NCBI RefSeq assembly: GCF_014696435.1
Contig: NZ_JACJQG010000001.1
Location: forward strand, 124,001 to 188,000
DNA: 64,000 bases
Reading direction: 5' to 3'
Source of the DNA: Calothrix anomala FACHB-343
Lineage (GTDB): Bacteria; Cyanobacteriota; Cyanobacteriia; Cyanobacteriales; Nostocaceae
Below, in pieces: positions 1 to 64,000 of the stretch. The notes below the pieces were generated by a model. It was not told the origin of the DNA. It made no database searches and worked only from the letters and a program-made list of their open reading frames with translations. Within the stretch, counting starts at the first letter, position 1, and each line of letters begins with the position of its first letter. The translations under genes were made by a program, and so were the position numbers.

Positions 1-313
1 ATACATCATTAATATCTGATAATAAACAAATATCTGAATCTAAGTAAATTGTGCGCTCGAATTCAGAATTTGCATATAGAGATAGCTTTGCTTCTCGTGA
101 AGCTAAAACAGTATTTTGATTTGTAGGCGCTGGTTTTAAAATAACATTGTTGAATCTTTGGAGCAGAGGATAAAGAATCCAAGGAACGCGATCGATTAAA
201 ATAATTATCGGTTCTTGGTGAAACTTTCTGACAGATGCTAAAAAATGAATACAATCTTGAAATGAATAAATTCCTGTGAGAATAGTAATAAATCCTCTAG
301 TTGCGTTTTTCAT
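1..313 (-). CDS. Partial glycosyltransferase-like protein, N-terminus only
   Basis: The frame opens at an ATG (313) and stays open for 104 codons to the left edge, so the C-terminus lies outside the window. It begins MKNATRGFITILTG and reaches YLDSDICLLSDIND near residues 90-103. That segment looks like the DxD-type, metal- and nucleotide-binding strand of GT-A fold transferases (GT8 and related), following a Rossmann-like start with IIILIDRVPW at about 36-45. A transferase acting on a nucleotide sugar is therefore likely; donor and acceptor cannot be named. No good Shine-Dalgarno precedes the ATG. A shorter open frame at 63-254 on the same strand is only a shadow. Confidence 0.6.
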   Translation of the reverse strand, partial: MKNATRGFITILTGIYSFQDCIHFLASVRKFHQEPIIILIDRVPWILYPLLQRFNNVILKPAPTNQNTVLASREAKLSLYANSEFERTIYLDSDICLLSDINDV

Positions 314-522
314 ATATTATAGGAATTTTTAAGACTTAATTTTTGATACAATAAATTAATTTAACTTTTGGATTTTTTAGCGCACAGATGATTGATTAAT
401 AACAAATTGTTAATTTATATGAATTAAGCAATAAATGCTTGTTGCCCAAGACAACAAGCATAATCCAAGGGTAGATGTTATTGGTTGAATATTTAGAAAA
501 AAGATATCGCCTACACCATATA

Positions 523-750
523 CTACCAATCCATTAATTTCAATTGTCCGGTTTGTACATGGTCAAATACGCGATTAATTAGGCGGCGATCTCCATCGTT
601 TATATTGCCATTAGCCAAAACAGTAGAAGTAAGCAAATTATGATCTTGACGACTCATTCTTCCCGACGAAATAATGCGATCTACGATTTGCTGCACTCCT
701 TTTTCTGGTTGACTAGTGACAGTTTTGTACATCAAAGTCTGATAAGTCAT
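523..750 (-). CDS. Small conserved cyanobacterial protein, unknown function
   Basis: A 75-residue soluble protein starting MTYQTLMYKTV. The start at 750 is chosen over an in-frame ATG 27 bases upstream because AGGAG lies about 7 bases before it. The C-terminal half (MSRQDHNLLT, then GDRRLINRVFDHVQTGQLKLMDW split over its last 23 residues) is rich in charged and amphipathic helix-forming residues and resembles short conserved cyanobacterial proteins that end in a G-x-L/I-K-L/V-x-D tail. No catalytic motif, signal peptide or membrane segment is visible. It stands alone between intergenic regions. I do not recognise a function. Confidence 0.65.
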   Translation of the reverse strand: MTYQTLMYKTVTSQPEKGVQQIVDRIISSGRMSRQDHNLLTSTVLANGNINDGDRRLINRVFDHVQTGQLKLMDW

Positions 751-777
751 AAATCTCCTACAGATGCAATAAAACAT

Positions 778-1091
778 GACAATACTTGCTCGCCTTTAAA
801 TATCTAAAAAGGAGATAGCTAAAAATTTAATAAATATTAAATTTTTACTAAAAAAGCAAATATTGCAGATTCCTGATGATCGACATTCTTTTTGTATTAA
901 TCACAAAGAGAATAAGTTCACTCTAACTTCGCATTTTAGCTACTTCCAGAGAAATTGTACTGATTAATAACAACATTTATTATGACTGTTGATTATCGAG
1001 TCAGGGTAAATACGGTTGTGTGTGGAGATAGTTAAGAGGTTTTACAGGTAGAATGTACAAAATGTAAACACTTTATATGGCTCAATTAAGG
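778..1091. other. Intergenic region, nothing recognised
   Basis: AT-rich DNA between the small gene ending at 523 and the miniature element at 1092. I see no open frame with a ribosome binding site and no convincing terminator. Its last nine bases (1083-1091) are the left copy of the duplication flanking the miniature element. Confidence 0.5.
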
Positions 1092-1252
1092 GGGAGCATC
1101 CCAATTTTGACGCAATACCCTAGAAGGGTATTGCTATACCAACAAAGCCTGCCTTCGCAGGCTATCAAACTTTTAGCCTGCGAAGGCAGGCTTCGTATTT
1201 CTAGCCCCACCCTTGTAGGGTGAGGGCGTTTTTGCACATTTGGGATGCTCCC
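1092..1252. mobile_element. 161-bp MITE, copy 1, with 9-bp target duplication
   Basis: Terminal inverted repeats GGGAGCATCCC (1092) and GGGATGCTCCC (ending 1252) bound 161 bp of nested palindromes. The largest is a hairpin with arms built on CCTGCCTTCGCAGG around 1147-1192. The flanks CAATTAAGG (1083-1091) and CAATGAAGG (1253-1261) are a 9-bp direct repeat with one mismatch, as expected of an old target duplication. A second 161-bp copy in reverse orientation lies at 30515. A small open frame across the element (1082-1267) is not a gene. Confidence 0.85.
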
Positions 1253-1323
1253 CAATGAAGGTGCCATTTAATTTGTGACAGCAATTATTAGTTATGAGCC
1301 ATTAATCTAAGGAATTTGAAGTT

Positions 1324-2097
1324 ATGCAGGTATTTCGTCTGGAAGCACTTTCCGATAACTACATATTCTTGTTGTACGATCGCACCGAAAATATCGCCGC
1401 AGTTGTCGATCCAGCAGAAGCTGAACCTGTATTCAAGAAGCTGGCTGAACTAAAAGCCGATTTGGTAGCAATTTTTAACACCCACCACCATCACGATCAT
1501 GTGGGTGGTAATCAGCAGCTAATGCAAAAATTCCCAGGGGTGACGGTATATGGCGGAGTTGAGGATCGGGGGAGAATTCCCGGACAGCAGGTATTTTTAG
1601 AAGATGGCTCTCGCGTTCAATTTGGCGATCGCATTGCTGAAGTCATCTTTGTTCCCGGACATACCCGCGCTCACATCGCTTATTATTTTCCGCCAGAAAT
1701 AGCTGGAGAAACAGGGGAATTATTCTGCGGCGATACCTTATTTGCTGGGGGTTGCGGTCGTTTATTTGAAGGGACACCTGCACAAATGGTCAACTCTTTA
1801 AGTAAGCTACGCTCTCTACCTGATAATACTCGTGTATGGTGTGCCCATGAATATACATTGAATAATTTAAAATTTGCCTTGACTGTAGATGGGGAAAACA
1901 GCGATTTACAGCAGAGGTTTGCAGAAGTGACAGCTTACCGTAGTCGAGGGGAAGCGACAGTTCCTTCCCTGTTGGGAGTGGAGAAACGCACCAATCCTTT
2001 TTTACGCTGGGAGGAGCCTGCACTACAATTAGCGACGAAAAGTCATGAGCCGGTGCAAACTTTTGCCAGAATTAGGGGAATGAAGGATAGGTTTTAG
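1324..2097 (+). CDS. gloB: Hydroxyacylglutathione hydrolase (glyoxalase II)
   Basis: A 257-residue cytosolic metallo-beta-lactamase-fold hydrolase that cleaves S-D-lactoylglutathione to D-lactate and glutathione, the second step of methylglyoxal detoxification. The binuclear metal site motif THHHHDH is at residues 53-59, followed by the metal-ligand segments [13 protein letters not shown] and [19 protein letters not shown] and by WCAHEYTL. Length and order match GloB. The stop codon directly abuts a heptamer repeat array, so no terminator is seen. It stands alone; the peptidase-like gene follows 78 bp later in the same direction. Confidence 0.93.
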
Positions 2098-2167
2098 TCA
2101 TTTGTCATTTGTCATTTGTCATTTGTCATTGGTCATTTGTCAACCGTCAACCGTCAACCGTCAACAG
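2098..2167. repeat. Heptamer STRR array, 10 units
   Basis: Ten contiguous 7-bp units: TCATTTG (with one TCATTGG) in units 1-6, then TCAACCG three times and TCAACAG. It starts one base after the gloB stop codon and ends 8 bases before the next start codon. The switch of unit type within one register suggests slippage plus mutation. Confidence 0.9.
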
Positions 2168-2175
2168 TTACTGAT

Positions 2176-3255
2176 ATGTCCTATTCCAGCGCCTTTTCTC
2201 CTGACTATAAAACAGCAAGGAATCGCTTCCGCGCTGCGGGGTTGGCTTTGGGGTGTGGTTTAGAAGCCTACTCTATTGAGGAAATTGGGACGGATGGGGA
2301 AGAGTTGACTATTGATGTGGCGATGCTAGGAAACCCTAAGGCGCAAAAGGTTGTGGTGGTATCGAGTGGGTTACATGGGGTAGAGGGGTTTTTTGGTTCG
2401 GCGGTGCAATGTGCTTTGTTGGAGGAACGCCTGAAAAACTGGAAACCACCTGCTGATTTGGCGTTATTGCTATTACATGCTTTGAATCCCTACGGCTTTG
2501 CTTGGTTGAGACGTTGGAATGAAGATAATGTCGATTTGAATCGTAATTTTCTGCTACCGGGTGAAGAATATCGGGGTAGTCCGCAAATGTATGGCGATTT
2601 AAATGCTTTTTTTAACCCCACTTCACCGCCTTCACGGTTTGAGCCTTTTTTGCTGAAAGCGATCGCTCTTATTCTCCGTTATGGTATTACTTCTCTAACA
2701 AAGACTTTACCAGTGGGACAATACGACTTTCCCCAAGGTTTATTTTTCGGCGGACATGCTCCCGCAAAAACTTACCGCATTCTCGATGCAAATCTGTCTC
2801 GCTGGATGGGAGAAGCAAAGGATGTAGTTCACGTTGACTTACACACAGGATTGGGAAAGAAAGCAACCTATAAACTGTTTATTGAAGATGCTCCAGAATC
2901 CGAGTCTACCCGGTGGTTAACAGAGAAATTTGGCGCAAATTATGTGGAACCTTATCAAACTAGAATGGTAGCTTATAAATTTCGCGGCGGTTTGGGGAAT
3001 TGGTGTCAAGCAAAATTACCCCAATCTAACTATAAATATCTAACAGCAGAATTTGGTACTTATTCAGTTATTCAGGTAGTTGCAGCATTACGCGCAGAAA
3101 ATCGCGCACATTTTTTTGCGCCAGCTAATCACCCATGTAGAGAATGGACAAGCCAGCAATTAAAAGAAGTTTTTGTCCCTGCAGACAAGGTTTGGCGCGA
3201 TACAGTAGTCGCTCAAGGACTGGATTTGGTAGAACGCGCGATCGCGTCATTATAA
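2176..3255 (+). CDS. M14-type metallocarboxypeptidase-like protein (DUF2817)
   Basis: A 359-residue protein that looks like a DUF2817 member of the M14 zinc carboxypeptidase clan. The HxxE zinc motif is in SSGLHGVEGFFGS, the substrate-binding Asn-Arg pair is in NVDLNRNF, and a third zinc-ligand candidate is in HVDLHTGLG. The ATG at 2176 (MSYSSAFSPDY) is preferred to the in-frame ATG at 2116, because codons from 2116 to about 2167 are read from the heptamer array and would give a repeat-derived N-terminus. There is no signal peptide, so it is probably cytosolic. The substrate is unknown. Confidence 0.8.
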   Translation: MSYSSAFSPDYKTARNRFRAAGLALGCGLEAYSIEEIGTDGEELTIDVAMLGNPKAQKVVVVSSGLHGVEGFFGSAVQCALLEERLKNWKPPADLALLLLHALNPYGFAWLRRWNEDNVDLNRNFLLPGEEYRGSPQMYGDLNAFFNPTSPPSRFEPFLLKAIALILRYGITSLTKTLPVGQYDFPQGLFFGGHAPAKTYRILDANLSRWMGEAKDVVHVDLHTGLGKKATYKLFIEDAPESESTRWLTEKFGANYVEPYQTRMVAYKFRGGLGNWCQAKLPQSNYKYLTAEFGTYSVIQVVAALRAENRAHFFAPANHPCREWTSQQLKEVFVPADKVWRDTVVAQGLDLVERAIASL

Positions 3256-3422
3256 ACCAAGACAAATTTTTTGGCGCATAGGAGTTGCGATCGCACCCTA
3301 CCATTCGCTAGGATCTTTAAGCTTTGGGATATTAGCCAAGCCACTTGGGATACAGCTACACATCTGTTAGCTATCCGGCTGCAACCCAAGTTAATGAGAT
3401 TCTACAGGAAAACGAAAAAACA

Positions 3423-3881
3423 ATGGCGAAGCGCGTACAGTTAGTTTTAACTCAGGATGTTTATAAACTGGGTAAATTAGGCGATTTAGTGGATGTAGCA
3501 CCAGGCTATGCTCGTAATTATTTGATTCCTCAAAAGTTAGCAACTCATGCTACTCCTGGGATTCTCAAGCAAGTAGAACGCCGTCGCGAACAAGAACTTC
3601 AACGGCAATTAGAATTGAGACAACAAGCTTTAGAACAAAAAGCAGCTCTCGAAAAAGTTACCAGCTTGCAAATTGCCAAGCAAGTTGGTGAAAACGAAGC
3701 TATCTTCGGTACTGTTACCGCTCAAGATGTTGCAGATGCAATTAAAGCAGCGACAAATCAAGAAGTGGATCGTCGCGGTATTACACTACCCGATATTAAC
3801 CACCTTGGTACTTACAAAGCTGAAATTAAGCTGCATTCCGACGTAACCGCGCAACTCGATATTCAAGTTGTGGCTAGCTAA
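3423..3881 (+). CDS. rplI: 50S ribosomal protein bL9
   Basis: A 152-residue bL9 starting MAKRVQLVL. The N-terminal domain carries the family signature (G-x2-G-x4-V-x2-G-x2-R-N-Y-L-I-P, here [20 protein letters not shown]). A long central helix (about 45-75) and the C-terminal rRNA-binding domain follow. The open frame extends 26 codons further upstream to 3345, but that extension is not conserved bL9 sequence and the usual start is here. AGGA lies about 15 bases upstream. dnaB follows on the same strand, a common bacterial pairing. Confidence 0.96.
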
Positions 3882-4083
3882 GGCAATAATTTGTAATTCG
3901 TAATTCGTAGTTCGTAATTGCTAATTAATTGAGGATGTGGGTAATTTAATTGATGCATGGATTCAAGATAAATAAATCGTTTTCCTTGGTTCCATTTACC
4001 ACATTCATCTGCTAAAAATTATTACGAATTACGAATTAATAATTACGAATTATATATTTGCTGTGAGACCGCAAATTTTAGAC

Positions 4084-4186
4084 TATAGCAATCCTCAAAG
4101 AGTCACAAATACCCATCTTCCTTGTCTTCCTTGTCCCCCTTGTCTTCCTTGTCCTTTTGATTTACATATCAAATAGGATTGCTATA
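4084..4186. repeat. Inverted-repeat element with TATAGCAATCCT ends
   Basis: TATAGCAATCCT (4084-4095) and its exact complement AGGATTGCTATA (4175-4186) bound about 100 bp filled with CTTCCTTGTC/CCCCTTGTC short repeats. A solitary similar end, AGGATTGCTATA, occurs near 41825. This looks like a miniature element in the rplI-dnaB spacer. Before it (3890-4050) are scattered inverted copies of ATTACGAATT. Confidence 0.6.
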
Positions 4187-4228
4187 TAAGATTAATAGCT
4201 AAACCCCGATCGCAATTTTAAAGCGCTT

Positions 4229-5620
4229 ATGGCTGAAGGACTAAGTTTTCAAGGCGATGGTAGCGAACGCCTTCCACCCCAAAATATTGAAGCAGAAGAG
4301 GCGATTTTGGGGGGAATTTTGCTAGATCCAGAAGCGATTGGTCGAGTTAGCGATCGCTTAATTGCTGAAGCTTTTTACATTAGCGCCCATAAAGAAATTT
4401 ATCAAGCCGCCTTACGACTCCACGCGCAAGGTAAACCTACAGATTTGCTTTCAGTTACCAGTTGGCTAGCTGATAACGATATGCTTAACCGCATTGGCGG
4501 GAGAAATAAATTAGCCACCCTTGTAGATCGCACAGTTTCAGCCGTTAATATTGACGCCTTAGCAGTATTAGTCATGGATAAATACATGCGGCGACAATTA
4601 ATTAAAGCTGGTAATGAAATTGTGCATTTAGGTTATGAAACTGATAAAGATTTACCAATAGTTTTAGATCAAGCAGAACAAAAAGTTTTTGGTGTTACTC
4701 AAGAAAAAGTACAGTCAGGCTTAATTCACATTTCTGATGTCTTAATTAATAATTTTCAGGATATTGAAGAGCGAAATCAAGGTATTTCTTTACCGGGAAT
4801 TCCCTGTGGTTTCTATGATTTAGATGCAATGACTAGCGGTTTTCAGCGTTCTGATTTAATTATTGTCGCTGCTAGACCGGCAATGGGAAAGACTAGCTTT
4901 GCAATGAATCTCGCACAATATATTGCTCATTCGGAAGTTCCTGTTAAGGGTAGCGATGTTGTCGAGATGAAAAAATTACCAGTTGCTGTTTTTAGTTTAG
5001 AAATGTCTAAAGAACAACTGGTACAACGTTTATTAGCTAGTGAAGCGGGAATTGAAAGCGGTTATTTACGTAGTGGAAGGCTAAGTCAAGCACAGTGGGA
5101 ACCTTTAAGCTTGGCTATTAGTAAGCTTTCTGATATTCCAATTTTTATTGATGATACGCCAAATATCACTGTCACCCAAATGCGCAGTCAGGCGCGAAGA
5201 TTGCAAGCAGAACAAGGGATAAATTTGGGTTTAATTGTCATAGATTACCTGCAATTAATGGAAGGTGCAGGTGATAACCGAGTACAAGAATTATCAAAAA
5301 TTACACGTTCTTTAAAAGGTTTAGCGCGGGAATTATCGGTTCCAGTAATTGCTTTATCGCAGTTAAGTCGCGGAGTAGAAGCACGTACTAATAAGCGTCC
5401 AATGTTGTCAGATTTAAGAGAATCGGGATCGATTGAACAAGACGCGGATTTAGTAATTATGTTGTACCGCGATGATTATTACAATAATGACACTCCCGAT
5501 CGCGGTATTGCTGAAGTTATAGTAGCTAAACACCGTAACGGCCCTACAGGTACGGTAAAACTCTTATTCGATCCGCAGTTTACCAAGTTTAAAAACTTAG
5601 CTCGCCCCAATAATTATTAA
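4229..5620 (+). CDS. dnaB: Replicative DNA helicase DnaB, no intein
   Basis: A 463-residue hexameric helicase that unwinds DNA at the replication fork. The N-terminal domain begins LPPQNIEAEEAILGGIL at about 15; the RecA-like C-terminal domain has Walker A in ARPAMGKTSFAMN (about 215-227), Walker B in LGLIVIDYLQLM and the downstream LSQLSRGVEARTNKRP and LRESGSIEQDADLV motifs. The length is normal and the P-loop is uninterrupted, so the intein found in DnaB of some cyanobacteria is absent. It follows rplI with a 347-bp spacer that contains repeats. Confidence 0.97.
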   Translation: MAEGLSFQGDGSERLPPQNIEAEEAILGGILLDPEAIGRVSDRLIAEAFYISAHKEIYQAALRLHAQGKPTDLLSVTSWLADNDMLNRIGGRNKLATLVDRTVSAVNIDALAVLVMDKYMRRQLIKAGNEIVHLGYETDKDLPIVLDQAEQKVFGVTQEKVQSGLIHISDVLINNFQDIEERNQGISLPGIPCGFYDLDAMTSGFQRSDLIIVAARPAMGKTSFAMNLAQYIAHSEVPVKGSDVVEMKKLPVAVFSLEMSKEQLVQRLLASEAGIESGYLRSGRLSQAQWEPLSLAISKLSDIPIFIDDTPNITVTQMRSQARRLQAEQGINLGLIVIDYLQLMEGAGDNRVQELSKITRSLKGLARELSVPVIALSQLSRGVEARTNKRPMLSDLRESGSIEQDADLVIMLYRDDYYNNDTPDRGIAEVIVAKHRNGPTGTVKLLFDPQFTKFKNLARPNNY

Positions 5621-5680
5621 AATTCATTCTTGAGTGGGATGGAACGCAAGGAGATGCGATCGCACTATAACAACTGACCC

Positions 5681-5709
5681 TTGTACAGACGCGATTAATC
5701 GCGTCTCTG
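5681..5709 (+). repeat. Dispersed 28-bp palindrome, copy 1
   Basis: TTGTACAGACGCGATTAATC followed by GCGTCTCT: a palindrome around AGACGCGATT/AATCGCGTCT. One of at least eight copies of this family in the window. Confidence 0.85.
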
Positions 5710-5739
5710 ACAACTAACAAATACAGATTTGATTATCAC

Positions 5740-5811
5740 TTGACACCAGTTTAACTTATTTTACTTATCATTCATACTCTCTGGTGTCAATAAGTACATT
5801 TTTCATGTACT
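5740..5811. promoter_or_regulatory. Inverted repeats upstream of glgA
   Basis: Two nested structures lie before glgA: TTGACACCAG (5740-5749) pairs with CTGGTGTCAA (5781-5790), and AGTACAT (5793-5799) pairs with ATGTACT (5805-5811) 48 bp before the start codon. The second is compact enough to be an operator. Its spacing matches neither the NtcA consensus (GTA-N8-TAC) nor the LexA box as I know them. Confidence 0.3.
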
Positions 5812-5858
5812 GATTAATAATATAGTTAAAATAAAGTTTTGTTAAGCGAGGACTACGA

Positions 5859-7337
5859 ATGTACATTGTACAGATTGCCTCGGAGTGCGCTCCTGTAATT
5901 AAAGCAGGCGGTTTAGGGGATGTTGTCTACGGATTGAGTCGGGAATTAGAAATTCGTGGGCATTGTGTCGAACTAATTCTGCCCAAATATGATTGTATGC
6001 GCTACGACCATATTTGGGGATTACACGAAGCCTATCGCAATCTATCTGTACCCTGGTACGGTGGAGCCATTACTTGTTCTGTTGAGTGCGGTTGGGTACA
6101 TGGACGAGTATGTTTCTTTATTGAACCCCACTCTCAAGATAATTTCTTTAATCGCGGTTGCTATTACGGCTGTGACGACGACAATATGCGTTTTGCTTTC
6201 TTTAGCAAAGCAGCATTGGAATTTTTACTGCAAAGTAACAAGCGCCCTGATGTTATCCATTGTCATGACTGGCAAACAGGCTTAATTCCAGTCATGCTCC
6301 ATGAAATGTACAAGTATTATGGCATGGAGTATCAACGAGCTTGCTACACTATCCATAACTTTAAGCATCAAGGTATGGGTGGTGTAGAAACACTCCAAGC
6401 CACAGGTTTAAATCGACCAGAATATTACTTCCAATACGATAAGCTGCGTGACAACTTCAACCCCTTTGCCTTGAACTTTATGAAGGCGGGTATAGTTTAC
6501 TCCAATGCTGTCACCACAGTTTCACCAAACCACGCTTGGGAAGCGCGTACCAGCGAAATAGGTTGTGGTTTAGGTCATACTTTGCATTTGCATCAAGATA
6601 AATTCCAGGGAATACTTAACGGTATTGATTACGATTTTTGGAATCCAGAAGTTGACCGTTACATCCCCTCTAATTACAACAAAGACACTTTTGACAAGAA
6701 ATTTGATAACAAAAAAGCTTTGCAAGAGCGGCTTTTGCTCCGCCAAGAAGATAAACCGATCGTTGCTTATATTGGGCGTTTAGATAATCAAAAAGGCGTG
6801 CATCTGGTACATCACGCTATTTATTACGCTCTCAATAAAGGAGCGCAGTTTGTATTACTAGGTTCGGCAACAGAACCGGGAATTAATGCCCAATTCCAAC
6901 ATGAAAAACAGTTTTTAAATAACAACCCAGATGTTCATTTAGAACTAGGTTTTAATGAAGAATTATCTCACCTAATTTATGCAGGTGCAGATATGATTGT
7001 TGTGCCTAGTAATTTTGAACCTTGCGGGTTAACGCAAATGATTGGGTTAAAATACGGTACTGTTCCTATTGTGCGCGGTGTCGGCGGTTTGGTAAATACA
7101 GTATTTGACCGCAACTACGATGAGAATTTACCACCAGAAAAACGTAATGGTTTTGTATTCTACCAAAGCGATAATGCTGCCCTTGAGTCTGCAATGGGAC
7201 GAGCAATTGATTTGTGGAATTATTCTCCCGAAGAGTTCCGCGAATTAGCTATTCAGGGTATGGAGTATGACTACTCCTGGAATATTCCTGGCGGGGAATA
7301 TGTAGAAATTTACGATTGGATTAGACACAAGTGGTAA
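5859..7337 (+). CDS. glgA: Glycogen synthase, ADP-glucose type (GT5)
   Basis: A 492-residue cytosolic transferase that extends alpha-1,4-glucan from ADP-glucose. The diagnostic K-x-G-G-L-G-D motif, here KAGGLGD, is at residues 16-22. The C-terminal GT-B lobe contains YIGRLDNQKGVHL and the ADP-binding segment NFEPCGLTQMIGLKYGTVPIV, whose glutamate belongs to the conserved E-x7-E motif. The N-terminus MYIVQIASECAPVIKAGG is typical of one of the two cyanobacterial GlgA paralogue groups; I do not decide which number applies. GCGAGGA lies about 8 bases before the ATG. A terminator follows at 7447. Confidence 0.95.
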   Translation: MYIVQIASECAPVIKAGGLGDVVYGLSRELEIRGHCVELILPKYDCMRYDHIWGLHEAYRNLSVPWYGGAITCSVECGWVHGRVCFFIEPHSQDNFFNRGCYYGCDDDNMRFAFFSKAALEFLLQSNKRPDVIHCHDWQTGLIPVMLHEMYKYYGMEYQRACYTIHNFKHQGMGGVETLQATGLNRPEYYFQYDKLRDNFNPFALNFMKAGIVYSNAVTTVSPNHAWEARTSEIGCGLGHTLHLHQDKFQGILNGIDYDFWNPEVDRYIPSNYNKDTFDKKFDNKKALQERLLLRQEDKPIVAYIGRLDNQKGVHLVHHAIYYALNKGAQFVLLGSATEPGINAQFQHEKQFLNNNPDVHLELGFNEELSHLIYAGADMIVVPSNFEPCGLTQMIGLKYGTVPIVRGVGGLVNTVFDRNYDENLPPEKRNGFVFYQSDNAALESAMGRAIDLWNYSPEEFRELAIQGMEYDYSWNIPGGEYVEIYDWIRHKW

Positions 7338-7446
7338 TTTCAATTACCTTAAAATTGGCTACATAATGATATAGGGATGCGGAGAATAATTTGTAGCCAG
7401 CCGTGTAGTTGATACTGTACCGTTATCTAAAAACTAGATCAATAAG

Positions 7447-7469
7447 AAGGTGGCTTTGCCGCCTTTTTT
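7447..7469 (+). terminator. Intrinsic terminator after glgA
   Basis: AAGGTGGC, a 3-base loop and GCCGCCTT (one G-T pair), then a run of T: a compact hairpin with U-tract 110 bases after the glgA stop codon. Confidence 0.8.
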
Positions 7470-7897
7470 CTTGGCTTAAATTTTATGTAGCGCTCGTTAC
7501 CACTGGTATTTTTTTAATATATTTTGGCTAAATTTAACCGATTAAAAATATAGAATTTGTTAGTTAAAATCACGTAGTAGCTATTATAACTTTATATCTT
7601 CTTTATAAAAACTAGATAATTCTTTATTATTTTTATATAGAATTTGAAATATTAGCTGTTAAATTCTATTGATACTTATTGATAAAGCTGCACTACCATA
7701 ATTTTTATAAGTTCTCTGCCTGTTATAAAAAAAATATTTGGTAATTGGTGCATATATGGAATGCATTGTAATCAATCTATTAATTACTGAATATTGTAGA
7801 GAATTTATTTGATTTGATTTTGTAATTATCTACTGTTTTGTCGGATAGTGACATTTTTCGTAACTATCAAATCATTCATTATTTTTATACAAACAAA
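7470..7897. other. AT-rich leader region upstream of the NRPS
   Basis: Very AT-rich DNA with no open frame of its own and no clear palindromic operator. It must contain the promoter of the NRPS gene, but I cannot point to a convincing -35/-10 pair. The reading frame of the synthetase can be extended upstream to a TTG at 7838. Confidence 0.4.
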
Positions 7898-10800
7898 ATG
7901 AAAGTAGTAACCAGAGAATATTCATACCAACTTTCATCTCTACAGCAAGGAATGCTGTTTAATAATTTAGTTGCTCAAAAATCGGGAGTAGATATTGAGC
8001 AGATGATCTGTTTAGTACATGAAAAAATTGATGTTTTTGCCTTTCAACAAGCATGGCAGAAAGTTGGAGAACGACACGCAGTTTTGCGAACTAGCTTTGA
8101 TTGGCAAAGTCAACGAGAACCTCAGCAATATGTACATCAAAAAGTAATCATTCCTCTGGAACAGCAAGATTGGTGTGACTTGTCTGACACAGAACAATCA
8201 ACTAAATTACAAGCCTATCTGCAAAGCGATCGCACTCTTGGCTTTGAGTTAAATGTCGCGCCATTAATGCGCCTTGCATTATTTCATCTGAGAGAATCTG
8301 TCTACCAATTTATTTGGACTTTTCACCATGCTTTGTTAGATGGTCGTTCCTTGTCAATCATTCTTAAGGAAGTGTTCGCTTTTTATGACGCTTTCTGCGA
8401 AGGCAAAGACTTACAACTTCCCCAACCCCGTCCTTATCAAGATCACATTACATGGCTACAGCAACAGGATTGGTGTAAGTCCGAAAGTTTTTGGCGGAAC
8501 TTGCTCAAAGGCTTTACCGCACCCACTCCTTTATTATTAGACTCAAATCCCCGCGATCAAAGCGGTTTTGGCGAGCAAGCAATCCGGCTCTCAGAAAACA
8601 CTACAGCGATGTTGCAGTCTTTAGCACAACAACATCAACTCACAATCAATACTTTAGTACAGGGCGCTTGGGCGATACTTTTGAGTCGTTACAGTGGTGA
8701 AAGCGATATTGTATTTGGTGCTACAAGAGCCTGTCGTCATTCCTCTGTAGCGGGAGCTGAATCAATGGTAGGACTGTTGATCAATACCTTGCCAGTTCGA
8801 GTCAGCGTTTCCGGGGAGAAATCTCTTCTGACTTGGCTCAAAGAATTGCGATCGCAGTGGGTAGCTTTGCGAGACTATGAACATACCCCCCTAGTCAACG
8901 TGCAAAGATGGAGCGATGTGCCACCAGGAAAGCCCTTATTCGATAGTATTTTGGTATTTGAAAACTATGAATTAAATTCGGCTTTACGTTCTCAGGGTGG
9001 TAGATGGCAAAACCTGGAATTCCGGCTAGAAGAACAAACTAACTTTCCTCTGACATTGGTTGGTTATGCAGAGTCAGAACTTTTACTGAAACTCAAATAC
9101 GACCAAAATCTCTTCGATAATGCCAAAATCGCTCGGATGCTGGGACACCTTGAGACTTTATTGTCCAGCATGGCAAATAATCCCTGGCAGTGTTTAGGAG
9201 AATTACCACTATTGACAAGCGATGAAAAACATCAAATGTTAATTGAGTGGAATCATACACAAGCAGATTTTGCAGAGCAACTTTGTATTCATCAACTATT
9301 TGAGGCGCAGGTAGAGCAGACACCCGATGCTGTAGCCGTCGTCTGTGGAGAGGAACAACTAACCTACCAACAGTTGAACTGTAGAGCTAATCAGTTAGCC
9401 CATCACTTGAAGCAACTGGGTGTTAAGCCTGGGGTGTTAGTTGCTGTATATTTAGAGCGATCGCTAGAAATGATTCCGACGGTGCTAGGGATTTTAAAAG
9501 CTGGAGGTGCATACGTGCCACTAGAACCCAGTTTTCCGAAAGCACGCATTCAATTACTGCTGTCTTCTCTAGAAATTAACTGTATAGTCACCCAAACTTG
9601 GTTGTTACCTAATATTCATGAGCTAGAACTGATCGCACTACAACACTTAATCTGTTTGGATCAATCTGCACATACTCAATCTGTATGGCAAGTTGGACAT
9701 CAGCAGGTATGGAATCGTTCTTATCTAGATTTACTGCCTACAGAAAATTTACCGACATCTGCCAATTCAAATGATATTGCCTATGTGATTTTTACTTCTG
9801 GCTCTACAGGCACACCAAAAGGGGTTGTGGTTCGTCATCAACCAGTAATCAACCTGATTGAGTGGGTTAACAAAACATTTAATATTAATTCTGCTGACAG
9901 AGTTTTATTTATCACATCCTTGTGTTTTGACCTGTCAGTTTATGACATTTTCGGATTATTAGCCGCAGGTGGTTCAATTCGGGTTGTCCCTAGCGATGAT
10001 GTGCGAGATCCAGAAGCTTTGTTGCACATTCTTTGCCATGAGCCAATCACATTCTGGGACTCTGCACCGCCTGCACTGCAACAACTCGCTGGCTTTTTCT
10101 CCCAGGTTCAACAAAGTAATTGCCATCCCCAATTGCGGCTAGTATTTATGAGCGGTGATTGGATACCAGTCACACTGCCAGATTTACTTAAAGCTACCTT
10201 CCCAGGAGTAGAAGTAATTAGTTTGGGTGGTGCAACGGAAGCAACAGTTTGGTCTAATTATTATCCCATTGGCAAAGTCGAGCCACATTGGAAGAGTATT
10301 CCCTATGGTAAACCCATCCAAAACGCTGAATATTACATTCTTGATGATTATCTTAATCCCTGTCCGATTGGTGTTTCTGGGGAATTGCATATTGGTGGAG
10401 AATGTTTAGCCTCTGGCTATTTAAATCAACCCGAACTTACAGCCCAAAAATTCATTCCCAATCCTTTTAGCGACAAAAAATCAGCACGACTCTATAAAAC
10501 AGGAGACTTAGCTCGCTATCTGGCTGATGGTAACATTGAATTTCTCGGTCGGATTGACCATCAGGTAAAGATTCGCGGTTTCCGCATCGAGTTGGGAGAA
10601 ATTGAGAGTGTATTAGCACAACACGACTGTGTACAGGAAACTGTAGTTATAGCGCGGGAAGATGAGCCAGGAAATAAGCGATTAGTAGCTTATGTAGTAG
10701 TCAATGGTGAGTCTAAACCGACGATGAATGAATTGCGGCGTTTTCTGCGAGAGAAATTGCCAGATTATATGATTCCATCTGCCTTTGTTGCGATCGCCAA

Positions 10801-11977
10801 AATTCCCCTGACTCCTAATGGTAAGGTAGACCGCCGCGCTTTGCCCATCCCTGACCAAAGCCGACCAGAATTAGAAAAAGCCTTTGTTTCGCCAAAAAAC
10901 ACCGTAGAAATCGAGTTAACGCAAATTTGGTCAGCGATTTTAGGTATTAAGTCAATTGGCATCAGCGATAATTTCTTTGATTTGGGCGGAGATTCCCTAT
11001 TAGCGGTAAAATTATTTACACAAATCGAAAAGAAATTTGGTCAAAAACTTCCCCTAGCTACTTTGTTACAATCACCGACTATAGAACAATTAGCTAGCAT
11101 TCTCAGTCAATCAAATACACTAGCTTCTTGGTCTTCTCTGGTAACTATTCAGCCTGGTAGCAGTGAGAAACGCCCTTTATTCTTAATCCATGCCTTGGGA
11201 GGTAATGTAATTGGCTACCAAAGTCTAGTGCGTTACCTGGGTAAAGAACAACCTGTGTATGGGTTACAAGCACAAGGACTTGATGGTAAACAAGCTCCCC
11301 ACACGAGAGTTGAGGACATGGCATCTCACTACATCAAAGAAATGCGCACTGTTCAACCGCATGGCCCCTATCTGTTGGGTGGTTTCTCTAGTGGCGGGAC
11401 AGTTGCTTTTGAAATGGCGCGTCAGTTAGTTGCTCAAGGCGATCGCGTGGCTTTACTAGCTATGTTTGATACATATAGCCCTAGTTTGTATATCAATAAT
11501 CCTTCCCTATTGCGTACACTTTATGTCTATTTGCTAACCTTCTGGCGACTGAGATCAACAGATAGATGGAACTATTTTCTCGCCAAACTAGATTGGTTGG
11601 GATCTATGTTAACTGGGAAACCAAGCAGCAAGTTTGACTTGTGGAATGAACACTCTTTTACTGAAGATGCCAACCCTTACAACATGGCATTAATAGAAGC
11701 TCTCAAGCAAGCGACAATGGCGGATTATATACCACAACCCTATGCTGGTAAGGTAACTTTATTTACTACTAATGAAGTATTGAGATGGTGTCAGTTCAAA
11801 CCCTGTAGAGGCTGGAAGGGAATGGCTAAACAAGGAGTGGAGATTCACGAGGTTCCTGGGACACATCTCGGTATGCTGGGAGAACCAACGGTGCAGACTT
11901 TAGCCAAAAAATTAATTGTTTGCTTAGAACAGGCACAAGCAGAGAATCAGGTATTCAGCAGTTTCACTTTTAATTGA
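7898..11977 (+). CDS. Single-module NRPS (C-A-PCP-TE), predicted cysteine-activating
   Basis: 1359 residues from the ATG at 7898; a TTG at 7838 would add 20 unlikely residues. Domains in order: condensation (about 5-430) with intact HHALLDG near 144; adenylation (about 450-980) with TSGSTGTPKG near 632, FDLSVYDIFG near 677, YKTGDLARY and the lysine of NGKVDRRALP; carrier with the phosphopantetheine serine in DLGGDSLLAVK near 1031; type I thioesterase (about 1080-1350) with GFSSGG near 1162 and a late GTHLG histidine. My hand-read specificity code is D-L-Y-S-F-S-L-V-W-K, closest to the cysteine code DLYNLSLIWK. The C domain is not of the heterocyclisation type. The order equals EntF. No partner synthetase, MbtH or transporter is adjacent, so the product is unknown. 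Confidence 0.9.
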   Translation: MKVVTREYSYQLSSLQQGMLFNNLVAQKSGVDIEQMICLVHEKIDVFAFQQAWQKVGERHAVLRTSFDWQSQREPQQYVHQKVIIPLEQQDWCDLSDTEQSTKLQAYLQSDRTLGFELNVAPLMRLALFHLRESVYQFIWTFHHALLDGRSLSIILKEVFAFYDAFCEGKDLQLPQPRPYQDHITWLQQQDWCKSESFWRNLLKGFTAPTPLLLDSNPRDQSGFGEQAIRLSENTTAMLQSLAQQHQLTINTLVQGAWAILLSRYSGESDIVFGATRACRHSSVAGAESMVGLLINTLPVRVSVSGEKSLLTWLKELRSQWVALRDYEHTPLVNVQRWSDVPPGKPLFDSILVFENYELNSALRSQGGRWQNLEFRLEEQTNFPLTLVGYAESELLLKLKYDQNLFDNAKIARMLGHLETLLSSMANNPWQCLGELPLLTSDEKHQMLIEWNHTQADFAEQLCIHQLFEAQVEQTPDAVAVVCGEEQLTYQQLNCRANQLAHHLKQLGVKPGVLVAVYLERSLEMIPTVLGILKAGGAYVPLEPSFPKARIQLLLSSLEINCIVTQTWLLPNIHELELIALQHLICLDQSAHTQSVWQVGHQQVWNRSYLDLLPTENLPTSANSNDIAYVIFTSGSTGTPKGVVVRHQPVINLIEWVNKTFNINSADRVLFITSLCFDLSVYDIFGLLAAGGSIRVVPSDDVRDPEALLHILCHEPITFWDSAPPALQQLAGFFSQVQQSNCHPQLRLVFMSGDWIPVTLPDLLKATFPGVEVISLGGATEATVWSNYYPIGKVEPHWKSIPYGKPIQNAEYYILDDYLNPCPIGVSGELHIGGECLASGYLNQPELTAQKFIPNPFSDKKSARLYKTGDLARYLADGNIEFLGRIDHQVKIRGFRIELGEIESVLAQHDCVQETVVIAREDEPGNKRLVAYVVVNGESKPTMNELRRFLREKLPDYMIPSAFVAIAKIPLTPNGKVDRRALPIPDQSRPELEKAFVSPKNTVEIELTQIWSAILGIKSIGISDNFFDLGGDSLLAVKLFTQIEKKFGQKLPLATLLQSPTIEQLASILSQSNTLASWSSLVTIQPGSSEKRPLFLIHALGGNVIGYQSLVRYLGKEQPVYGLQAQGLDGKQAPHTRVEDMASHYIKEMRTVQPHGPYLLGGFSSGGTVAFEMARQLVAQGDRVALLAMFDTYSPSLYINNPSLLRTLYVYLLTFWRLRSTDRWNYFLAKLDWLGSMLTGKPSSKFDLWNEHSFTEDANPYNMALIEALKQATMADYIPQPYAGKVTLFTTNEVLRWCQFKPCRGWKGMAKQGVEIHEVPGTHLGMLGEPTVQTLAKKLIVCLEQAQAENQVFSSFTFN

Positions 11978-12000
11978 CGCCTGAAAACTCATTATCACAG

Positions 12001-12030
12001 CAACAAAAAACCCCGGTAACTAACCGGGGT
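12001..12030 (-). terminator. Intrinsic terminator of psb34
   Basis: Read on the minus strand: ACCCCGGT, a short loop, ACCGGGGT, then six T. It lies about 70 bases beyond the psb34 stop and points the right way. It also sits 23 bases after the NRPS stop, where it may act less well on the plus strand. Confidence 0.85.
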
Positions 12031-12097
12031 GATGAGGAAGAGGTTTATTGACTATGAGATATCCTGATACCGAAATCAGAAAATTTAATTAAAAATT

Positions 12098-12268
12098 TTA
12101 GCTAACGCTTAAACCTACTAAAACAAGGGTGGTAACAAGTAATGTAGCGAATCCAGCTTGTAAGAGGTATTGGCGTTGTTCCCAAATTGTTGGGTATTCA
12201 GCGTAGTAAATCTGAGGTTCTGTTGCGTAGTTGTTGAGAACGCCGTCTTCATTAATTGTTGTATACAT
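12098..12268 (-). CDS. psb34: Psb34-like protein (Ssl1498 family)
   Basis: A 56-residue protein found by reading the minus strand from the ATG at 12268. It starts MYTTINEDGVLNNYATEP, has a conserved YYAEYP segment at about 21-26, and ends in one hydrophobic helix (about 36-55). This pattern is that of the Ssl1498 light-harvesting-like family, whose members (Psb34) bind photosystem II assembly intermediates in the thylakoid membrane and are related to the high-light-inducible proteins. Its own promoter with an HLR1-like site and its own terminator are visible, so it is a monocistronic unit. Confidence 0.88.
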   Translation of the reverse strand: MYTTINEDGVLNNYATEPQIYYAEYPTIWEQRQYLLQAGFATLLVTTLVLVGLSVS

Positions 12269-12285
12269 AGTTTTTTCTCTCGCCT

Positions 12286-12332
12286 TGTTAACTTATGTAA
12301 CTAAATTTAACAAGTTTGTTACAAATAGTCAA
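12286..12332 (-). promoter_or_regulatory. psb34 promoter with HLR1-like site
   Basis: On the minus strand, TTGACT (12332-12327) and TAAATT (12309-12304) are separated by exactly 17 bases, a good sigma-70 type promoter. Just downstream (12301-12286) is GTTACATAAGTTAACA, which fits the HLR1 consensus (G/T)TTACA-WW-NN-(G/T)TTACA with one mismatch. HLR1 is the known binding site of the response regulator RpaB. Its place at the presumed start of transcription would suit repression in low light. Confidence 0.6.
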
Positions 12333-12436
12333 CACTGCTTGACAAATAATTATGGATACTATCCATAAATGAGACTTATCAATGATGGGGATGAGGAGAC
12401 TTGGGAGACTTTCGGCAAAAATCTCTCGCTCCGAAA

Positions 12437-12494
12437 AAGCCTTCAGGCTCAAGCCTGAGGCTATACGAACAAAGCCCACCTGCGTGGGCTAAAA
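12437..12494. repeat. Short hairpin repeats
   Basis: Two back-to-back hairpins, AGCCTTCAGGCT/AGCCTGAGGCT and AGCCCACC/GGTGGGCT-like arms around TGCGTGGGCT. They resemble the inner part of the 161-bp MITE but have no matching terminal repeats, so this may be a decayed relative. Confidence 0.45.
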
Positions 12495-12592
12495 TGCTTT
12501 ATTTTTATAGTTTGTGTAGACAAACTTGGTATAGTAGCCGTAGCCAGAGCTGATGGCGACTGTGAAAACATGCCCTAGTCCCTAGCCCCTAT

Positions 12593-12970
12593 TTACTTAA
12601 CTTCGCTGGGTTCAAACTTAGCTATTTTGCCTTTCTTGATAGCGACAACGACATCGTAGGTAGTACAGTAAGCGATGGTCACATCGTTGGCTTTGTTGTA
12701 AAGATTAACTACCATACCTGCACCGCCAGGTTGTACAGAAATTGGCTCTAAATCGCCAAAAAAGTAACGGCGTAAAGCGTCACCGCTACCAAATTCACCT
12801 TTATGCTTGGAAAGAAATTCAATTTTTTGTTGAGGAGTTAAGCCTGTTGCATCTTTGGCTTCTGCGGCTGAGGCTTGAGCTAGTAAAGGATTGATGGCTT
12901 TAATGGGAGTATCCCAAATTGTAAAACAACCAACTAAAGCAACTGTTGTGAGTATGGGGGCGAGTTTCAT
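12593..12970 (-). CDS. Small secreted protein, unknown function
   Basis: A 125-residue protein with an N-terminal signal peptide (MKLAPILTTVALVGCFTIW, hydrophobic core about 5-18; likely cleaved after LLAQA near 33). The Cys at 15 is inside the hydrophobic core, so a lipoprotein is possible but less likely. The mature part has FLSKHKGEFGSGDALRRYFFGDLEP and a Gly/Val-rich C-terminus with IAYCTTYDVVVAIKKGKI. No family recognised. It stands alone. Confidence 0.7.
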   Translation of the reverse strand: MKLAPILTTVALVGCFTIWDTPIKAINPLLAQASAAEAKDATGLTPQQKIEFLSKHKGEFGSGDALRRYFFGDLEPISVQPGGAGMVVNLYNKANDVTIAYCTTYDVVVAIKKGKIAKFEPSEVK

Positions 12971-13279
12971 TTGTGACTCCTAATCTGGTACATCTGGCGA
13001 ACAACCTCAATATCGTTGTTGCGACTGAAGCCTGTGTGAAACTCAACTATTATTTTGATGAATTTATGCGTTGAGAAATTTAATTTAGTTCTCAGCGTTT
13101 GCTCATAGAGGAATGGTAGTTTTAATTGATTGAAGAAAGGCAGAGGGCAGTCTCGATGAACAAAGGAAAAGGGGGACAAGGAGGACAAGGGAGAAATCAC
13201 TCTTTCAAGCTAGCCCCTCATGGGAAAAGTCTACAACTAAATATGAAAATCTGTCTTGCCAATACCCAATGCCCAATGA

Positions 13280-13326
13280 CGCCACTTGCTTTAAGCCGGG
13301 AAACCCGTCCAACGCAGTGGCTCCCC
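13280..13326. repeat. Dispersed hairpin repeat (GCCACT...CAGTGGC type)
   Basis: GCCACTTGCTTTAAGCCGGG followed by AAACCCGTCCAACGCAGTGGC (split for length) folds on CGGG/CCCG and GCCAC/GTGGC. A related structure with the same CTTTAAG and CCAACG loops is found at 61132-61170 after tsf. The rest of the 12971-13383 gap holds GGGGGACAAGGAGGACAAGG-type short repeats and no gene. Confidence 0.55.
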
Positions 13327-13349
13327 AATGCCCATTTCAAGCTAGAAGG

Positions 13350-13384
13350 TGACTAATGACTAATGACTAATGACTAATGACTAA
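13350..13384. repeat. Heptamer STRR array, TGACTAA x5
   Basis: Five TGACTAA units run directly into the EamA gene: the last A of the array is the first base of the ATG used as start codon (13384). Confidence 0.88.
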
Positions 13385-14433
13385 TGAAAAGACAACACAG
13401 CCTGAGCGATAAAATTCCAGGGAAAGTCTATCTCTGGCTAGCGATTCTCATCTTTGGCGCATCTAGTGCAGTCACCCGCAAGTTAACAGAAATTGGTGCT
13501 CAGAATTTAATAGGCGATCGCAATCCCATCTCTTTATGTAATGTTTTATTTGTTGGGAATCTTTGCGCTTTGCTGATAACTATCCCAATTTACTGGCGAC
13601 AGTGGAAGCCAGCAAAGTTACGCCAGCTATCTAAAAGAGACTGGAACAGCCTCACCATTGTTGCTATTTTATCGGGGGCGCTGGTTCCTGGGTTAATTTT
13701 TCAAGCTTTAGCGATCGCACCTGTGAATAATATAGTTCTCATCGGACGCTTGGAACCACCGTTAACTTTGGCTTTTTCTTTTTGGTTATTGCGAGAACGG
13801 GTAACTAAATGGGAAACTGGTGGTGCGATCGCGGCATTTATTGGTGTAAGTCTCACCATTATCCTTCAGCCTCCTAGCCAAACAATGATGAGCATGGGCA
13901 GCTTGCACTTAGGTTTAGGGGAAATTTTAACAGCGATCGCTGCTTTAGCTGCTGCTATTTCGACAATTATTGGTAAAAAATATTTATCTCACGTGCCTTT
14001 AGGCATTTACAGTATATTTCGTAATGCTCTAGGAACTATAATTTTTTTCTGCATTGCTTTAGGGCTATATGGTAGAGAGCATTTTATGGATGTATTCTCG
14101 CCTTTTCTGTGGCAATGGATGTTAGTTTATGCTGCTGTAATTGTCGTTCTTGGACAGTTTTTTTGGCTTCAAGGTTTAAGAAATTCTACAGTATCCACAG
14201 CTTCTTTAATCGGTTCATTTACACCGATAGTAGGTATCATTGCTGCTTTTTTGGTATTAAATGAAGCCCCTAATATGGCTCAATATATTGGTGGTAGCTT
14301 GATTTTAGCAGGCATATTTATCAGTCAGCTTGGTATGAAACGTCAAACTGCTCGTGTAATTGCATCACCTCAGTTAAGTTCTACTCAGATAGAACAGAAA
14401 ATAGACATGGGTATGGGATTTAAAGGACTTTAA
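13384..14433 (+). CDS. EamA-family (DMT superfamily) transporter 1
   Basis: A 349-residue integral membrane protein with about ten hydrophobic helices in two EamA halves (about 15-155 and 180-330). Family landmarks are LIFGASSAVTRKL near the start, LGRLEPPLTLAFSFWLLRERVTKWE-like sequence closing the first half, and FTPIVGIIAAFLVLNEAPNMAQYIGGSLILAG at the end of the second. It probably exports or exchanges a small metabolite across the inner membrane; the substrate cannot be told. The start codon is formed by a heptamer array and has no Shine-Dalgarno, so translation may begin elsewhere. A miniature element starts 4 bp after the stop codon. Confidence 0.88.
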   Translation: MKRQHSLSDKIPGKVYLWLAILIFGASSAVTRKLTEIGAQNLIGDRNPISLCNVLFVGNLCALLITIPIYWRQWKPAKLRQLSKRDWNSLTIVAILSGALVPGLIFQALAIAPVNNIVLIGRLEPPLTLAFSFWLLRERVTKWETGGAIAAFIGVSLTIILQPPSQTMMSMGSLHLGLGEILTAIAALAAAISTIIGKKYLSHVPLGIYSIFRNALGTIIFFCIALGLYGREHFMDVFSPFLWQWMLVYAAVIVVLGQFFWLQGLRNSTVSTASLIGSFTPIVGIIAAFLVLNEAPNMAQYIGGSLILAGIFISQLGMKRQTARVIASPQLSSTQIEQKIDMGMGFKGL

Positions 14434-14436
14434 CAC

Positions 14437-14560
14437 AATACAGTTCAGTTAAGAATAATTGTAGGTTGGGTAGAGCGAAAGCAAAACCCAACAAAGCCGC
14501 TTTGATGTTGGGTTGAGGAACGAAACCCAACCTACTTCTTTTCAAGTTTTTGATGCTAAC
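14437..14560. mobile_element. MITE-like element with AATACAGTTCAGTTA end, copy 1
   Basis: It starts AATACAGTTCAGTTAAG and holds an inner palindrome GTAGGTTGGGT...ACCCAACCTAC, matching the element at 19555. The right end is cut short at GCTAAC, where another element begins at once. It sits 4 bp after the EamA stop codon. Confidence 0.7.
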
Positions 14561-14688
14561 TTACAGCAGTTTTCACCTATTTGAAGCACATCTGTCGTAG
14601 GGAACATCGACAATCTTTTGGTACATACAATAATTTTACTGGTGCCGTGCCCCTACAGCCTGGTCTATTTACCTGAAAATAGCTGTAA
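14561..14688. mobile_element. MITE-like element with TTACAGC ends, copy 1
   Basis: Ends TTACAGCAGTTTTCA (14561-14575) and TGAAAATAGCTGTAA (14674-14688) are inverted repeats. The inside includes GGTGCCGTGCCCCTACAG. The copy at 45099-45230 is the same element in the opposite orientation. Confidence 0.75.
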
Positions 14689-14727
14689 CAAATCAATTTG
14701 ACATTTGAAATTTTAGATTGGGGATTA

Positions 14728-14763
14728 CCCGGAGTCAAGGTTTAACTGACTCCGGGATTTTCA
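14728..14763 (+). terminator. Hairpin with T-run, possible terminator
   Basis: CCCGGAGTCA and TGACTCCGGG form a perfect 10-bp stem with a 9-base loop, followed by ATTTTTC. It is about 295 bp beyond the EamA stop, with two miniature elements in between that could have separated it from its gene. Confidence 0.6.
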
Positions 14764-15048
14764 ATAATTATGGGAACTAGTAATTATCATCTTCAGTCGT
14801 CATACCTAAATATGTGTATCTTTTAATAGATACATAAGTTCAATGCTTGGCAGATAAAGTGTTTGAGATTATTAAGACGCCTTTCTACAAATTCAGGACT
14901 TACGCAAAGGTAACTAAAAAATGAACCGCAGAGAAGGCAGAGTTCACAGAGGAATAAAAGTTTGAGAGGTTTGATGCATGAGTCCTAAAATTGTTATAGA
15001 AAAAAGCTTTAACTCTATTAGAAACTTATTACAGTGGTATCAGCAGAT

Positions 15049-15972
15049 ATGAATATTAAGAAGCGTAAATTGTTGATTGGTTCTTTGTTTGCTGTATTGG
15101 TATGTGTACCTTTTGGTGTTGCAACTACCAGCAAAATATTAGCAGCAAATCCAATTCTGCAAGTGGCACAAGCAAGGTCTGCCTATAACCAATATATGCG
15201 TCAAGGTTACACTGCTACTAGGCAGAGAAATTACCGCAGAGCTTTAGGATTTTTTCAGCAAGCATTACAAGCAAGACCTGGAGATAGATACGCTAATGCA
15301 GCTATTAGAAACGTTCAAGGTTATATGCGAGGTCGGAAAACGTTAATCGGCTTTGTACCGGGTAAACCTGGTAGAGTCAGATCCGCCGCATCAAGGGGAA
15401 CTTGCTTTCAAAATGCAGATGTAGCGATTCCTTTAATTCCTAGTAGTAAGGAAGCTCAACACACCACAAAAGATCATCCTACATTCTTTTTCTACATTCC
15501 AAAAACTTCTAAAACAGTAGCAGGACTCGAATTTGCTTTGCGGGAAACTCCCGATAGCGATCCTATATATAAAGAAACTTTCCCGCCAGTTGGAGAAGCG
15601 GGAATTGTGAGCGTTACTTTACCTGCTAATCAACCAGCTTTACAAGCAGATAAAGAATATTATTGGAATTTTTCGATGATTTGCGATCCTAACAGTCGCG
15701 ATTTAGATGTCTTCCTAGAAGGCACAATTGAAGTCATGCAGGATGAAAACATTGCTGCTCAGATACAAGAAACATCCAAACCTTTAGATCGTGCGGTTCT
15801 CTATGCAACTGCTGGCTTTTGGGAAGACGCCATTAGCATTTTAGCTGATTTACGCCGTCAAAATCCCAATAATCCAGAAATTCAACAATATTGGGCAGAT
15901 TTATTAAAATCCGTGAACCTGGAACAGGTGACAGATAAGCCTTTATTACCTTGTTGTACTCCCCAGAGTTGA
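15049..15972 (+). CDS. Secreted DUF928-type protein with TPR segment
   Basis: 307 residues from the ATG at 15049; a GTG at 15034 is the other option. A signal peptide (KLLIGSLFAVLVCVPFGV) is followed by a TPR-like helix pair (about 45-95, with ALGFFQQALQARPGDRYA). The rest resembles the cyanobacterial DUF928 family: RGTCFQNADVAIPLIPS, FFFYIPKTSK, GLEFALRET and EYYWNFSMICDPNSRD. DUF928 genes often occur near CHAT or two-partner secretion genes in cyanobacteria; here that locus is 30 kb away. It is probably periplasmic; function unknown. Confidence 0.72.
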   Translation: MNIKKRKLLIGSLFAVLVCVPFGVATTSKILAANPILQVAQARSAYNQYMRQGYTATRQRNYRRALGFFQQALQARPGDRYANAAIRNVQGYMRGRKTLIGFVPGKPGRVRSAASRGTCFQNADVAIPLIPSSKEAQHTTKDHPTFFFYIPKTSKTVAGLEFALRETPDSDPIYKETFPPVGEAGIVSVTLPANQPALQADKEYYWNFSMICDPNSRDLDVFLEGTIEVMQDENIAAQIQETSKPLDRAVLYATAGFWEDAISILADLRRQNPNNPEIQQYWADLLKSVNLEQVTDKPLLPCCTPQS

Positions 15973-16009
15973 GATTTCTGGGGGCTAGGGGACAAATGAA
16001 TATTGACTC

Positions 16010-16037
16010 TTGTACAGACGCGATTAATCGCGTCTCT
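16010..16037 (+). repeat. Dispersed 28-bp palindrome, copy 2
   Basis: TTGTACAGACGCGATTAATC followed by GCGTCTCT, identical to copy 1, in the spacer between two converging genes. Copies of AATTTTGAATT-type short repeats follow to 16240. Confidence 0.85.
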
Positions 16038-16255
16038 AACAAATTACCAATGACCTTTTTTGAATTCAAAATGCAAAATTCAAAATTCAAAATAGAGGAA
16101 AAGAGTAATTTTGAATTAATTAATCCTTCGAGTCAAAGCCCCACCACAATCTCTGATTTGGTGGTCTTTAATTAGTGGTGAGTCCAAGCTCCCACTAATT
16201 GTCTTTAATTTTGAATTTTGAATTTTTAATTTTGAATTGGAGCGAAGCGACTTGA

Positions 16256-18004
16256 CTAAACCCGCTTCCAAGGTGCAAAAGCGTTCTTGAGGCCAGATAG
16301 AGAACGATCCAAGCTAGGTAGGTGACGTTGTAGGACAGTTAACATGCCGTTGTTGTCAATCCAGTCTAGACCAAACTGGGTATAAACTTCGGCGCGATAG
16401 TCTTTGGTGAAGAAGCGATCGCTCTTTAAGCGTCGCGAAGCCATTAAGATAAATACACGAAAGGCTGTATCGCTAAAACCAAAGCCTTTGGGTAAGTCTT
16501 CGGCAAACATCCCCACCATTAAATCAACGCTGTTGATATCGTTGTTGTAAACTTCCCGCAGTTCTTTTACCCAGGTTTGATTGCTGGTAATCTCTTCAAA
16601 GGATTTTATCCGCCCGCGACCAATAATTTCGCGAAAATCATTATAGCGGGGTACTCCACGTTCGCGATCGCGCAGGATATCAATAGCCGCTAAATCGAAA
16701 ACTTCGCCGTTGTCGCGAATTAATTTCTGTAAAGCTTTGGGATAATTGTGCAAGGTAATCGCCCCCGGATGAGCGATACCTAAAGAATAAAATAAATCTG
16801 CCAAGCCAATTTCTTCTACTACCCCCCTAGACCTTTTACCTGCGACTTCAAAAAAGTCACCTTTGCGCAGTAATTTACCGTTTCCGTGGGAATAAAACTC
16901 AAATTCATCAGGAATTAGGGGATGTAAGCGATATACGCTGACGAATTCTTCTGTAATGTAGTAAGGTGCTGTGTGGTGATCGGTAGGTGAACCAATAATG
17001 CCGCTAATTGTCTCACCGTCACCAATCCGCCCGAAAATCCGTTTGATATTTTGACCGAGTAACCCCCACCAGTTAGCATTCATGGCAATTTGCAAAGCTG
17101 GATGGGAGAGAATACCAGGAGTCCATTCAACGGTATGGATTTTCGCCATTAATGCAGCGTTAATTAATCGCGCATGATCGAAAAGGTCGTCATCTTTCCA
17201 ATCTGGGTATTGTTGTTTGAGGCGATCGCAAATTGTGTTATGTTCTCTGACAAACAGAGTATGCAGCAAACTTAAGCCAATCCACCAGTTGTCATTAAAA
17301 CCTGTGCGATCGATACCATTGGTATCAACTGGTAATAGACCATTATCACCAATAATTAATTTGCCATCAATATGCGATCGCAATTGATCGACCTGCTCCG
17401 GATGACTACCATAAATTTGCGAACCATCCCACCAATGGGTCACTTTATTAATAAATGTCGGCGGTTCTGATGTTTCTTTTTGTGGGCGAGTTTTATCAAC
17501 TAAAGTTTCCTTAATCGCCATCGGTCGATGTTCTTGCGGCCAGGGATCGTTTTCTGCTAGGGGAATGACAATTTTTTTATCTGGTTGGTTATCACCATGA
17601 GAAAACCAGTCATGGTTTTGAAATTGAATCCAAGCAGCTGCCAAAATATTTAAAGATTCGGCGGGAATAAATTCATCTCGCCCCAACAACCGTTGGCTAA
17701 CTTCGCGCGGATTCGGGTTAAGGAGATTTTGCCGATCTACTTTCACCTCTGTCAACGGTACATTCCGCCCTAAGCGAGTATTAACCATCCCCATTTGTGG
17801 CTGCTTGAGGTCGTTAAAACTACCGTCAGCAGTCCGCGCTACCAAATGACGACCATCAGGACTAGGCTGGGGATCGGGAAGCTTATCTGTGTCTGGTAAT
17901 TGAGAAGTATCGTGGAGATTTTTCTGTCTCAGTTCTTTGCGAAACCCAGATAATTTTAACAATGCTAATAGTGTTGGTAGACGATGCCAGGGAATTCCAA
18001 ACAT
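16256..18004 (-). CDS. Fatty-acid alpha-dioxygenase-like heme peroxidase
   Basis: A 582-residue member of the animal heme peroxidase/cyclooxygenase superfamily. It matches plant alpha-dioxygenases in several blocks: NILAAAWIQFQNHDWFSHG with the distal heme histidine (His131), KIHTVEWTPGILSHP and ANWWGLLG near 290-317, SVYRLHPLIPDEF with the catalytic Tyr358 three residues before the proximal His361, and SDTAFRVFILMASRRLKSDRFFT near the C-terminus. The expected reaction is 2-hydroperoxidation of free fatty acids, which then lose CO2 to give aldehydes one carbon shorter. There is no signal peptide. It is divergent from the unknown gene at 18653. Confidence 0.85.
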   Translation of the reverse strand: MFGIPWHRLPTLLALLKLSGFRKELRQKNLHDTSQLPDTDKLPDPQPSPDGRHLVARTADGSFNDLKQPQMGMVNTRLGRNVPLTEVKVDRQNLLNPNPREVSQRLLGRDEFIPAESLNILAAAWIQFQNHDWFSHGDNQPDKKIVIPLAENDPWPQEHRPMAIKETLVDKTRPQKETSEPPTFINKVTHWWDGSQIYGSHPEQVDQLRSHIDGKLIIGDNGLLPVDTNGIDRTGFNDNWWIGLSLLHTLFVREHNTICDRLKQQYPDWKDDDLFDHARLINAALMAKIHTVEWTPGILSHPALQIAMNANWWGLLGQNIKRIFGRIGDGETISGIIGSPTDHHTAPYYITEEFVSVYRLHPLIPDEFEFYSHGNGKLLRKGDFFEVAGKRSRGVVEEIGLADLFYSLGIAHPGAITLHNYPKALQKLIRDNGEVFDLAAIDILRDRERGVPRYNDFREIIGRGRIKSFEEITSNQTWVKELREVYNNDINSVDLMVGMFAEDLPKGFGFSDTAFRVFILMASRRLKSDRFFTKDYRAEVYTQFGLDWIDNNGMLTVLQRHLPSLDRSLSGLKNAFAPWKRV

Positions 18005-18286
18005 TTGACAAATTCCTTGAGTTTATTTTTAGACTATAAATTCTGGTTTTTCGTTATTATTACTTACAATCAAATTTTCTCAATTCCTGAAGACATAACT
18101 ATTTTTTAGTAATCTACCTTAGCGTTAATATTTATTAAGAAAATAAGGTAAATAACAATAATTCTGCTTTCCTAATTCACCGATCAGGTTCATAAGGGAA
18201 AAGTATTTTATCTCAATTCATATTTGCCAATATAGTTATATTCATTTAAGTTAGTCGGCATAATTAAGTGCAAAATAGTTTGGTTG
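18005..18286. other. Intergenic region upstream of the alpha-dioxygenase gene
   Basis: AT-rich spacer that should hold the dioxygenase promoter on the minus strand. I see no clear promoter pair, operator or small gene. Open frames at 18208-18458 are translations of the heptamer array and are not genes. Confidence 0.4.
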
Positions 18287-18398
18287 TTGACTGTTGACTG
18301 TTGACTGTTGACTGTTGACTGTTGACTGTTGACTGTTGACTGTTGACTGTTGACTGTTGACTGTTGACTGTTGACCGTTGACCGTTGACTATTGACTG
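18287..18398. repeat. Heptamer STRR array, TTGACTG x16
   Basis: Sixteen uninterrupted 7-bp units (112 bp): twelve exact TTGACTG, then TTGACCG twice, TTGACTA and TTGACTG. It is the longest array in the window and separates two divergent genes. Confidence 0.95.
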
Positions 18399-18552
18399 CC
18401 AACGCAACATTACTAACTTTTTCCCAAAATGAATAGTACCCCAAAGGGTAATATGCAAGGATGTAGAATTATTGAGAATAGAGAATAGAGAAATTTTGCA
18501 GCCTGAAGTAAATCGCTGTAAATAAACGCAAATACCCTCAAAAACCTACCTC

Positions 18553-18635
18553 TTGTACAGACGCGATTCATCGCGTCTCTTTACCCAAATTCATCGCGTC
18601 TCTTTACCCAAATTCATCGCGTCTCTTTACCCAAA
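18553..18635 (+). repeat. Dispersed palindrome copy 3 with 23-bp tandem triplication
   Basis: A copy of the 28-bp palindrome (18553-18580) whose right half plus TTACCCAAA has been triplicated exactly: three 23-bp units beginning TTCATCGCGTCTCTTTACCC at 18567, 18590 and 18613. The array ends 17 bp before the next start codon. Confidence 0.92.
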
Positions 18636-18652
18636 CTCATGGAGCTATAAAG

Positions 18653-19552
18653 ATGTTTAATCAATTGAAGCTCAAACCATTGCGGATCAGAATTCCCTTT
18701 TTAATAGACGTAATCTTTGTTTCCGATCCTGTACAAATCAGACTAATTGAGAAATCTGGGACTGTCGATAGATTACATAGCTATCCGACAAAATCTTTAC
18801 CTTGGTGGGTAAAGTTTTATTTCTCCTCAACCAAGTTTTACGATCAACAGCGTGATTTGTGGTTTTGTCCTTTTGAATCAAAAGATAATTCCAGTTATTA
18901 TCCTAGACGAGCGTATTTAGAAGAAAAAGTAGCCTTAAGTTATAGCCAAGAAGATGTGCAAAAAATTGCTGAATTATTAAGAACAGATGCTGAAGATGAA
19001 GTTTTAGCACATGCAATGGTGCAAATAGTCAATCGCCGATTTTTTGATCAAGATGTACCTTTAGAAATTACTCGTGAGGCAAAAGATACAGTTCAAAGCT
19101 TACCGGAAGCCATATTACCTTGGAAGTATATTCGCGGTAAAAAAGCACAAGCAAAAATTATGAATTACTGTCAAGGTAATTTACCCCAAGGCGTGCATAT
19201 TCTTGATGTAGGGCATAATATTGGGGAAGTAGTTCAAGCTTCAGCGTTATCTTTGAAAAAATTAAAAGAAAACCTCAATCAGCCAATTGAACGCACATTT
19301 ACCGACAATGCGCCTACGCCGCAAGTACCGAGAATAGCTATTAAACCATCAACTTTTGACGGGATGTTGCGATCGCCTACTACTCCCGGAAAAACTGTAC
19401 TATTATTGATGATTGCTAAAGCTGCGGCGGAAATTCAGGATTTATCTTTTACTTTTAGTACTGGGAGTTCTGAAAGAGAGTGCGTGTTTAAAGATTTTTT
19501 CCTGAAATTTATGGCTGATTTACAGCAGGAATTGAAGCAAGGCGCATTATAG
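18653..19552 (+). CDS. Uncharacterised protein next to the alpha-dioxygenase
   Basis: A 299-residue soluble protein (MFNQLKLKPLRIRIPFLIDV). I do not firmly recognise a family. The N-terminus (VIFVSDPVQIRLIEKSGTVDRLH) has the flavour of the first strands of cytochromes P450, and near the C-terminus FTFSTGSSERECVFKDFF is a distant echo of the P450 heme-cysteine loop, but its spacing is wrong and no ExxR helix is clear. A degenerate P450-like protein is one reading; a lineage-specific partner of the dioxygenase is another. GGAG lies about 11 bases before the ATG. A miniature element follows the stop codon directly. Confidence 0.7.
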   Translation: MFNQLKLKPLRIRIPFLIDVIFVSDPVQIRLIEKSGTVDRLHSYPTKSLPWWVKFYFSSTKFYDQQRDLWFCPFESKDNSSYYPRRAYLEEKVALSYSQEDVQKIAELLRTDAEDEVLAHAMVQIVNRRFFDQDVPLEITREAKDTVQSLPEAILPWKYIRGKKAQAKIMNYCQGNLPQGVHILDVGHNIGEVVQASALSLKKLKENLNQPIERTFTDNAPTPQVPRIAIKPSTFDGMLRSPTTPGKTVLLLMIAKAAAEIQDLSFTFSTGSSERECVFKDFFLKFMADLQQELKQGAL

Positions 19553-19554
19553 CT

Positions 19555-19690
19555 CAATACGGTTCAGTTAAGGATAATCGTAGGTTGGGTTGAACGAAGT
19601 GAAACCCAAAAAAACCTCGGAAATGTTGGGTTTCGTTCCTCAACCCAACCTACACAGTTTAAGGTTTTCAAGGCTAACTGAACTGTATTG
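19555..19690. mobile_element. MITE-like element with CAATACGGTTCAGTTA end, copy 2
   Basis: Complete copy of 136 bp: CAATACGGTTCAGTTA (19555-19570) and TAACTGAACTGTATTG (19675-19690) are 16-bp inverted repeats with one mismatch. Inside is GTAGGTTGGGTT paired with AACCCAACCTAC. The right end supplies the last codons and the stop of the minus-strand gene ending at 19674. No clear target duplication. Confidence 0.8.
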
Positions 19691-19994
19691 TTTTATAAGT
19701 TTCAAGCGGCATAATATCTTGAGGTTGCCATAACCAGTGATTACCGCGATCGTTAACTAATTTCAGTTCAGCAGCAATATCTATATCTTGGTCTAATTTC
19801 CACCAATTTCTTCCTCGTCCTATACTAGCGAATGTGGAAATACCTCCGGGTGATGTGCCGTCTGGCAAAGTGGTCATAACAAAGATGGTACCGTTCTCCT
19901 CAAATGTTGCTATATCTTTATTTAGTCTCACATTATCCATTCTGGGAGAATTAGCATTGCCTTGACGGTATAAAGAAATAGGCGTTTTAGGCAT
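19674..19994 (-). CDS. Tse2-like ADP-ribosyltransferase-toxin-fold protein, 3' end inside a MITE
   Basis: A 106-residue protein whose block order resembles the Tse2 toxin family: SLYRQG (7-12), DNVRLNKDI, GGISTFAS (about 50-57), RGRNWWKLDQDIDIAAELKLVNDRG and NHWLWQPQDIMPLETY. In Tse2 the matching blocks are TLYRA, GTSVF, GTDIPPDLKV and THYTIMPAKPM. The last four residues and the stop codon are read from the miniature element at 19555-19690, so the original C-terminus has probably been replaced. No immunity gene is obvious beside it. The fold assignment is by eye and needs a profile search; a harmless family member is possible. Confidence 0.6.
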   Translation of the reverse strand: MPKTPISLYRQGNANSPRMDNVRLNKDIATFEENGTIFVMTTLPDGTSPGGISTFASIGRGRNWWKLDQDIDIAAELKLVNDRGNHWLWQPQDIMPLETYKTIQFS

Positions 19995-20140
19995 TTAAAC
20001 AGTAATGCATTATTTATTCTTGATTGGTAAAAAAATATATATGACTTGTGCATAACTGCAATATAATTTTATGTTTATTTAACAGATTATTGCGCTGATG
20101 AATGTTGTGGAAATACAATTACCTAATCCTCCTACCTATA

Positions 20141-20179
20141 AAAAAAGCGATCGCCTTTTCAAAGAGCGATCGCTTTTTT
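20141..20179. terminator. Bidirectional terminator built on two HIP1 sites
   Basis: AAAAAAGCGATCGC, an 11-base loop and GCGATCGCTTTTTT form a perfect stem with A and T tracts on both sides, 18 bp after the ftsH stop codon. It suits termination of ftsH on the minus strand. Confidence 0.85.
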
Positions 20180-20196
20180 AGTTCAATCTCAAACCT

Positions 20197-22134
20197 TTAC
20201 ACCAAAAGTGTCTGCAACAAAGGTCTATCTTCCGATATCTTACCTGTACGCAACCATTCATTTAATTCTTCTGGTGCGACAGCTTGCTTGAGACGTTCGC
20301 GCAAAGATGCACCTTCTAAAATCTCTTGTTGCAACAGTTCTTGTGCAGTATCTTCTAGCAATGTCCGGTTATGTTGCAGAATACTTAAAGCGATGTGGTG
20401 AGCATTATCTACACTTTGCTTCACTTCTCTATCAATTTCCTCTGCAACTTGGGGACTAATCGAACGGCGAGGATTTCCATAGCCTTCGATAAATTGCTGT
20501 TGAATTTTCTCGAACGCTACAGGGCCGAGTTTATCGCTCATACCATAGATGGTAATTGCTCGTTCTGCTAAATCTGTCGCTTTTTGGATATCGTCAGACG
20601 CACCAGTAGACACTTTACCAAACACAACTTCCTCAGCCGAACGTCCGCCTAATAAAGTGGCAATTCTACCGCGAATTTCGTCTTCTACCATCAAAAAGCG
20701 GTCTTCTTCTGGCATTTGGATTGTATAACCCAAAGCACCAACACCACGGGGGACAACGGAGATTTTTTCTACTTTACCAGCCCCAGGCATTAATGCACCG
20801 ACGATCGCGTGACCAACTTCATGATAAGCTACGGTCTTTTTCTCGGTTTCATTTAACACGCGAGAACGTTTTTCTAAACCAGCCACTAAACGCTCAATCG
20901 CTTCGTTAAAATCTGCCATGACTACGGCTTGGCGATTTTGACGGGCTGCTAGCAGTGCGGCTTCGTTAACTAAGTTAGCTAAGTCTGCACCTGCAAACCC
21001 TGGTGTACGGATAGCGATAGTAGCTAAATCAACATCATCAGCTAATTTAACGTTTCTAGCGTGAACCTTGAGAATCGCTTCTCGACCGATTTTATCAGGG
21101 CGATCCACAACAATTTGGCGGTCAAAGCGTCCGGGACGACGTAATGCAGGGTCGAGGACTTCAGGACGGTTGGTAGCGGCGATAATAATGACACCTGTAT
21201 TAGCATCAAAACCATCCATTTCCGTGAGTAACTGGTTGAGGGTTTGCTCGCGTTCGTCGTTACCGCCCACAAAACCGCCAGCACCAGCACGAGATTTACC
21301 CAAGGCGTCTAATTCATCAATAAAGACGATACAGGGTGCTTGTTTTTTCGCTTGCTCAAATAAATCACGAACCCGCGCCGCACCGACACCAACGAATAAT
21401 TCGATGAATTCCGAACCAGAAATACTGAAGAAAGGAACGCCAGCTTCACCTGCGATCGCTTTTGCTAATAATGTCTTTCCTGTCCCTGGAGGCCCTACCA
21501 ACAATGCACCCTTAGGAATTTTCGCGCCTAAGCGGGTGTATTTATCGGCATTTTTCAAGAAATCAACAATTTCTTCTAATTCCACCTTGGCTTCATCGAC
21601 ACCAGCCACATCCGTAAATTTCACACCTGTGCTGCCATCAGAAGAAATCCGCGCCTTACTTTTACCTACCGTTAACGCAGCCGGCCCGCCGCCTTGACGA
21701 TTCATCAAAAATGCCCAAATACCAAAGAAAATTAACGGTGGCGCTACCCAGCTAATTAAAGTCCCCAGCCAACCATTTTGATCTGGCGGTGGTGCAGCAA
21801 ACTCAACGTTATTCTCCCGGAGAATCTTTGGTAAATCCAAGTCAATAGCTACTGGTGTAGTACTTAATACCTGTTCTGCTGGTTTACCATCGGGGGTTTG
21901 GGTTTTGATCATATATTGAATGCGATCGCCACCAATTATTGCCCGTTCAACTTTACCAGCTTGCACTTGGCTAATAAAGTCACTATAAGGAACCTGGGGC
22001 AATTTCGGCCCAAAGAAACTGGGAACAATTAAGTTAAGCAGCAATAAGAAAGTTACTAATATCAAGAAGCTGCCACCAAACTGCCGCCATCTCGAAGGTT
22101 TCATTTGATTTTTATTATTAGTTTCTACAGGCAT
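20197..22134 (-). CDS. ftsH: ATP-dependent zinc metalloprotease FtsH
   Basis: A 645-residue membrane-bound AAA+ protease that degrades damaged membrane proteins, in cyanobacteria notably photosystem II subunits. Two transmembrane helices (about 20-38 and 122-143) flank a periplasmic or lumenal domain. Then come Walker A GPPGTGKT (214-221), Walker B IVFIDE (269-274), the second region of homology [20 protein letters not shown] (320-339) and the zinc motif HEVGH (438-442). Cyanobacteria have four paralogues; which one this is cannot be settled by eye. The start at 22134 is used, with an alternative Met ten codons later. Confidence 0.96.
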
Positions 22135-22159
22135 TATGATGTACCCTCAAATAAATTTT

Positions 22160-22315
22160 TTTGTAAAGCGGCGGGGCTAGGGAAGGAGGACAAGGGGGAC
22201 AAGGGAGACAAGGAAGACAAGGGGGAACAATTGTAGAGACGCGATTCATCGCGTCTCTGCCCAAGATTCATCGCGTCTCTTGCCCAATGCCCAATGCCCA
22301 ATGCCCCATGCCCAA
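22160..22315. repeat. Repeat cluster upstream of ftsH
   Basis: GGGGGACAAGG/AGACAAGG short repeats (about 22185-22225), a copy of the 28-bp dispersed palindrome with TTGTAGAGACGCGATT (22231-22258), and five TGCCCAA-type heptamers (22281-22315). They fill most of the space between the divergent ftsH and the small membrane protein gene. Confidence 0.85.
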
Positions 22316-22427
22316 CAACGTAACGTTAATTGCAAAGTTTTGTTGCAGTTAGGACTATTCTAGAAACTAGATGGCGTAAACCCAATTGGGGTATACCCGA
22401 CAGAAAAATGCGTATTGCCGAACTTGT

Positions 22428-22619
22428 ATGGAAAATAAGCTGGGATTGTTGCTAAAAGTATTTGTACTCTCGACTGTGCTGTCGTTTTTGATTAAATATG
22501 CAGCACCGAGTTTGCGGGTTCCGGGGACAGATGCGGTAGCTTTATTGATGGTTTTGTCCCCGCCTGTGATTATGGCGATCGCATTATTCTGGCGATTTCA
22601 GACACAAAGGCAAAATTAA
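22428..22619 (+). CDS. Small two-helix membrane protein, unknown
   Basis: A 63-residue protein from the ATG at 22428 (MENKLGLLLKVFVLSTVLSF); an open frame from 22386 adds 14 residues of non-hydrophobic, Cys-containing sequence that looks like spacer. Two hydrophobic helices (about 5-22 and 34-53) are separated by KYAAPSLRVPGTD. The pattern resembles short conserved cyanobacterial membrane proteins. No function can be given. It is 92 bp before the AI-2E permease gene on the same strand. Confidence 0.65.
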   Translation: MENKLGLLLKVFVLSTVLSFLIKYAAPSLRVPGTDAVALLMVLSPPVIMAIALFWRFQTQRQN

Positions 22620-22711
22620 ACCTTCGTCCTATAGACCGCAGTTGCTAAAATCAGCTAACCTAGCTGCATTGTCAGGAATAATGTAGCTAGCCAACTGTCG
22701 GGAGTCAGCCT

Positions 22712-23860
22712 GTGAACTTAGGTCAATGGATTGGCTTAATCGCCATAGTTCTTTCCTTATACATATTGTGGCAAATAAAAGAAGTTTTATTACTGATGTT
22801 TGCCGCAGTTGTATTAGCTACTAGTTTAAATCGCCTAGCGCGATGCTTCCAAAGCTGGGGAATGAAGCGCGGCTTCGCCGTTATACTTTCGGTGGTGATA
22901 TTTTTTGCCTTGATTGTGGGCTTTTTCCGGGTAATTGTCCCGCCGTTTGTGACTCAGTTTCATGAACTCACATACCGAGTTCCCCAAGGTTTAGAACGTT
23001 TTAATGGTTGGTTTAACGAACTGAAAACCCAGGTTCCCGATCAGTTAATACCTTATATTCCCGATTTAGATAGTCTTATTCAACAGGCACAGCCATTCAT
23101 TAATAAGCTAGTCGGAAATTCTTTTGCCTTTGTTTCTGGTTCCTTAGAAGCACTGCTAAAAATTCTGTTGGTGCTGGTTTTAACTGGTATGTTATTAGCC
23201 AATCCTGACGCTTATCGCCGTGTATTTGTCCGCCTTTTCCCCTCATTTTATCGGCGGCGAGTAGACGGGATTTTAGATCAGTGTGAAACTTCCTTGGAAG
23301 GATGGGTAGTCGGTGCTTTGATTGCGATGGCTGTAGTTGGGCTGATGAGTTTCATTGGTTTATCAGCTTTAGGCGTTAAGGCTGCATTAGCTTTGGGTGT
23401 ATTAGCCGGATTTTTAAACTTAATACCCAACCTCGGCCCGACATTGAGTATAGTTCCCGCAATGGCGATCGCACTTTTAGATGCACCTTGGAAAGCTGTT
23501 GCTGTCTTGATTCTCTACTTTGTGATTCAACAAGCGGAAAGTAATTTTATTACACCAGTTGTCATGGCGCATCAAGTTTCATTATTGCCAGCCGTGACAT
23601 TAATTTCGCAATTATTTTTTGTGACTTTCTTTGGGTTTTTAGGATTATTTTTAGCTCTACCTTTAACAGTCGTTGCCAAAATTTGGTTACAAGAAGTTTT
23701 AGTTAAAGATGTTTTAGATGAATGGGGGCCGAGTCATGAACAAGAAGCTGAATTAGTCATAGTCTCTAGTTCTGGGAAATCAGACGATCCTTGGGATGGG
23801 GAGAATTCGGAGAGCGATAGAGAACAGCCAGTTGATGATGCAGTTCAGCGCGAAGAATAA
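22712..23860 (+). CDS. AI-2E/PerM family permease
   Basis: A 382-residue integral membrane protein starting at a GTG, with GGGAG about 11 bases upstream. The topology is that of the AI-2 exporter-like (PerM, UPF0118) family: an N-terminal helix pair, a soluble stretch (about 85-145), then GVLAGFLNLIPNLGPTLSIVPA, the family signature, and PVVMAHQVSLLPAVTLISQL near 285. The C-terminal 45 residues are acidic and cytoplasmic. The transported substrate in cyanobacteria is not known; the family name should not be read as evidence of AI-2 signalling. Confidence 0.9.
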   Translation: MNLGQWIGLIAIVLSLYILWQIKEVLLLMFAAVVLATSLNRLARCFQSWGMKRGFAVILSVVIFFALIVGFFRVIVPPFVTQFHELTYRVPQGLERFNGWFNELKTQVPDQLIPYIPDLDSLIQQAQPFINKLVGNSFAFVSGSLEALLKILLVLVLTGMLLANPDAYRRVFVRLFPSFYRRRVDGILDQCETSLEGWVVGALIAMAVVGLMSFIGLSALGVKAALALGVLAGFLNLIPNLGPTLSIVPAMAIALLDAPWKAVAVLILYFVIQQAESNFITPVVMAHQVSLLPAVTLISQLFFVTFFGFLGLFLALPLTVVAKIWLQEVLVKDVLDEWGPSHEQEAELVIVSSSGKSDDPWDGENSESDREQPVDDAVQREE

Positions 23861-23946
23861 GGCAGGGGGGACTCGGGGCCCCCTTTGGGGATTGGGGGGA
23901 GAGGGAGCAGGGAGCAGGGGAGACAAGGAGGACAAATGAATAAATA

Positions 23947-24043
23947 TTGTAGAGACGCGATTCATCGCGTCTTTGCCCAATGCCCAATGCCCAATGCCCA
24001 ATGCCCAATGCCCAATGCCCAATGCCCCATGCCCCATGCCCAA
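23947..24043. repeat. Dispersed palindrome copy 5 plus heptamer array TGCCCAA x10
   Basis: A slightly shortened copy of the palindrome (TTGTAGAGACGCGATT..., 23947-23972) followed at once by ten 7-bp units (23974-24043), eight TGCCCAA and two TGCCCCA. It lies between two converging genes. Confidence 0.92.
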
Positions 24044-24048
24044 TTTAC

Positions 24049-25704
24049 CTAACCCTTGCTTTTAAAAGAATCTAACCATTCTCTAACTTGTTCGCGGGCA
24101 ATATCCCGTCCACCAAGTCCAAAAGCTAGGGCAATAGCTACAGCGATCGCACCTAGCAACAAGCCAAATGCTAAATTTACAATATCGCTAGCTATACCAA
24201 TTTGTCGCAGTGCCATTGCGGATACTAAGGTAATAATGGAAATCCGCGCTACTTGACCTAAAATCCTGGCTTGGGGACTCTCGGAACTAGCAATAATGCT
24301 AAATGCTAGGTTGGCTAAAAATAAACCAATGCCAAATACTACTAATCCTGAGAGAATTCGCCCAAATATAATCAGAATTCCCGATACCAATGCTGTTAGG
24401 GCAGCAATATTTAAAATATTTACTGCTGCGACTGTAGCAAATAGCATAATCCCGACTAAAACCACAATACCCACAATTTCTGATGGGGTACGGGTTGGTG
24501 TAGATACGGGTGCGCCAGTTTCAGTGTAGACGGCTGTTGGTCTTGGCGATGGTAAACCCAGTACGGCAAGTATGTTATTAAAACCAAAGCTAGTCAGGAT
24601 ACTCGTGACTAAATCGCCAACAAACCGCCCTAAGAAATAACCGAGAATCAGAATTGCGATCGCAGAAAATATCGCAGGTAAAGCATTGAGGATCTGCTGT
24701 AACATAGCGATCGCAGGCACAGATATCGCCTCAATTTTTAAAGCATTGAGAGATGCGATCGCGACAGGAATCAAAATTAAAATGTAGACAATTGTGCCAA
24801 CAATATTCGATAGGGGTTGAACTCCTACTGTGGGCGAGATCCCAAATCGACTACCTAAATGGTCAATTCCTGTGGCGCTCAACAAATTGCTAATGACGCG
24901 CCGCACGATATTCGCCAAAAACCAGCCCACAGCCGCAATTAAGGTGGCTGCTAAAATATTCGGCAGAATTGACAGAATTTCGGTAATCAGCGCTTTTACT
25001 GGTTGTAACGCTTCCCTTAGTCCTAAAGTATCGAGAACGGGAACGAGAAATAGTAAAAAGATAAACCAGTACAGCGCATTAGCAATGGTTTCACTAGCAG
25101 ACAACTGTGCAAAGCCAGATGTGCCATCTTCTGCTTCCTCATTCAAGCGTTCATCTAACCTGAGTACTTGCAGTGCGCGCAATGTCAACACCTTAACCAG
25201 CGTAGCCACTACCCAAGCGATACCGAAAAGAATCGCTGTACCCACTAACTTAGGTAAATAGCCTACCAGTTGATCCAGGGAATTATTCAACGGTCGTGAA
25301 GCTACTTCCAGTCCGAGAACTTGTAAGACAGCTACCACCGTCAACAGAATAATACTCCAAAAAACTAAGCCAGAGATTAATTGTTCCACTTGGGGAACAT
25401 CTTCTCGACCTGTTACACCAGAGGCGATGCGGTTATCTATGTTCGTGCGATTCAAGACTTTTCGCGTTGCTGTCGCTACTATCGCCGCCAGCAACCAACC
25501 AATTAACAAAATTAATACAGCCGCCAGCACTTTAGGCATAAACTGAATTATCGGGTTGACCAGACCTTGTAAATCAGTAATTCCCTGGCTAACAGCTGGT
25601 TGTTCCGTTGGTGGTAGAGTTGGTGATTGTGCTAAAAATTGCTGCACCCTCATCGACAAACCACTTTCTATTACCTGGGTTATTTCCAGCCAATTTGCGT
25701 TCAT
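24049..25704 (-). CDS. Mechanosensitive-channel-like protein with conserved TM-helix repeats
   Basis: 551 residues from the ATG at 25704; a TTG four codons upstream is less likely. The protein consists of several homologous units, each with a helix pair around a pattern like PKVLAAVLILLIGWLLAAIVA, PKLVGTAILFGIAWVVATLV, PNILAATLIAAVGWFLANIV and PAIFSAIAILILGYFLGRFV. This is the conserved TM helix (PF05552-type) architecture seen in small-conductance channel relatives such as CmpX. A full MscS beta domain is not visible, so gating by tension is an inference. The C-terminus GLGGRDIAREQVREWLDSF is typical of the family. Confidence 0.85.
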   Translation of the reverse strand: MNANWLEITQVIESGLSMRVQQFLAQSPTLPPTEQPAVSQGITDLQGLVNPIIQFMPKVLAAVLILLIGWLLAAIVATATRKVLNRTNIDNRIASGVTGREDVPQVEQLISGLVFWSIILLTVVAVLQVLGLEVASRPLNNSLDQLVGYLPKLVGTAILFGIAWVVATLVKVLTLRALQVLRLDERLNEEAEDGTSGFAQLSASETIANALYWFIFLLFLVPVLDTLGLREALQPVKALITEILSILPNILAATLIAAVGWFLANIVRRVISNLLSATGIDHLGSRFGISPTVGVQPLSNIVGTIVYILILIPVAIASLNALKIEAISVPAIAMLQQILNALPAIFSAIAILILGYFLGRFVGDLVTSILTSFGFNNILAVLGLPSPRPTAVYTETGAPVSTPTRTPSEIVGIVVLVGIMLFATVAAVNILNIAALTALVSGILIIFGRILSGLVVFGIGLFLANLAFSIIASSESPQARILGQVARISIITLVSAMALRQIGIASDIVNLAFGLLLGAIAVAIALAFGLGGRDIAREQVREWLDSFKSKG

Positions 25705-25880
25705 GGTTTTTCGCAATTAAAAGTTAATTGTTAAGCCAGAATGTTGAAAATTACTTCTGGCGTGGATTGTGGTGTACAATCCGGCATTCCCGTAAGTTTA
25801 CGGGCATTTTGCCTAACAATTTACCAGTAAAAACATATTTGCTACTTTTATCCAGACTAATTTTTAACATTCAAGTTAAA

Positions 25881-25950
25881 AGGGAACAGGGAATAGGGAA
25901 TAGGGAACAAGGAACCGTTCCCCGTTCCCCGTTCCCCGTTCCCTATTCCC
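25881..25950. repeat. Inverted heptamer repeats (GGGAACA / CCCGTTC)
   Basis: AGGGAACAGGGAATAGGGAA and more on the left pair with CCCCGTTCCCCGTTCCC on the right, giving a long imperfect hairpin built of 7-bp units on both arms. Confidence 0.8.
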
Positions 25951-26197
25951 TTCTTCGATGAGTTAACCTAAAAAGCATAGCAATGCTGGGTTTTTCGACT
26001 TTTCGACAAATAAGAGAAAACAAAGATTTATATAAGTACTGATAGCCAAAATTAATACAAGTAGCTAGATAGTCAAAAATTGTCGGCTCGTACTAATTTT
26101 CTGCTGAAAGCTTAGATTTACTGCCAATACAGCAATTATTAAGAAGTATAAATACGTAGTATGCTGATGCTTGGCCTTTAAAAATCAAGTCCAAGTC

Positions 26198-26689
26198 ATG
26201 AAAAATAACTTCATAAGATTCATACTTAGCGGAGTGGTTGTCAGCGTAGGACTGTCGCCAATGTTAGTGCAAGCACAACAGCAGGCTACTAACACTCAAG
26301 TTGCAGCAATGGTAGAAGCATTGCGTCAAGCCGCACCCCAAACTGGCTCCCAAAACGATGGACTTTATAGTCAATGGCAAGTTAAACCAGAAACTCTCAA
26401 AGGTTGGGCTAGAACTTGTTTGAAAAAAGAGATTACACCAACACAGTTTGAAAATAGCCCAGAAACAGCCCGCCAAATTGTTTCCTGTATCGCACGCCGC
26501 GAGTTAAACCAGCAATTGCGTGCCCGTAACAATAATGAAATAGGGGCGGTAAATGGTGTAGCTTGTTGGTGGATGACTGGCCAATACACAGGTTGTAATA
26601 GTGGCTTCACTGCTACCTATGTACAGAAAGTTGTCAAATTGTACCAGCAGGAACGTGGGAAACCAGCCACAAATCAAACATCCCGTTAG
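26198..26689 (+). CDS. Secreted protein, unknown function
   Basis: 163 residues from the ATG at 26198 (an upstream TTG at 26171 is in frame). A clear signal peptide (FIRFILSGVVVSVGLSPMLVQAQQ, cleavage after about residue 22). The mature part has four cysteines in WARTCLKKEI, IVSCIARREL, VACWWMTGQYTGC, which could form two disulfides in the periplasm. No known domain recognised. A hairpin that may terminate it lies at 26867. Confidence 0.75.
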   Translation: MKNNFIRFILSGVVVSVGLSPMLVQAQQQATNTQVAAMVEALRQAAPQTGSQNDGLYSQWQVKPETLKGWARTCLKKEITPTQFENSPETARQIVSCIARRELNQQLRARNNNEIGAVNGVACWWMTGQYTGCNSGFTATYVQKVVKLYQQERGKPATNQTSR

Positions 26690-26715
26690 TACTGCAAAGC
26701 AGAAGCCAACCGTCA

Positions 26716-26778
26716 GTAGGGGCGGGTTTATTGAGAATTATCGTTGATCAGTGAGGATATTTGTGAACCCGCCCGTAC
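26716..26778. repeat. Inverted repeat AGGGGCGGGTT...AACCCGCCC
   Basis: AGGGGCGGGTTTATTGAGAA and GTGAACCCGCCCGTAC bracket about 40 bp; this is a small palindromic element of the dispersed kind. Confidence 0.6.
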
Positions 26779-26866
26779 AGTTGTCAACAGTCAAAAGAAT
26801 TGTATTCTGGACTTTTACGCCATTTGAACTGGCATTTGGCAGAATTTAGCAAAAATTAAATTATTT

Positions 26867-26910
26867 TGGCGTTGCTAATGGATGGTTCAACAGCAACGCC
26901 ATTATTTTGT
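26867..26910 (+). terminator. Hairpin, possible terminator
   Basis: TGGCGTTGCT (26867-26876) and AGCAACGCCA (26892-26901) form a perfect 10-bp stem followed by TTATTTTG. It is 180 bp after the preceding stop codon. A second hairpin on two HIP1 sites (GCGATCGC, about 26957-26989) follows and would lie after the Pmp3-like gene on the other strand. Confidence 0.6.
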
Positions 26911-27013
26911 CAATATTCTTATTTTTAGAGGTGATAATTTAACTTAACTTAAAGTGCGATCGCTCTTTACTCTAAAATTAGCGATCGCACTGACAATTTA
27001 ACTGCCTGTAGAA

Positions 27014-27172
27014 TTATTTCCTAGCAATTACCCATACAGCATGAATAATTCCCGGCAGATAGCCGAAAAATGTCAAGATAATATTTATCCAAAAATCTTT
27101 GCCAATCCCTACTTGCAAAAATACCCCTAAAGGTGGAAGAAAAACTGCTGCTAGAATCCGCACTAAATCCAT
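27014..27172 (-). CDS. Pmp3/YqaE-family small membrane protein
   Basis: A 52-residue protein read on the minus strand from the ATG at 27172, with a perfect AGGAGG seven bases before it. MDLVRILAAVFLPPLGVFLQ and FWINIILTFFGYLPGIIHA match the two-helix Pmp3/YqaE family, small plasma-membrane proteins linked to stress and cation homeostasis in plants, yeast and bacteria. It stands alone. Confidence 0.93.
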   Translation of the reverse strand: MDLVRILAAVFLPPLGVFLQVGIGKDFWINIILTFFGYLPGIIHAVWVIARK

Positions 27173-27393
27173 ATAAACCTCCTGTGATTTTAATAGCGAG
27201 CCGATTTACATTGAACCTCTTAAAGATAAAATCAGCCGTTTGGCTCAGTCTTACTCTCAAGTAATTAAGCTTGATTTAAGCGAACTATATAATGTTTTCG
27301 AGAAGGAGATGGTAAATTTTTTTCTCATTTCCTTTCCGCTGCATTTATAGTCATCTTCAAGTCCTAACTACTGATTTCCAGAAAATTTCATGA

Positions 27394-27735
27394 CTAGCCA
27401 CCACTGATTTTGGCTTTATAACCTAGCTTGGTTAAAATCTCCACAATTTTCTGTTTATGATCGCCTTGAATTTCAATTTCATTGTCCTTAACAGTACCGC
27501 CTGTACCGCACTGAGTTTTTAATTGTTTGACCAAATCATTCAAGGTTTCGGGTTTGGACTGAAAACCACTAATTACGGTGACAGTTTTACCTTTACGTCC
27601 CTTGCGGGTTGCTTGCACTTTTAGATTTTGCTGTTGCGGTGGTAATTCCGCAATCGGTCTTTCTACAGCAGGTGAGTTATCACCCCCAAATTCGCGATAG
27701 ACGAAGTGTTTATCAGAAGAGTTGCCAGAAGACAT
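27394..27735 (-). CDS. yciH: SUI1/YciH-family translation factor
   Basis: A 113-residue protein with the eIF1/SUI1 domain in its C-terminal 75 residues: TRKGRKGKTVTVISGF, LVKQLKTQCGTGGTVKD and EIQGDHKQKIVEILTKLGYKAK. Bacterial YciH acts at the ribosome during initiation and can discriminate start codons in vitro; its role in cyanobacteria is not established. The first 40 residues are a low-complexity leader containing ELPPQQQ. Confidence 0.92.
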   Translation of the reverse strand: MSSGNSSDKHFVYREFGGDNSPAVERPIAELPPQQQNLKVQATRKGRKGKTVTVISGFQSKPETLNDLVKQLKTQCGTGGTVKDNEIEIQGDHKQKIVEILTKLGYKAKISGG

Positions 27736-27776
27736 AGAAGTTAGAAATTTTAATCAAAAGTTAAGAATCAAGTAAA

Positions 27777-27918
27777 TAGGACTTACGCACCGAACACAAA
27801 AACCCTCACAAGGGTGGTCAAAAGTCAAAAGTCAATGGTCAAAATTCAGGTTTTTGGACTATTGACTATTGACCATTGACAAAAAGCATGAAAAATATCT
27901 GACACTGCGTAAGTCCTA
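27777..27918. mobile_element. MITE-like element with TAGGACTTACGCA ends
   Basis: TAGGACTTACGCA (27777-27789) and TGCGTAAGTCCTA (27906-27918) are perfect 13-bp inverted repeats around 116 bp that includes TTGACTA/GGTCAAAAGTC heptamers. Single ends of the same kind occur near 14897 (AGGACTTACGCA) and 41699 (AGGACTTACACA). Confidence 0.75.
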
Positions 27919-27998
27919 GTAAATTCAAAATACACTGGGGAGTAGTAATATTAGCCGCGAGCGATCGCACTTCTTATCCCATACCGCCCAGACTTTTC

Positions 27999-28033
27999 TA
28001 TAATAAAGTTCGTCCCATCGTAGAGATCAGTCC
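27999..28033 (+). promoter_or_regulatory. Possible -10 element of trpB
   Basis: TATAAT at 27999-28004, 30 bases before the GTG start. No good -35 hexamer is seen at the right distance, so this is a weak call. No trp leader peptide or attenuator is visible in the 115 bp between the miniature element and trpB. Confidence 0.35.
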
Positions 28034-29275
28034 GTGACTACCACACCCATTTCTCCAAGTACCCCATCTACTGCTTCTGTTCCCGATACACAAGGACGCT
28101 TTGGACGCTTTGGCGGTAAGTACGTCCCGGAAACACTGATGCCTGCGCTGGCTGAATTAGAAGCAGCTTATCAGCAATATCGTCAAGATCCTGAGTTTCT
28201 TAACGAACTACAACAACTGCTGCGAGACTATGTAGGGCGCGCCACACCATTGTATTTTGCAGAACGCCTAACTGCTCATTATGCGCGCCCAGATGGTACG
28301 GGGCCGCAAATTTATTTAAAGCGAGAAGACTTAAACCACACTGGCGCACATAAAATTAATAATGCCCTGGGTCAAGTGCTGCTAGCAAAGCGCATGGGCA
28401 AAAAAAGAATTATTGCCGAAACTGGTGCCGGACAACATGGTGTAGCTACAGCCACAGTTTGCGCTCGTTTTGGCTTGGAATGCATTATTTATATGGGCGT
28501 TCACGATATGGAACGTCAAGCCTTAAATGTATTCCGCATGAAATTAATGGGCGCAGAAGTGCGTCCGGTATCGGCAGGAACCGGAACCCTCAAAGATGCT
28601 ACTTCTGAGGCGATTCGCGATTGGGTGACAAATGTAGAAACCACTCACTATATTCTGGGTTCAGTTGCAGGCCCCCATCCCTACCCCATGATGGTACGTG
28701 ATTTTCATGCCGTGATTGGTCAAGAAACTCGTGCCCAAGCTCAAGAAAAATGGGGCGGTTTGCCAGATATTCTCATGGCTTGTGTGGGTGGCGGTTCCAA
28801 TGCAATGGGATTATTTTATGAGTTTATCAACGAGTCTTCGGTGCGCTTAATTGGTATTGAAGCAGCCGGAGAAGGTGTAGACACTAATAAACATGCCGCT
28901 ACCTTGACAAAAGGACAAGTTGGTGTATTGCACGGAGCCATGAGCTATTTGTTGCAAGATGGGGATGGACAAGTAATTGAAGCTCACTCAATTAGCGCGG
29001 GGTTAGATTATCCCGGTGTCGGGCCAGAACACAGCTATTTGAAAGATACACAACGCGCTGAATATTACAGCGTCACCGATGCTGAAGCTTTAGCTGCCTT
29101 CCAAAAATTATCGCGCTTAGAAGGTATTATCCCAGCTTTGGAAACATCCCACGCGATCGCCTACCTGGAAACTCTCTGTCCACAACTCACTGGTAGCCCG
29201 CGAATTGTCATTAACTGCTCCGGACGCGGCGATAAAGATGTCCAAACTGTCGCTAAGTTCTTAAATCCTGCATAG
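28034..29275 (+). CDS. trpB: Tryptophan synthase beta chain
   Basis: A 413-residue PLP enzyme that condenses indole with L-serine, working with TrpA. The PLP lysine is Lys107 in [13 protein letters not shown]; the phosphate-binding glycine loop is [10 protein letters not shown] and the beta-site glutamate is in AETGAGQHG. The GTG at 28034 is the start, after a short spacer. The gene is not beside trpA or other trp genes, as is usual in cyanobacteria where the pathway is scattered. Confidence 0.97.
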
Positions 29276-29276
29276 T

Positions 29277-29307
29277 TGGGCATGGGGCATGGGGCATTGG
29301 GCATGGG
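29277..29307. repeat. Heptamer repeats, TGGGGCA type
   Basis: About four 7-bp units of TGGGGCA/TTGGGCA type directly after the trpB stop codon; short form of the same arrays found at 22281 and 23974 in inverse orientation. Confidence 0.75.
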
Positions 29308-29846
29308 ACAAAAGTTTCCTGTGCCCTCTTGCTGACTATTTTTGTCTACTAGGGACGCGATCGCTAATATCATTTCACTTTAATATAGGGCAAAAAATAT
29401 CTGTGTTGCCTTTTTTACTATTAATTAACTACCAATAAATACTGAATTTTTAATTATTAAAATAATATAAAAATAACTTTTCTCTGCAAATTTATTAAGA
29501 CAATTTCTGTCAAGCAAATAATCTAATACAGCATAAATCCGTATAAATTCGCGAAGATATACATTGAATTAATTAATGCAAAATGTAGTTACCGTGACAT
29601 TTGTCTAGATGATACTACATTATCTTTTTTAAAGATTCACATTATTTTCATATAGCACTAAAGCTAAACAGTTTAAGCATGATTAGCGATTTTGAATTGT
29701 GTAATTTTGGAGGTGTTTTATTATAGTTACTGTAAAGTAATTGCAAACTTTTTAAAGTTCATCAATCCTTCATATTATCCTAGTATTTCTGCTAGGAATA
29801 ATACGATAGAGTAGAGGTCTTACCACTCTAGGCATCAGTAATTTCA
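29308..29846. other. AT-rich intergenic region before the CAP gene
   Basis: More than 500 bp with no open frame and no strong hairpin. Near the CAP gene, CTTCATATTATCCTAGTATT and the short inverted repeat CCTAGTATTTCTGCTAGG (29778-29795) are visible; this small stem could be a regulatory site or nothing. Confidence 0.35.
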
Positions 29847-30395
29847 ATGTTTCGACAAACTGCTTTTGGCATAGCTTTAAGTACGCTTGTCCTTGCTAGT
29901 GGATTAACAACTTCTCCTATTCCAGGTCACAGTTCCACAAACAAACCTACTCATAATCAATCTGTATCGATTGCTGCAAATCAAACTGCTGCACCAACTA
30001 CAGCTTTTAACACAACTGCTCTAGAAAAATCAGTATTTGATAAAGTTAATCGATATCGTGTTTCGGTTGGTTTGCCAAAGTTGAGCCTCAATGCAAGTAT
30101 CACTCGGCAGGCAAGAATTCATAGTCAAAATATGGCTAGTGGGAAAGTTCCTTTTAGCCATCAAGGATTTAAACAACGAGTTACAGTTCTCCCTATTATT
30201 TATAGTAGTGCTGGAGAAAATCTGGCTTTTAACCAAGGATATAGCGACCCCGCATCACAAGCTATTGTTGGTTGGTTAAATAGTCCTGGTCATCTCAAAA
30301 ACATCCAGGGTAAGTATAATCTCACAGGCATAGGTGTAGCTACTAATCAAAAAGGTGAAGTCTATCTCACACAAATTTTCTTACGCACAAACTAG
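29847..30395 (+). CDS. Secreted CAP-domain (SCP/PR-1 like) protein
   Basis: A 182-residue protein with a signal peptide (FGIALSTLVLASGLTTSPIPG) and a low-complexity Thr/Ala/Asn linker, then a CAP domain (about 58-180). Family blocks are VNRYRVSVGLPKLSLN, HSQNMASGKVPFSHQGF with the conserved His, SAGENLAFNQGY, AIVGWLNSPGHLKNI with the second His, and TGIGVATNQKGEVYLTQIF. Bacterial CAP proteins act outside the cell; their activity is mostly unknown. It is probably exported to the periplasm or medium. Confidence 0.92.
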   Translation: MFRQTAFGIALSTLVLASGLTTSPIPGHSSTNKPTHNQSVSIAANQTAAPTTAFNTTALEKSVFDKVNRYRVSVGLPKLSLNASITRQARIHSQNMASGKVPFSHQGFKQRVTVLPIIYSSAGENLAFNQGYSDPASQAIVGWLNSPGHLKNIQGKYNLTGIGVATNQKGEVYLTQIFLRTN

Positions 30396-30514
30396 TAGTT
30401 TGCCTTAATGACTACCAGCAACTTCTGACAACGAATGAGACGTACTACTAGAATTTCTGATTTTTTTGCACAATAATAATGTAGTGTCTAGTGAAACCTG
30501 CTTCTATTGGACAC

Positions 30515-30675
30515 GGGAGCATCCCAAATGTGCAAAAACGCCCTCACCCTATAAGGGTGGGACTAGAAATACGAAGCCTGCCTTCGCAGGCTATCAAACT
30601 TTTAGCCTGCGAAGGCAGGCTTTGTTGGTATAGCAATACCCTTCTAGGGTATTGCGTCAAAATTAGGATGCTCCC
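30515..30675. mobile_element. 161-bp MITE, copy 2, with perfect 9-bp target duplication
   Basis: The reverse-orientation copy of the element at 1092, again exactly 161 bp, from GGGAGCATCCC to GGATGCTCCC. ATTGGACAC occurs directly on both sides (30506-30514 and 30676-30684), a perfect 9-bp target site duplication, so insertion is recent compared with copy 1. An open frame across it (30491-30703) is not a gene. Confidence 0.93.
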
Positions 30676-30706
30676 ATTGGACACTGCATTTATTCTTGAG
30701 TGATTC

Positions 30707-31336
30707 ATGACATTACAAGATTTTCAGGTAAGCGATCGCGACCTTAGTGACGCTGCACTGACCCAATATTTAAAATCAGAGGCGATCGCAGTTGATACGG
30801 AAACAATGGGGTTGTTACCACAGCGCGATCGCCTTTGTCTTGTCCAACTATGTAACCCAGAAGGTCAAGTAACTGCAATTCGGATCGCTAAAGGACAAAC
30901 TACAGCACCAAACTTAAAAAAACTGTTGGAAGCAGCTAATGTCCTGAAAGTATTTCACTTTGCACGCTTTGACGTTGCTACTTTGCAGCACAACCTCGGA
31001 ATTAGCGTCAAGCCGATTTTTTGTACCAAAATAGCTAGTAAATTAGCTCGCACTTACACTAATCGTCACGGATTGAAGGATGTCGTGCAAGAATTAGAAA
31101 AAGTCGAGCTAGATAAAAGCGCTCAAAGTTCTGATTGGGGTAATGCCGATCATTTATCCACAGAACAACTCAGCTATGCCGCTAATGATGTTCGCTATTT
31201 ACTCAGCGTACAGCAAAAACTGATTGCCATGCTCAAAAGAGAAGAGCGTTGGCAGATTGCCCAAGAATGTTTTCAAGCTCTGCCAACAATCGTATCCTTA
31301 GACTTGATGCAGTTTAAGGATATATTTGAACATTAA
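30707..31336 (+). CDS. RNase D-like 3'-5' exonuclease (DEDDy)
   Basis: A 209-residue protein consisting of one DEDDy exonuclease domain. The motifs are AVDTETMGL (Exo I, Asp-x-Glu), VFHFARFDVATL (Exo II, Asp) and YAANDVRYLL (Exo III, Tyr-x3-Asp). It lacks the HRDC domains of full-length RNase D, as is usual for the short cyanobacterial and alphaproteobacterial forms. Its likely role is trimming 3' ends of structured RNA such as tRNA precursors. The start lies 31 bp after the MITE, so that insertion is in the promoter region. Confidence 0.9.
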   Translation: MTLQDFQVSDRDLSDAALTQYLKSEAIAVDTETMGLLPQRDRLCLVQLCNPEGQVTAIRIAKGQTTAPNLKKLLEAANVLKVFHFARFDVATLQHNLGISVKPIFCTKIASKLARTYTNRHGLKDVVQELEKVELDKSAQSSDWGNADHLSTEQLSYAANDVRYLLSVQQKLIAMLKREERWQIAQECFQALPTIVSLDLMQFKDIFEH

Positions 31337-31347
31337 CTACAGCTAAA

Positions 31348-31403
31348 ATTAGTCATTAGTCATTTGTCCTACCAATGACTAATGACCAATGACTAATGAC
31401 TAA
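31348..31403. repeat. Inverted heptamer repeats between converging genes
   Basis: TTAGTCATTAGTCATTTGTC and ATGACTAATGACCAATGACT with its continuation pair as a hairpin of 7-bp units. It could serve as a crude terminator for both converging genes. Confidence 0.7.
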
Positions 31404-31405
31404 TA

Positions 31406-31858
31406 CTAGACATCTTTTTTCTGGGTTTCTGCGTGTTCTTGTATCCGAGATACAACATTATAATCTCCAGCGCCGGGAGGAGTTAAAGCTTCAATTGTAC
31501 CTTCTGTTGGGCCGCCAATAGCTTTCCAAGCCGCCAGACCACCTTTAAGTAGAGATACATGCTCAAATCCAGCACCGCGAAGGGATTCTACAGCTTGAGC
31601 GCTTTCTTGATCGCTAGCACCGTAAATATAAATATCCCGGCTTTTATCTATAGATGATGTTGCACGGCTTACCAATTCATCATTAGCCATTGGCATTGCT
31701 CCCAGAATGTGACCTTCATTAAAGGTTTGGCGATCGCGCACATCCAGGATTGTAAAGGCTGGTTCACCCCATTCTAAACGAGCCTTGAGTACATGAACAT
31801 CAGATTGTGGCTCGATGGGTGGCTGTTGGGGAATGATATTATCTATGAGATTAGACAT
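31406..31858 (-). CDS. Rhodanese-fold protein without catalytic cysteine
   Basis: A 150-residue cytosolic single-domain rhodanese. It keeps FTILDVRDRQTFNEGHILGA (36-55) and LLKGGLAAWKAIGGP near 105-120. The active-site loop, normally starting at Tyr-Cys, reads IYIYGASDQESA with Gly80 in the place of the sulfur-carrying cysteine. Sulfurtransferase activity is therefore not expected; a binding or regulatory role is likelier. It stands alone. Confidence 0.88.
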   Translation of the reverse strand: MSNLIDNIIPQQPPIEPQSDVHVLKARLEWGEPAFTILDVRDRQTFNEGHILGAMPMANDELVSRATSSIDKSRDIYIYGASDQESAQAVESLRGAGFEHVSLLKGGLAAWKAIGGPTEGTIEALTPPGAGDYNVVSRIQEHAETQKKDV

Positions 31859-33002
31859 AATTTCTCTTGCTGATTACATTATCAGCAATGTATCGAATCA
31901 CAGAGTTTTATTTGCTCTTTCTTTGGGATGAATATCAGCAAATTATCTCTTTAGATAGACTCATTACGGTTAAATTTTTTAAGGAAATACAAAAATATTA
32001 ATCAGTTAAAATTATAAAATTATTGTCACTCTATCCCTAAAACTTAAGGACTGAGTAAATACATAATCATAATTTTTTCTTGTTCTGGATTGAATCAATA
32101 TATATTTGAGCGAAATTATCAAAGTATTATTTACAGGCAATTTAAAATCCTTGATTGAGAATATTCCCATATTACATATTGCTAAATATTCTCATGTTTA
32201 TTAATTTTCAAGGCTTTAGATGATAAGTTTTATGAGATTCATTTTTTACAGATAATTTTTCGATAAGCGAGTCTAAAAAAATACTAATTGATAACCGCGA
32301 ATAACGATCCTAATAATTTAGGTTCAGCTATCTATCGCTTCCAGTAATACAGGCTTTGTTAGCTAATGCGAGCTGACTATTCTCAGATTTTTCCAAAATT
32401 CTTCAAACATCTATCTTCAGGGACATTTTGGCAAATATACCAGAATTATAGGTTATTTATGGCAAAATCAGATTTAAAATGACAGATAAAAACTATATCT
32501 CCAGATTTTTCATGCCTAGACTGAAGCGAAAAACAAAAATATGATTTTATCTAAATAAAAATTTGTAATAAAACTAATACTTGTTCTTTACAAAAATTTC
32601 CCTTGATAGCTAGTCCTAAATAACCAAATCATCTCCGCAACAGATTGTATAGAATTATGCAGCAGGAAATGTGTTTCCTGGTATAATCATGTCAAAAGTA
32701 TAAAAGTGCCAAATTGTCAAAAAAATCATCGGTTGTCAAGAAGTATAAAAGCTAAAGTTCAGAGAAACTTCCGCAGCAAGAAAAGACAGCCAAGTTATTA
32801 TAGTGGCTATTTCTGGCAAGCAGCAGTAAATTGGGATTAATCACTTGGTTTTGACATATCAGCAGTCGAGGTATGGAAGCATATTGGAAAATATTCTTTA
32901 GGAATAAAAATTCTGCAAGCATATATGGAAGCTGTCAATGTAGCTTCTTGTCAAGTAGCGATCGCATAGCGAATCGACATATAAACAATGGGCTAGAAAC
33001 TT
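31859..33002. other. 1.1-kb gene-free region before the OmpR-type regulator
   Basis: No open frame of useful size on either strand. The part 31859-32600 is very AT-rich and featureless to me. From 32640 on, the palindrome/TATAAT cluster described separately may be a promoter, leaving a leader of about 300 bases before the regulator gene. An unannotated small RNA here is possible but nothing identifies one. Confidence 0.4.
32663..32687 (+). promoter_or_regulatory. Perfect palindrome next to a TATAAT box
   Basis: CAGGAAATGTGTTTCCTG (7-bp arms, 4-base loop, 32663-32680) is followed after one base by TATAAT (32682-32687). A protein bound to the palindrome would cover the spacer of the promoter. 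The regulator gene at 33003 is the nearest downstream gene. Confidence 0.4.
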
Positions 33003-33716
33003 ATGGTGATGGTTCCTGCTACTAATGCCAAAATTCTGATTGTAGATGACGACTACGGCGTCCGTAATCTGATATATCGCTTTTTAAGCCGCAAGTATCA
33101 AATAGAATCTGCAGCAGATGGAAAGACAGCGCTGACTGTATTTGAGCAACTAAACCCAGATTTGGTGATTTTAGATTGGAATTTGCCCGATACTACAGGC
33201 TATAACCTCTGCCAAGAAATGCAGCGACGCACTAATGTATTAGTTCTGATCCTCACTAGCCGAACTGACGAAGCCGACAAAATCAAGATCATGTCCGCAG
33301 GTGCAGATGACTTTATGAGTAAACCCTTTAGCCTAGCGGAAGTAGAAGTTCGCGTCCAAGCCTTGTTACGCCGCGTCCGCACAGTCAACCCCTCACCAGC
33401 ACAGCGCCTCGTCTTCCACCAGCTAGCAATTAATCCTGAAGGAAGAGAAGTTACCCTCAACGATAAACCCTTACCATTAACCGCTTTAGAATTTAATATT
33501 CTCCATTTTTTAGCCAGCCATCCCGGTCAAGCTTGGAGTCGTACCCAGTTAATTCAAAAAATTTGGGGTTGTGACTATGTAGGAGATGGACGAGTTGTGG
33601 ATGTGCATATCGGTCAGCTACGCAAAAAGTTGGAAGCAGATACCACTGTGCCAGAATACATTAAAACCGTTCGCGGCTTCGGTTACAAATTTGAGCCACC
33701 GGAGACTGCGGAATAG
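33003..33716 (+). CDS. OmpR/PhoB-type response regulator, orphan
   Basis: A 237-residue transcription regulator. The receiver domain (about 9-125) has the acidic pair in ILIVDDDYGV, phospho-acceptor Asp58 in LVILDWNLPD, Thr/Ser in ILTSRTD and Lys107 in FMSKPF. The C-terminal winged helix (about 140-232) has LPLTALEFNILHFLASHPGQAWSR and the recognition segment VVDVHIGQLRKKLE, then YIKTVRGFGYKF. No histidine kinase is adjacent. The ATG at 33003 and one at 33009 are both possible starts. Confidence 0.93.
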   Translation: MVMVPATNAKILIVDDDYGVRNLIYRFLSRKYQIESAADGKTALTVFEQLNPDLVILDWNLPDTTGYNLCQEMQRRTNVLVLILTSRTDEADKIKIMSAGADDFMSKPFSLAEVEVRVQALLRRVRTVNPSPAQRLVFHQLAINPEGREVTLNDKPLPLTALEFNILHFLASHPGQAWSRTQLIQKIWGCDYVGDGRVVDVHIGQLRKKLEADTTVPEYIKTVRGFGYKFEPPETAE

Positions 33717-33726
33717 TGAAAACTAA

Positions 33727-33768
33727 CAACTGACAACTGACAACTGACAACTGACAACTGACAACTGA
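33727..33768. repeat. Heptamer STRR array, CAACTGA x6
   Basis: Six exact CAACTGA units right after the regulator gene; a seventh degenerate unit (CAACTCA) follows. Confidence 0.92.
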
Positions 33769-33888
33769 CAACTCAAATCATCGTATATTTAATCACCTTA
33801 AGTATTATTTCCTTCACAAAAAGACATATTTAGGTAAAATTAGGTAAAGCAATTTTTGCACCTAATCACCTAAGGTATCAGCAAACCC

Positions 33889-34956
33889 ATGCAGCTGAAA
33901 ATCAGTGCATCCCGTCTCCCCATCGCTTCCCTACTACTCATCGCCCCGTTTTTCTTGTGGGGTACAGCAATGGTAGCTATGAAAGGAGTGATACCCCACA
34001 CGACGCCACTATTTATGGCCGGAGTGCGTTTGTTACCAGCTGGGGTTTTAATTTTAATCGCCGCCGCAATCATGGGTAGACCCCAACCAAAAGGATGGGA
34101 TGCATGGCTGTGGATTGCTTTATTTGCTTTAGTGGATGGAACTCTGTTTCAAGGCTTTTTAGCAGAAGGATTAGTCAGAACTAGCGCCGGGTTGGGATCT
34201 GTAATGATTGATTCTCAACCCTTGGCTGTAGCTTTGATGTCTTTGTGGCTATTTCAAGAAACAATTGGTTTGTGGGGATGGCTAGGACTAGGATTAGGAG
34301 TTTCTGGCATTAGTTTAATTGGATTACCCGATGAGTGGATTATTCATCTTTTCGGTTCTGGTGTAGAGATTAGCATTGGTAGTTGGCAAGAGTTATTTGC
34401 TAGTGGTGAGTGGTTAATGCTGTTAGCAGCTTTATCAATGGCTGTAGGAACAGTATTAATTAGATTTGTTTGTCGCTACGCCGATCCGGTAGTCGCTACG
34501 GGATGGCACATGATTATTGGAGGCTTGCCATTATGGGGGATGTCATCAGTTGTAGAATCCCAGCAATGGCAGAATCTTGTCCCATCTGATTGGGTAGCGT
34601 TGGGTTATGCGACAATTTTTGGTAGTGCGATCGCTTACGGTTTATTTTTCTACTTTGCTTCTAGCGGTAATCTCACTAGTCTCAGTTCTCTTACCTTTCT
34701 CACGCCAGTTTTTGCCCTGCTATTTGGCAACCTGTTCCTTTCCGAAGTCCTCAGTCCCTTACAATGGCTGGGAGTTTGTCTTACCTTAATTAGTATCTAT
34801 CTGATAAATCAGCGCGATAACTTAGCAGCCAACAAAACTGTGACAGTCAGCGAAACAACTACACAGCAGCAACCGATTTTAGAAGCGGCTACAGTCAAGA
34901 AGGCAAATCCCATCACTGTAGCTATCAGAGAAACAGAACCAGAAATTCAACCTTAG
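33889..34956 (+). CDS. EamA-family (DMT superfamily) transporter 2
   Basis: A 355-residue inner-membrane protein with ten predicted helices in two EamA units: LLIAPFFLWGTAMVAMKGVI and LRLPAG-like FMAGVRLLPAGVLILI in the first, and MAVGTVLIRFVCRYADPVVA to LTFLTPVFALLFGNLFLSEVLSP in the second. A hydrophilic Thr/Glu-rich tail of about 50 residues follows. The substrate is unknown. It is only distantly similar to the EamA protein at 13384, so they are not a recent duplication. Confidence 0.9.
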   Translation: MQLKISASRLPIASLLLIAPFFLWGTAMVAMKGVIPHTTPLFMAGVRLLPAGVLILIAAAIMGRPQPKGWDAWLWIALFALVDGTLFQGFLAEGLVRTSAGLGSVMIDSQPLAVALMSLWLFQETIGLWGWLGLGLGVSGISLIGLPDEWIIHLFGSGVEISIGSWQELFASGEWLMLLAALSMAVGTVLIRFVCRYADPVVATGWHMIIGGLPLWGMSSVVESQQWQNLVPSDWVALGYATIFGSAIAYGLFFYFASSGNLTSLSSLTFLTPVFALLFGNLFLSEVLSPLQWLGVCLTLISIYLINQRDNLAANKTVTVSETTTQQQPILEAATVKKANPITVAIRETEPEIQP

Positions 34957-34971
34957 CTAAATGTGAAAATT

Positions 34972-35607
34972 TTAAAGCATAATCAAACCCAGCCTGACAC
35001 CAACAGTTACAGCTTCAGTCCGGCTAGAGACAGCCAGCTTTTGAAAAATCGATGAGATATGAAACTTCACCGTATGTTCGGAAATTTGTAACTGTTTAGC
35101 GATCGCTTTATTACCTAAGCCAGAACCCAGCATTTCTAATACTTCAATTTCTCTGGGTGTCAGAGTAATTACGGGTGTAGTTGCCACTTTTTCCCGGAAG
35201 GAGAGTAAATCCAAAAAATCTGGATGTAGCACTATTAGCCCTTGGGCGATCGCGATCAACCCAGCAATAATTTCTGATTCTGTACTCTCACCGGGCAATA
35301 TTCCCCGAATTCCAGAACTAATTGCAGCTTCTAAATCAATAGTTTCTGGTTCTTCAACAATCATCAAGAATTCTAGAGAATCTTGCTCTTCTTGAATTAG
35401 CAGCAATTTTTCCCAGATAGATGGTTGAGGATTGCTACCTAAATCCAGCAGAACCACATCAGGCTGTAATTCGCCAATTTCCCTGGTTAAACTATCCAAG
35501 TCAGCTGCACTCCCCACCACCGTCAGCTGAGAATTTGCACTCCCAACCACAGCTGCTAAACCCACCCGCACCACAGGAGAAGTAGCAACCACTACCACCC
35601 GGATCAT
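34972..35607 (-). CDS. LuxR/NarL-type regulator with degenerate receiver
   Basis: A 211-residue protein. The C-terminal LuxR-type HTH (about 145-208) is intact: LTPREIEVLEMLGSGLGNKAIAKQL and ISEHTVKFHISSIFQKL. The receiver keeps Asp55 (VVLLDLGS), but the acidic pair near the N-terminus is replaced (VVVVATSPVVR) and the conserved lysine is missing (GILPGES, Pro105). Ordinary Mg-dependent phosphorylation is thus doubtful. Its ATG overlaps the stop codon of the HtrA-like protease upstream by four bases (35604-35607), so the two are translated together. Confidence 0.88.
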   Translation of the reverse strand: MIRVVVVATSPVVRVGLAAVVGSANSQLTVVGSAADLDSLTREIGELQPDVVLLDLGSNPQPSIWEKLLLIQEEQDSLEFLMIVEEPETIDLEAAISSGIRGILPGESTESEIIAGLIAIAQGLIVLHPDFLDLLSFREKVATTPVITLTPREIEVLEMLGSGLGNKAIAKQLQISEHTVKFHISSIFQKLAVSSRTEAVTVGVRLGLIML

Positions 35608-36452
35608 GTGACCTCCACAGCAGTTTTCCCGGCTTGTAAGTCAACATAAACTAGATATTGCTGACCGCTGCGCCAAAGTTGTAAAGGTAATGATGTTTGA
35701 TTTTGGCTTTGTTGTAGATAGTGGGCTAAGTCGCTGGTTTGAGTCAATAAATTTCCGCCAACTCCAATTAACACATCACCAACTTGCACCCCAGCGATCG
35801 CGGCGATGCTTTCCTGCAGTACAGACAAAATCAATAACCCAAACTGGCGCTGTCCTATTAGTACGGGTTGCAGCGTCACCCCAAACTTGGGACGCCTAGC
35901 AGCCAGTAAAAAGCGGTTAACAGCTAAACTGGGAATTGCCACAGCTAAACCGTTCACAACCATTGTGTTAATTCCCACAACTCGACCGAGACAGTCAGCT
36001 AGCGGCCCTCCAGAATTACCAGGATACAGCCGAATATCAGCCATCACCGCTTGTTGATGACGCGCCTGAATGGTTCCTGCGGTAACTGCACCACTATCTG
36101 CAAAAGGATTACCCACCGCCACAACTAACTCACCCACTCTCAATGCATCCGAATCACCAATAGTTGCAACCTGTAAATCAGAGGTAGAAATTTTCAAGGC
36201 GGCTAAATCTTGTTGCGGATCGAAATGGGTGCGTACAGCCTCAAATACTCGTCCATCCGCCAATTCTACTTTTGCTTTATTAGTAATTGCCACATGGGCG
36301 TTAGTAACAATTAAGCCATCACTTTGCCAAATTACACCAGAACCCACTCCTGGAGAATTGCTGTAAACCTTCACCGTACTATGGCGTAACTTAGCAGCGA
36401 GACTTGCTAACTCATCACTAAACTGGATAACGATCGCGCTATTCATATTCAT
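35604..36452 (-). CDS. HtrA-like serine protease with PDZ, intact triad, no signal peptide
   Basis: A 282-residue trypsin-fold protease of the S1C type. The triad is visible: His53 in IVTNAHV, Asp82 in QQDLAAL and Ser147 in LYPGNSGGP. A PDZ domain fills about 195-275 (GVTLQPVLIG, VQVGDVLIGVGG). No signal peptide or transmembrane anchor precedes the catalytic domain, unlike classical HtrA/Deg proteins, so it should be cytoplasmic. It is the middle gene of an operon with a dead paralogue upstream and a LuxR-type regulator downstream, with an ATGA overlap. Confidence 0.9.
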   Translation of the reverse strand: MNMNSAIVIQFSDELASLAAKLRHSTVKVYSNSPGVGSGVIWQSDGLIVTNAHVAITNKAKVELADGRVFEAVRTHFDPQQDLAALKISTSDLQVATIGDSDALRVGELVVAVGNPFADSGAVTAGTIQARHQQAVMADIRLYPGNSGGPLADCLGRVVGINTMVVNGLAVAIPSLAVNRFLLAARRPKFGVTLQPVLIGQRQFGLLILSVLQESIAAIAGVQVGDVLIGVGGNLLTQTSDLAHYLQQSQNQTSLPLQLWRSGQQYLVYVDLQAGKTAVEVT

Positions 36453-36512
36453 TTAAGAAAAGACTTAAGATCCCGGACTGACAAATGACTAATGACAAAT
36501 GACCAATGACAA

Positions 36513-36540
36513 TTGTACAGACGCGATTCATCGCGTCTCT
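36513..36540 (+). repeat. Dispersed 28-bp palindrome, copy 6, with heptamers
   Basis: TTGTACAGACGCGATTCATC followed by GCGTCTCT; the preceding 36480-36510 consists of TGACAAA/TGACTAA heptamers. It lies in the spacer between the two HtrA-like genes of the operon. Confidence 0.88.
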
Positions 36541-36557
36541 AAATAAATGACCATCAA

Positions 36558-37547
36558 CTACCGCCTACCTCTCCTACCATGTCTCCCATGTCTGTGATGG
36601 CGATCGCTATCAGCCTTTTCCCTATCTTCGGAACGTGCAGATTGCTCAAATGGTCGTTCGCCAATAGCGATCGCTATTTCTACCAACACCCCACCCCGGA
36701 CTAATTGCACTGGGACAGTTTTACCGACGCGATCGCTACTATTCAGCAACGCCATCACATCCCCAGTATCGCTGACAGTCATACCATCGAATTTTACTAA
36801 CACATCCCCTAACAGTACACCTGCATTATCAGCCGGGCCCCCAGATTCAACATTGACAACAATTACACCAGTAGGTACAGTTAAATTTAAAGCGGCGATC
36901 AGATTATTTGGTAAGCGTACAGGTTGCATTCCCAAACCCAAATAACCTCTGGCAATATGACCTCTAGCCAGTAATTGCTCAACTACACGATTCACTGTAG
37001 CCGCAGGTATAGTTAAAGCTGTACCCCGCTTGCCTGATGTATTCATGCCTACTACATAACCTGCTGCATCTACCAATGGCCCGCCAGCAAAACCAGGGTA
37101 AAGAGTCATATCTGGGCGGATAAATTGGTCGATATTACCACCAGCTATACTCTGCCAAGCACCGCTAACTACACTCACAGTACCTAAAGCCGCCCGCAAA
37201 TCACCTTCATAACTTCTCGCAATTCCTAATACCAAGTGACCTACTTTCAAGTTAGTAGCATCACCAATTTTGGCTACAGGTGTTTCTACAGTTTCTATCT
37301 GAAATACAGCCACATCAGTACTAGAGTCATGACCCAGGTGTGTAGCGGCTACAGAGCGTCCATCGGCTAGGGTTACGGTGATTTCATCATAACGTGGCAG
37401 TGACTCATCGGAGGTGACAATAATACCTTGACGCCAGTGAATACCGCTAGGTGACATTCTTGTACCCGCATTGACTGCAACTACAGCAGTTCCCGCTTGT
37501 TCTACGGTATCAGCTAAACTGTTGGACAATTCTTGTAATGAAGACAT
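36558..37547 (-). CDS. HtrA-like pseudoprotease with PDZ
   Basis: A 329-residue relative of the neighbouring HtrA-like protease (LADGRxV, IGDxxxLxVGxLVxxxA, TLYPG-xxGGPL and PDZ blocks are shared), but two triad residues are lost. The histidine loop reads IVTSDESLP (residues 43-51) and the serine loop reads PGFAGGP with Ala154 in place of Ser; only Asp78 (STDVAVF) remains. The PDZ domain (about 200-295) is good: GYLGLGMQPVRLP, GPADNAGVLLGDVLVKFDG. The C-terminus is an odd His/Arg/Gly tail (HHRHGRHGRRGRR). No signal peptide. It is first in the three-gene operon. Confidence 0.9.
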   Translation of the reverse strand: MSSLQELSNSLADTVEQAGTAVVAVNAGTRMSPSGIHWRQGIIVTSDESLPRYDEITVTLADGRSVAATHLGHDSSTDVAVFQIETVETPVAKIGDATNLKVGHLVLGIARSYEGDLRAALGTVSVVSGAWQSIAGGNIDQFIRPDMTLYPGFAGGPLVDAAGYVVGMNTSGKRGTALTIPAATVNRVVEQLLARGHIARGYLGLGMQPVRLPNNLIAALNLTVPTGVIVVNVESGGPADNAGVLLGDVLVKFDGMTVSDTGDVMALLNSSDRVGKTVPVQLVRGGVLVEIAIAIGERPFEQSARSEDREKADSDRHHRHGRHGRRGRR

Positions 37548-38578
37548 CTATTTTTACCATCCATTTTTTCGATGTTCATATCCTCACCTGTTTTCGCGAT
37601 CGCTGACATCGGAAAAATGGGGAGAATTGACCCTGGAAAAATGGCTAGTACCGCTATTTTAAAAGTCAAAATTCAAAAGTATGTATTTTCTCGGATATTT
37701 AAGAGATAAAGCTGCTAAAGGTTACAACATTAACCTAAATTTAAGCATCAAAATATCATGCATATTTAGTAGTCTGAGTAGTTTGCAACCAGCGATCGCT
37801 AAGTGTGATATTTAATTTGCTTGACTTGACAACAATAGTTATGAAACTGTAAATTTTAATTTTGTGACAAATATCTTTTGAAATCTCTAACTAAATTCAA
37901 GATGTTAACAAAATATCACTGATAGTTTACTTGTAAATAAAATATCCGTATCACACACTTCCTTTACAAGTAGTCAGATTATCCCCTAATTAAACAGCTA
38001 ATAGCTTGACATAAAGATCATATCAGTGGTAATTTTTCATCATATTCTCACCGTGATATTTCGGGTGTAGCGTCTGCGGCAAATGTTGTGAATTAAAAAG
38101 TCAGGATTAATACTAACTACAGCACCTAGACTTTTGATTTTGTTGCTCCTGCTATAGAGAAATCCCAGGTAAGTTTTGTAGCGTTATTTTAAATCTGGTA
38201 AATCTAATATTATAAAGCATTTTATAAGTAAGTTTTATAAATTTTCTGTGAGCAAAACTTACTTAAAGAAGCGCAATTTTGCTATTAATTTATGTACATT
38301 TACCCATAGTAGTATTATCATATTAATAAGAGCTAAATAGCACAACTATCTATTGTGGCTATTTATACATTAAATGAATGAAAAACCGTGGCAAATACAG
38401 CATTGCATGTTTAGTTTGTACAAGGTTTCAGTCATAAATAATTTGCTATTTTTAAGTTAAAGTTCCTTTTTGACAAACAGGCTGGCAGTTAACTCTTCTA
38501 TTTTCCCAAGCAAATAGTTGAGTAATTTGACTTTATTTATTGGGGTAGACTAACTGACTGACAGGTAAAAATTGATTT
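37548..38578. other. 1-kb gene-free region between divergent genes
   Basis: It lies between the HtrA-like operon and the chemoreceptor gene and must hold both promoters. The DNA is AT-rich with no heptamer array and no element I recognise. TTGACAAACAGG at about 38469 could be a -35 region of the chemoreceptor but has no partner. Confidence 0.35.
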
Positions 38579-41548
38579 ATGAACAATGGATTACATCCCG
38601 CGAAAACTGGATTGGTAGCGCAATCTCAACTATCTTCCTTTAAACCACAACTTGTTGAATTTAAGAACAATTCTAATTCTGGCTTATTCGCGCCAATTAA
38701 ACCCAAAAAGGCTAATTATCAAGCATTAATCCAATCTTTATCTCAGCGATTTGCTAATCTTTCCATTAATCACAAGCAACTGATTGCATTAACAGCATCG
38801 CAATTAATTGGGATTGTTGGTATTAGTGTAGTCGGGAGAAGTTTAATATCTAGTGGGTTACAAAATATCTCCTTTGATCGCGCCAAATCAGAACTAGCGA
38901 TCGCAGATATTAATTACAATACTAAAATCAATCAAATGGCTTTGGGATTGCGTAGTCAATCTGAAAATCCCACCTTAGTAAAAGCCGCAAGTTTGTATTC
39001 ATCAGGACAAACTTTAAGTCAAGATTTACAAGCCGAAGTTAAGCAAATTCTCGACAGCACCAGTAAAGTTAATAAAATCGAATATGTCACCTTAGTTGGC
39101 GAAAATTTTCAGATTATTGGCAACGCCAACACCAATCGCAATGGAGAAATATTTAATCCTGATAATTTAGTTAGTGATGTCTTAGCAAATCCCCAAACAA
39201 TTAAAGCCAGCAGAATCATCAATGTAGCGGAGCTAAGTAAAGAATTACCAGTATTACCTGCTGGATTAAACAATGAAAATGCTTTAATTCGCTATACAGT
39301 CACACCTGTGAAAAATCCCGAAACAAATGCTGTTGTCGGAGCCTTAATCGCGGGTGAGATTGTCAATGGTAAAGACCAAATTGTCAAAGACACATTAAAA
39401 GCAACATCTGGTGGTTATAGTGCGGTGTATTTACGCCAGCCAAACGGTGAATTTTCCCTAGCGACATCTTTAGATCAAGGCGAACTGCCCAATATTAATC
39501 AAGCCCAAAGTAACGTTAAATTACCCCAAAAAGATTTAGCTTTATTAGCAGCCGCAGCCAACGCTAAAGGTAGCCCCGTGACAGCCAAGATAAAATTAGG
39601 TAACCAAACCTATGCAATGGCTGCCCAAGCTGTACCCAATAAAATCATCGAAACAGACGAACAAGCTACCAATGTTTTTGATGAAAAACCTGCTGCTATT
39701 TTAGTGCGAGGAACTCCAGAAACAGCAATCAATCAATTACTAGCAAATAGCTTTTGGGTAGAAGTAATTGCCGTTAATTTAGCATTAGTACTCGTAATCT
39801 TCTGGACATTAATTTTAAAGCGGGGAGTAGTCAAACCGATTCAGCAACTAGAGCAAACAGCCCACAAATTTGCTCGTGGCGATCGCTATGCTCGCAGTGA
39901 GATTTCTAGCAACGATGAAGTAGGGCAATTAGCTAATACTTTTAATCGCATGGCAGACGCCATGACAGCACAAGCGATCCGCCTGGAAAATCAAGCCCAA
40001 TTATCCCAGCTAGTCAATGACATTACGGCGCGTTTCCGTGGTTCGCTAAACACAGCACACATCTTAGAGATCGCAGTTACCAGTACCAGAGAAGCAATCC
40101 AAGCAGATCGGGTTATTGTCTACTCTTTTGACGAAAATTGGGCAGGTAAAATCATTGCTGAATCAGTTGATAGTGATTGGCCAAGTACATTAGGCAAAGA
40201 AATCATCGATCCTTGTTTTGCTAATGATTATGTTGAAAAATACCAAAATGGTCGGGTGCAAGCCACAGAAAATATTTATGCTGCAGGCTTAACAGATTGC
40301 CATATTAACCAACTCGAACAATTTGGTGTCAAAGCCAATTTAGTCGCCCCAATCTTGCTCGATAATAAATTATATGGCTTGCTTATAGCTCATCAATGTT
40401 CTGCTTCCCGTAAATGGCAAGAATTGGATATTGAATTATTGAGACAGGTAGCAATTCCTATAGGCTATGCTCTAGAGCAATCTTACCTCCTAGAGCAAAT
40501 AGACACCGCCCGTTATCATGCTGAAACAGCAGCAATAGAGCAACGTCAATACAACGAAGCAGTACAACAGCAAATACTCACTCTCCTCAAAGATATTGAA
40601 GGTGCATCCCAAGGCGATCTCACAGTCCGTTCCGAAGTCACAATGGGAGAACTGGGTACTGTTGCTGACTTTTTCAACTCCATTGTGGAAAGTCTCAGAG
40701 CAATTGTTACCAAAGTCAAAACATCAGCAATTCAGGTAAATACAGCTATTGGCGAAAATGAAGCTGCCATTCACCAACTCGCCGATACCGTCATCAAACA
40801 AGCAGACGATATCAGCCTCAGTTTGGTGAGTATAGACCAAATGAGAGATTCTATCGTCACTGTGGCAGATAACGCTAAACAGGCTGCTGTATTTGCTCAT
40901 ACTGCATCTGGTGCGGCGCAAGAAAATGGTCAAGCCATAGATCAGGCTGTACAAAATATTTTCAAACTGCGTACCACAATTGGCGATACAGCGAAAAAAG
41001 TGAAGCGTTTGGGTGAATCCTCACAACAAATTTCCCAAGTAGTTGCTCTGATTAATCAAATAGCTATGCAAACTAACTTTTTAGCAATTAATGCTGGGTT
41101 AGAAGCTACAAGATCTGGTGTTGAAGGCGAAGGTTTTGCCATGATTGCTGAAGAAGTAGCCGCACTAGCGGCTAGATGTTCTGAAGCGACTCAAGAAATT
41201 ACCCAAGTTGTCGATAAGATTCAACGGGAAACCAATGAAGTAGTGACAGCAATGGAATTAGGAACGAATCAGGTAGTAGAAGGAACTAACATTGTCGAAA
41301 ATGCCAAAAATTCCCTGAATCAGATTATCTATGTATCCCAACAAATAGATGATTTGGTGCAGTCGATTTCTTTAGCCACAGAATCTCAAGTGAAGACATC
41401 GCAGTCAGTCAGCAAACTCATGCAAGATATTTATCAAGTCTCCAACCTCACGAGTACTTACTCCCATCAAGCTTCTCAGTCTCTCAAACAAACTGTAGAA
41501 ATTTCCCAGGAATTACAAGCTACTGTGGAGACTTTCAAAGTTAATTAA
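38579..41548 (+). CDS. Cyanobacteriochrome chemoreceptor (DXCF GAF, PixJ-like)
   Basis: 989 residues. After a cytoplasmic head there is a transmembrane helix (about 78-98), a periplasmic Cache-like domain (to about 390), a second helix (about 395-415), HAMP (about 415-470), one bilin-type GAF (about 480-650), a second HAMP-like stretch and an MCP signalling domain (about 700-980; tip NFLAINAGLEATRSGVEGEGFA). The GAF has DPCF with Cys546 and LTDCHINQLE with Cys574. Both cysteines and their 28-residue spacing fit DXCF cyanobacteriochromes such as TePixJ, which sense blue/green light. It should steer type IV pili through CheA. No che gene is adjacent. Confidence 0.88.
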   Translation: MNNGLHPAKTGLVAQSQLSSFKPQLVEFKNNSNSGLFAPIKPKKANYQALIQSLSQRFANLSINHKQLIALTASQLIGIVGISVVGRSLISSGLQNISFDRAKSELAIADINYNTKINQMALGLRSQSENPTLVKAASLYSSGQTLSQDLQAEVKQILDSTSKVNKIEYVTLVGENFQIIGNANTNRNGEIFNPDNLVSDVLANPQTIKASRIINVAELSKELPVLPAGLNNENALIRYTVTPVKNPETNAVVGALIAGEIVNGKDQIVKDTLKATSGGYSAVYLRQPNGEFSLATSLDQGELPNINQAQSNVKLPQKDLALLAAAANAKGSPVTAKIKLGNQTYAMAAQAVPNKIIETDEQATNVFDEKPAAILVRGTPETAINQLLANSFWVEVIAVNLALVLVIFWTLILKRGVVKPIQQLEQTAHKFARGDRYARSEISSNDEVGQLANTFNRMADAMTAQAIRLENQAQLSQLVNDITARFRGSLNTAHILEIAVTSTREAIQADRVIVYSFDENWAGKIIAESVDSDWPSTLGKEIIDPCFANDYVEKYQNGRVQATENIYAAGLTDCHINQLEQFGVKANLVAPILLDNKLYGLLIAHQCSASRKWQELDIELLRQVAIPIGYALEQSYLLEQIDTARYHAETAAIEQRQYNEAVQQQILTLLKDIEGASQGDLTVRSEVTMGELGTVADFFNSIVESLRAIVTKVKTSAIQVNTAIGENEAAIHQLADTVIKQADDISLSLVSIDQMRDSIVTVADNAKQAAVFAHTASGAAQENGQAIDQAVQNIFKLRTTIGDTAKKVKRLGESSQQISQVVALINQIAMQTNFLAINAGLEATRSGVEGEGFAMIAEEVAALAARCSEATQEITQVVDKIQRETNEVVTAMELGTNQVVEGTNIVENAKNSLNQIIYVSQQIDDLVQSISLATESQVKTSQSVSKLMQDIYQVSNLTSTYSHQASQSLKQTVEISQELQATVETFKVN

Positions 41549-42069
41549 TTCCCTGCTCCAAGTAATTTCTGCCAAAGAAAATACCCAGGGAGATTAGTTG
41601 AGCTAATGCTGTGTATAGTCGGCCGATCCCAAAGAAAAAGATTACTTCTAAGTAACACCCGGATTTCTAATTTAGATCGGCCCAAAATTATAATTACAGG
41701 ACTTACACAACAGTTTAAATATTCAACTATTGATACCAATTCAGGGAGAATTTGAGCGCAATCATTACTCTTTTTTAGTTGTAAGAAAAAAAACTGAGAG
41801 CTGGTAAATTTCACAAATTATTGAGGATTGCTATATATGGTGAGCCAGCAGATAGCAGTATAAGCACAGGTTAACGCTAGGGATACAGAAGTAGACAAGG
41901 CATAGTTGTCCAGCTTATGGTCTAGCCAAAGATAGTTATATGAAGAATTAGTCGAGATTATGCCATAATAATAGCCACAATTCTCTATTAATGGTAATAT
42001 AAGCTTTTGATATCAAAATAAAAGATAATTCTATTTTCCGATTTTCATAACTTAATATCCCTGGGGATT
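41549..42069. other. Intergenic region with a GGCCGATC hairpin
   Basis: CGGCCGATC (41620-41628) and GATCGGCC (41675-41682) are inverted repeats around 46 bp, possibly a small element or a terminator-like stem after the chemoreceptor. A single end of the TAGGACTTACGCA family (41699) and one of the TATAGCAATCCT family (about 41825) lie further on. No gene is seen. Confidence 0.45.
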
Positions 42070-45048
42070 ATGAAGCCGCTTGGTAAAGTTTTACAACAGG
42101 CTGACCTCATTTCATCTGAACAGGTAGAGATAGCTTTACAAGAGCAATCCCAAATTACTGGATTGCGGCTTGGTGAAATTCTCGCCTTACATGGATGGCT
42201 GAAACAGGAAACTGCTGATTTTTTCTCGCAGCAGTGGCCGACTTTACTGGAGCAGAGAGCAAAGCAGCCCTTGGGTAAATATTTAAAAGCAGCTGGTCTA
42301 TTAAATGAACAGCAAATAAGCAGTATACTTGCTGAACAAACTCATAAAAAACTCCGATTTGGCGAATTAGCAGTACTTAAAGGTTGGTTAAAACCAACTA
42401 CAATTAAATTTTTTTTGGATCATCTTGCTTTAGAATCCGAATTGCAGCAAAATTTCACTCAGCAGGGAGCATCTCCAAAATCAGAAATTCCAGCACAGAT
42501 TAAACAATTAAATTTAGAAATGGTACTACCACAGCAGAACAATTTAAAAGTCTCAAACCAGGTTGAGCATTCCGCTTTTGCTGCTAATTCAGTAGAGCAA
42601 GAATCAGCAAGGGTAAGACTGTTTAGCCGTAGTACTATAAAGTTATTTAAGTTAGATGAAAAAGCTAGTAATCCTGAAGTTTTACTAGGAGAAGTTTTAG
42701 CTTGGACAGATGGACAACCGATTCTTACCCAAAAGTTGTGTCGGTTACTGGCAGAATCAGAATTAGAGATTCCCACGGGAACAGAAGCGGCAATAGTGCA
42801 AGACTTGGTACAAAATAACCTGATTAATAATTGGGAAACTCAAGTTGCGGCAGATCATTTACAAGGGATAGCCAATAGCATCATTCACAATCAACAATAC
42901 CATCCCTTATTACTGTTACAGACTTATCAACAGATTTGGCAAGAAAACGAAGTTTCAATTAATAGCAGTGCAGAACAAGCAGAACTGTTGCGGTTAAAAT
43001 TAGTAGTGCCAAAAACAGACAAATTAACAGTTGCTAACCGCATTTATAAAGCAATTTTTAATAACCATTGGATTGAACAAGAATCAGTAAAGTTAAAATT
43101 ATTTAGACCAAAAAATAATGAGTCAGATGGACAACCTAGCAATGCAGAAGTTTTGCGGGCAGAAGTGCTGGCTTGGACAAATGAACAACCAATTCTCACC
43201 CAAAAAATTTATCAATTATTAGCAGATTTAAGATTAGAAATTGCTGTCAATGAGGTAGCTAAAACAGTAAAAGAACTAGTAGAAACCCGCTTAATTCATA
43301 ATTGGGAAACTCAAGTTGCAGCCGAGCATTTACAGGGGATACGCGACACTATAATTCAAAATCAGCAATGCGATCCCTTGTTAATGTTGGAATTGTACCA
43401 AAGAATTTGGCAAGAGGGTGCAGTCCCAACTAATGGGAGTTGCGAACAAGCGCAACTGTTGCATTTAGGATTAATAGTACAACAACAAGACGAACTAAAA
43501 GTTGCTAATCGGATTTACCAAGCAGTTTTTAATCGCCATTGGATCGAGCAAGAATCAGTCAGGTTAAGATTATTTAATCCCAACAATATTAAATTATATA
43601 AATTAGACACCAAAGCGGCTTGTCCAGAAAATGTGATTTCGGAAATATTGTCATGGACAGATGGACAACCGATTCTCACCCAAAAGCTGTGTCAGTTGTT
43701 AGCAGAATCAGAAATTTTGATTCCTGCTGGTGCAGAAGCTGTCACAGTGCAACAGTTAGTAGAAAATAAATTGATTCATAACTGGGAAACACAAATTGCA
43801 GCTGAACATTTGCAAGGTATACATGAAATTCTGATCCGCAATCCCAATTGTGACTCATTATTGCTGTTGGAACTGTATCAGCAAATTTGGCAACAAGGCG
43901 AAGTAGCAAATGACGATCGCAGTCGGGAACAAACAGAACTGTTAAGAATCGGATTGGTAATTTTAGAAAAAGACAAGTTGAAATTGGGGAACCGCATTTA
44001 CCAAGCAGTTTTTAGCCGTAATTGGGTAAGGGTAGAATTAGAGAAAATTATTCGTGCTTCTTTGGCACAAACAACTATATATAATTCCGTTCCCCCTACT
44101 CATACTTGGACTGTCAATAATACGGTGACTACGCCGGAAACCAAAGGTACTAAACGGTTTTTAGTGTTGCTAGCCATAGCTGCTTTAATGGTTTGTGGTT
44201 CTAGCGTTATGGTTTTAGGTTTCAGTGTCTTTAGATGGTTACAAGTAGAAACTATTTTTAAGCAAGGTAATGCTTTATTGCAGCAAGGAAAGCATCAAGA
44301 AGCAATTGATAAGTATAACAAGCTGTTAAAACTTGATAGTAACTACTACCAATCTTGGACTAATCGCGGCTATGCTCTAGCTGGACTGAAAGACTACAAC
44401 CAGATGCTAGAATCCTGCACTACGGCAACTATCATTAACCCAGAAGCAGTTTATGCCTGGAATTGCCGAGGAGAAGCGCTGTATAATTTAAAACAGCATA
44501 ATGAAGCGATCGCGGCTTTTGATAAAGCGATTACCTATAACCCCAAAGATCCCGTATTTTGGATCAATAAAACTGAAGCATTACTGGCAATTAAACAACC
44601 AGATACAGCCCTAACCACGATTAACCAAGCCATAGATTTATTAAAACAGGTTTGGCAAACAGAACGTAAAGATGCCAATGCCAAAGAATTAGCTATTGGG
44701 TTTACCTATCAAGCTAGGGTTTTATTGCAGAAGCAGGAATATGAAAACGCTCTCCAAGCTTACGAGCAAGCCTTAAAATATAATCCCAACTACTTTATTG
44801 CTTTGCGCGGTAAAGGCATTGCTTTACAGAACCTAAAGCGAGACGATCAAGCGATCGCTCAATTTTATTCGCTATTAGAACGTCCGCAATTAACTAAGAA
44901 CGAAAAAGCCGAAGCTTGGTATTATTTGGGATTAAGTTTGTGTAAATTCGGACAATCGCCAAGAGCGATCGCGGCTTTTGATGCAGCCCTCAAACTCAAG
45001 CCCGATTACCCAGCCGCAGAGCAAGGTAAAAAAGCTTGCCCTAATTAA
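42070..45048 (+). CDS. Large multi-repeat protein: MshEN-like pair, three AAA_35-like modules, TM, TPRs
   Basis: 992 residues. Two 60-residue units at the N-terminus (GKVLQQADLISSEQVEIALQ and GKYLKAAGLLNEQQISSILA) look like the MshEN/GspE-N fold. Three near-identical modules follow (about 179-338, 339-495, 496-659), each with WTDGQPILTQKLCQLLAE, NWETQVAAEHLQGI, LLxLYQQIWQ and NRIYQAVFNRHWIEQE. This is the C-terminal part of the AAA_35-like domain common in cyanobacterial signalling proteins, here without a Walker A. Then come a transmembrane helix (about 698-722) and five or six TPRs to the C-terminus. It is probably a membrane-attached scaffold; function unknown. Confidence 0.85.
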   Translation: MKPLGKVLQQADLISSEQVEIALQEQSQITGLRLGEILALHGWLKQETADFFSQQWPTLLEQRAKQPLGKYLKAAGLLNEQQISSILAEQTHKKLRFGELAVLKGWLKPTTIKFFLDHLALESELQQNFTQQGASPKSEIPAQIKQLNLEMVLPQQNNLKVSNQVEHSAFAANSVEQESARVRLFSRSTIKLFKLDEKASNPEVLLGEVLAWTDGQPILTQKLCRLLAESELEIPTGTEAAIVQDLVQNNLINNWETQVAADHLQGIANSIIHNQQYHPLLLLQTYQQIWQENEVSINSSAEQAELLRLKLVVPKTDKLTVANRIYKAIFNNHWIEQESVKLKLFRPKNNESDGQPSNAEVLRAEVLAWTNEQPILTQKIYQLLADLRLEIAVNEVAKTVKELVETRLIHNWETQVAAEHLQGIRDTIIQNQQCDPLLMLELYQRIWQEGAVPTNGSCEQAQLLHLGLIVQQQDELKVANRIYQAVFNRHWIEQESVRLRLFNPNNIKLYKLDTKAACPENVISEILSWTDGQPILTQKLCQLLAESEILIPAGAEAVTVQQLVENKLIHNWETQIAAEHLQGIHEILIRNPNCDSLLLLELYQQIWQQGEVANDDRSREQTELLRIGLVILEKDKLKLGNRIYQAVFSRNWVRVELEKIIRASLAQTTIYNSVPPTHTWTVNNTVTTPETKGTKRFLVLLAIAALMVCGSSVMVLGFSVFRWLQVETIFKQGNALLQQGKHQEAIDKYNKLLKLDSNYYQSWTNRGYALAGLKDYNQMLESCTTATIINPEAVYAWNCRGEALYNLKQHNEAIAAFDKAITYNPKDPVFWINKTEALLAIKQPDTALTTINQAIDLLKQVWQTERKDANAKELAIGFTYQARVLLQKQEYENALQAYEQALKYNPNYFIALRGKGIALQNLKRDDQAIAQFYSLLERPQLTKNEKAEAWYYLGLSLCKFGQSPRAIAAFDAALKLKPDYPAAEQGKKACPN

Positions 45049-45071
45049 TCAAAACTGTCTCAAGTAGATAA

Positions 45072-45376
45072 GGCATGGCAGTGCCCACCTGTGTCAACTT
45101 ACAGCAATTTTCAGGTAAATAGACCAAACTGTAGGGGCACGGCACCAGTAAGATTATTGTATATACGAGAAGATTGTGGACGCCGTGCCCCTACTACGAT
45201 TGTGATTCAAATGTATGAAAACTGCTGTAAGCTCAGAACCTTTCTCTATCTCGTTTCCAGCCTCTGGCTGATAAATTGAGGCGGCAGCCCACGGATTATC
45301 GCTCTCACGCAGAGCATGGGAGCCAGTTAGGATAAGGGTTTTGCGTTAAGTTGACACCAATGGGCACTGCCATACC
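45072..45376. mobile_element. Nested elements: outer 30-bp inverted repeats containing a TTACAGC element
   Basis: The outer ends (45072-45101 and 45347-45376) are inverted repeats matching at 26 of 30 bases; each holds ATGGCAGTGCCCA and GTGTCAACTTA. Inside the left end begins a complete TTACAGC element (45099-45230), the inverse of the one at 14561. The order suggests a miniature element that was entered by another, or one composite unit. Confidence 0.7.
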
Positions 45377-45560
45377 CCTGCAATCAACGATAATCTTTAG
45401 CTCACCAACCTGCAATCTGCTATATATTCGCGTTAAGGCTGTCGGGTGTAGTCCATAGTCCAAGTTAGCTTTTGACTATGGACTATGGACTTTCGACTAC
45501 CTGAGTGCAAAATATACAATTTAAATGCGTAATACCACTTTTCTATGAAGATGCATATAA

Positions 45561-45620
45561 TTAGCCTGCCTTTGCAGGCTTTGTTTGTTTAGCCCCACCC
45601 TTCTAGGGTGAGGGCGTTAA
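45561..45620. repeat. Decayed relative of the 161-bp MITE
   Basis: TTAGCCTGCCTTTGCAGGCT and AGCCCCACCCTTCTAGGGTG followed by AGGGCGTTA match inner palindromes of the 161-bp element, but the terminal repeats are absent. Confidence 0.65.
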
Positions 45621-45660
45621 TGTGCAGCGTCACTGCTTCTGCTGTCTCTCGCCTATTTAG

Positions 45661-46179
45661 TTAAAACGGCCACCAAAAAGGTTTGGTCTCAGTATAAGTA
45701 CGGCTAATAGTCCGGGAATCGGGACGTTGTGCTTGTTTAAAATCCTTACCTAACATTTCATATAAGGCTTGAGAGGGGTTTTCAGATGGTTTCAAACTGA
45801 ATAAAGTTTGCGCACTATAATGATTGCAACCAACGCCTCTGCGTTCTACTGCACAAACAACAGGTTGGTTGTTTAATTTATCAGTCGTTAAATATTTAGA
45901 GCTACCCGTATTATAAATATTCTGTAAAGTTTTAGCTGCATTCTGACACTGTTGCAAAGCATCGCTAGCTGAGAAGTATTGGGGAAGAAAATTCAAAATA
46001 GTGTAATCTTTAGCAGTTCCACCATGAACCAAAGTTAAAGTAACCGTTGGTGTATTGGTGTTAGCCTTACAGGTGACTTGGACGTTACTAGCTTTGCTGG
46101 GTGCAGAGATTGCTGTAACCGCACCCAAGGCTAAGATTGGAGTCATGCCGATAGTTATCCAAGATAGCCATTTATTCAT
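45661..46179 (-). CDS. COP23-domain secreted protein
   Basis: 172 residues from the ATG at 46179, with GAGG about 8 bases upstream; an in-frame TTG at 46206 adds nothing conserved. A signal peptide (SWITIGMTPILALGAVTAISAP) precedes a COP23-type domain: VQVTCKANTNTPTVTL, ALQQCQNAAKTLQNIY, QPVVCAVERRGVGCNHYSAQTLFSLKP. COP23 was named as a circadian oscillating membrane-linked protein in a unicellular cyanobacterium; its function is unknown. Four cysteines suggest disulfides outside the cytoplasm. The C-terminus is TKPFWWPF. Confidence 0.82.
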   Translation of the reverse strand: MNKWLSWITIGMTPILALGAVTAISAPSKASNVQVTCKANTNTPTVTLTLVHGGTAKDYTILNFLPQYFSASDALQQCQNAAKTLQNIYNTGSSKYLTTDKLNNQPVVCAVERRGVGCNHYSAQTLFSLKPSENPSQALYEMLGKDFKQAQRPDSRTISRTYTETKPFWWPF

Positions 46180-46324
46180 ACTTGCCTCACTCCCTTTATT
46201 GACCAAAATTTAGGCTTGAATATACACTCATAATATTATGATTATTTTTAGTTAAATTTACTGAATTTACACTAAAAAAACATTTAAGTAATTTTTGCCT
46301 GGGATTGATTTTTCCCGACACATA

Positions 46325-49300
46325 ATGAAACAAATATCTCGCCAAATTGTTGCTACTGGTAGTGTTTATATTTGCTGTCTAATAGCTAGTTTTCCTTCCT
46401 TCGCCCAAATATCTGCCGATAACACACTTCCTAGCAATAGTCAGGTTTTACAATCCGGTAACCTCTTTGAAATTACAGGCGGTACACAATCCGGGAGTAA
46501 CCTGTTTCACAGCTTTCGCGACTTCTCTGTACTTGAGGGTGGCGAGGCTTTTTTCAAGAATGCAAATAATGTAACTAATGTTACTAATATTATCAGCCGA
46601 GTCACAGGTGGATCGATTTCCAACATTAATGGACTGATCCGGGAAAATTATGGTGCTAATTTTATCTTGATCAACCCCAGTGGGATTAACTTTGGCCCCA
46701 AAGCCCAACTCAATATAGGTGGCTCTTTTTTAGCAAGTACGGCGGAAAAAGTCAAATTTGCCGATGGTGCAGAATTTAGCGCTACTAATCCAGCTACCCC
46801 ACAACTCACTATTAGCGTGCCCATTGGCTTGCAATTTGGGCAAAATCCCCAAGCAATCAACGTCCAAGGTGATGGGCATAACATTACTTTGCAAAGTCCA
46901 ATTTTCTCGCCGTTTACCATCGGCGATAACACCGGACTCAAGGTGACACCAGGGCAAACTTTAGCCTTGGTGGGTGGTAACATTAACTTTGAGGGCGGAA
47001 CGGTTACAGCTAAAGGCGGACGCATTGAATTAGGTAGTGTGGCTGGGGGTTTAGTCAGCCTGGATACGACTGCTCAAGGCTGGAATTTAGGCTATGAAGG
47101 AGTCAGCAATTTTCAGGATATATCTTTATCACAAAAAGCCTTCGCAGACGCTAGCGGTTTAGGTAGTGGCTCAATTCAGTTGCAAGGAAGAAATATTGCC
47201 ATTAGAGATGGCTCGGTTGTGTTAATTCAAACCCTGGGTAATGATGCGGCAGGGGGGATTAATGTTCATGCTTCTGATTCCTTGTCTTTGATTGGTACTA
47301 CAGCTAATGGACAAATTTCCAGTAACTTATTTACAGAAACTCTTGGCGGTGGTAAAAGCGGCGATATTAGAGTTTCTACCCCCAGCTTATTGCTGCAAGA
47401 TGGAGCAGCGATATCTGCGGTGACTTACACTAGTGCGGCTGCTGGGAATGTGGAGATTAACGCCGCCGATTCTGTAAAAGTATTGGGATTTTCACCAGTT
47501 AACCCCAGCCGCTTCACTAATATTACAGCAGCAACTTTTGGGGCTGGTGATGCCGGTAGGTTGACTATATCAACACAACAGTTAACGGCAATGTCTGGCG
47601 GAAGTATTGCTTCTGTGACTGCCGGAACAGGCCCCGGTGGAAATGTGACGATCAATGCTGCCAAGTTGGTAGAATTAATCGGCGTCACACCTGGTGTTTT
47701 TACCCCCAGTGCTGTATCAGCAGGAACTGGCGGCCCGGGCAAGGCTGGCAGCGTCACCATTAATACTCAGCGTTTGGTGGTGAAAGATGGGGGCAGAGTG
47801 GATGCTTCTACCTTAGCAAGCGGGATGGCTGGTAGCGTGACAATTAATGCTACGGATGCTGTAGAGGTGAGTGGTACAGTTCCTGGCTCGGTGAATCCCA
47901 GTTTGATAATCTCCTCCGCTAACATTGTCGATGAGACTTTACAACAGTTGTTGCGAGTGCCTGCTATACCCAGTGGTGATTCTGGAGACATAACAATTAA
48001 CACGGGGAAATTGACTGTCACGGATGGGGCGCAATTGACTGTCAGAAATGATGGTAACGGGGATGCTGGCACCTTACGGATCAATGCTGGCTCGATTTTG
48101 CTCAGTAGTGGAGGTACGATCGCGGCAGACAATAAAGGTGCCGGATCTGGTGGAAATTTAATAATTGATACGGGTAAGTTGACAATTAGCGATCGCGCTT
48201 TTTTATCGGCGTCAACATTTGGCGATGGAACCGGCGGAGATATTAATATCCGCGCTACCGACTCAGTAGAAATAGTCGGTACTGGATTTGCCGAAATGCA
48301 AGGAACTTTTCAAGTCGGAGCGCTGTTGGGTTCACTGAAGCCGAGCGATCGCGGAACTGGCATTTTTATGAGCAATTCCGGTGCAGGTAGTTCCGGTAAC
48401 CTCAATCTTCAGACTCCCTCCTTAATTATGCGTAACGGAGGTATCATAGCCGATCTCACCTTTTCTCGAGGTGTGGGGGGAAACCTAAATGTTTTTGCCT
48501 CCGATCTAATTGACTTAAATGGTTCTGCCATTCAAACAGGAAATGTCATCGGTAGTACAGGTACGGCAGGTGATATCAAAATTGATACCAAACAATTATT
48601 GTTACAGGATGGCGCTACCTTTGTCAGTGCTACCTTCGGTAATGGTTTAGGTGGAAGTATTGACATTAACGCAACTGATAGCGTTCAGATCCAAAGAACA
48701 CCAATAGGGGCGGCGCTGTTAACTGGAATCTACACCAATAGTACCTTTGGTACGGCAAGGGGCGGCGATTTGCGAATTGACACTGGCAAACTATTTGTAG
48801 AAGCAGGGGTAATTGGCAGTAATACAGGAACTTCTACCCCGGCTGGCGTCATTCCCTTTGGGGGGCCTGGAGGCAATGTTATTGTTAATGCCAGCGAATC
48901 TGTAGAAATTGCCGGAGTCTTACCAGATCCAAGATTTCCTAGTGGTTTGGGAACCACAGGTTTTAGCGCTGCCCGATCAGGCGATGTAACGATTAATACT
49001 AAAAAATTAATTCTCAGCGAAGGAGCAGATGTATCAACTGCGACTTTGGGTGCGGGGATTGGGGGAACTTTAACTGTCAACGCTTCTGAATCTATTGAAC
49101 TGAGCGGTAAGACTGTCGGGGATTTGACATTAGGTGGGATATCGGCGGCGGCTGGTCGAGCAACATTACCAGAACTAATAGCTACAGGCGCTTCCGGCGA
49201 TATCAGAATTTCTACTAATAGATTAATTGTGCGGGATGGGGCAAAAATTGACGTACAAAGTTTAGGTAGCGGTAATGCTGGGAATATGCAAGTGGTGGCT

Positions 49301-49987
49301 AACTCCATCTTCTTAGATAATCAAGGCACTATCTCTGCTGCTACTACCTCTGGTGAAGGTGGTAACATCTCCCTGCAAACAGGTTCTTTACTCATGCGCC
49401 ATAACAGCCAAATATCTGCCACGGCTGGTGGTACTGGTAACGGAGGTAACATCACGATTACAGGCTTTAGCCCTGCTAACTTTGTGGCGTTGTTGGAAGG
49501 AAGTAAGATTACAGCCGATGCTGTTGCGGGTAGAGGTGGTAATATTAGCATCAACACCAGAGGATTATTTACCTGTCCGACTTGTCAAATTAGCGCTAGT
49601 TCTCAATTAGGTATTGCTGGACAAATCAGTGTCACAACTCCAGAAGTGGAAAGTAATTTTGAAGTTGTGGAAATACCCCAAGAAGTAGCAAAACCGGAAC
49701 AAGTGGTAGCACAAGCTTGTCGGGCGACTACTAGTCAAAATCGCAGCGAATTTACTATTACTGGGCGGGGTGGTTTACCGCCTCGTCCTAGCGAACAGCT
49801 AAGTAGTGGTGCTTTATTTAGTTTTGAGCCTGCTGCTAGGGCGGCTACAGAGGTGCAGTCTACTTCCCAATTACCATTACCGGCTAGAGGTTGGTATGTG
49901 AATAAGCAAGGTGTGGTGGTTCTTGCTAGTCAATCGCCTAATTCGAGTCCTTATAATTCTGGGTTAAGTTCACCTGATTGTCAGTAA
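46325..49987 (+). CDS. TpsA-type filamentous hemagglutinin/S-layer family exoprotein 1
   Basis: 1220 residues from the ATG at 46325. A signal peptide ends near SFPSFAQ, then a TPS/FHA N-terminal domain (about 25-160): SNLFHSFRDFSVLEGGEAFF, ISRVTGG, GANFILINPSGINFGPKAQL. The rest is a long right-handed beta-helix of about 45-residue repeats (GGNVTINAAKLVELIG type). The end has AQACRATTSQNRSEFTITGR, GGLPPRPSEQL and a last PDCQ, shared with the second TpsA. It should be exported to the surface through the TpsB barrel encoded 380 bp downstream. Ligand or adhesion target unknown. Confidence 0.92.
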   Translation: MKQISRQIVATGSVYICCLIASFPSFAQISADNTLPSNSQVLQSGNLFEITGGTQSGSNLFHSFRDFSVLEGGEAFFKNANNVTNVTNIISRVTGGSISNINGLIRENYGANFILINPSGINFGPKAQLNIGGSFLASTAEKVKFADGAEFSATNPATPQLTISVPIGLQFGQNPQAINVQGDGHNITLQSPIFSPFTIGDNTGLKVTPGQTLALVGGNINFEGGTVTAKGGRIELGSVAGGLVSLDTTAQGWNLGYEGVSNFQDISLSQKAFADASGLGSGSIQLQGRNIAIRDGSVVLIQTLGNDAAGGINVHASDSLSLIGTTANGQISSNLFTETLGGGKSGDIRVSTPSLLLQDGAAISAVTYTSAAAGNVEINAADSVKVLGFSPVNPSRFTNITAATFGAGDAGRLTISTQQLTAMSGGSIASVTAGTGPGGNVTINAAKLVELIGVTPGVFTPSAVSAGTGGPGKAGSVTINTQRLVVKDGGRVDASTLASGMAGSVTINATDAVEVSGTVPGSVNPSLIISSANIVDETLQQLLRVPAIPSGDSGDITINTGKLTVTDGAQLTVRNDGNGDAGTLRINAGSILLSSGGTIAADNKGAGSGGNLIIDTGKLTISDRAFLSASTFGDGTGGDINIRATDSVEIVGTGFAEMQGTFQVGALLGSLKPSDRGTGIFMSNSGAGSSGNLNLQTPSLIMRNGGIIADLTFSRGVGGNLNVFASDLIDLNGSAIQTGNVIGSTGTAGDIKIDTKQLLLQDGATFVSATFGNGLGGSIDINATDSVQIQRTPIGAALLTGIYTNSTFGTARGGDLRIDTGKLFVEAGVIGSNTGTSTPAGVIPFGGPGGNVIVNASESVEIAGVLPDPRFPSGLGTTGFSAARSGDVTINTKKLILSEGADVSTATLGAGIGGTLTVNASESIELSGKTVGDLTLGGISAAAGRATLPELIATGASGDIRISTNRLIVRDGAKIDVQSLGSGNAGNMQVVANSIFLDNQGTISAATTSGEGGNISLQTGSLLMRHNSQISATAGGTGNGGNITITGFSPANFVALLEGSKITADAVAGRGGNISINTRGLFTCPTCQISASSQLGIAGQISVTTPEVESNFEVVEIPQEVAKPEQVVAQACRATTSQNRSEFTITGRGGLPPRPSEQLSSGALFSFEPAARAATEVQSTSQLPLPARGWYVNKQGVVVLASQSPNSSPYNSGLSSPDCQ

Positions 49988-50038
49988 GGGTTTCACGCTT
50001 ATGTAGCTTTCTTAAGATAGTTATGTGCAATTATCGGC

Positions 50039-50286
50039 TTAGTTAATATCGTTTTGGGTGAGTTGATGAGTTTTTAAACGCAAAGGCACGCGGAGGTTAA
50101 CGCGAAGTTTCGCAGAGTGTTTTACTAGCCAATTCGCTAGGAATTAATGACATTGTTTATTTAGTTAGTATCGCTTTGGGTGAGTTGATGAGTTTTTAAA
50201 CGCAAAGGCACGCGGAGGTTAGCGCGAAGTTTCGCAGAGTGTTTTACCAGCCAAGTCGCTAGGAATTAATGACATTGTGTATTTAG
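50039..50286. repeat. 122-bp tandem duplication between tpsA and tpsB
   Basis: Two head-to-tail copies (starting 50039 and 50161) that differ at a handful of positions. Each contains AAACGCAAAGGCACGCGGAG, GCGAAGTTTCGCAGAG and TCGCTAGGAATTAATGACAT. Short relatives with ACGCAAAGGTACGCTGAG are at 55082-55125. Confidence 0.9.
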
Positions 50287-50366
50287 ATGTGAGGATTTTA
50301 GGTGTATTTTCCCAGAAATAAAGTAAATTTTTTATATCAGGCAGATTCGCAGAGTTGCAGAGGAGA

Positions 50367-52136
50367 ATGCAAGATAATAGTCGAAAAAGTATTTTGAGAA
50401 CTCATGTTTGGCGACAGAGAAGTTATTTATCTCCTTGTGTGAGCTTGATGCTATTGTTGCATCTGCTGTATCAGATAAACTCTGCTTCCGCCCAGTCAAT
50501 TAATCCGGTTACCCCTAAGCCACCGGAACAAATTCCGCCTAATCCCCTACCACCAACAAATCCACCAATTCAAGTACAACCGACGCCACCACCAACCCCG
50601 GATGAAGTTTTGGATATTCCCGGAACTATTACGGTGCAGAGGTTTGAATTTGTGGGGAATACAGCATTTAGTCAAGAACAGTTAAATTCAGCGATCGCTA
50701 ATTTTACTGGCAAACCAATCACTTTTGCACAACTGCTGAGAGCGGCTAATCAAATCACTGAATTCTATGTGCAAAAGGGCTATATTACCTCTGGTGCTTA
50801 CATCCCCGCCCAAGAATTTCGCGGTGGGACTGTTAAAGTTCAGGTAGTAGAAGGCAGTTTATCGGATATTCAGGTTAACGTCACCAAAGGACGGTTGAAC
50901 CCTGATTATGTTCGCAGTCGCATTGCGATCGCTACTCATACACCACTTAATATTAACAGTCTCCAGGAAGCGTTGCAACTTTTGCAACTCAATCCCCTAA
51001 TTGAAAGCTTAGATGCAGAACTTACTGCGGGTACTCGTCCGGGTGTAAATTCGCTCACAGTTACAGTCAAGGCGGCGAAAACCTTTAGCGCTCAACTGAA
51101 TTTAAATAACAACCGTAACCCCAGCGTTGGCAGTTTAGAGCGGAGTATCGCTTTATCCGAAGATAGCCTTTTCGGAATAGGCGATCGCTTTAATTTTACT
51201 TATAAAAACACCGATGGTAGCAATAGCTTTGAAGGTGGTTATACTTTACCGATAAATGCCCGCAATGGCAGTATAGGTTTTAACTATCGCATTAGCGATA
51301 ACCGGATTATTGAACCACCATTTAATGATTTAGATATTGAGGTAGATTCCCGTGAGTTTGAGTTATCTTTTCGTCAACCGATTATCCAAAGAGCTACGCC
51401 AGATATTAGCCAAGAACTCACATTAAGTTTAACCGCCGCGAGAAGGGAAAGTAATTCTTCCATTCAAGGCGTAGAATTTCCCTTATTTCCTGGCGCTGAC
51501 AACCAAGGAGAAACTAGGTTAACAGAATTAAGTTTTGCTCAGGAATGGCTACAACGGAGTCGCCAAGAAGTTTTCGCTGCCCGTTCGGAATTTAACTTAG
51601 GAATTGGAGCCTTTAACGCCACAGTTAATAGCAGCGAACCAGACAGCCGTTATTTTCTCTGGCGGGGACAAATGATTTATTTGCGCCTTCTGAGTCAGCC
51701 AAATACCCAAAATGCGATCGCGCCGACTTTGTTATTGCGTTCTAACCTGCAATTAGCCACTACTTCTCTACTTTCCCTCGAACAGTTTAGTCTAGGCGGT
51801 CAAGGAACAGTAAGAGGTTATCGCCAAGATGCATTACTCAGCGATAATGGCTTTTTTGCTTCTGCAGAACTGCGATTACCCATCGCCAACTTCCCAGAAA
51901 TTAAAGGAACTTTGCAAATCGCTCCATTTATCGACTTTGGCACTGTTTGGAATACAGGCAGAGACAATCCCAACACTAATACCCTAGCAGGTACAGGATT
52001 AGGGCTACTTTGGCAAATGGGCGATCAATTCACCGCCCGCTTTGACTGGGGTATACCACTGATAAATCTTGATACCGACAAGCGGACATGGCAAGACAAT
52101 GGTTTGTATTTTCAGTTGGAGTATAAAGCGTTTTGA
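50367..52136 (+). CDS. TpsB-type outer-membrane transporter (ShlB/FhaC/HecB family)
   Basis: 589 residues from the ATG at 50367, with AGAGGAG just upstream; a TTG at 50355 is in frame. A signal peptide (LSPCVSLMLLLHLLYQINSASA) precedes a proline-rich linker (about 50-90), a POTRA domain (about 95-175: VQRFEFVGNTAFSQEQLN, YVQKGYITSGAYIPAQ) and a 16-strand beta barrel with GGQGTVRGY, the conserved loop-6 type motif, near 490 and a terminal aromatic (LEYKAF). It exports TpsA proteins over the outer membrane. It is the only TpsB in the window although two TpsA genes are present. Confidence 0.93.
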   Translation: MQDNSRKSILRTHVWRQRSYLSPCVSLMLLLHLLYQINSASAQSINPVTPKPPEQIPPNPLPPTNPPIQVQPTPPPTPDEVLDIPGTITVQRFEFVGNTAFSQEQLNSAIANFTGKPITFAQLLRAANQITEFYVQKGYITSGAYIPAQEFRGGTVKVQVVEGSLSDIQVNVTKGRLNPDYVRSRIAIATHTPLNINSLQEALQLLQLNPLIESLDAELTAGTRPGVNSLTVTVKAAKTFSAQLNLNNNRNPSVGSLERSIALSEDSLFGIGDRFNFTYKNTDGSNSFEGGYTLPINARNGSIGFNYRISDNRIIEPPFNDLDIEVDSREFELSFRQPIIQRATPDISQELTLSLTAARRESNSSIQGVEFPLFPGADNQGETRLTELSFAQEWLQRSRQEVFAARSEFNLGIGAFNATVNSSEPDSRYFLWRGQMIYLRLLSQPNTQNAIAPTLLLRSNLQLATTSLLSLEQFSLGGQGTVRGYRQDALLSDNGFFASAELRLPIANFPEIKGTLQIAPFIDFGTVWNTGRDNPNTNTLAGTGLGLLWQMGDQFTARFDWGIPLINLDTDKRTWQDNGLYFQLEYKAF

Positions 52137-52204
52137 GGGGTTAGGGGTTAGGGGCTAGGAGCTAGGGGCTAGGGAATAAGAGGGAAAAGGAGGACAAATG
52201 ACAA

Positions 52205-52260
52205 TTGTACAGACAAAGGTTCATCGCGTCTCTAACCAATGACAACTGACAACTGACAAC
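52205..52260 (+). repeat. Dispersed palindrome copy 7 (decayed) plus TGACAAC heptamers
   Basis: TTGTACAGACAAAGGTTCATCGC-like (left arm mutated) with GCGTCTCT, followed by three TGACAAC units (52240-52260), directly before the CHAT gene. Upstream, 52140-52200 consists of GGGGTTAGGGGCTAGG-type short repeats. Confidence 0.8.
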
Positions 52261-52275
52261 TGACTATTAACTAAA

Positions 52276-55023
52276 ATGATTTATAAAAAATACCGTCGTT
52301 TATTAATATTGATTTTTTCTGGCTTATTGGGACTGTTATCCACTATTACTATCCCCGTTAGGTCGCATTCTCTTAATTTACAAGCTTTATCTAATCAAAG
52401 CTGTTCTTCAGCGTCTCCTTGTCCGCAGCAGAATGCTGACGCTGGCGCTTTGGAGTTAGCTAGAGATGGGGAACGGCGCTACAATGCTGGAGATTTGGAA
52501 GCAGCAGCGCAGTTATGGCAACAAGCGGCTGAGTCTTATGAGAAAATAGGCGATCGCGAAGGGATGACGAAAAGCCTAATTAATAAATCTCAAGCTTTAC
52601 AAGATTTAGGGCTGTATCCCAAAGCCTGCAAGACTTTACTTCAAGTTTTTGCGATTCCTAATCCTAACTGTAGCGCTAGCCAAATCGAGCAACTACAAAA
52701 AAATCTGACTCAAAAACCCGATTCATTGACTCGCACTCAAGCTATTGGTTTACAGAGTTTGGGTGATGTACTGCGCAGACAAGGTTTATTGCAAAAATCC
52801 CAGGAAATTTTGCAGTTAAGTTTATCGTCGCTTCCGGAATCGCCAGCAAAAAGCGCTGTGCTATTGAGTTTAGGGAATACCGAACGAGCATTAGGTAACC
52901 AAATCCGCGATCGCTGGGATTATGATCTAGTTACAGAAATTATTGATCGCAAATCTGTTATTGATGCCCTAGCACCTTACCAAAAAGCGTTTAACTACTA
53001 TCAGCAAGCAGTAAATATAGCTTCAGCGCCAGCCATTCCCAAAGTTCAAGCCCAACTCAATTATTTTCAGCTATTACGAGAAACCCAAGAATGGTGGAAC
53101 GAACAAACTAACCGCCGTATTGCTTCTTGGAAGAGATTTTCGGAAGCGAAATTAATTCAACGCGCTCAAGATTTTAACTCGCAGTTACAATCGCAGTTGA
53201 GCCAAGATGCGCAAACATTGCAAAATCAAATTCCTTCTCAGTTGGCGACTTTGACACCCAATCGTGCGGGAATTTATGCTCAGATTAACTATGCTGAATC
53301 TTTGCTGCACAGCAACCAAACATCAGAGGTAGAATCTTTACTCAAGAATGCACTACAACAGGCGCGGACTTTACAAGATAAACGAGCCGAAACCTACGCC
53401 CTTGGCTATTTAGGGAAATTTTACCGCCAACAAGGTGAATTAACTCAAGCAACTCAGCTGACGCAGCAAGCGCTGATGTTATCCCAAGAGCAAAATATTA
53501 CTGGCGACGCTAGAGAAATTACTTATTTATGGCAATCGCAATTAGGCGGTTTACTTAGAAAACAGGGCAATTCCAAAGGCGCGGTCGCAGCTTACACCGC
53601 CGCATTTAATACACTGCAATCTCTACGTAGCGATTTAAATGCTAACAACCAAGACGTTCAATTTGACTTTATCCAAGAAGTTAAACCTGTCTATATAGAA
53701 TTAGTTGATTTGCTCTTGAAATCAAATTTGAGCAATGAGGAATTAAACTACCTCATTGTTCCCAATCCTAACCTTAATCGGCAAAAAGCTGAGACGAAAA
53801 AAGCGCAAGATCGTTTAGAATTAGCGCGGAGAGTGATCGAATCTCTACAATTAGCTGAATTAGATAACTTCTTTCAAGATCCTTGTTCTGAGACTACAAA
53901 TGTAGCCGTACAAATTGATAATATTGACCCTTCTGCTGCCGTTATTTATCCTATTGTGTTACCAGATAGGATAGAAGTCATTCTTTCTTTAGCTGGAAAA
54001 CCCTTACAAGAAGTAAAAATTCCCATTCAAGAATCAGCAGTTAATGAGACTTTAGACCGACTTTATGATTATTTAGATAACAGTAGTATTAATAACTCTG
54101 CCCGGAATATTTTCTCCACATCTAACCCGAATCCCAGAGAATTAAAAGAAAATATTGAGACACTGTTACCAATTTTTGCAGAAGTTTATAACTGGTTAAT
54201 TAAACCTTTCGAGAATCAGTTAAACAGCAACCAAATTCAAAATTTAGTCTTCGTGTTAAATGGCAGATTGCAGCGAGTACCCATAGCAGCCCTGTATGAT
54301 GGACAAAAATATCTCATTGAAAAATATAGCGTTGCTCTGGTTCCTAGTTTGCAATTAATTTCACCACAAAAACTGCAAAGACAAAAATTAAAAGTATTAG
54401 CGGCGGGAGTCAGCGAACAAATAAAAGTTCAAGGCGAATTTTTTGCTGCACTAGTTAACGTACCCAAGGAATTAGAGCAAATTAAACAAACTTTTCCTGG
54501 TTCCCAGAAGTTACTCAATCAAGAGTTTACTGCTAAAACAATTCAGAAAAATTTACAACAGAATTACCCAGTAGTTCACTTAGCAACACATGGATTATTT
54601 AGTTCAAATCCCCAGCGTAATTTTATTATTACCGGCGATGGTCAAAGTATTAGTATTGATGAATTGAGTAATTTGTTAAAGGAAACAGGTACAACAGTAG
54701 AACTATTAGTGCTGAGTGCATGTGAAACCGCTACTGGTGACGAACGCGCTGTTTTAGGTTTAGCTGGTATGGCTGTGCGTTCAGGCGCTCGCAGTACTCT
54801 TGCAAGTCTTTGGCCTGTGGGTGATACTTCTACAGCAGTATTTATGGGTGAATTTTACCAACACTTAAAGCAGCCAGGAACTAAACAAATAGAAGCGCTA
54901 AGAAAGGCTCAATTATCGCTTTTAGAGTCTTTAAAATCGAATCCAACTTTTCCTGAGTTAAAAAATCTTCCTCCCCATCCATATTATTGGGCACCTTATG
55001 TATTAGTAGGCAATTGGCAATAA
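52276..55023 (+). CDS. Secreted TPR-CHAT protein 1 (caspase-like)
   Basis: 915 residues. A signal peptide or anchor (LLILIFSGLLGLLSTITIPV) is followed by TPR-type helical repeats (about 55-480) and a C-terminal CHAT domain (about 600-915). The catalytic dyad is His772 in HLATHGLF and Cys816 in LSACETATGD; the close GLAGMAVRSGARSTLASLWPVGD is a family block. CHAT proteases are of the caspase clan, some with proven peptidase activity. The signal sequence would place it outside the cytoplasm. It follows tpsA and tpsB on the same strand. It is homologous to the CHAT protein at 55207. Confidence 0.92.
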   Translation: MIYKKYRRLLILIFSGLLGLLSTITIPVRSHSLNLQALSNQSCSSASPCPQQNADAGALELARDGERRYNAGDLEAAAQLWQQAAESYEKIGDREGMTKSLINKSQALQDLGLYPKACKTLLQVFAIPNPNCSASQIEQLQKNLTQKPDSLTRTQAIGLQSLGDVLRRQGLLQKSQEILQLSLSSLPESPAKSAVLLSLGNTERALGNQIRDRWDYDLVTEIIDRKSVIDALAPYQKAFNYYQQAVNIASAPAIPKVQAQLNYFQLLRETQEWWNEQTNRRIASWKRFSEAKLIQRAQDFNSQLQSQLSQDAQTLQNQIPSQLATLTPNRAGIYAQINYAESLLHSNQTSEVESLLKNALQQARTLQDKRAETYALGYLGKFYRQQGELTQATQLTQQALMLSQEQNITGDAREITYLWQSQLGGLLRKQGNSKGAVAAYTAAFNTLQSLRSDLNANNQDVQFDFIQEVKPVYIELVDLLLKSNLSNEELNYLIVPNPNLNRQKAETKKAQDRLELARRVIESLQLAELDNFFQDPCSETTNVAVQIDNIDPSAAVIYPIVLPDRIEVILSLAGKPLQEVKIPIQESAVNETLDRLYDYLDNSSINNSARNIFSTSNPNPRELKENIETLLPIFAEVYNWLIKPFENQLNSNQIQNLVFVLNGRLQRVPIAALYDGQKYLIEKYSVALVPSLQLISPQKLQRQKLKVLAAGVSEQIKVQGEFFAALVNVPKELEQIKQTFPGSQKLLNQEFTAKTIQKNLQQNYPVVHLATHGLFSSNPQRNFIITGDGQSISIDELSNLLKETGTTVELLVLSACETATGDERAVLGLAGMAVRSGARSTLASLWPVGDTSTAVFMGEFYQHLKQPGTKQIEALRKAQLSLLESLKSNPTFPELKNLPPHPYYWAPYVLVGNWQ

Positions 55024-55081
55024 CTGTTTTTGGGGTAGAGTAATGTGATTAAATTCATTTGTACAAAGGTATGCTTTTTTT

Positions 55082-55168
55082 AACGCAAAGGTACGCTGAG
55101 GTTAACGCAAAGGTACGCTGAGTTTTTTAAGTCTATATCTTTGACTATTGACTATTGACTATTGACAG
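55082..55168. repeat. ACGCAAAGGTACGCTGAG duplication and TTGACTA array
   Basis: Two copies of AACGCAAAGGTACGCTGAG in tandem (about 55081-55120), then four 7-bp units TTGACTA/TTGACAG (55141-55168), between the two converging CHAT genes. Confidence 0.8.
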
Positions 55169-55206
55169 CCTTCATCAGCTATTTAGATTTACATCGCTTT
55201 TACTGA

Positions 55207-57828
55207 TTACAACCAATTCCCTACCAAAATAAAAGATGCCCAATGATAGGGACGATGAAAATTTGTATTAGGAAATTGGTGGAGAAAAGCTAATTGCACA
55301 TTACGCAATGCTTCTGCTTTAGTAATTTGAGGTTTATTAAGTTCCTGGTAAAACCTAATCATAAATTCAGCCGTGGAAGCATCGTTAACTTGCCAAACTG
55401 CTGCCAGAGTACTGCGCGCGCCAGCGCTAATTGCTATTCCTGCTAATCCTAAAGCAGCGCGATTATCACCTCTTGCTGTTTCACAAGCGCTGAGAATTAG
55501 TAATTCAATTGGCTTGTGCATTCTGGAATAATCTAAACGTAGTAATTCATTTAAATCTTTAACGCGAATTTGGGCTTGCCAATCTAAAATATAAGTTTCT
55601 TCTGGATTAGAACTAAATTTACCGTGAGTTGCTAAGTGAACAACATTAAAAGGACGGGAATTAATTTCTTGCCGGATATTCTCTTGAATAAATTTTTTAT
55701 TTTCTAGAATTTGGCTATGGGGAACTCTTTGTTTTATTCCTGTTAATTCTAAGGCGACACTCTCTATCGTTCCTAAACCTGCTTTTTGGAAACTAGGAGC
55801 ATCAGTAGCACCAGCAATTAAAACATTTAAATTTTCTCTTTTTAAAGGTTTTGGTTCTAGTAATTGCAACCCAGAAGTAACGCTGACTGCATATCTTTCT
55901 ATTAAATATTTTTTTCCACCATAAAGCATAGACATGGGTAAGTTTCGCAGCGAACCATCTAAAATAAATACTAAGTTTTTAATTTGGCTTTGTTCGCGAT
56001 TGCTGGTGATTTCTAATTCGGTTTCAAATGGTTTAATTAACCAGTTATATAATTGTTGAGATTGTTTTTTAAAGCGAAAAAGGCTGCTAGTTATTTTTTC
56101 TGCAGATTGTCGCAGTTGGTTAACTGTTTCATCTACTTGAGTTTGCGAAACATTTTGATTGGCATAGTGACGTAAATTATCAACACCAGGTAATTTAATA
56201 ATTACTTCTAATCTATCTGGTAAAATAATGGGATAAACAACTGCGGCGTTAGGGTCTAAATTATCAATATTTACTGCTACTGGTTTAGCGCAAGAATCGC
56301 CAAAGAAATTATCTAATTCAGCTAATTGTAGAGCTTCCATAATATTACGCGCTTGTTTCAAATCTTCTCGACTGGGTTCAGAAGAACGCAAGAATAAATC
56401 AACTAATTGTCTGTATACAGGTTCTACAGTTTCGCGAAAAGAAAATTGAATTTCTGGATTGAGAGCGACTAAATCGCTACGTAAATCCTTGAGAGTATTA
56501 AAAGCTTGGGTGTAATATTTAATGGCTTCGGGGTTGGCTTCGCGGTTATTTTTGGTTTTTTCTGCCTGATTTTGGAGAATTCTGCCCATTTGCCATTGCC
56601 ATTGATAAGCAATATCTGATGCATTACTTGCTTGGGCAATTATTAAGGCAGATTGGGTAAATTTTTGTGCCTTTTCCCATGCAGATATTTTTTCATATAA
56701 TTCGCCAAAAATACCAAGAGCGTATGATTCTGCTCGTTGATCTGCTAAATTTTGTGATTGGGTAATTGCGGTATTTAATATGCGCTGAATTTCCGAATAA
56801 TCAGGATTGAATTTAATCAGGTTTTGGGCAAAGTTTACACGAGCATAAATAGCAGAGCGGCTAGGAGGTAATTGTTGGAGAGCAGCAGTAATTTCTGGGA
56901 CTAAATGAGTAATAGATGAAAAATCTTGGCTTTCAATTAAGACAGCAAATTGATTAAGCTTGACTTGAGCTTTGATTAATTGTGAAGTGGTAACTTGGTC
57001 TGCTTGTTGATAGCGATTTAAGGCTTGTTTGATATATTGCTGAATAATTTCTGTATCTTGAACTGCTTTTGCTCTTCTAGCTAAAGCTACCTCAGTATTA
57101 CCTAAAGCGAGTAAAACTTGACTTTCGGCTTGGGGTAAACCAACTCGTTGCGCGATCGCTAAACTAGTCTGTAAAATTTTGTGAGACTGTTCTAAATCCC
57201 TAACTTGGCGGTAAATATTGCCCAAATTGAGCAAGCCAGTTACCTTAAACTCAGAATCTGGTTGTTGATTAATTTGTTGTTCTAGCTGCGTTAAAATCTT
57301 GCTAGCGCGACGATACAGCCCTAAAGATTGCATCGCTAAAGCTTGATTCATCTGGCTACCCATAACGCCAGTGCGATCGCTTGCTTGACTATATAATAAT
57401 TCTGCATTCTCCCAAGCTGCTAAAGCTGCTTCTCCGTTACCTGTGGCTAGTTGTAAATGTGCTTGCGCATTCTCTGCTTGGGCGCGGGCTTGATTAACCT
57501 GGGGGCTGGGTGATAAATCTTTTAATAATGACAAACTTTGATTAATCGCTGCTTGTGCTGGTTGCCATTGTCCTAGTTTTTGCTGGGCTAAAGATGTAAA
57601 AGTTAAAGCTTGGGCTTGCTGAAGGATATCTTTGGTATTTTGGGAAATCTTTAACGCCTGTTGTAGTGTTTGCGCAGCTTGGGCAAACTGTTGAGCATCA
57701 TAATATTTTTTACCCTGTTGCAAAAGTGCGATCGCAGAATCTTCAGCCTTCACCGAAAATAAAGTTGAGGTACCTAAGCTAAGTAGCAAACTCAAACCAG
57801 CAATTAATATCAACCGCCAAAACTTCAT
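55207..57828 (-). CDS. Secreted TPR-CHAT protein 2 (caspase-like)
   Basis: 873 residues from the ATG at 57828 (MKFWRLILIAGLSLLLSLG, a clear signal peptide). TPR-like repeats fill about 30-440 (ALLQQGKKYYDAQQFAQAAQ, TLQQALKISQNTKD). The CHAT domain has His735 in HLATHGKF, Cys782 in LSACETARGD and GLAGIAISAGARSTLAAVWQVND. The ATG overlaps the stop codon of the upstream tpsA by four bases (57825-57828), so the exoprotein and this protease are translationally coupled. The longer open frame from 57870 is read through the end of tpsA and is not used. Confidence 0.92.
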   Translation of the reverse strand: MKFWRLILIAGLSLLLSLGTSTLFSVKAEDSAIALLQQGKKYYDAQQFAQAAQTLQQALKISQNTKDILQQAQALTFTSLAQQKLGQWQPAQAAINQSLSLLKDLSPSPQVNQARAQAENAQAHLQLATGNGEAALAAWENAELLYSQASDRTGVMGSQMNQALAMQSLGLYRRASKILTQLEQQINQQPDSEFKVTGLLNLGNIYRQVRDLEQSHKILQTSLAIAQRVGLPQAESQVLLALGNTEVALARRAKAVQDTEIIQQYIKQALNRYQQADQVTTSQLIKAQVKLNQFAVLIESQDFSSITHLVPEITAALQQLPPSRSAIYARVNFAQNLIKFNPDYSEIQRILNTAITQSQNLADQRAESYALGIFGELYEKISAWEKAQKFTQSALIIAQASNASDIAYQWQWQMGRILQNQAEKTKNNREANPEAIKYYTQAFNTLKDLRSDLVALNPEIQFSFRETVEPVYRQLVDLFLRSSEPSREDLKQARNIMEALQLAELDNFFGDSCAKPVAVNIDNLDPNAAVVYPIILPDRLEVIIKLPGVDNLRHYANQNVSQTQVDETVNQLRQSAEKITSSLFRFKKQSQQLYNWLIKPFETELEITSNREQSQIKNLVFILDGSLRNLPMSMLYGGKKYLIERYAVSVTSGLQLLEPKPLKRENLNVLIAGATDAPSFQKAGLGTIESVALELTGIKQRVPHSQILENKKFIQENIRQEINSRPFNVVHLATHGKFSSNPEETYILDWQAQIRVKDLNELLRLDYSRMHKPIELLILSACETARGDNRAALGLAGIAISAGARSTLAAVWQVNDASTAEFMIRFYQELNKPQITKAEALRNVQLAFLHQFPNTNFHRPYHWASFILVGNWL

Positions 57829-60821
57829 GCTTTTTCCCTCAACCCTTGACAATCGGGAACATTTAACCAATTACCTTTAGGTGTAACTACCACAGGTTCA
57901 GCAATCAAATTCACCGCACCATCCACCCCTTTCACCCAACCTTGAGCCTCAACAATTTTCGCTGCATTATCTAATTGATGGTGTTGCTGATGGCTATTAA
58001 TAGCTGCTGATGTTGGTAAATTCTCTGGTTGTACTAATCGCCAATCTTCCCAAGCTGCGTCTGGGTTTAAGACTTCGCGGGGTGAAGCAGGTAAACCACC
58101 ACGACCTGTAACAATAAATTCGCTACCCTGACTCGCAGCTACACAAAGATTTTGATTAATTAAGCCCGCCACATTCACAACATCTTTGGGTAATTCTGTC
58201 AAGCCTTGAGAAGGATCTACATCCGCATTGCTGATTTCGACAACACCCGCAACCCCAAATTGTGAACTAGCAGTGATATCACTTAAATCAGTTTGTCGTT
58301 CGCGAAACTGCAACCCAAAAACGCCTTGGGTAGAAATATTAATCTTTCCCCCTCGACCTTGAAAAGCATCGGCGGTGATATCGCTATTTTCTTGCGCAAC
58401 GCTGACAATAAACGGAGCCTGAATCGTAATGTTTCCACCATCGCCGCCAGCATTTGCAGTTCCCGCAGTTGTCGAGATTTGGCTATTGTGGCGCAGTAAT
58501 AGAAATTCTTTGATATCTAAAGTGATATTACCGCCATTTGTCGAGCGAGTTTGGGCTGTAATCTTGCTATTATCCAGCCTGATTTTATCGGCGGTAATGC
58601 TCAAATTACCTGCAATTCCTTCGCCTTTACTACCAACTGTAGCCTGCGCTCCCTGTGATATTAGTAACTCAGGAGTTTGAATCGTCAAAGAACCCCCATC
58701 GCCTTGATTTTCAGTTTGTGCAAACAAACCGCTAGAAATTTGTTGATTGGCTGAGGTTCCTGTAAGTTGCACTAATTGGGAAGCATTAATCGTTAAAGTT
58801 CCCGCTTTTCCCAAACCAAAGGTGTTAGTGGAAATTTGTCCGCCATCCCGAACCAGTAACACAGGGGCGGTGATAGTTAAAGCGCCAGCGTCTCCCGTAG
58901 CTCTACGGTTAGCTTGTACGTCTATTTTGCTAGGATTTAAACCATTAGCGGAAGTACCAATTACTTCTACAGATTTATAAGCATTAACTGCTACAGTTCC
59001 TCCCCTCCCAGAACCGAAAGTGCTAGCAGAAATTAGCGCCCCATCTAAAATTTGCAATACAGGAGTGTTAATTGTTAAAGAACCCGCATCACCTGTTTGT
59101 CTGGTGGAAGCGAATAAGCCACTGGAACGCTGATTGTTAGGTGTAGTCCCACGAATTTGGACTAATTCAGTAGCATTGATAGTCGAACTTCCGCCCTTAC
59201 CCGCCCCAAAAGTACCAGATCCCACCTGCGCCCCATCTAAAATTTGAAAGACAGGCGTATTAATTGTTAAAGAACCTGCATCACCTTTACCTTCAGTTTG
59301 CGAAACTAAGACAGCAGATTGACCATTAGCTGCTGTTCCCCTGGCTTGGACTAATTTTGTCGCATTTACAGTTAAATTTCCCCCTTTACCGAAGTAACGA
59401 GTTGAAGATGAAACCTGCGCGCCATCCAAGACTTGTAACACCGGAGTATTAATGGTTAAGGAACCTGCATCGCCTTGACCTTGAGTCACAGCGATTAATG
59501 CACTAGGCTTATTATTGGCGGAAACACCAATTACTTGAATTAATTCCGAAGCATTGACAATGACATTTCCTCCGCGACCATCTGATATGGTGCTAGATGA
59601 AGCTTCTGCACCATCACGAATCAACAACACAGGAGTATTAATCGTCAATGTCCCGGCATTTCCCGGCCCTTGAGTCACAGCTATCAAAACGCTAGGATAC
59701 AGACCTATGCCGCTTAATTCTACAGAATTAGGCGCATTAACGGTCAAATTTCCGCCTTTTCCTGGCCTATTGGTGAAAGTATAAACCTGTGCCCCATCGC
59801 GAATTTTTAACACAGGAGTATTAATAATTAAAGAAGCTCCATCCCCAGTGCTATTAGTCGTAGTGCCTATACTGCTAAGATTTTGACCATTAATTGCAGA
59901 TCCTATTACTTCTATAGAATCGGTAGCATTCACAGTCAAACTGCTATCTGTTCCTGTTCCTAAGGTATTGATTTGAATTTTAGAACCATCGCTCATCTGC
60001 AAACGACGGCTTTGTACTTGAATGTAACCGCCAGTGTTACCACTGGTGACAACGTTAGCTTGTTGTGACAGAGAAATATTTTGGAATTCTTGCACGCCTT
60101 GATAACCAAGACTATAGCCAGTTACTATTGGTGTGAGATTTACTAAACTATTACCCGCAACACTTCCTAACTCAATTCGTCCATCAATTGCGCGGACAAT
60201 TCCCGCTTCGAGAATCACATCACCACCCACCAAAGCTAAAGTTTTTTCTGGCTGAACTTCCAAACCATTAACTGCACGATTAACGATACTTCCAGGATTC
60301 GCCCCAAATTGTAAACCAATGGGAGTGCTGACAGTTAACAGTGGTTTTGTGGAAGATACAGCAGTATTGAATTGATAACCATCAGCAAATTTGACGCTAG
60401 TAGCTGTACTTGCTATAAATGAGCCGTTAATATCTAATTTGGCATTGCGCCCAAAAACTATACCATTGGGATTGATTAAGAATAAATTTGCATTGCCATC
60501 TATGCCTAAAGTGCCGAGAATATTTGAGGAATTACTGCCCGTTATCCGGCTAAAAATCTGAGTAATTCCCGTAGGATTGGCAAAATAAACTGTTTTGCCC
60601 TCTTCAATATTAAATTCTTGAAAACTGTGAAATAAATTGGTGTCGCGGATTGCGCCACCATCTATGCGGTCAGCAGCCGCTCCTTTGATAATGACGTTGG
60701 GTGTAATTACTGAACTTTCTGTTCCTAGAGTATTATCTTGAGTAATTTGGGCTACTGCGGGATAGTTGAAGAAGGCGATCGCCAAAAATCCCATCAGTAG
60801 ATATGAGGAGTGGTTTATCAT
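57825..60821 (-). CDS. TpsA-type filamentous hemagglutinin/S-layer family exoprotein 2
   Basis: 998 residues. The signal peptide (SYLLMGFLAIAFFNYPAVAQ) precedes a TPS domain (about 25-165: NLFHSFQEFNIEEGKTVYFA, GNANLFLINPNGIVFGRNAKL). About ten regular repeats of roughly 52 residues follow, of the type DAGSLTINTPVLQILDGAQV, forming a beta helix. The C-terminus repeats the features of the first TpsA: CVAASQGSEFIVTGRGGLPA, then GNWLNVPDCQGLREKA. No TpsB is adjacent on this strand; the one at 50367 is the obvious candidate. Its stop overlaps the CHAT start. Confidence 0.92.
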   Translation of the reverse strand: MINHSSYLLMGFLAIAFFNYPAVAQITQDNTLGTESSVITPNVIIKGAAADRIDGGAIRDTNLFHSFQEFNIEEGKTVYFANPTGITQIFSRITGSNSSNILGTLGIDGNANLFLINPNGIVFGRNAKLDINGSFIASTATSVKFADGYQFNTAVSSTKPLLTVSTPIGLQFGANPGSIVNRAVNGLEVQPEKTLALVGGDVILEAGIVRAIDGRIELGSVAGNSLVNLTPIVTGYSLGYQGVQEFQNISLSQQANVVTSGNTGGYIQVQSRRLQMSDGSKIQINTLGTGTDSSLTVNATDSIEVIGSAINGQNLSSIGTTTNSTGDGASLIINTPVLKIRDGAQVYTFTNRPGKGGNLTVNAPNSVELSGIGLYPSVLIAVTQGPGNAGTLTINTPVLLIRDGAEASSSTISDGRGGNVIVNASELIQVIGVSANNKPSALIAVTQGQGDAGSLTINTPVLQVLDGAQVSSSTRYFGKGGNLTVNATKLVQARGTAANGQSAVLVSQTEGKGDAGSLTINTPVFQILDGAQVGSGTFGAGKGGSSTINATELVQIRGTTPNNQRSSGLFASTRQTGDAGSLTINTPVLQILDGALISASTFGSGRGGTVAVNAYKSVEVIGTSANGLNPSKIDVQANRRATGDAGALTITAPVLLVRDGGQISTNTFGLGKAGTLTINASQLVQLTGTSANQQISSGLFAQTENQGDGGSLTIQTPELLISQGAQATVGSKGEGIAGNLSITADKIRLDNSKITAQTRSTNGGNITLDIKEFLLLRHNSQISTTAGTANAGGDGGNITIQAPFIVSVAQENSDITADAFQGRGGKINISTQGVFGLQFRERQTDLSDITASSQFGVAGVVEISNADVDPSQGLTELPKDVVNVAGLINQNLCVAASQGSEFIVTGRGGLPASPREVLNPDAAWEDWRLVQPENLPTSAAINSHQQHHQLDNAAKIVEAQGWVKGVDGAVNLIAEPVVVTPKGNWLNVPDCQGLREKA

Positions 60822-60830
60822 TGGTCATGA

Positions 60831-60857
60831 GAGACGCGATGAATCGCGTCTGTACAA
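60831..60857 (-). repeat. Dispersed 28-bp palindrome, copy 8
   Basis: On the minus strand TTGTACAGACGCGATTCATC followed by GCGTCTC, ten bases upstream of the second tpsA start codon, so in its leader or promoter. TCATTAGTCATTTG heptamers are next to it. Confidence 0.85.
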
Positions 60858-60983
60858 TTGTCATTGGTCATTAGTCATTTGTTATTTTTGAATTTTGAAT
60901 TGTTAATTGCAGTCGAAACTGTAGCCCTAAATTGTTTAGGACTAAAGTATTAACTCGGAATTTATCAAAATAAAAATTCTCAA

Positions 60984-61025
60984 AAAAAAATACAGGTCAG
61001 CAGAGTCTGCTTGACCTGTATTTTA
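60984..61025 (-). terminator. Intrinsic terminator downstream of tsf
   Basis: Read on the minus strand, AATACAGGTCAAGCAGACTC and its partner GCTGACCTGTATT form a long stem followed by at least seven T. It is 170 bp after the tsf stop and could also insulate the tpsA2 promoter. Confidence 0.8.
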
Positions 61026-61103
61026 ACAAGCTATTTATCTTTAGTCATTTGTTGTTAATACTAATAACAAATGACAAATGACTAATGACAAAGCGCAAAG
61101 TCT

Positions 61104-61170
61104 GAGCGCCGACTTCCGGCGCTCAGACGGCAGTTCCTTTAAGCGGGGGAACCCCGCCAACGGACTGCCT
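61104..61170. repeat. Two strong hairpins after tsf
   Basis: GTCTGAGCGCCG/CGGCGCTCAGAC (61104-61131) is a 12-bp stem on a 4-base loop. It is followed by GGCAGT...ACTGCC with an inner CGGGG/CCCCG stem (61132-61170), related to the repeat at 13280. Confidence 0.75.
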
Positions 61171-61192
61171 CAACTTTGTAAGAATGACTAAA

Positions 61193-62137
61193 TTATTTAG
61201 CACCTATTTGAGCAGCGACTTCGTCAGCAAAGTTGCTTTCTTTCTTTTCAATGCCTTCACCTAGTACATAGCGCACAAAGCGTTTAATTGTGATGTCTTG
61301 ACCCAGTTTAGACTTAACTTGCTTCACCAAGTCTTCCACAGAAATGCTTTGATCGCGAATGAAAGGCTGATCTAGCAAAGCCAATTCTTTAAGACGTTTT
61401 TCAATCCGTCCTTGAACAATCTTTTCTTTGACGTTCTGTGGCTTGTTAGCTAAATCGTCCCGCCCCAATTCTACTTCTTTTTCTTTTTCAGCAACTTCAG
61501 CCGGGATTTCGCTGACACTGACAAATTCCACGTTGGGGCAAGCAGCTATTTGCATGGCAGTGTTCCGCGCTAAAGTTTGGAACTCTTCATTGCCAACTAC
61601 TGCATTAGTTTCAGATTCTACTTCAACTAATACACCAACTCGACCACCAGTGTGAATATAGCTGTCTACTATACCGGATTTGCCTTCGGCGATGGAAAAA
61701 TTGACAAAACGGCGTACTTGGATATTTTCACCAAGCTGGGTAATAGTTTGCTTAATGAATTCATCGACAGTTACACTTGCATCTTCAATGTAGGGTTGAG
61801 GTAATAAAGCTTCAACGCTATCAGCTGCGATCGCTTGTTTTGCCAGATTTTTCACTAAAGCCTTAAAAGCATCGTTACGGGCAACAAAATCGGTTTGGCA
61901 GTTGACTTCTATCAGTACACCTACTTGAGAACTTGATTCTATGTAAGTGTCTACTAGACCTTCAGCTGCAACGCGATCGCCTTTTGTACCACCTTTAGCG
62001 ATGCCCTTTTGCCGCAACCAATCTATGGCTTTTTCGATATCGCCATCAGTTTCTGTTAGTGCTTTTTTGCAGTCCATCATGCCAGCATTGGTTTTTTGGC
62101 GTAGCTCTTGGACTAGTTTTGCAGATATTGCCGCCAT
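61193..62137 (-). CDS. tsf: Elongation factor Ts
   Basis: 314 residues. EF-Ts recycles EF-Tu by GDP release. Seen are the UBA-like N-terminus ([21 protein letters not shown]), [11 protein letters not shown], the EF-Tu contact [12 protein letters not shown]-type segment ([17 protein letters not shown], about 76-92), a second half with [20 protein letters not shown], and [10 protein letters not shown]-like end ([20 protein letters not shown]). The internal duplication and length are those of cyanobacterial and chloroplast EF-Ts. It follows rpsB in the conserved rpsB-tsf operon with a 155-bp spacer. Confidence 0.96.
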
Positions 62138-62292
62138 GTTGCCTCAATTCCTAGTTGACCTCGAGTTGTAATCGCTCACGGGTGTTGAGTATTTCTATCT
62201 TACTCAGGGCTGGGGATCAAAAAACGATCAATTGTCAAGTAATGAAGTATGAAATTTTATTTTTAACCTTTCATACTTCATTCTTTAACTAA

Positions 62293-63087
62293 TTATTCTT
62301 CGTCTTCGTCATCGCTTGCGTATGTACCAGACAACTCAGTGTCGTCATAGTCATAGTCTTCTTCAGCGCCTTCGTAATCGTCATAATCCTCTTCAGCATC
62401 CAACTGACCATGACGACCTTCATAAATCGCATCCGCTAATTTACCGACGATCAGCTTAATAGATCTGATAGCGTCGTCATTTGCTGGGATGGGAATATCT
62501 ACGACATCGGGGTCACAGTTTGTATCTAACATCGATACAATGGGAATTCCCAATTTTTGACATTCTTGAACTGCGTTATACTCCCGGCGTTGGTCTACAA
62601 TTACCACCACATCGGGAACTTTCCGCATGGTTTTAATCCCGCCCAAATATTTTTGTAGCTTCGCCATTTCCCGGCGTAACATTGAAGCTTCTTTTTTCGG
62701 CAACAAGTCCAATGCTCCGCTTTCTTCGCGGCGTTCCAAATCTTTGAGACGGTCTACACGGGTTTTAATAGTTGCCCAGTTGGTGAGCATTCCACCCAAC
62801 CAACGTTGGTTGATGTAGTGGGAACCACAACGACTAGCTTCTTGGGCAATGATTCCTGCTGCTTGTCGCTTGGTACCGACAAAGAGGAATTTCTTACCTT
62901 GTTCCGCCTGTGTACGCATATAAGCATATGCATCTTCCATCAACTGGGCAGTTTGCACCAAGTCGATAATATGTACACCATTGCGGGAAGTATAAATGTA
63001 CGGAGACATTTTTGGGTTCCAACGGCGGGTCTGATGCCCAAAGTGAACCCCTGACTCCATCATCTGAGCCAATGAAACGACTGGCAT
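62293..63087 (-). CDS. rpsB: 30S ribosomal protein uS2
   Basis: 264 residues. Family blocks: [20 protein letters not shown]-type start ([20 protein letters not shown]), [42 protein letters not shown] and [22 protein letters not shown]. The C-terminal tail of about 40 residues is almost wholly Asp, Glu and Tyr ([18 protein letters not shown]). This tail is longer than in enteric S2 and is probably disordered. First gene of rpsB-tsf; a hairpin lies in its leader. Confidence 0.97.
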
Positions 63088-63102
63088 ATATTCTTACTCC
63101 GA

Positions 63103-63153
63103 TTCGGGTTAAACCTCCACCCAGGCGTATTTCTCAATTGGGAAACACCCGAA
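63103..63153 (-). promoter_or_regulatory. Hairpin in the rpsB leader
   Basis: On the minus strand TTCGGGT (63153-63147) and ACCCGAA (63109-63103) close a 51-base stem-loop that contains GGGTGGAGG and ends 15 bases before the rpsB ATG. Ribosomal protein S2 represses its own operon through its leader in other bacteria; whether this hairpin does so is inference. Confidence 0.35.
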
Positions 63154-63254
63154 CTCCTGGATGTGCGAGATTAATGAGCCATACTAGGGTAACACATTTG
63201 GGTTGTTGTGGACGCTCGTGGAGAATTTAGGGAGTAAGACTGGGAGTGGTGAGG

Positions 63255-63400
63255 GGGATAAGGGGGACAAGGAGGACAAGAAATTTTAGATTTTAGATTT
63301 GCGATTTTGGATTTCAATCTAAAATCTAAAATCCAAAATCCAAAATTGTTTCAATGCCCAATGCCCCATGCCCCATGCCCAATACCTTGTAACTTAAATA
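63255..63400. repeat. Repeat cluster between rpsB and the pentapeptide gene
   Basis: GGGGGACAAGGAGGACAAG repeats, then inverted 7-bp units (ATTTTAGATTT, GATTTTGGATT against AATCTAAAATCCAAAATCC), then TGCCCAA/TGCCCCA heptamers (about 63355-63382). The stretch 63400-63600 upstream of the pentapeptide gene is AT-rich with nothing recognised. Confidence 0.8.
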
Positions 63401-63609
63401 ACAATTTTTTATATATTAAATTTCCCTGACTTATGTCAGCAATTTTTGTTTAAAAAACGGCTTGAAAACCTGTTTTTGGGCTTTTGGTGAATCTTTGCAG
63501 AAATTATTATCGATTTAATCTGCTAAATATCTGGTTTTCGGGTGTAATCTCGATATACAGTAACTTACACAATAGACTGTTGCCATAATTTACACCTTGA
63601 GGTAATACC

Positions 63610-64000
63610 ATGAGAAATTATGCTGACAAACAGGACTTAATATTTAGTCAAAGTAGGGATTTTAGCGGATGCGACTTAAGCGGAATTGACCTGAGAGCAG
63701 TGGATTTAAGTGGTGTTAACTTTTTAGGAGCAGATTTGCGTGGTGCTAATCTGTCTGGTTCTATGCTCACTGGTGCTAACCTGCGCGAGGCTAATTTAAT
63801 GCAAGCTGTGGTATCAGAAGCGAATTTAATTGATGCCGATTTAACCCAAGCGAATTTATGTGGAGCAGTTTTATGGCGATCGCAATTTTGTGGTACTAAT
63901 TTTTCTAGAGCTTCCTTGTGTGCCGTTGATTTAAGCGAAGCTGACCTCAGTGAAGCCTGTTTAATTGAAGCATCTTTAATTGAAGCCAAATTAATCCGCG
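63610..64000 (+). CDS. Pentapeptide-repeat protein, N-terminal part
   Basis: The frame opens at the ATG at 63610, with TTGAGG about 8 bases before it, and is open to the window end (130 codons), so the C-terminus is missing. After MRNYADKQDLIFSQSRDFSG the sequence is made of A(D/N)LxX pentapeptides: CDLSGIDLRAVDLSGVNFLG, ADLRGANLSG, ANLREANLMQ, ADLTQANLCG and so on, predicting a right-handed square beta-helix. There is no signal peptide. The large frame on the opposite strand (63648-63989) is a by-product of the repeats. Function unknown; some relatives bind proteins as scaffolds. Confidence 0.88.
   Translation, partial: MRNYADKQDLIFSQSRDFSGCDLSGIDLRAVDLSGVNFLGADLRGANLSGSMLTGANLREANLMQAVVSEANLIDADLTQANLCGAVLWRSQFCGTNFSRASLCAVDLSEADLSEACLIEASLIEAKLIR

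Follow-up and report, generated by a model that had tools for sequence, protein, structure and literature searches.

Several two-partner-secreted exoproteins (TpsA) are known to remain attached to the cell through their C-terminus. In HMW1 and HxuA of Haemophilus, a C-terminal disulfide domain stays in the periplasm and locks the pore of the TpsB transporter; the accessible text of the sources names no dedicated protease gene for these proteins and mentions unidentified proteases for some TpsA (PMC5422565, PMC8151025). CdrA of Pseudomonas, a two-partner-secreted adhesin, is believed to be retained through a cysteine hook at its C-terminus and set free once LapG, a periplasmic protease, cleaves the C-terminal tail (PMC5422565, PMC11898600). 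LepA, also from Pseudomonas, is a TpsA that is itself a secreted protease and acts outside the cell (PMC5422565). FHA of Bordetella is matured by a dedicated protease, SphB1, a subtilisin autotransporter encoded outside fhaB-fhaC. Genes for maturation proteases appear to be absent from two-partner secretion (TPS) operons, according to the accessible text of a 2017 review (PMC5422565).

CHAT domains combined with TPRs occur in HetF, a divisome protein with a transmembrane segment (PMC8406250), in other cyanobacterial TPR-CHAT proteins, and in Craspase, the RNA-guided TPR-CHAT protease of type III-E systems (PMC9729208). EACC2-caspase proteins with C-termini such as CHASE2 are predicted sensing systems, and their neighborhoods include an ECF sigma factor and DUF1822; neither "two-partner" nor "hemagglutinin" occurs in the accessible text of that study (PMC8195603). 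Among open-licence papers, as far as their text was accessible, none was found linking the CHAT domain with two-partner secretion or (filamentous) hemagglutinin.

The window analyzed here is a 64,000-nucleotide stretch of the Calothrix anomala FACHB-343 genome. Open reading frames (ORFs) and Pfam matches place a TpsA, a TpsB and a TPR-CHAT gene in that order on the plus strand, facing a TpsA and a TPR-CHAT gene on the minus strand, so that the locus consists of two opposed TpsA/CHAT pairs and a single TpsB. Both TpsA end in an unnamed C-terminal domain (CTD) of about 100 residues. The features are as follows.

46325..49987, plus strand: TpsA-1, with TPS domain, repeats and CTD (ORF from ATG, Pfam; the longest ORF has a TTG start at 46295)
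49718..49981, plus strand: cysteine pair of the TpsA-1 CTD, with the first Cys codon at 49718-49720, GRGGLP at 49763-49780 and the last Cys codon at 49979-49981 (codons checked)
50355..52136, plus strand: TpsB, with POTRA_2 and ShlB barrel (ORF, Pfam)
52276..55023, plus strand: TPR-CHAT-1, with signal-peptide-like N-terminus, TPRs and CHAT at residues 636-913 (ORF, Pfam)
53884..53886, plus strand: conserved pre-CHAT cysteine C537 of CHAT-1 (codon checked)
54589..54591, plus strand: dyad His H772 of CHAT-1 (aligned columns, codon checked)
54721..54723, plus strand: dyad Cys C816 of CHAT-1 (aligned columns, codon checked)
55207..57828, minus strand: TPR-CHAT-2, 873 aa from the ATG at 57828, with CHAT at residues 588-871 (ORF, Pfam; the longest ORF, of 887 aa, has a TTG start at 57870)
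55483..55485, minus strand: dyad Cys of CHAT-2, C782 of 873 aa (C796 in the 887-aa ORF; codon checked)
55624..55626, minus strand: dyad His of CHAT-2, H749 in the 887-aa ORF (codon checked)
56290..56292, minus strand: conserved pre-CHAT cysteine of CHAT-2, C513 of 873 aa (codon checked)
57825..60821, minus strand: TpsA-2, with TPS domain, repeats and CTD (ORF, Pfam)
57849..58145, minus strand: cysteine pair of the TpsA-2 CTD, with the first Cys codon at 58145-58143, GRGGLP at 58106-58089 and the last Cys codon at 57851-57849 (codons checked)

The two TpsA carry N-terminal TPS domains (PF05860, E 2.7e-63 and 4.9e-58) and TpsB combines POTRA (POTRA_2, E 3.3e-24) with an Omp85-type barrel (ShlB, E 9.3e-34), the sequence hallmarks of two-partner secretion (type Vb); the repeats of TpsA-1 and TpsA-2 presumably form a beta-helix. 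Each CHAT protein has TPR matches, a PF12770 match (E 1.4e-64 and 7.2e-57) and a His/Cys dyad, and is thus a predicted CHAT peptidase. The ORFs and Pfam matches bear out the gene layout, strands and converging order given by a first-pass annotation, made from the sequence by a model, and its further statements hold as well: the TpsA-2 and TPR-CHAT-2 genes overlap by four bases (ATGA), both dyads are intact, and the N-termini of both CHAT proteins pass a home-made signal-peptide rule. Read from the ATG, CHAT-2 has C513 and C782 as its sole two cysteines. A mirror-image converging arrangement is found in Tolypothrix sp. FACHB-123, where the CHAT-2 counterpart is 85% identical (L185). The C. anomala genome has 30 TPS matches and 13 ShlB matches, two of the latter being pieces of one frame; the sharing of one TpsB suggested by the first-pass annotation would therefore be the rule in this genome and no special trait of this locus. 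Control by c-di-GMP through the neighboring gene at 42070-45048, which encodes an MshE-type domain, was set aside, as the cluster of that gene recurs in only four loci.

The pairing seen at this locus is widespread: time and again in cyanobacteria, the gene of a large exported protein has a gene for a caspase-like protease beside it, and in some cases the two are fused. In eight single-contig genomes of the window's class, selected for having one contig and TPS matches, 26 of 46 TPS genes have a CHAT domain no more than 10 kb away, compared with a mean of 2.9 and a maximum of 12 in 2000 rotations; the conserved linkage within 10 kb that the first-pass annotation proposed to look for is thus present. 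Two of 48 TPS matches had been dropped as second pieces of neighbors (G033 389282, G016 2038946), and 14 of the 46 genes share a reading frame with the CHAT domain. When fusions are excluded and the distance is reduced to 5 kb, the linkage is weaker: 6/32 genes against a mean of 1.0 by rotation, with six also reached in some of the 2000 rotations. A second count, over 30 other genomes, found CHAT in 56 of 80 TPS regions against 5.2 expected from a CHAT density taken from candidate counts. These regions were hand-picked from the best-scoring TPS matches among those listed, usually one per cluster, skipping most from very fragmented genomes, and any CHAT match in the stretch was taken, including the fragment L104; the rotation test is free of this hand-picking. 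The reverse search, with TPS-linked CHATs as query, found a TPS gene in 51 of 80 loci, and in 44 of 55 among loci of at least 15 kb. One gene order prevails, a point that the first-pass annotation had suggested checking: among neighboring labeled genes, TPS precedes CHAT in 64 cases and TpsB precedes CHAT in 15, with CHAT before TPS in 10, convergent pairs in six and divergent pairs in three. The prevailing order comes with short gaps or overlaps, which were counted on the longest ORFs and may be overstated. Together with the operons, fusions and co-variation described below, this linkage makes the tpsA-CHAT coupling look functional.

In a tree including control CHATs from 20 regions, all of the C. 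anomala genome, one branch (support 95/96) holds 50 of 53 separate TPS-linked CHATs and all 26 fused ones. Within this sample of TPS-linked and own-genome control CHATs, nearly all of the TPS-linked ones stand apart from the controls. The remaining three (L061, L076 and L091:2981-5407) group with control CHATs, so some CHAT neighbors of TPS genes are there by chance. Aligned columns contain the His/Cys dyad in 53/53 assessable separate CHATs, the fragment L104 being the one of 54 that is not assessable, in 26/26 fused CHATs and in 24/26 controls; in 16 of the 26 fusions, HA replaces HG at the dyad histidine. TPR_12 matches 23 of 24 separate CHATs scanned, and of 91 PDB matches to the CHAT profile, the 60 listed are TPR-type or other repeat proteins. 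A second conserved cysteine, found in most TPS-linked CHATs, is present in 40/51 separate CHATs of TPS regions and 79/81 of the named set, compared with 1/26 fusions (L144) and 1/26 control-region CHATs (L184, which groups with the linked clade). In 42 of 81 CHATs, this residue and the dyad cysteine are the only cysteines after residue 45.

Export, which the first-pass annotation had taken to distinguish the CHAT proteins of this locus, does not appear to set them apart. The signal-peptide rule is passed by 43 of 52 separate CHATs in TPS regions and by 17 of 21 CHATs from C. anomala regions lacking TPS, and the signal peptide was rejected as a mark of TPS-linked CHATs. The rule passes 73/103 plain TPS proteins and 14/26 TPS-CHAT fusions, nearly all of which are expected to carry a signal peptide, as well as 91/456 other ORFs. 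By this rule, export appears to be common among the CHATs of the genome.

The CTD, which has one cysteine at each end, was found in 92/95 plain TpsA, in both TpsA-TpsB single chains and in one of 26 TPS-CHAT fusions. Two cysteines are present in the CTD of 91 of the 92, and in that of the two TpsA of the window, which thereby resemble anchored TpsA of the HMW1/HxuA/CdrA type in having two cysteines near the C-terminus; the likeness is one of cysteine position. The CTDs of the window matched nothing in Pfam-A or NCBIfam, and a search of the PDB with the CTD profile gave no match (best E 0.14). In both TpsA of the window the C-terminus is this conserved domain and not, as in CDI or polymorphic toxin TpsA, a variable toxin domain. 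In the two TpsA-TpsB chains the CTD ends 26 (L110) and 30 (L116) residues ahead of POTRA_2, and, since it precedes the POTRA of a fused TpsB, should be periplasmic. The surface location suggested for this system by the first-pass annotation is not supported; such signs as there are point to the periplasm, among them the signal-peptide-like N-termini of the separate CHATs, which have no TPS domain. The CTD is about equally common in TpsA with a CHAT gene in the stretch (52/53) and without one (40/42), and is therefore not specific to CHAT; TpsA of the latter kind would need a CHAT acting in trans, or none. A role of GRGGLP as the CHAT cleavage site is unproven, given that equal distribution and the variation of the basic residue in the G-R/K-GGLP motif.

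CHAT is C-terminal in the 26 TPS-CHAT fusions. In 25 of them neither CTD nor TPRs were detected, whereas both occur in the remaining one (L144), which arose independently of the others in the tree; the fusions thus have at least two origins.

Co-variation was calculated for 70 of 74 TpsA-CHAT pairs after removal of near-copies (MAFFT; 69 of 74 by profile alignment). Co-variation with the neighboring CHAT protein is stronger for the CTD (r 0.66 with the TPRs and 0.56 with CHAT) than for the TPS domain (0.32 and 0.24). This also shows under within-genome shuffling, which moves only 32 of the 70 pairs (nine genomes): shuffles reached the observed value in 1/2000 (CTD-TPR) and 0/2000 (CTD-CHAT), against 352/2000 for TPS-CHAT. 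The CTD-CHAT value depends on the alignment, falling to 0.33 by profile alignment. Within the C. anomala genome (11 pairs), CTD-TPR holds (1/1000), while CTD-CHAT is weak by MAFFT (100/1000) and stronger by profile alignment (14/1000). The CTD is the end of tpsA nearer to the CHAT gene in all pairs, and part of the signal could therefore stem from a block of DNA being inherited as a unit. In the 10 pairs with tpsB between the genes, CTD-CHAT reaches r 0.88 (2/1000 shuffles) and TPS-CHAT 0.24 (116/1000), and a high value is likewise seen for the helix next to the CTD (r 0.61, 6/1000). The TPS domain, too, exceeds nearly all shuffles against the TPRs (4/2000).

We propose that these loci encode a module for two-partner secretion whose operon includes its own dedicated protease, a reading to which we assign an even chance of being correct. 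TpsA would be exported by Sec and then through the TpsB barrel. Its CTD would remain periplasmic, plugging the TpsB pore as a stopper, probably closed by a disulfide, and so tethering the exoprotein. An HMW1/CdrA-like stopper is the best reading of the CTD by analogy, drawn from the CTD-TpsB chains and the precedents of HMW1, HxuA and CdrA. The neighboring TPR-CHAT protein would reach the periplasm by Sec and dock, through its TPR superhelix, on the CTD of the TpsA with which it is paired. The caspase-like His/Cys dyad would then probably cut in or near the CTD, much as LapG cuts CdrA, maturing or releasing the exoprotein. The predicted docking is supported by the co-variation and by the joint absence of TPRs and CTD in fusions; we infer cleavage, disulfide and location. 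In the main fused variant, a single chain would end in CHAT where the CTD would otherwise be, making both docking parts dispensable. Of the first-pass proposal, the caspase-like protease that acts on a beta-helical exoprotein, or together with it, is still the best reading; the surface setting is not supported.

Such a module would share with FHA/SphB1 a dedicated protease maturing a TpsA, and its fusions would share with LepA protease activity within a two-partner-secreted protein. It differs from FHA/SphB1 in that the protease gene adjoins tpsA, and from LepA in that the fused domain is CHAT and separately encoded enzymes of the same clade exist. Unlike the LapG of the CdrA and LapA systems, the protease is caspase-like, carries TPRs, adjoins tpsA and can be fused to TpsA; none of 60 genomes of the window's class, C. 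anomala included, gave a match to the LapG family (PF06035, C93), the cyanobacterial identity of this set being deduced from named relatives. HetF is a divisome protein and Craspase is RNA-guided; of the TPS-linked CHATs sampled, nearly all group apart from the control CHATs of the C. anomala genome and most have the second conserved cysteine, and the CHAT proteins of the window are encoded beside tpsA and bear a putative signal peptide.

To our knowledge, most CHAT proteins of the C. anomala genome have no known substrate. The matching evolution suggests that, within the cell envelope, the protease recognizes the tail of the exported protein and perhaps cuts it loose. For one CHAT clade this would supply a candidate substrate together with a docking domain and a compartment, and a caspase-like enzyme would, if this is right, control exoprotein release in cyanobacteria. 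Two-partner secretion would gain an in-operon protease, contrary to the 2017 review as far as its accessible text goes (PMC5422565).

A less probable but tenable alternative is envelope signaling, with TpsA as a sensor or ligand-binding arm whose CTD reports its state to TPR-CHAT, and CHAT cutting other periplasmic proteins, whether in a response to stress, in telling self from non-self or in cell death. Further components would be DUF928, DUF1822 and membrane proteins with CHASE2, some of which also carry a CHAT-like domain; the family names come from Pfam matches of example members. By our own profiles, DUF928 lies within 4 kb in 66 of 125 TPS+CHAT loci, CHASE2 in 55 (in 22 of them combined with a CHAT-like domain in one protein), the two together in 49 and DUF1822 in 18, which recalls the EACC2-caspase-CHASE2 systems. 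In the eight single-contig genomes, a TPS match is found within 10 kb of 10/37 DUF928 and 10/55 CHASE2 matches, against means of 1.0 and 1.4 by rotation (0/2000 as high for either); most matches to the two families are not near TPS. No second substrate is apparent, and the window locus has no CHASE2, DUF928 or DUF1822 within 4 kb; unlike in the EACC2-caspase-CHASE2 systems, profiles of CHASE2 and DUF1822 matched no ORF of the window, and its DUF928 match (15034-15972) is 31 kb away. A doubtful elaboration combines these parts with the stopper-and-protease reading: with two cysteines in the stopper and a second conserved one in the linked CHATs, the thiol-disulfide state would decide both CHAT activity and the hold of the stopper, and CHASE2, DUF928 and DUF1822 would link the state of the exoprotein, over the inner membrane, with signaling of the caspase type.

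That CTD-TPR is the strongest co-variation signal would also suit a role of TPR-CHAT as a chaperone or adaptor in the periplasm, holding the CTD or helping to load TpsA onto TpsB, with the dyad being secondary. We consider this unlikely, as the dyad is kept in every assessable linked CHAT, separate or fused, and 25 of 26 fusions have the catalytic domain without detected TPRs. Delivery of CHAT to the outside by TpsA, as an effector or surface protease in the manner of a CdiA C-terminal toxin or LepA, would explain the C-terminal CHAT of the fusions; it is improbable, as the separate CHATs have signal-peptide-like N-termini of their own and no TPS domain, and the tail of plain TpsA is a conserved CTD and no variable toxin. 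Clustering of two abundant families in the same variable regions, without function, draws on their size (93 PF12770 matches, pieces included, beside the 30 TPS matches in C. anomala) and on the three CHATs that group with controls, but is very improbable in view of the rotation test, the separate clade, the prevailing order with its short gaps or overlaps and the repeated origin of fusions.

In a count uncontrolled for relatedness, glutamine stands two residues before the first CTD cysteine in 54 of 73 cases with CHAT and in five of 40 without.

The locus in the window comprises five genes, all identified as open reading frames (ORFs) with strong domain matches, the two minus-strand genes converging on those of the plus strand:

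46325-49987, plus strand, TpsA-1, a two-partner-secretion (TPS) exoprotein
50355-52136, plus strand, TpsB, the transporter
52276-55023, plus strand, TPR-CHAT-1, a putative caspase-like protease
60821-57825, minus strand, TpsA-2, the second exoprotein
57828-55207, minus strand, TPR-CHAT-2, the second putative protease

The first-pass annotation had described this converging layout of two TpsA, one TpsB and two CHAT proteins, and it was borne out in its genes, in the dyad His and Cys kept in both CHAT-1 and CHAT-2, and in the four-base overlap (ATGA) of the TpsA-2 and CHAT-2 genes. The arrangement also occurs, as a mirror image, in Tolypothrix sp. FACHB-123 (locus L185). The 9.24-Mb assembly of Calothrix anomala FACHB-343 (144 contigs) contains 93 PF12770 and 30 PF05860 rows, counts that include pieces and divergent members. 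Within the locus, a 122-base unit is present twice (95% matches) between tpsA-1 and tpsB at 50039-50286, and short heptanucleotide tandem repeats occupy the gaps around the CHAT genes (52136-52174, 52240-52264 and 55141-55166). Upstream, the product of 42070-45048 (+) combines TPRs with two stretches of the MshE c-di-GMP-binding type, and its cluster recurs in four loci; 45661-46206 (-) encodes a COP23 family protein, divergent from tpsA-1, with a relative in L185.

Linkage between TPS and CHAT genes is real and general, which strongly upholds the conserved tpsA-CHAT coupling proposed earlier. Across eight single-contig genomes of the class with complete match listings, a CHAT domain lay within 10 kb of 26 of 46 TPS genes (two of 48 rows having been removed as pieces), compared with a mean of 2.9 and a maximum of 12 in 2000 rotations of the CHAT positions; within 5 kb, the corresponding values were 19 of 46, 1.6 and 7. 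With fusions excluded, 12 of 32 TPS genes had a CHAT domain within 10 kb (rotation mean 1.9, maximum 9) and 6 of 32 within 5 kb (mean 1.0), a value also attained by rotations. Fourteen of the 46 had a same-strand CHAT domain in an open frame of equal length, taken as one frame. A CHAT match was present in 56 of 80 TPS regions picked by hand from 30 other genomes (5.2 expected), and a single-frame TPS-CHAT fusion in 21; in C. anomala itself, 18 of 25 TPS loci contained CHAT (4.5 expected), three of them as fusions. In the reverse direction, a TPS gene was found in 51 of 80 loci retrieved with an alignment of TPS-linked CHATs (the named set), and in 44 of the 55 that were at least 15 kb long. 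Adjacent labelled genes were ordered mostly as TPS>CHAT (64), followed by TPSB>CHAT (15), CHAT>TPS (10), convergent (6) and divergent (3) pairs; 32 CHATs from C. anomala and other regions lay downstream of TpsA or TpsB with a gap below 600 nt, the longest ORFs overlapping in 19. L079 (G000:C135) and L111 (G048:C38) each contain a tandem array of TpsA genes, four in the first and five in the second, with one TpsB in a CHAT-free stretch.

In a tree of 103 CHAT domains, with controls drawn only from TPS-free regions of C. anomala, linked and control CHATs separate, albeit imperfectly (10 label changes, shuffled mean 43). One branch (support 95/96) unites 50 of 53 separate linked CHATs, all 26 fused CHATs and 3 of 24 controls; a second (100/98) holds 19 controls and two linked CHATs (L061, L076), and a third, small branch two controls and one linked CHAT (L091:2981-5407). 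These three linked exceptions are probably chance neighbours of TPS. Twenty-five fusions fall in one branch, along with two control CHATs and one separate CHAT. Because the 26th, L144, sits apart from them, pairing with L069 among the separate CHATs (100/93), fusion arose at least twice. Most separate linked CHATs carry the motif LSACxTAxGDxRAxLG and most controls LSACDTGxGxGDGVIG. A second cysteine precedes the CHAT domain in 40 of 51 separate CHATs from TPS regions and in 79 of 81 members of the named set, which was retrieved by similarity; among the 26 fusions only L144 has it, and among 26 controls only L184, which the tree places with the linked clade. Two CHATs in TPS-free stretches, L184:7691-10372 (+), grouping with the separate-linked type, and L183:9203-10735 (-), grouping with the fused type, may have partners in trans. 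In two genomes a family-2 glycosyltransferase lies in frame and N-terminal to a TPS-CHAT fusion (L062:5180-10768 (+) and L141:5269-11712 (-)), an odd chain in which a cytoplasmic enzyme precedes a Sec-exported domain; by eye, an apparent remnant stands at the start of L133.

Plain TpsA, those fused neither to CHAT nor to TpsB, end in a C-terminal domain (CTD) of about 100 residues with the consensus C...F..TGRGGLP..P...IVEAQGW....G.V.L.A......C. Of the plain TpsA, 92 of 95 in the first set and all 62 in the named set carry it, and 91 of the 92 have exactly two cysteines there. No Pfam-A or NCBIfam family covers the CTD of either window TpsA, and a PDB search with the CTD profile returned no relative (best E 0.14). 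Since the CTD is equally common in TpsA with a CHAT gene in the stretch (52 of 53) and without one (40 of 42), it belongs to TpsA in general here and is no CHAT signature. L110:9497-13822 (+) and L116:9534-13925 (+) each encode a single TPS-helix-CTD-POTRA-barrel chain, in which 26 and 30 residues, respectively, separate the CTD end from the POTRA_2 start; a TPR-CHAT gene follows next, its longest ORF overlapping the chain. POTRA domains are periplasmic, so the CTD of these two chains should be periplasmic as well.

Across 70 TpsA-CHAT pairs, CTD distances correlated with TPR (r 0.66) and CHAT-domain distances (0.56) more strongly than did those of the TPS domain (0.32 and 0.24) or of the helix adjoining the CTD (0.21 and 0.11), a repetitive control segment that may be noisy. 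When partners were shuffled 2000 times within genomes (32 movable pairs in nine genomes), the observed values were attained 0 times for CTD-CHAT, once for CTD-TPR, 352 times for TPS-CHAT, four times for TPS-TPR, and 79 (TPR) and 222 (CHAT) times for the helix. The shuffled CTD-TPR mean of 0.54 places the bulk of the raw correlation between genomes, leaving a partner-specific share that is modest yet clear. The CTD lies close to the CHAT gene, which confounds the comparison; in the 10 pairs with tpsB between the genes, CTD-CHAT reached 0.88 (2/1000 shuffles) against 0.24 for TPS-CHAT (116/1000), the helix beside the CTD being likewise high (0.61, 6/1000). Profile alignments gave 0.33 for CTD-CHAT (0/1000) and 0.08 for TPS-CHAT (29/1000). 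Within C. anomala (11 pairs), CTD-TPR was 0.44 (1/1000) and CTD-CHAT 0.20 (100/1000), or 0.34 (14/1000) with profile alignments.

TPR_12 was present in 23 of 24 separate linked CHATs scanned, whose partner TpsA carry CTDs. Pfam scans of all 26 fusions (E up to 0.01, a threshold below which more divergent TPRs may fall) found a TPR in L144 alone; no other fusion has a CTD either, and the CTD of L144 has lost one cysteine. When CHAT is fused to TpsA in the main type, both putative docking parts thus go undetected; L144 looks like a fused operon that keeps both.

We propose that the CTD is a docking domain. It would remain in the periplasm as a stopper, on which an exported TPR-CHAT would dock, and putative cleavage by the docked CHAT would release or mature TpsA. 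At the sequence level, the pairing is conserved, one operon order prevails, the dyads are intact, the CTD carries two cysteines, and TPR and CTD co-occur and co-vary. Published systems offer models for both roles: in HMW1 and HxuA, a C-terminal disulfide domain that stays in the periplasm is reported to lock the TpsB pore (PMC5422565, PMC8151025), as the CTD might, and CdrA, which a cysteine hook is believed to retain, is cut by LapG (PMC5422565, PMC11898600), as TpsA might be by TPR-CHAT. None of 60 genomes of the class matched the LapG family, and the control Caulobacter matched in the same search. LepA, where the TpsA is the protease, provides a precedent for protease secretion by the TPS route (PMC5422565). 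The same 2017 review states that genes of maturation proteases appear absent from TPS operons; here, unlike in that statement, a gene for such a putative protease lies in the operon. Among the open-licence papers searched, none was found that links two-partner secretion, hemagglutinin or filamentous hemagglutinin to the CHAT domain.

The surface location first suggested for the system found no support. Export-like N-termini were seen in 43 of 52 linked and 17 of 21 control CHATs; export looks general among the CHATs of C. anomala, so on its own it is no pointer to a role at the surface. Slight topology evidence favours the periplasm, now the likely place where CHAT and the TpsA tail would act.

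Signalling is the main rival to docking and cleavage because of the genes that recur beside TPS-CHAT pairs and of what is described for EACC2-caspase proteins. Within 4 kb of 125 loci with TPS and CHAT, profiles built here, whose identities rest on one to three Pfam-named examples per family, matched DUF928 at 66, CHASE2 at 55 (both at 49), CHASE2 with a CHAT-like domain at 22 and DUF1822 at 18. In single-contig genomes, 10 of 37 DUF928 rows and 10 of 55 CHASE2 rows lay within 10 kb of TPS (rotation means 1.0 and 1.4). EACC2-caspase proteins are described as varying in their C-termini, CHASE2 being one of these, and as having neighbourhoods with an ECF sigma factor and DUF1822, in passages that do not name two-partner secretion (PMC8195603). 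The window locus has no profile match to DUF928, CHASE2 or DUF1822 within 4 kb. A DUF928-profile ORF lies 31 kb from it, at 15034-15972 (+).
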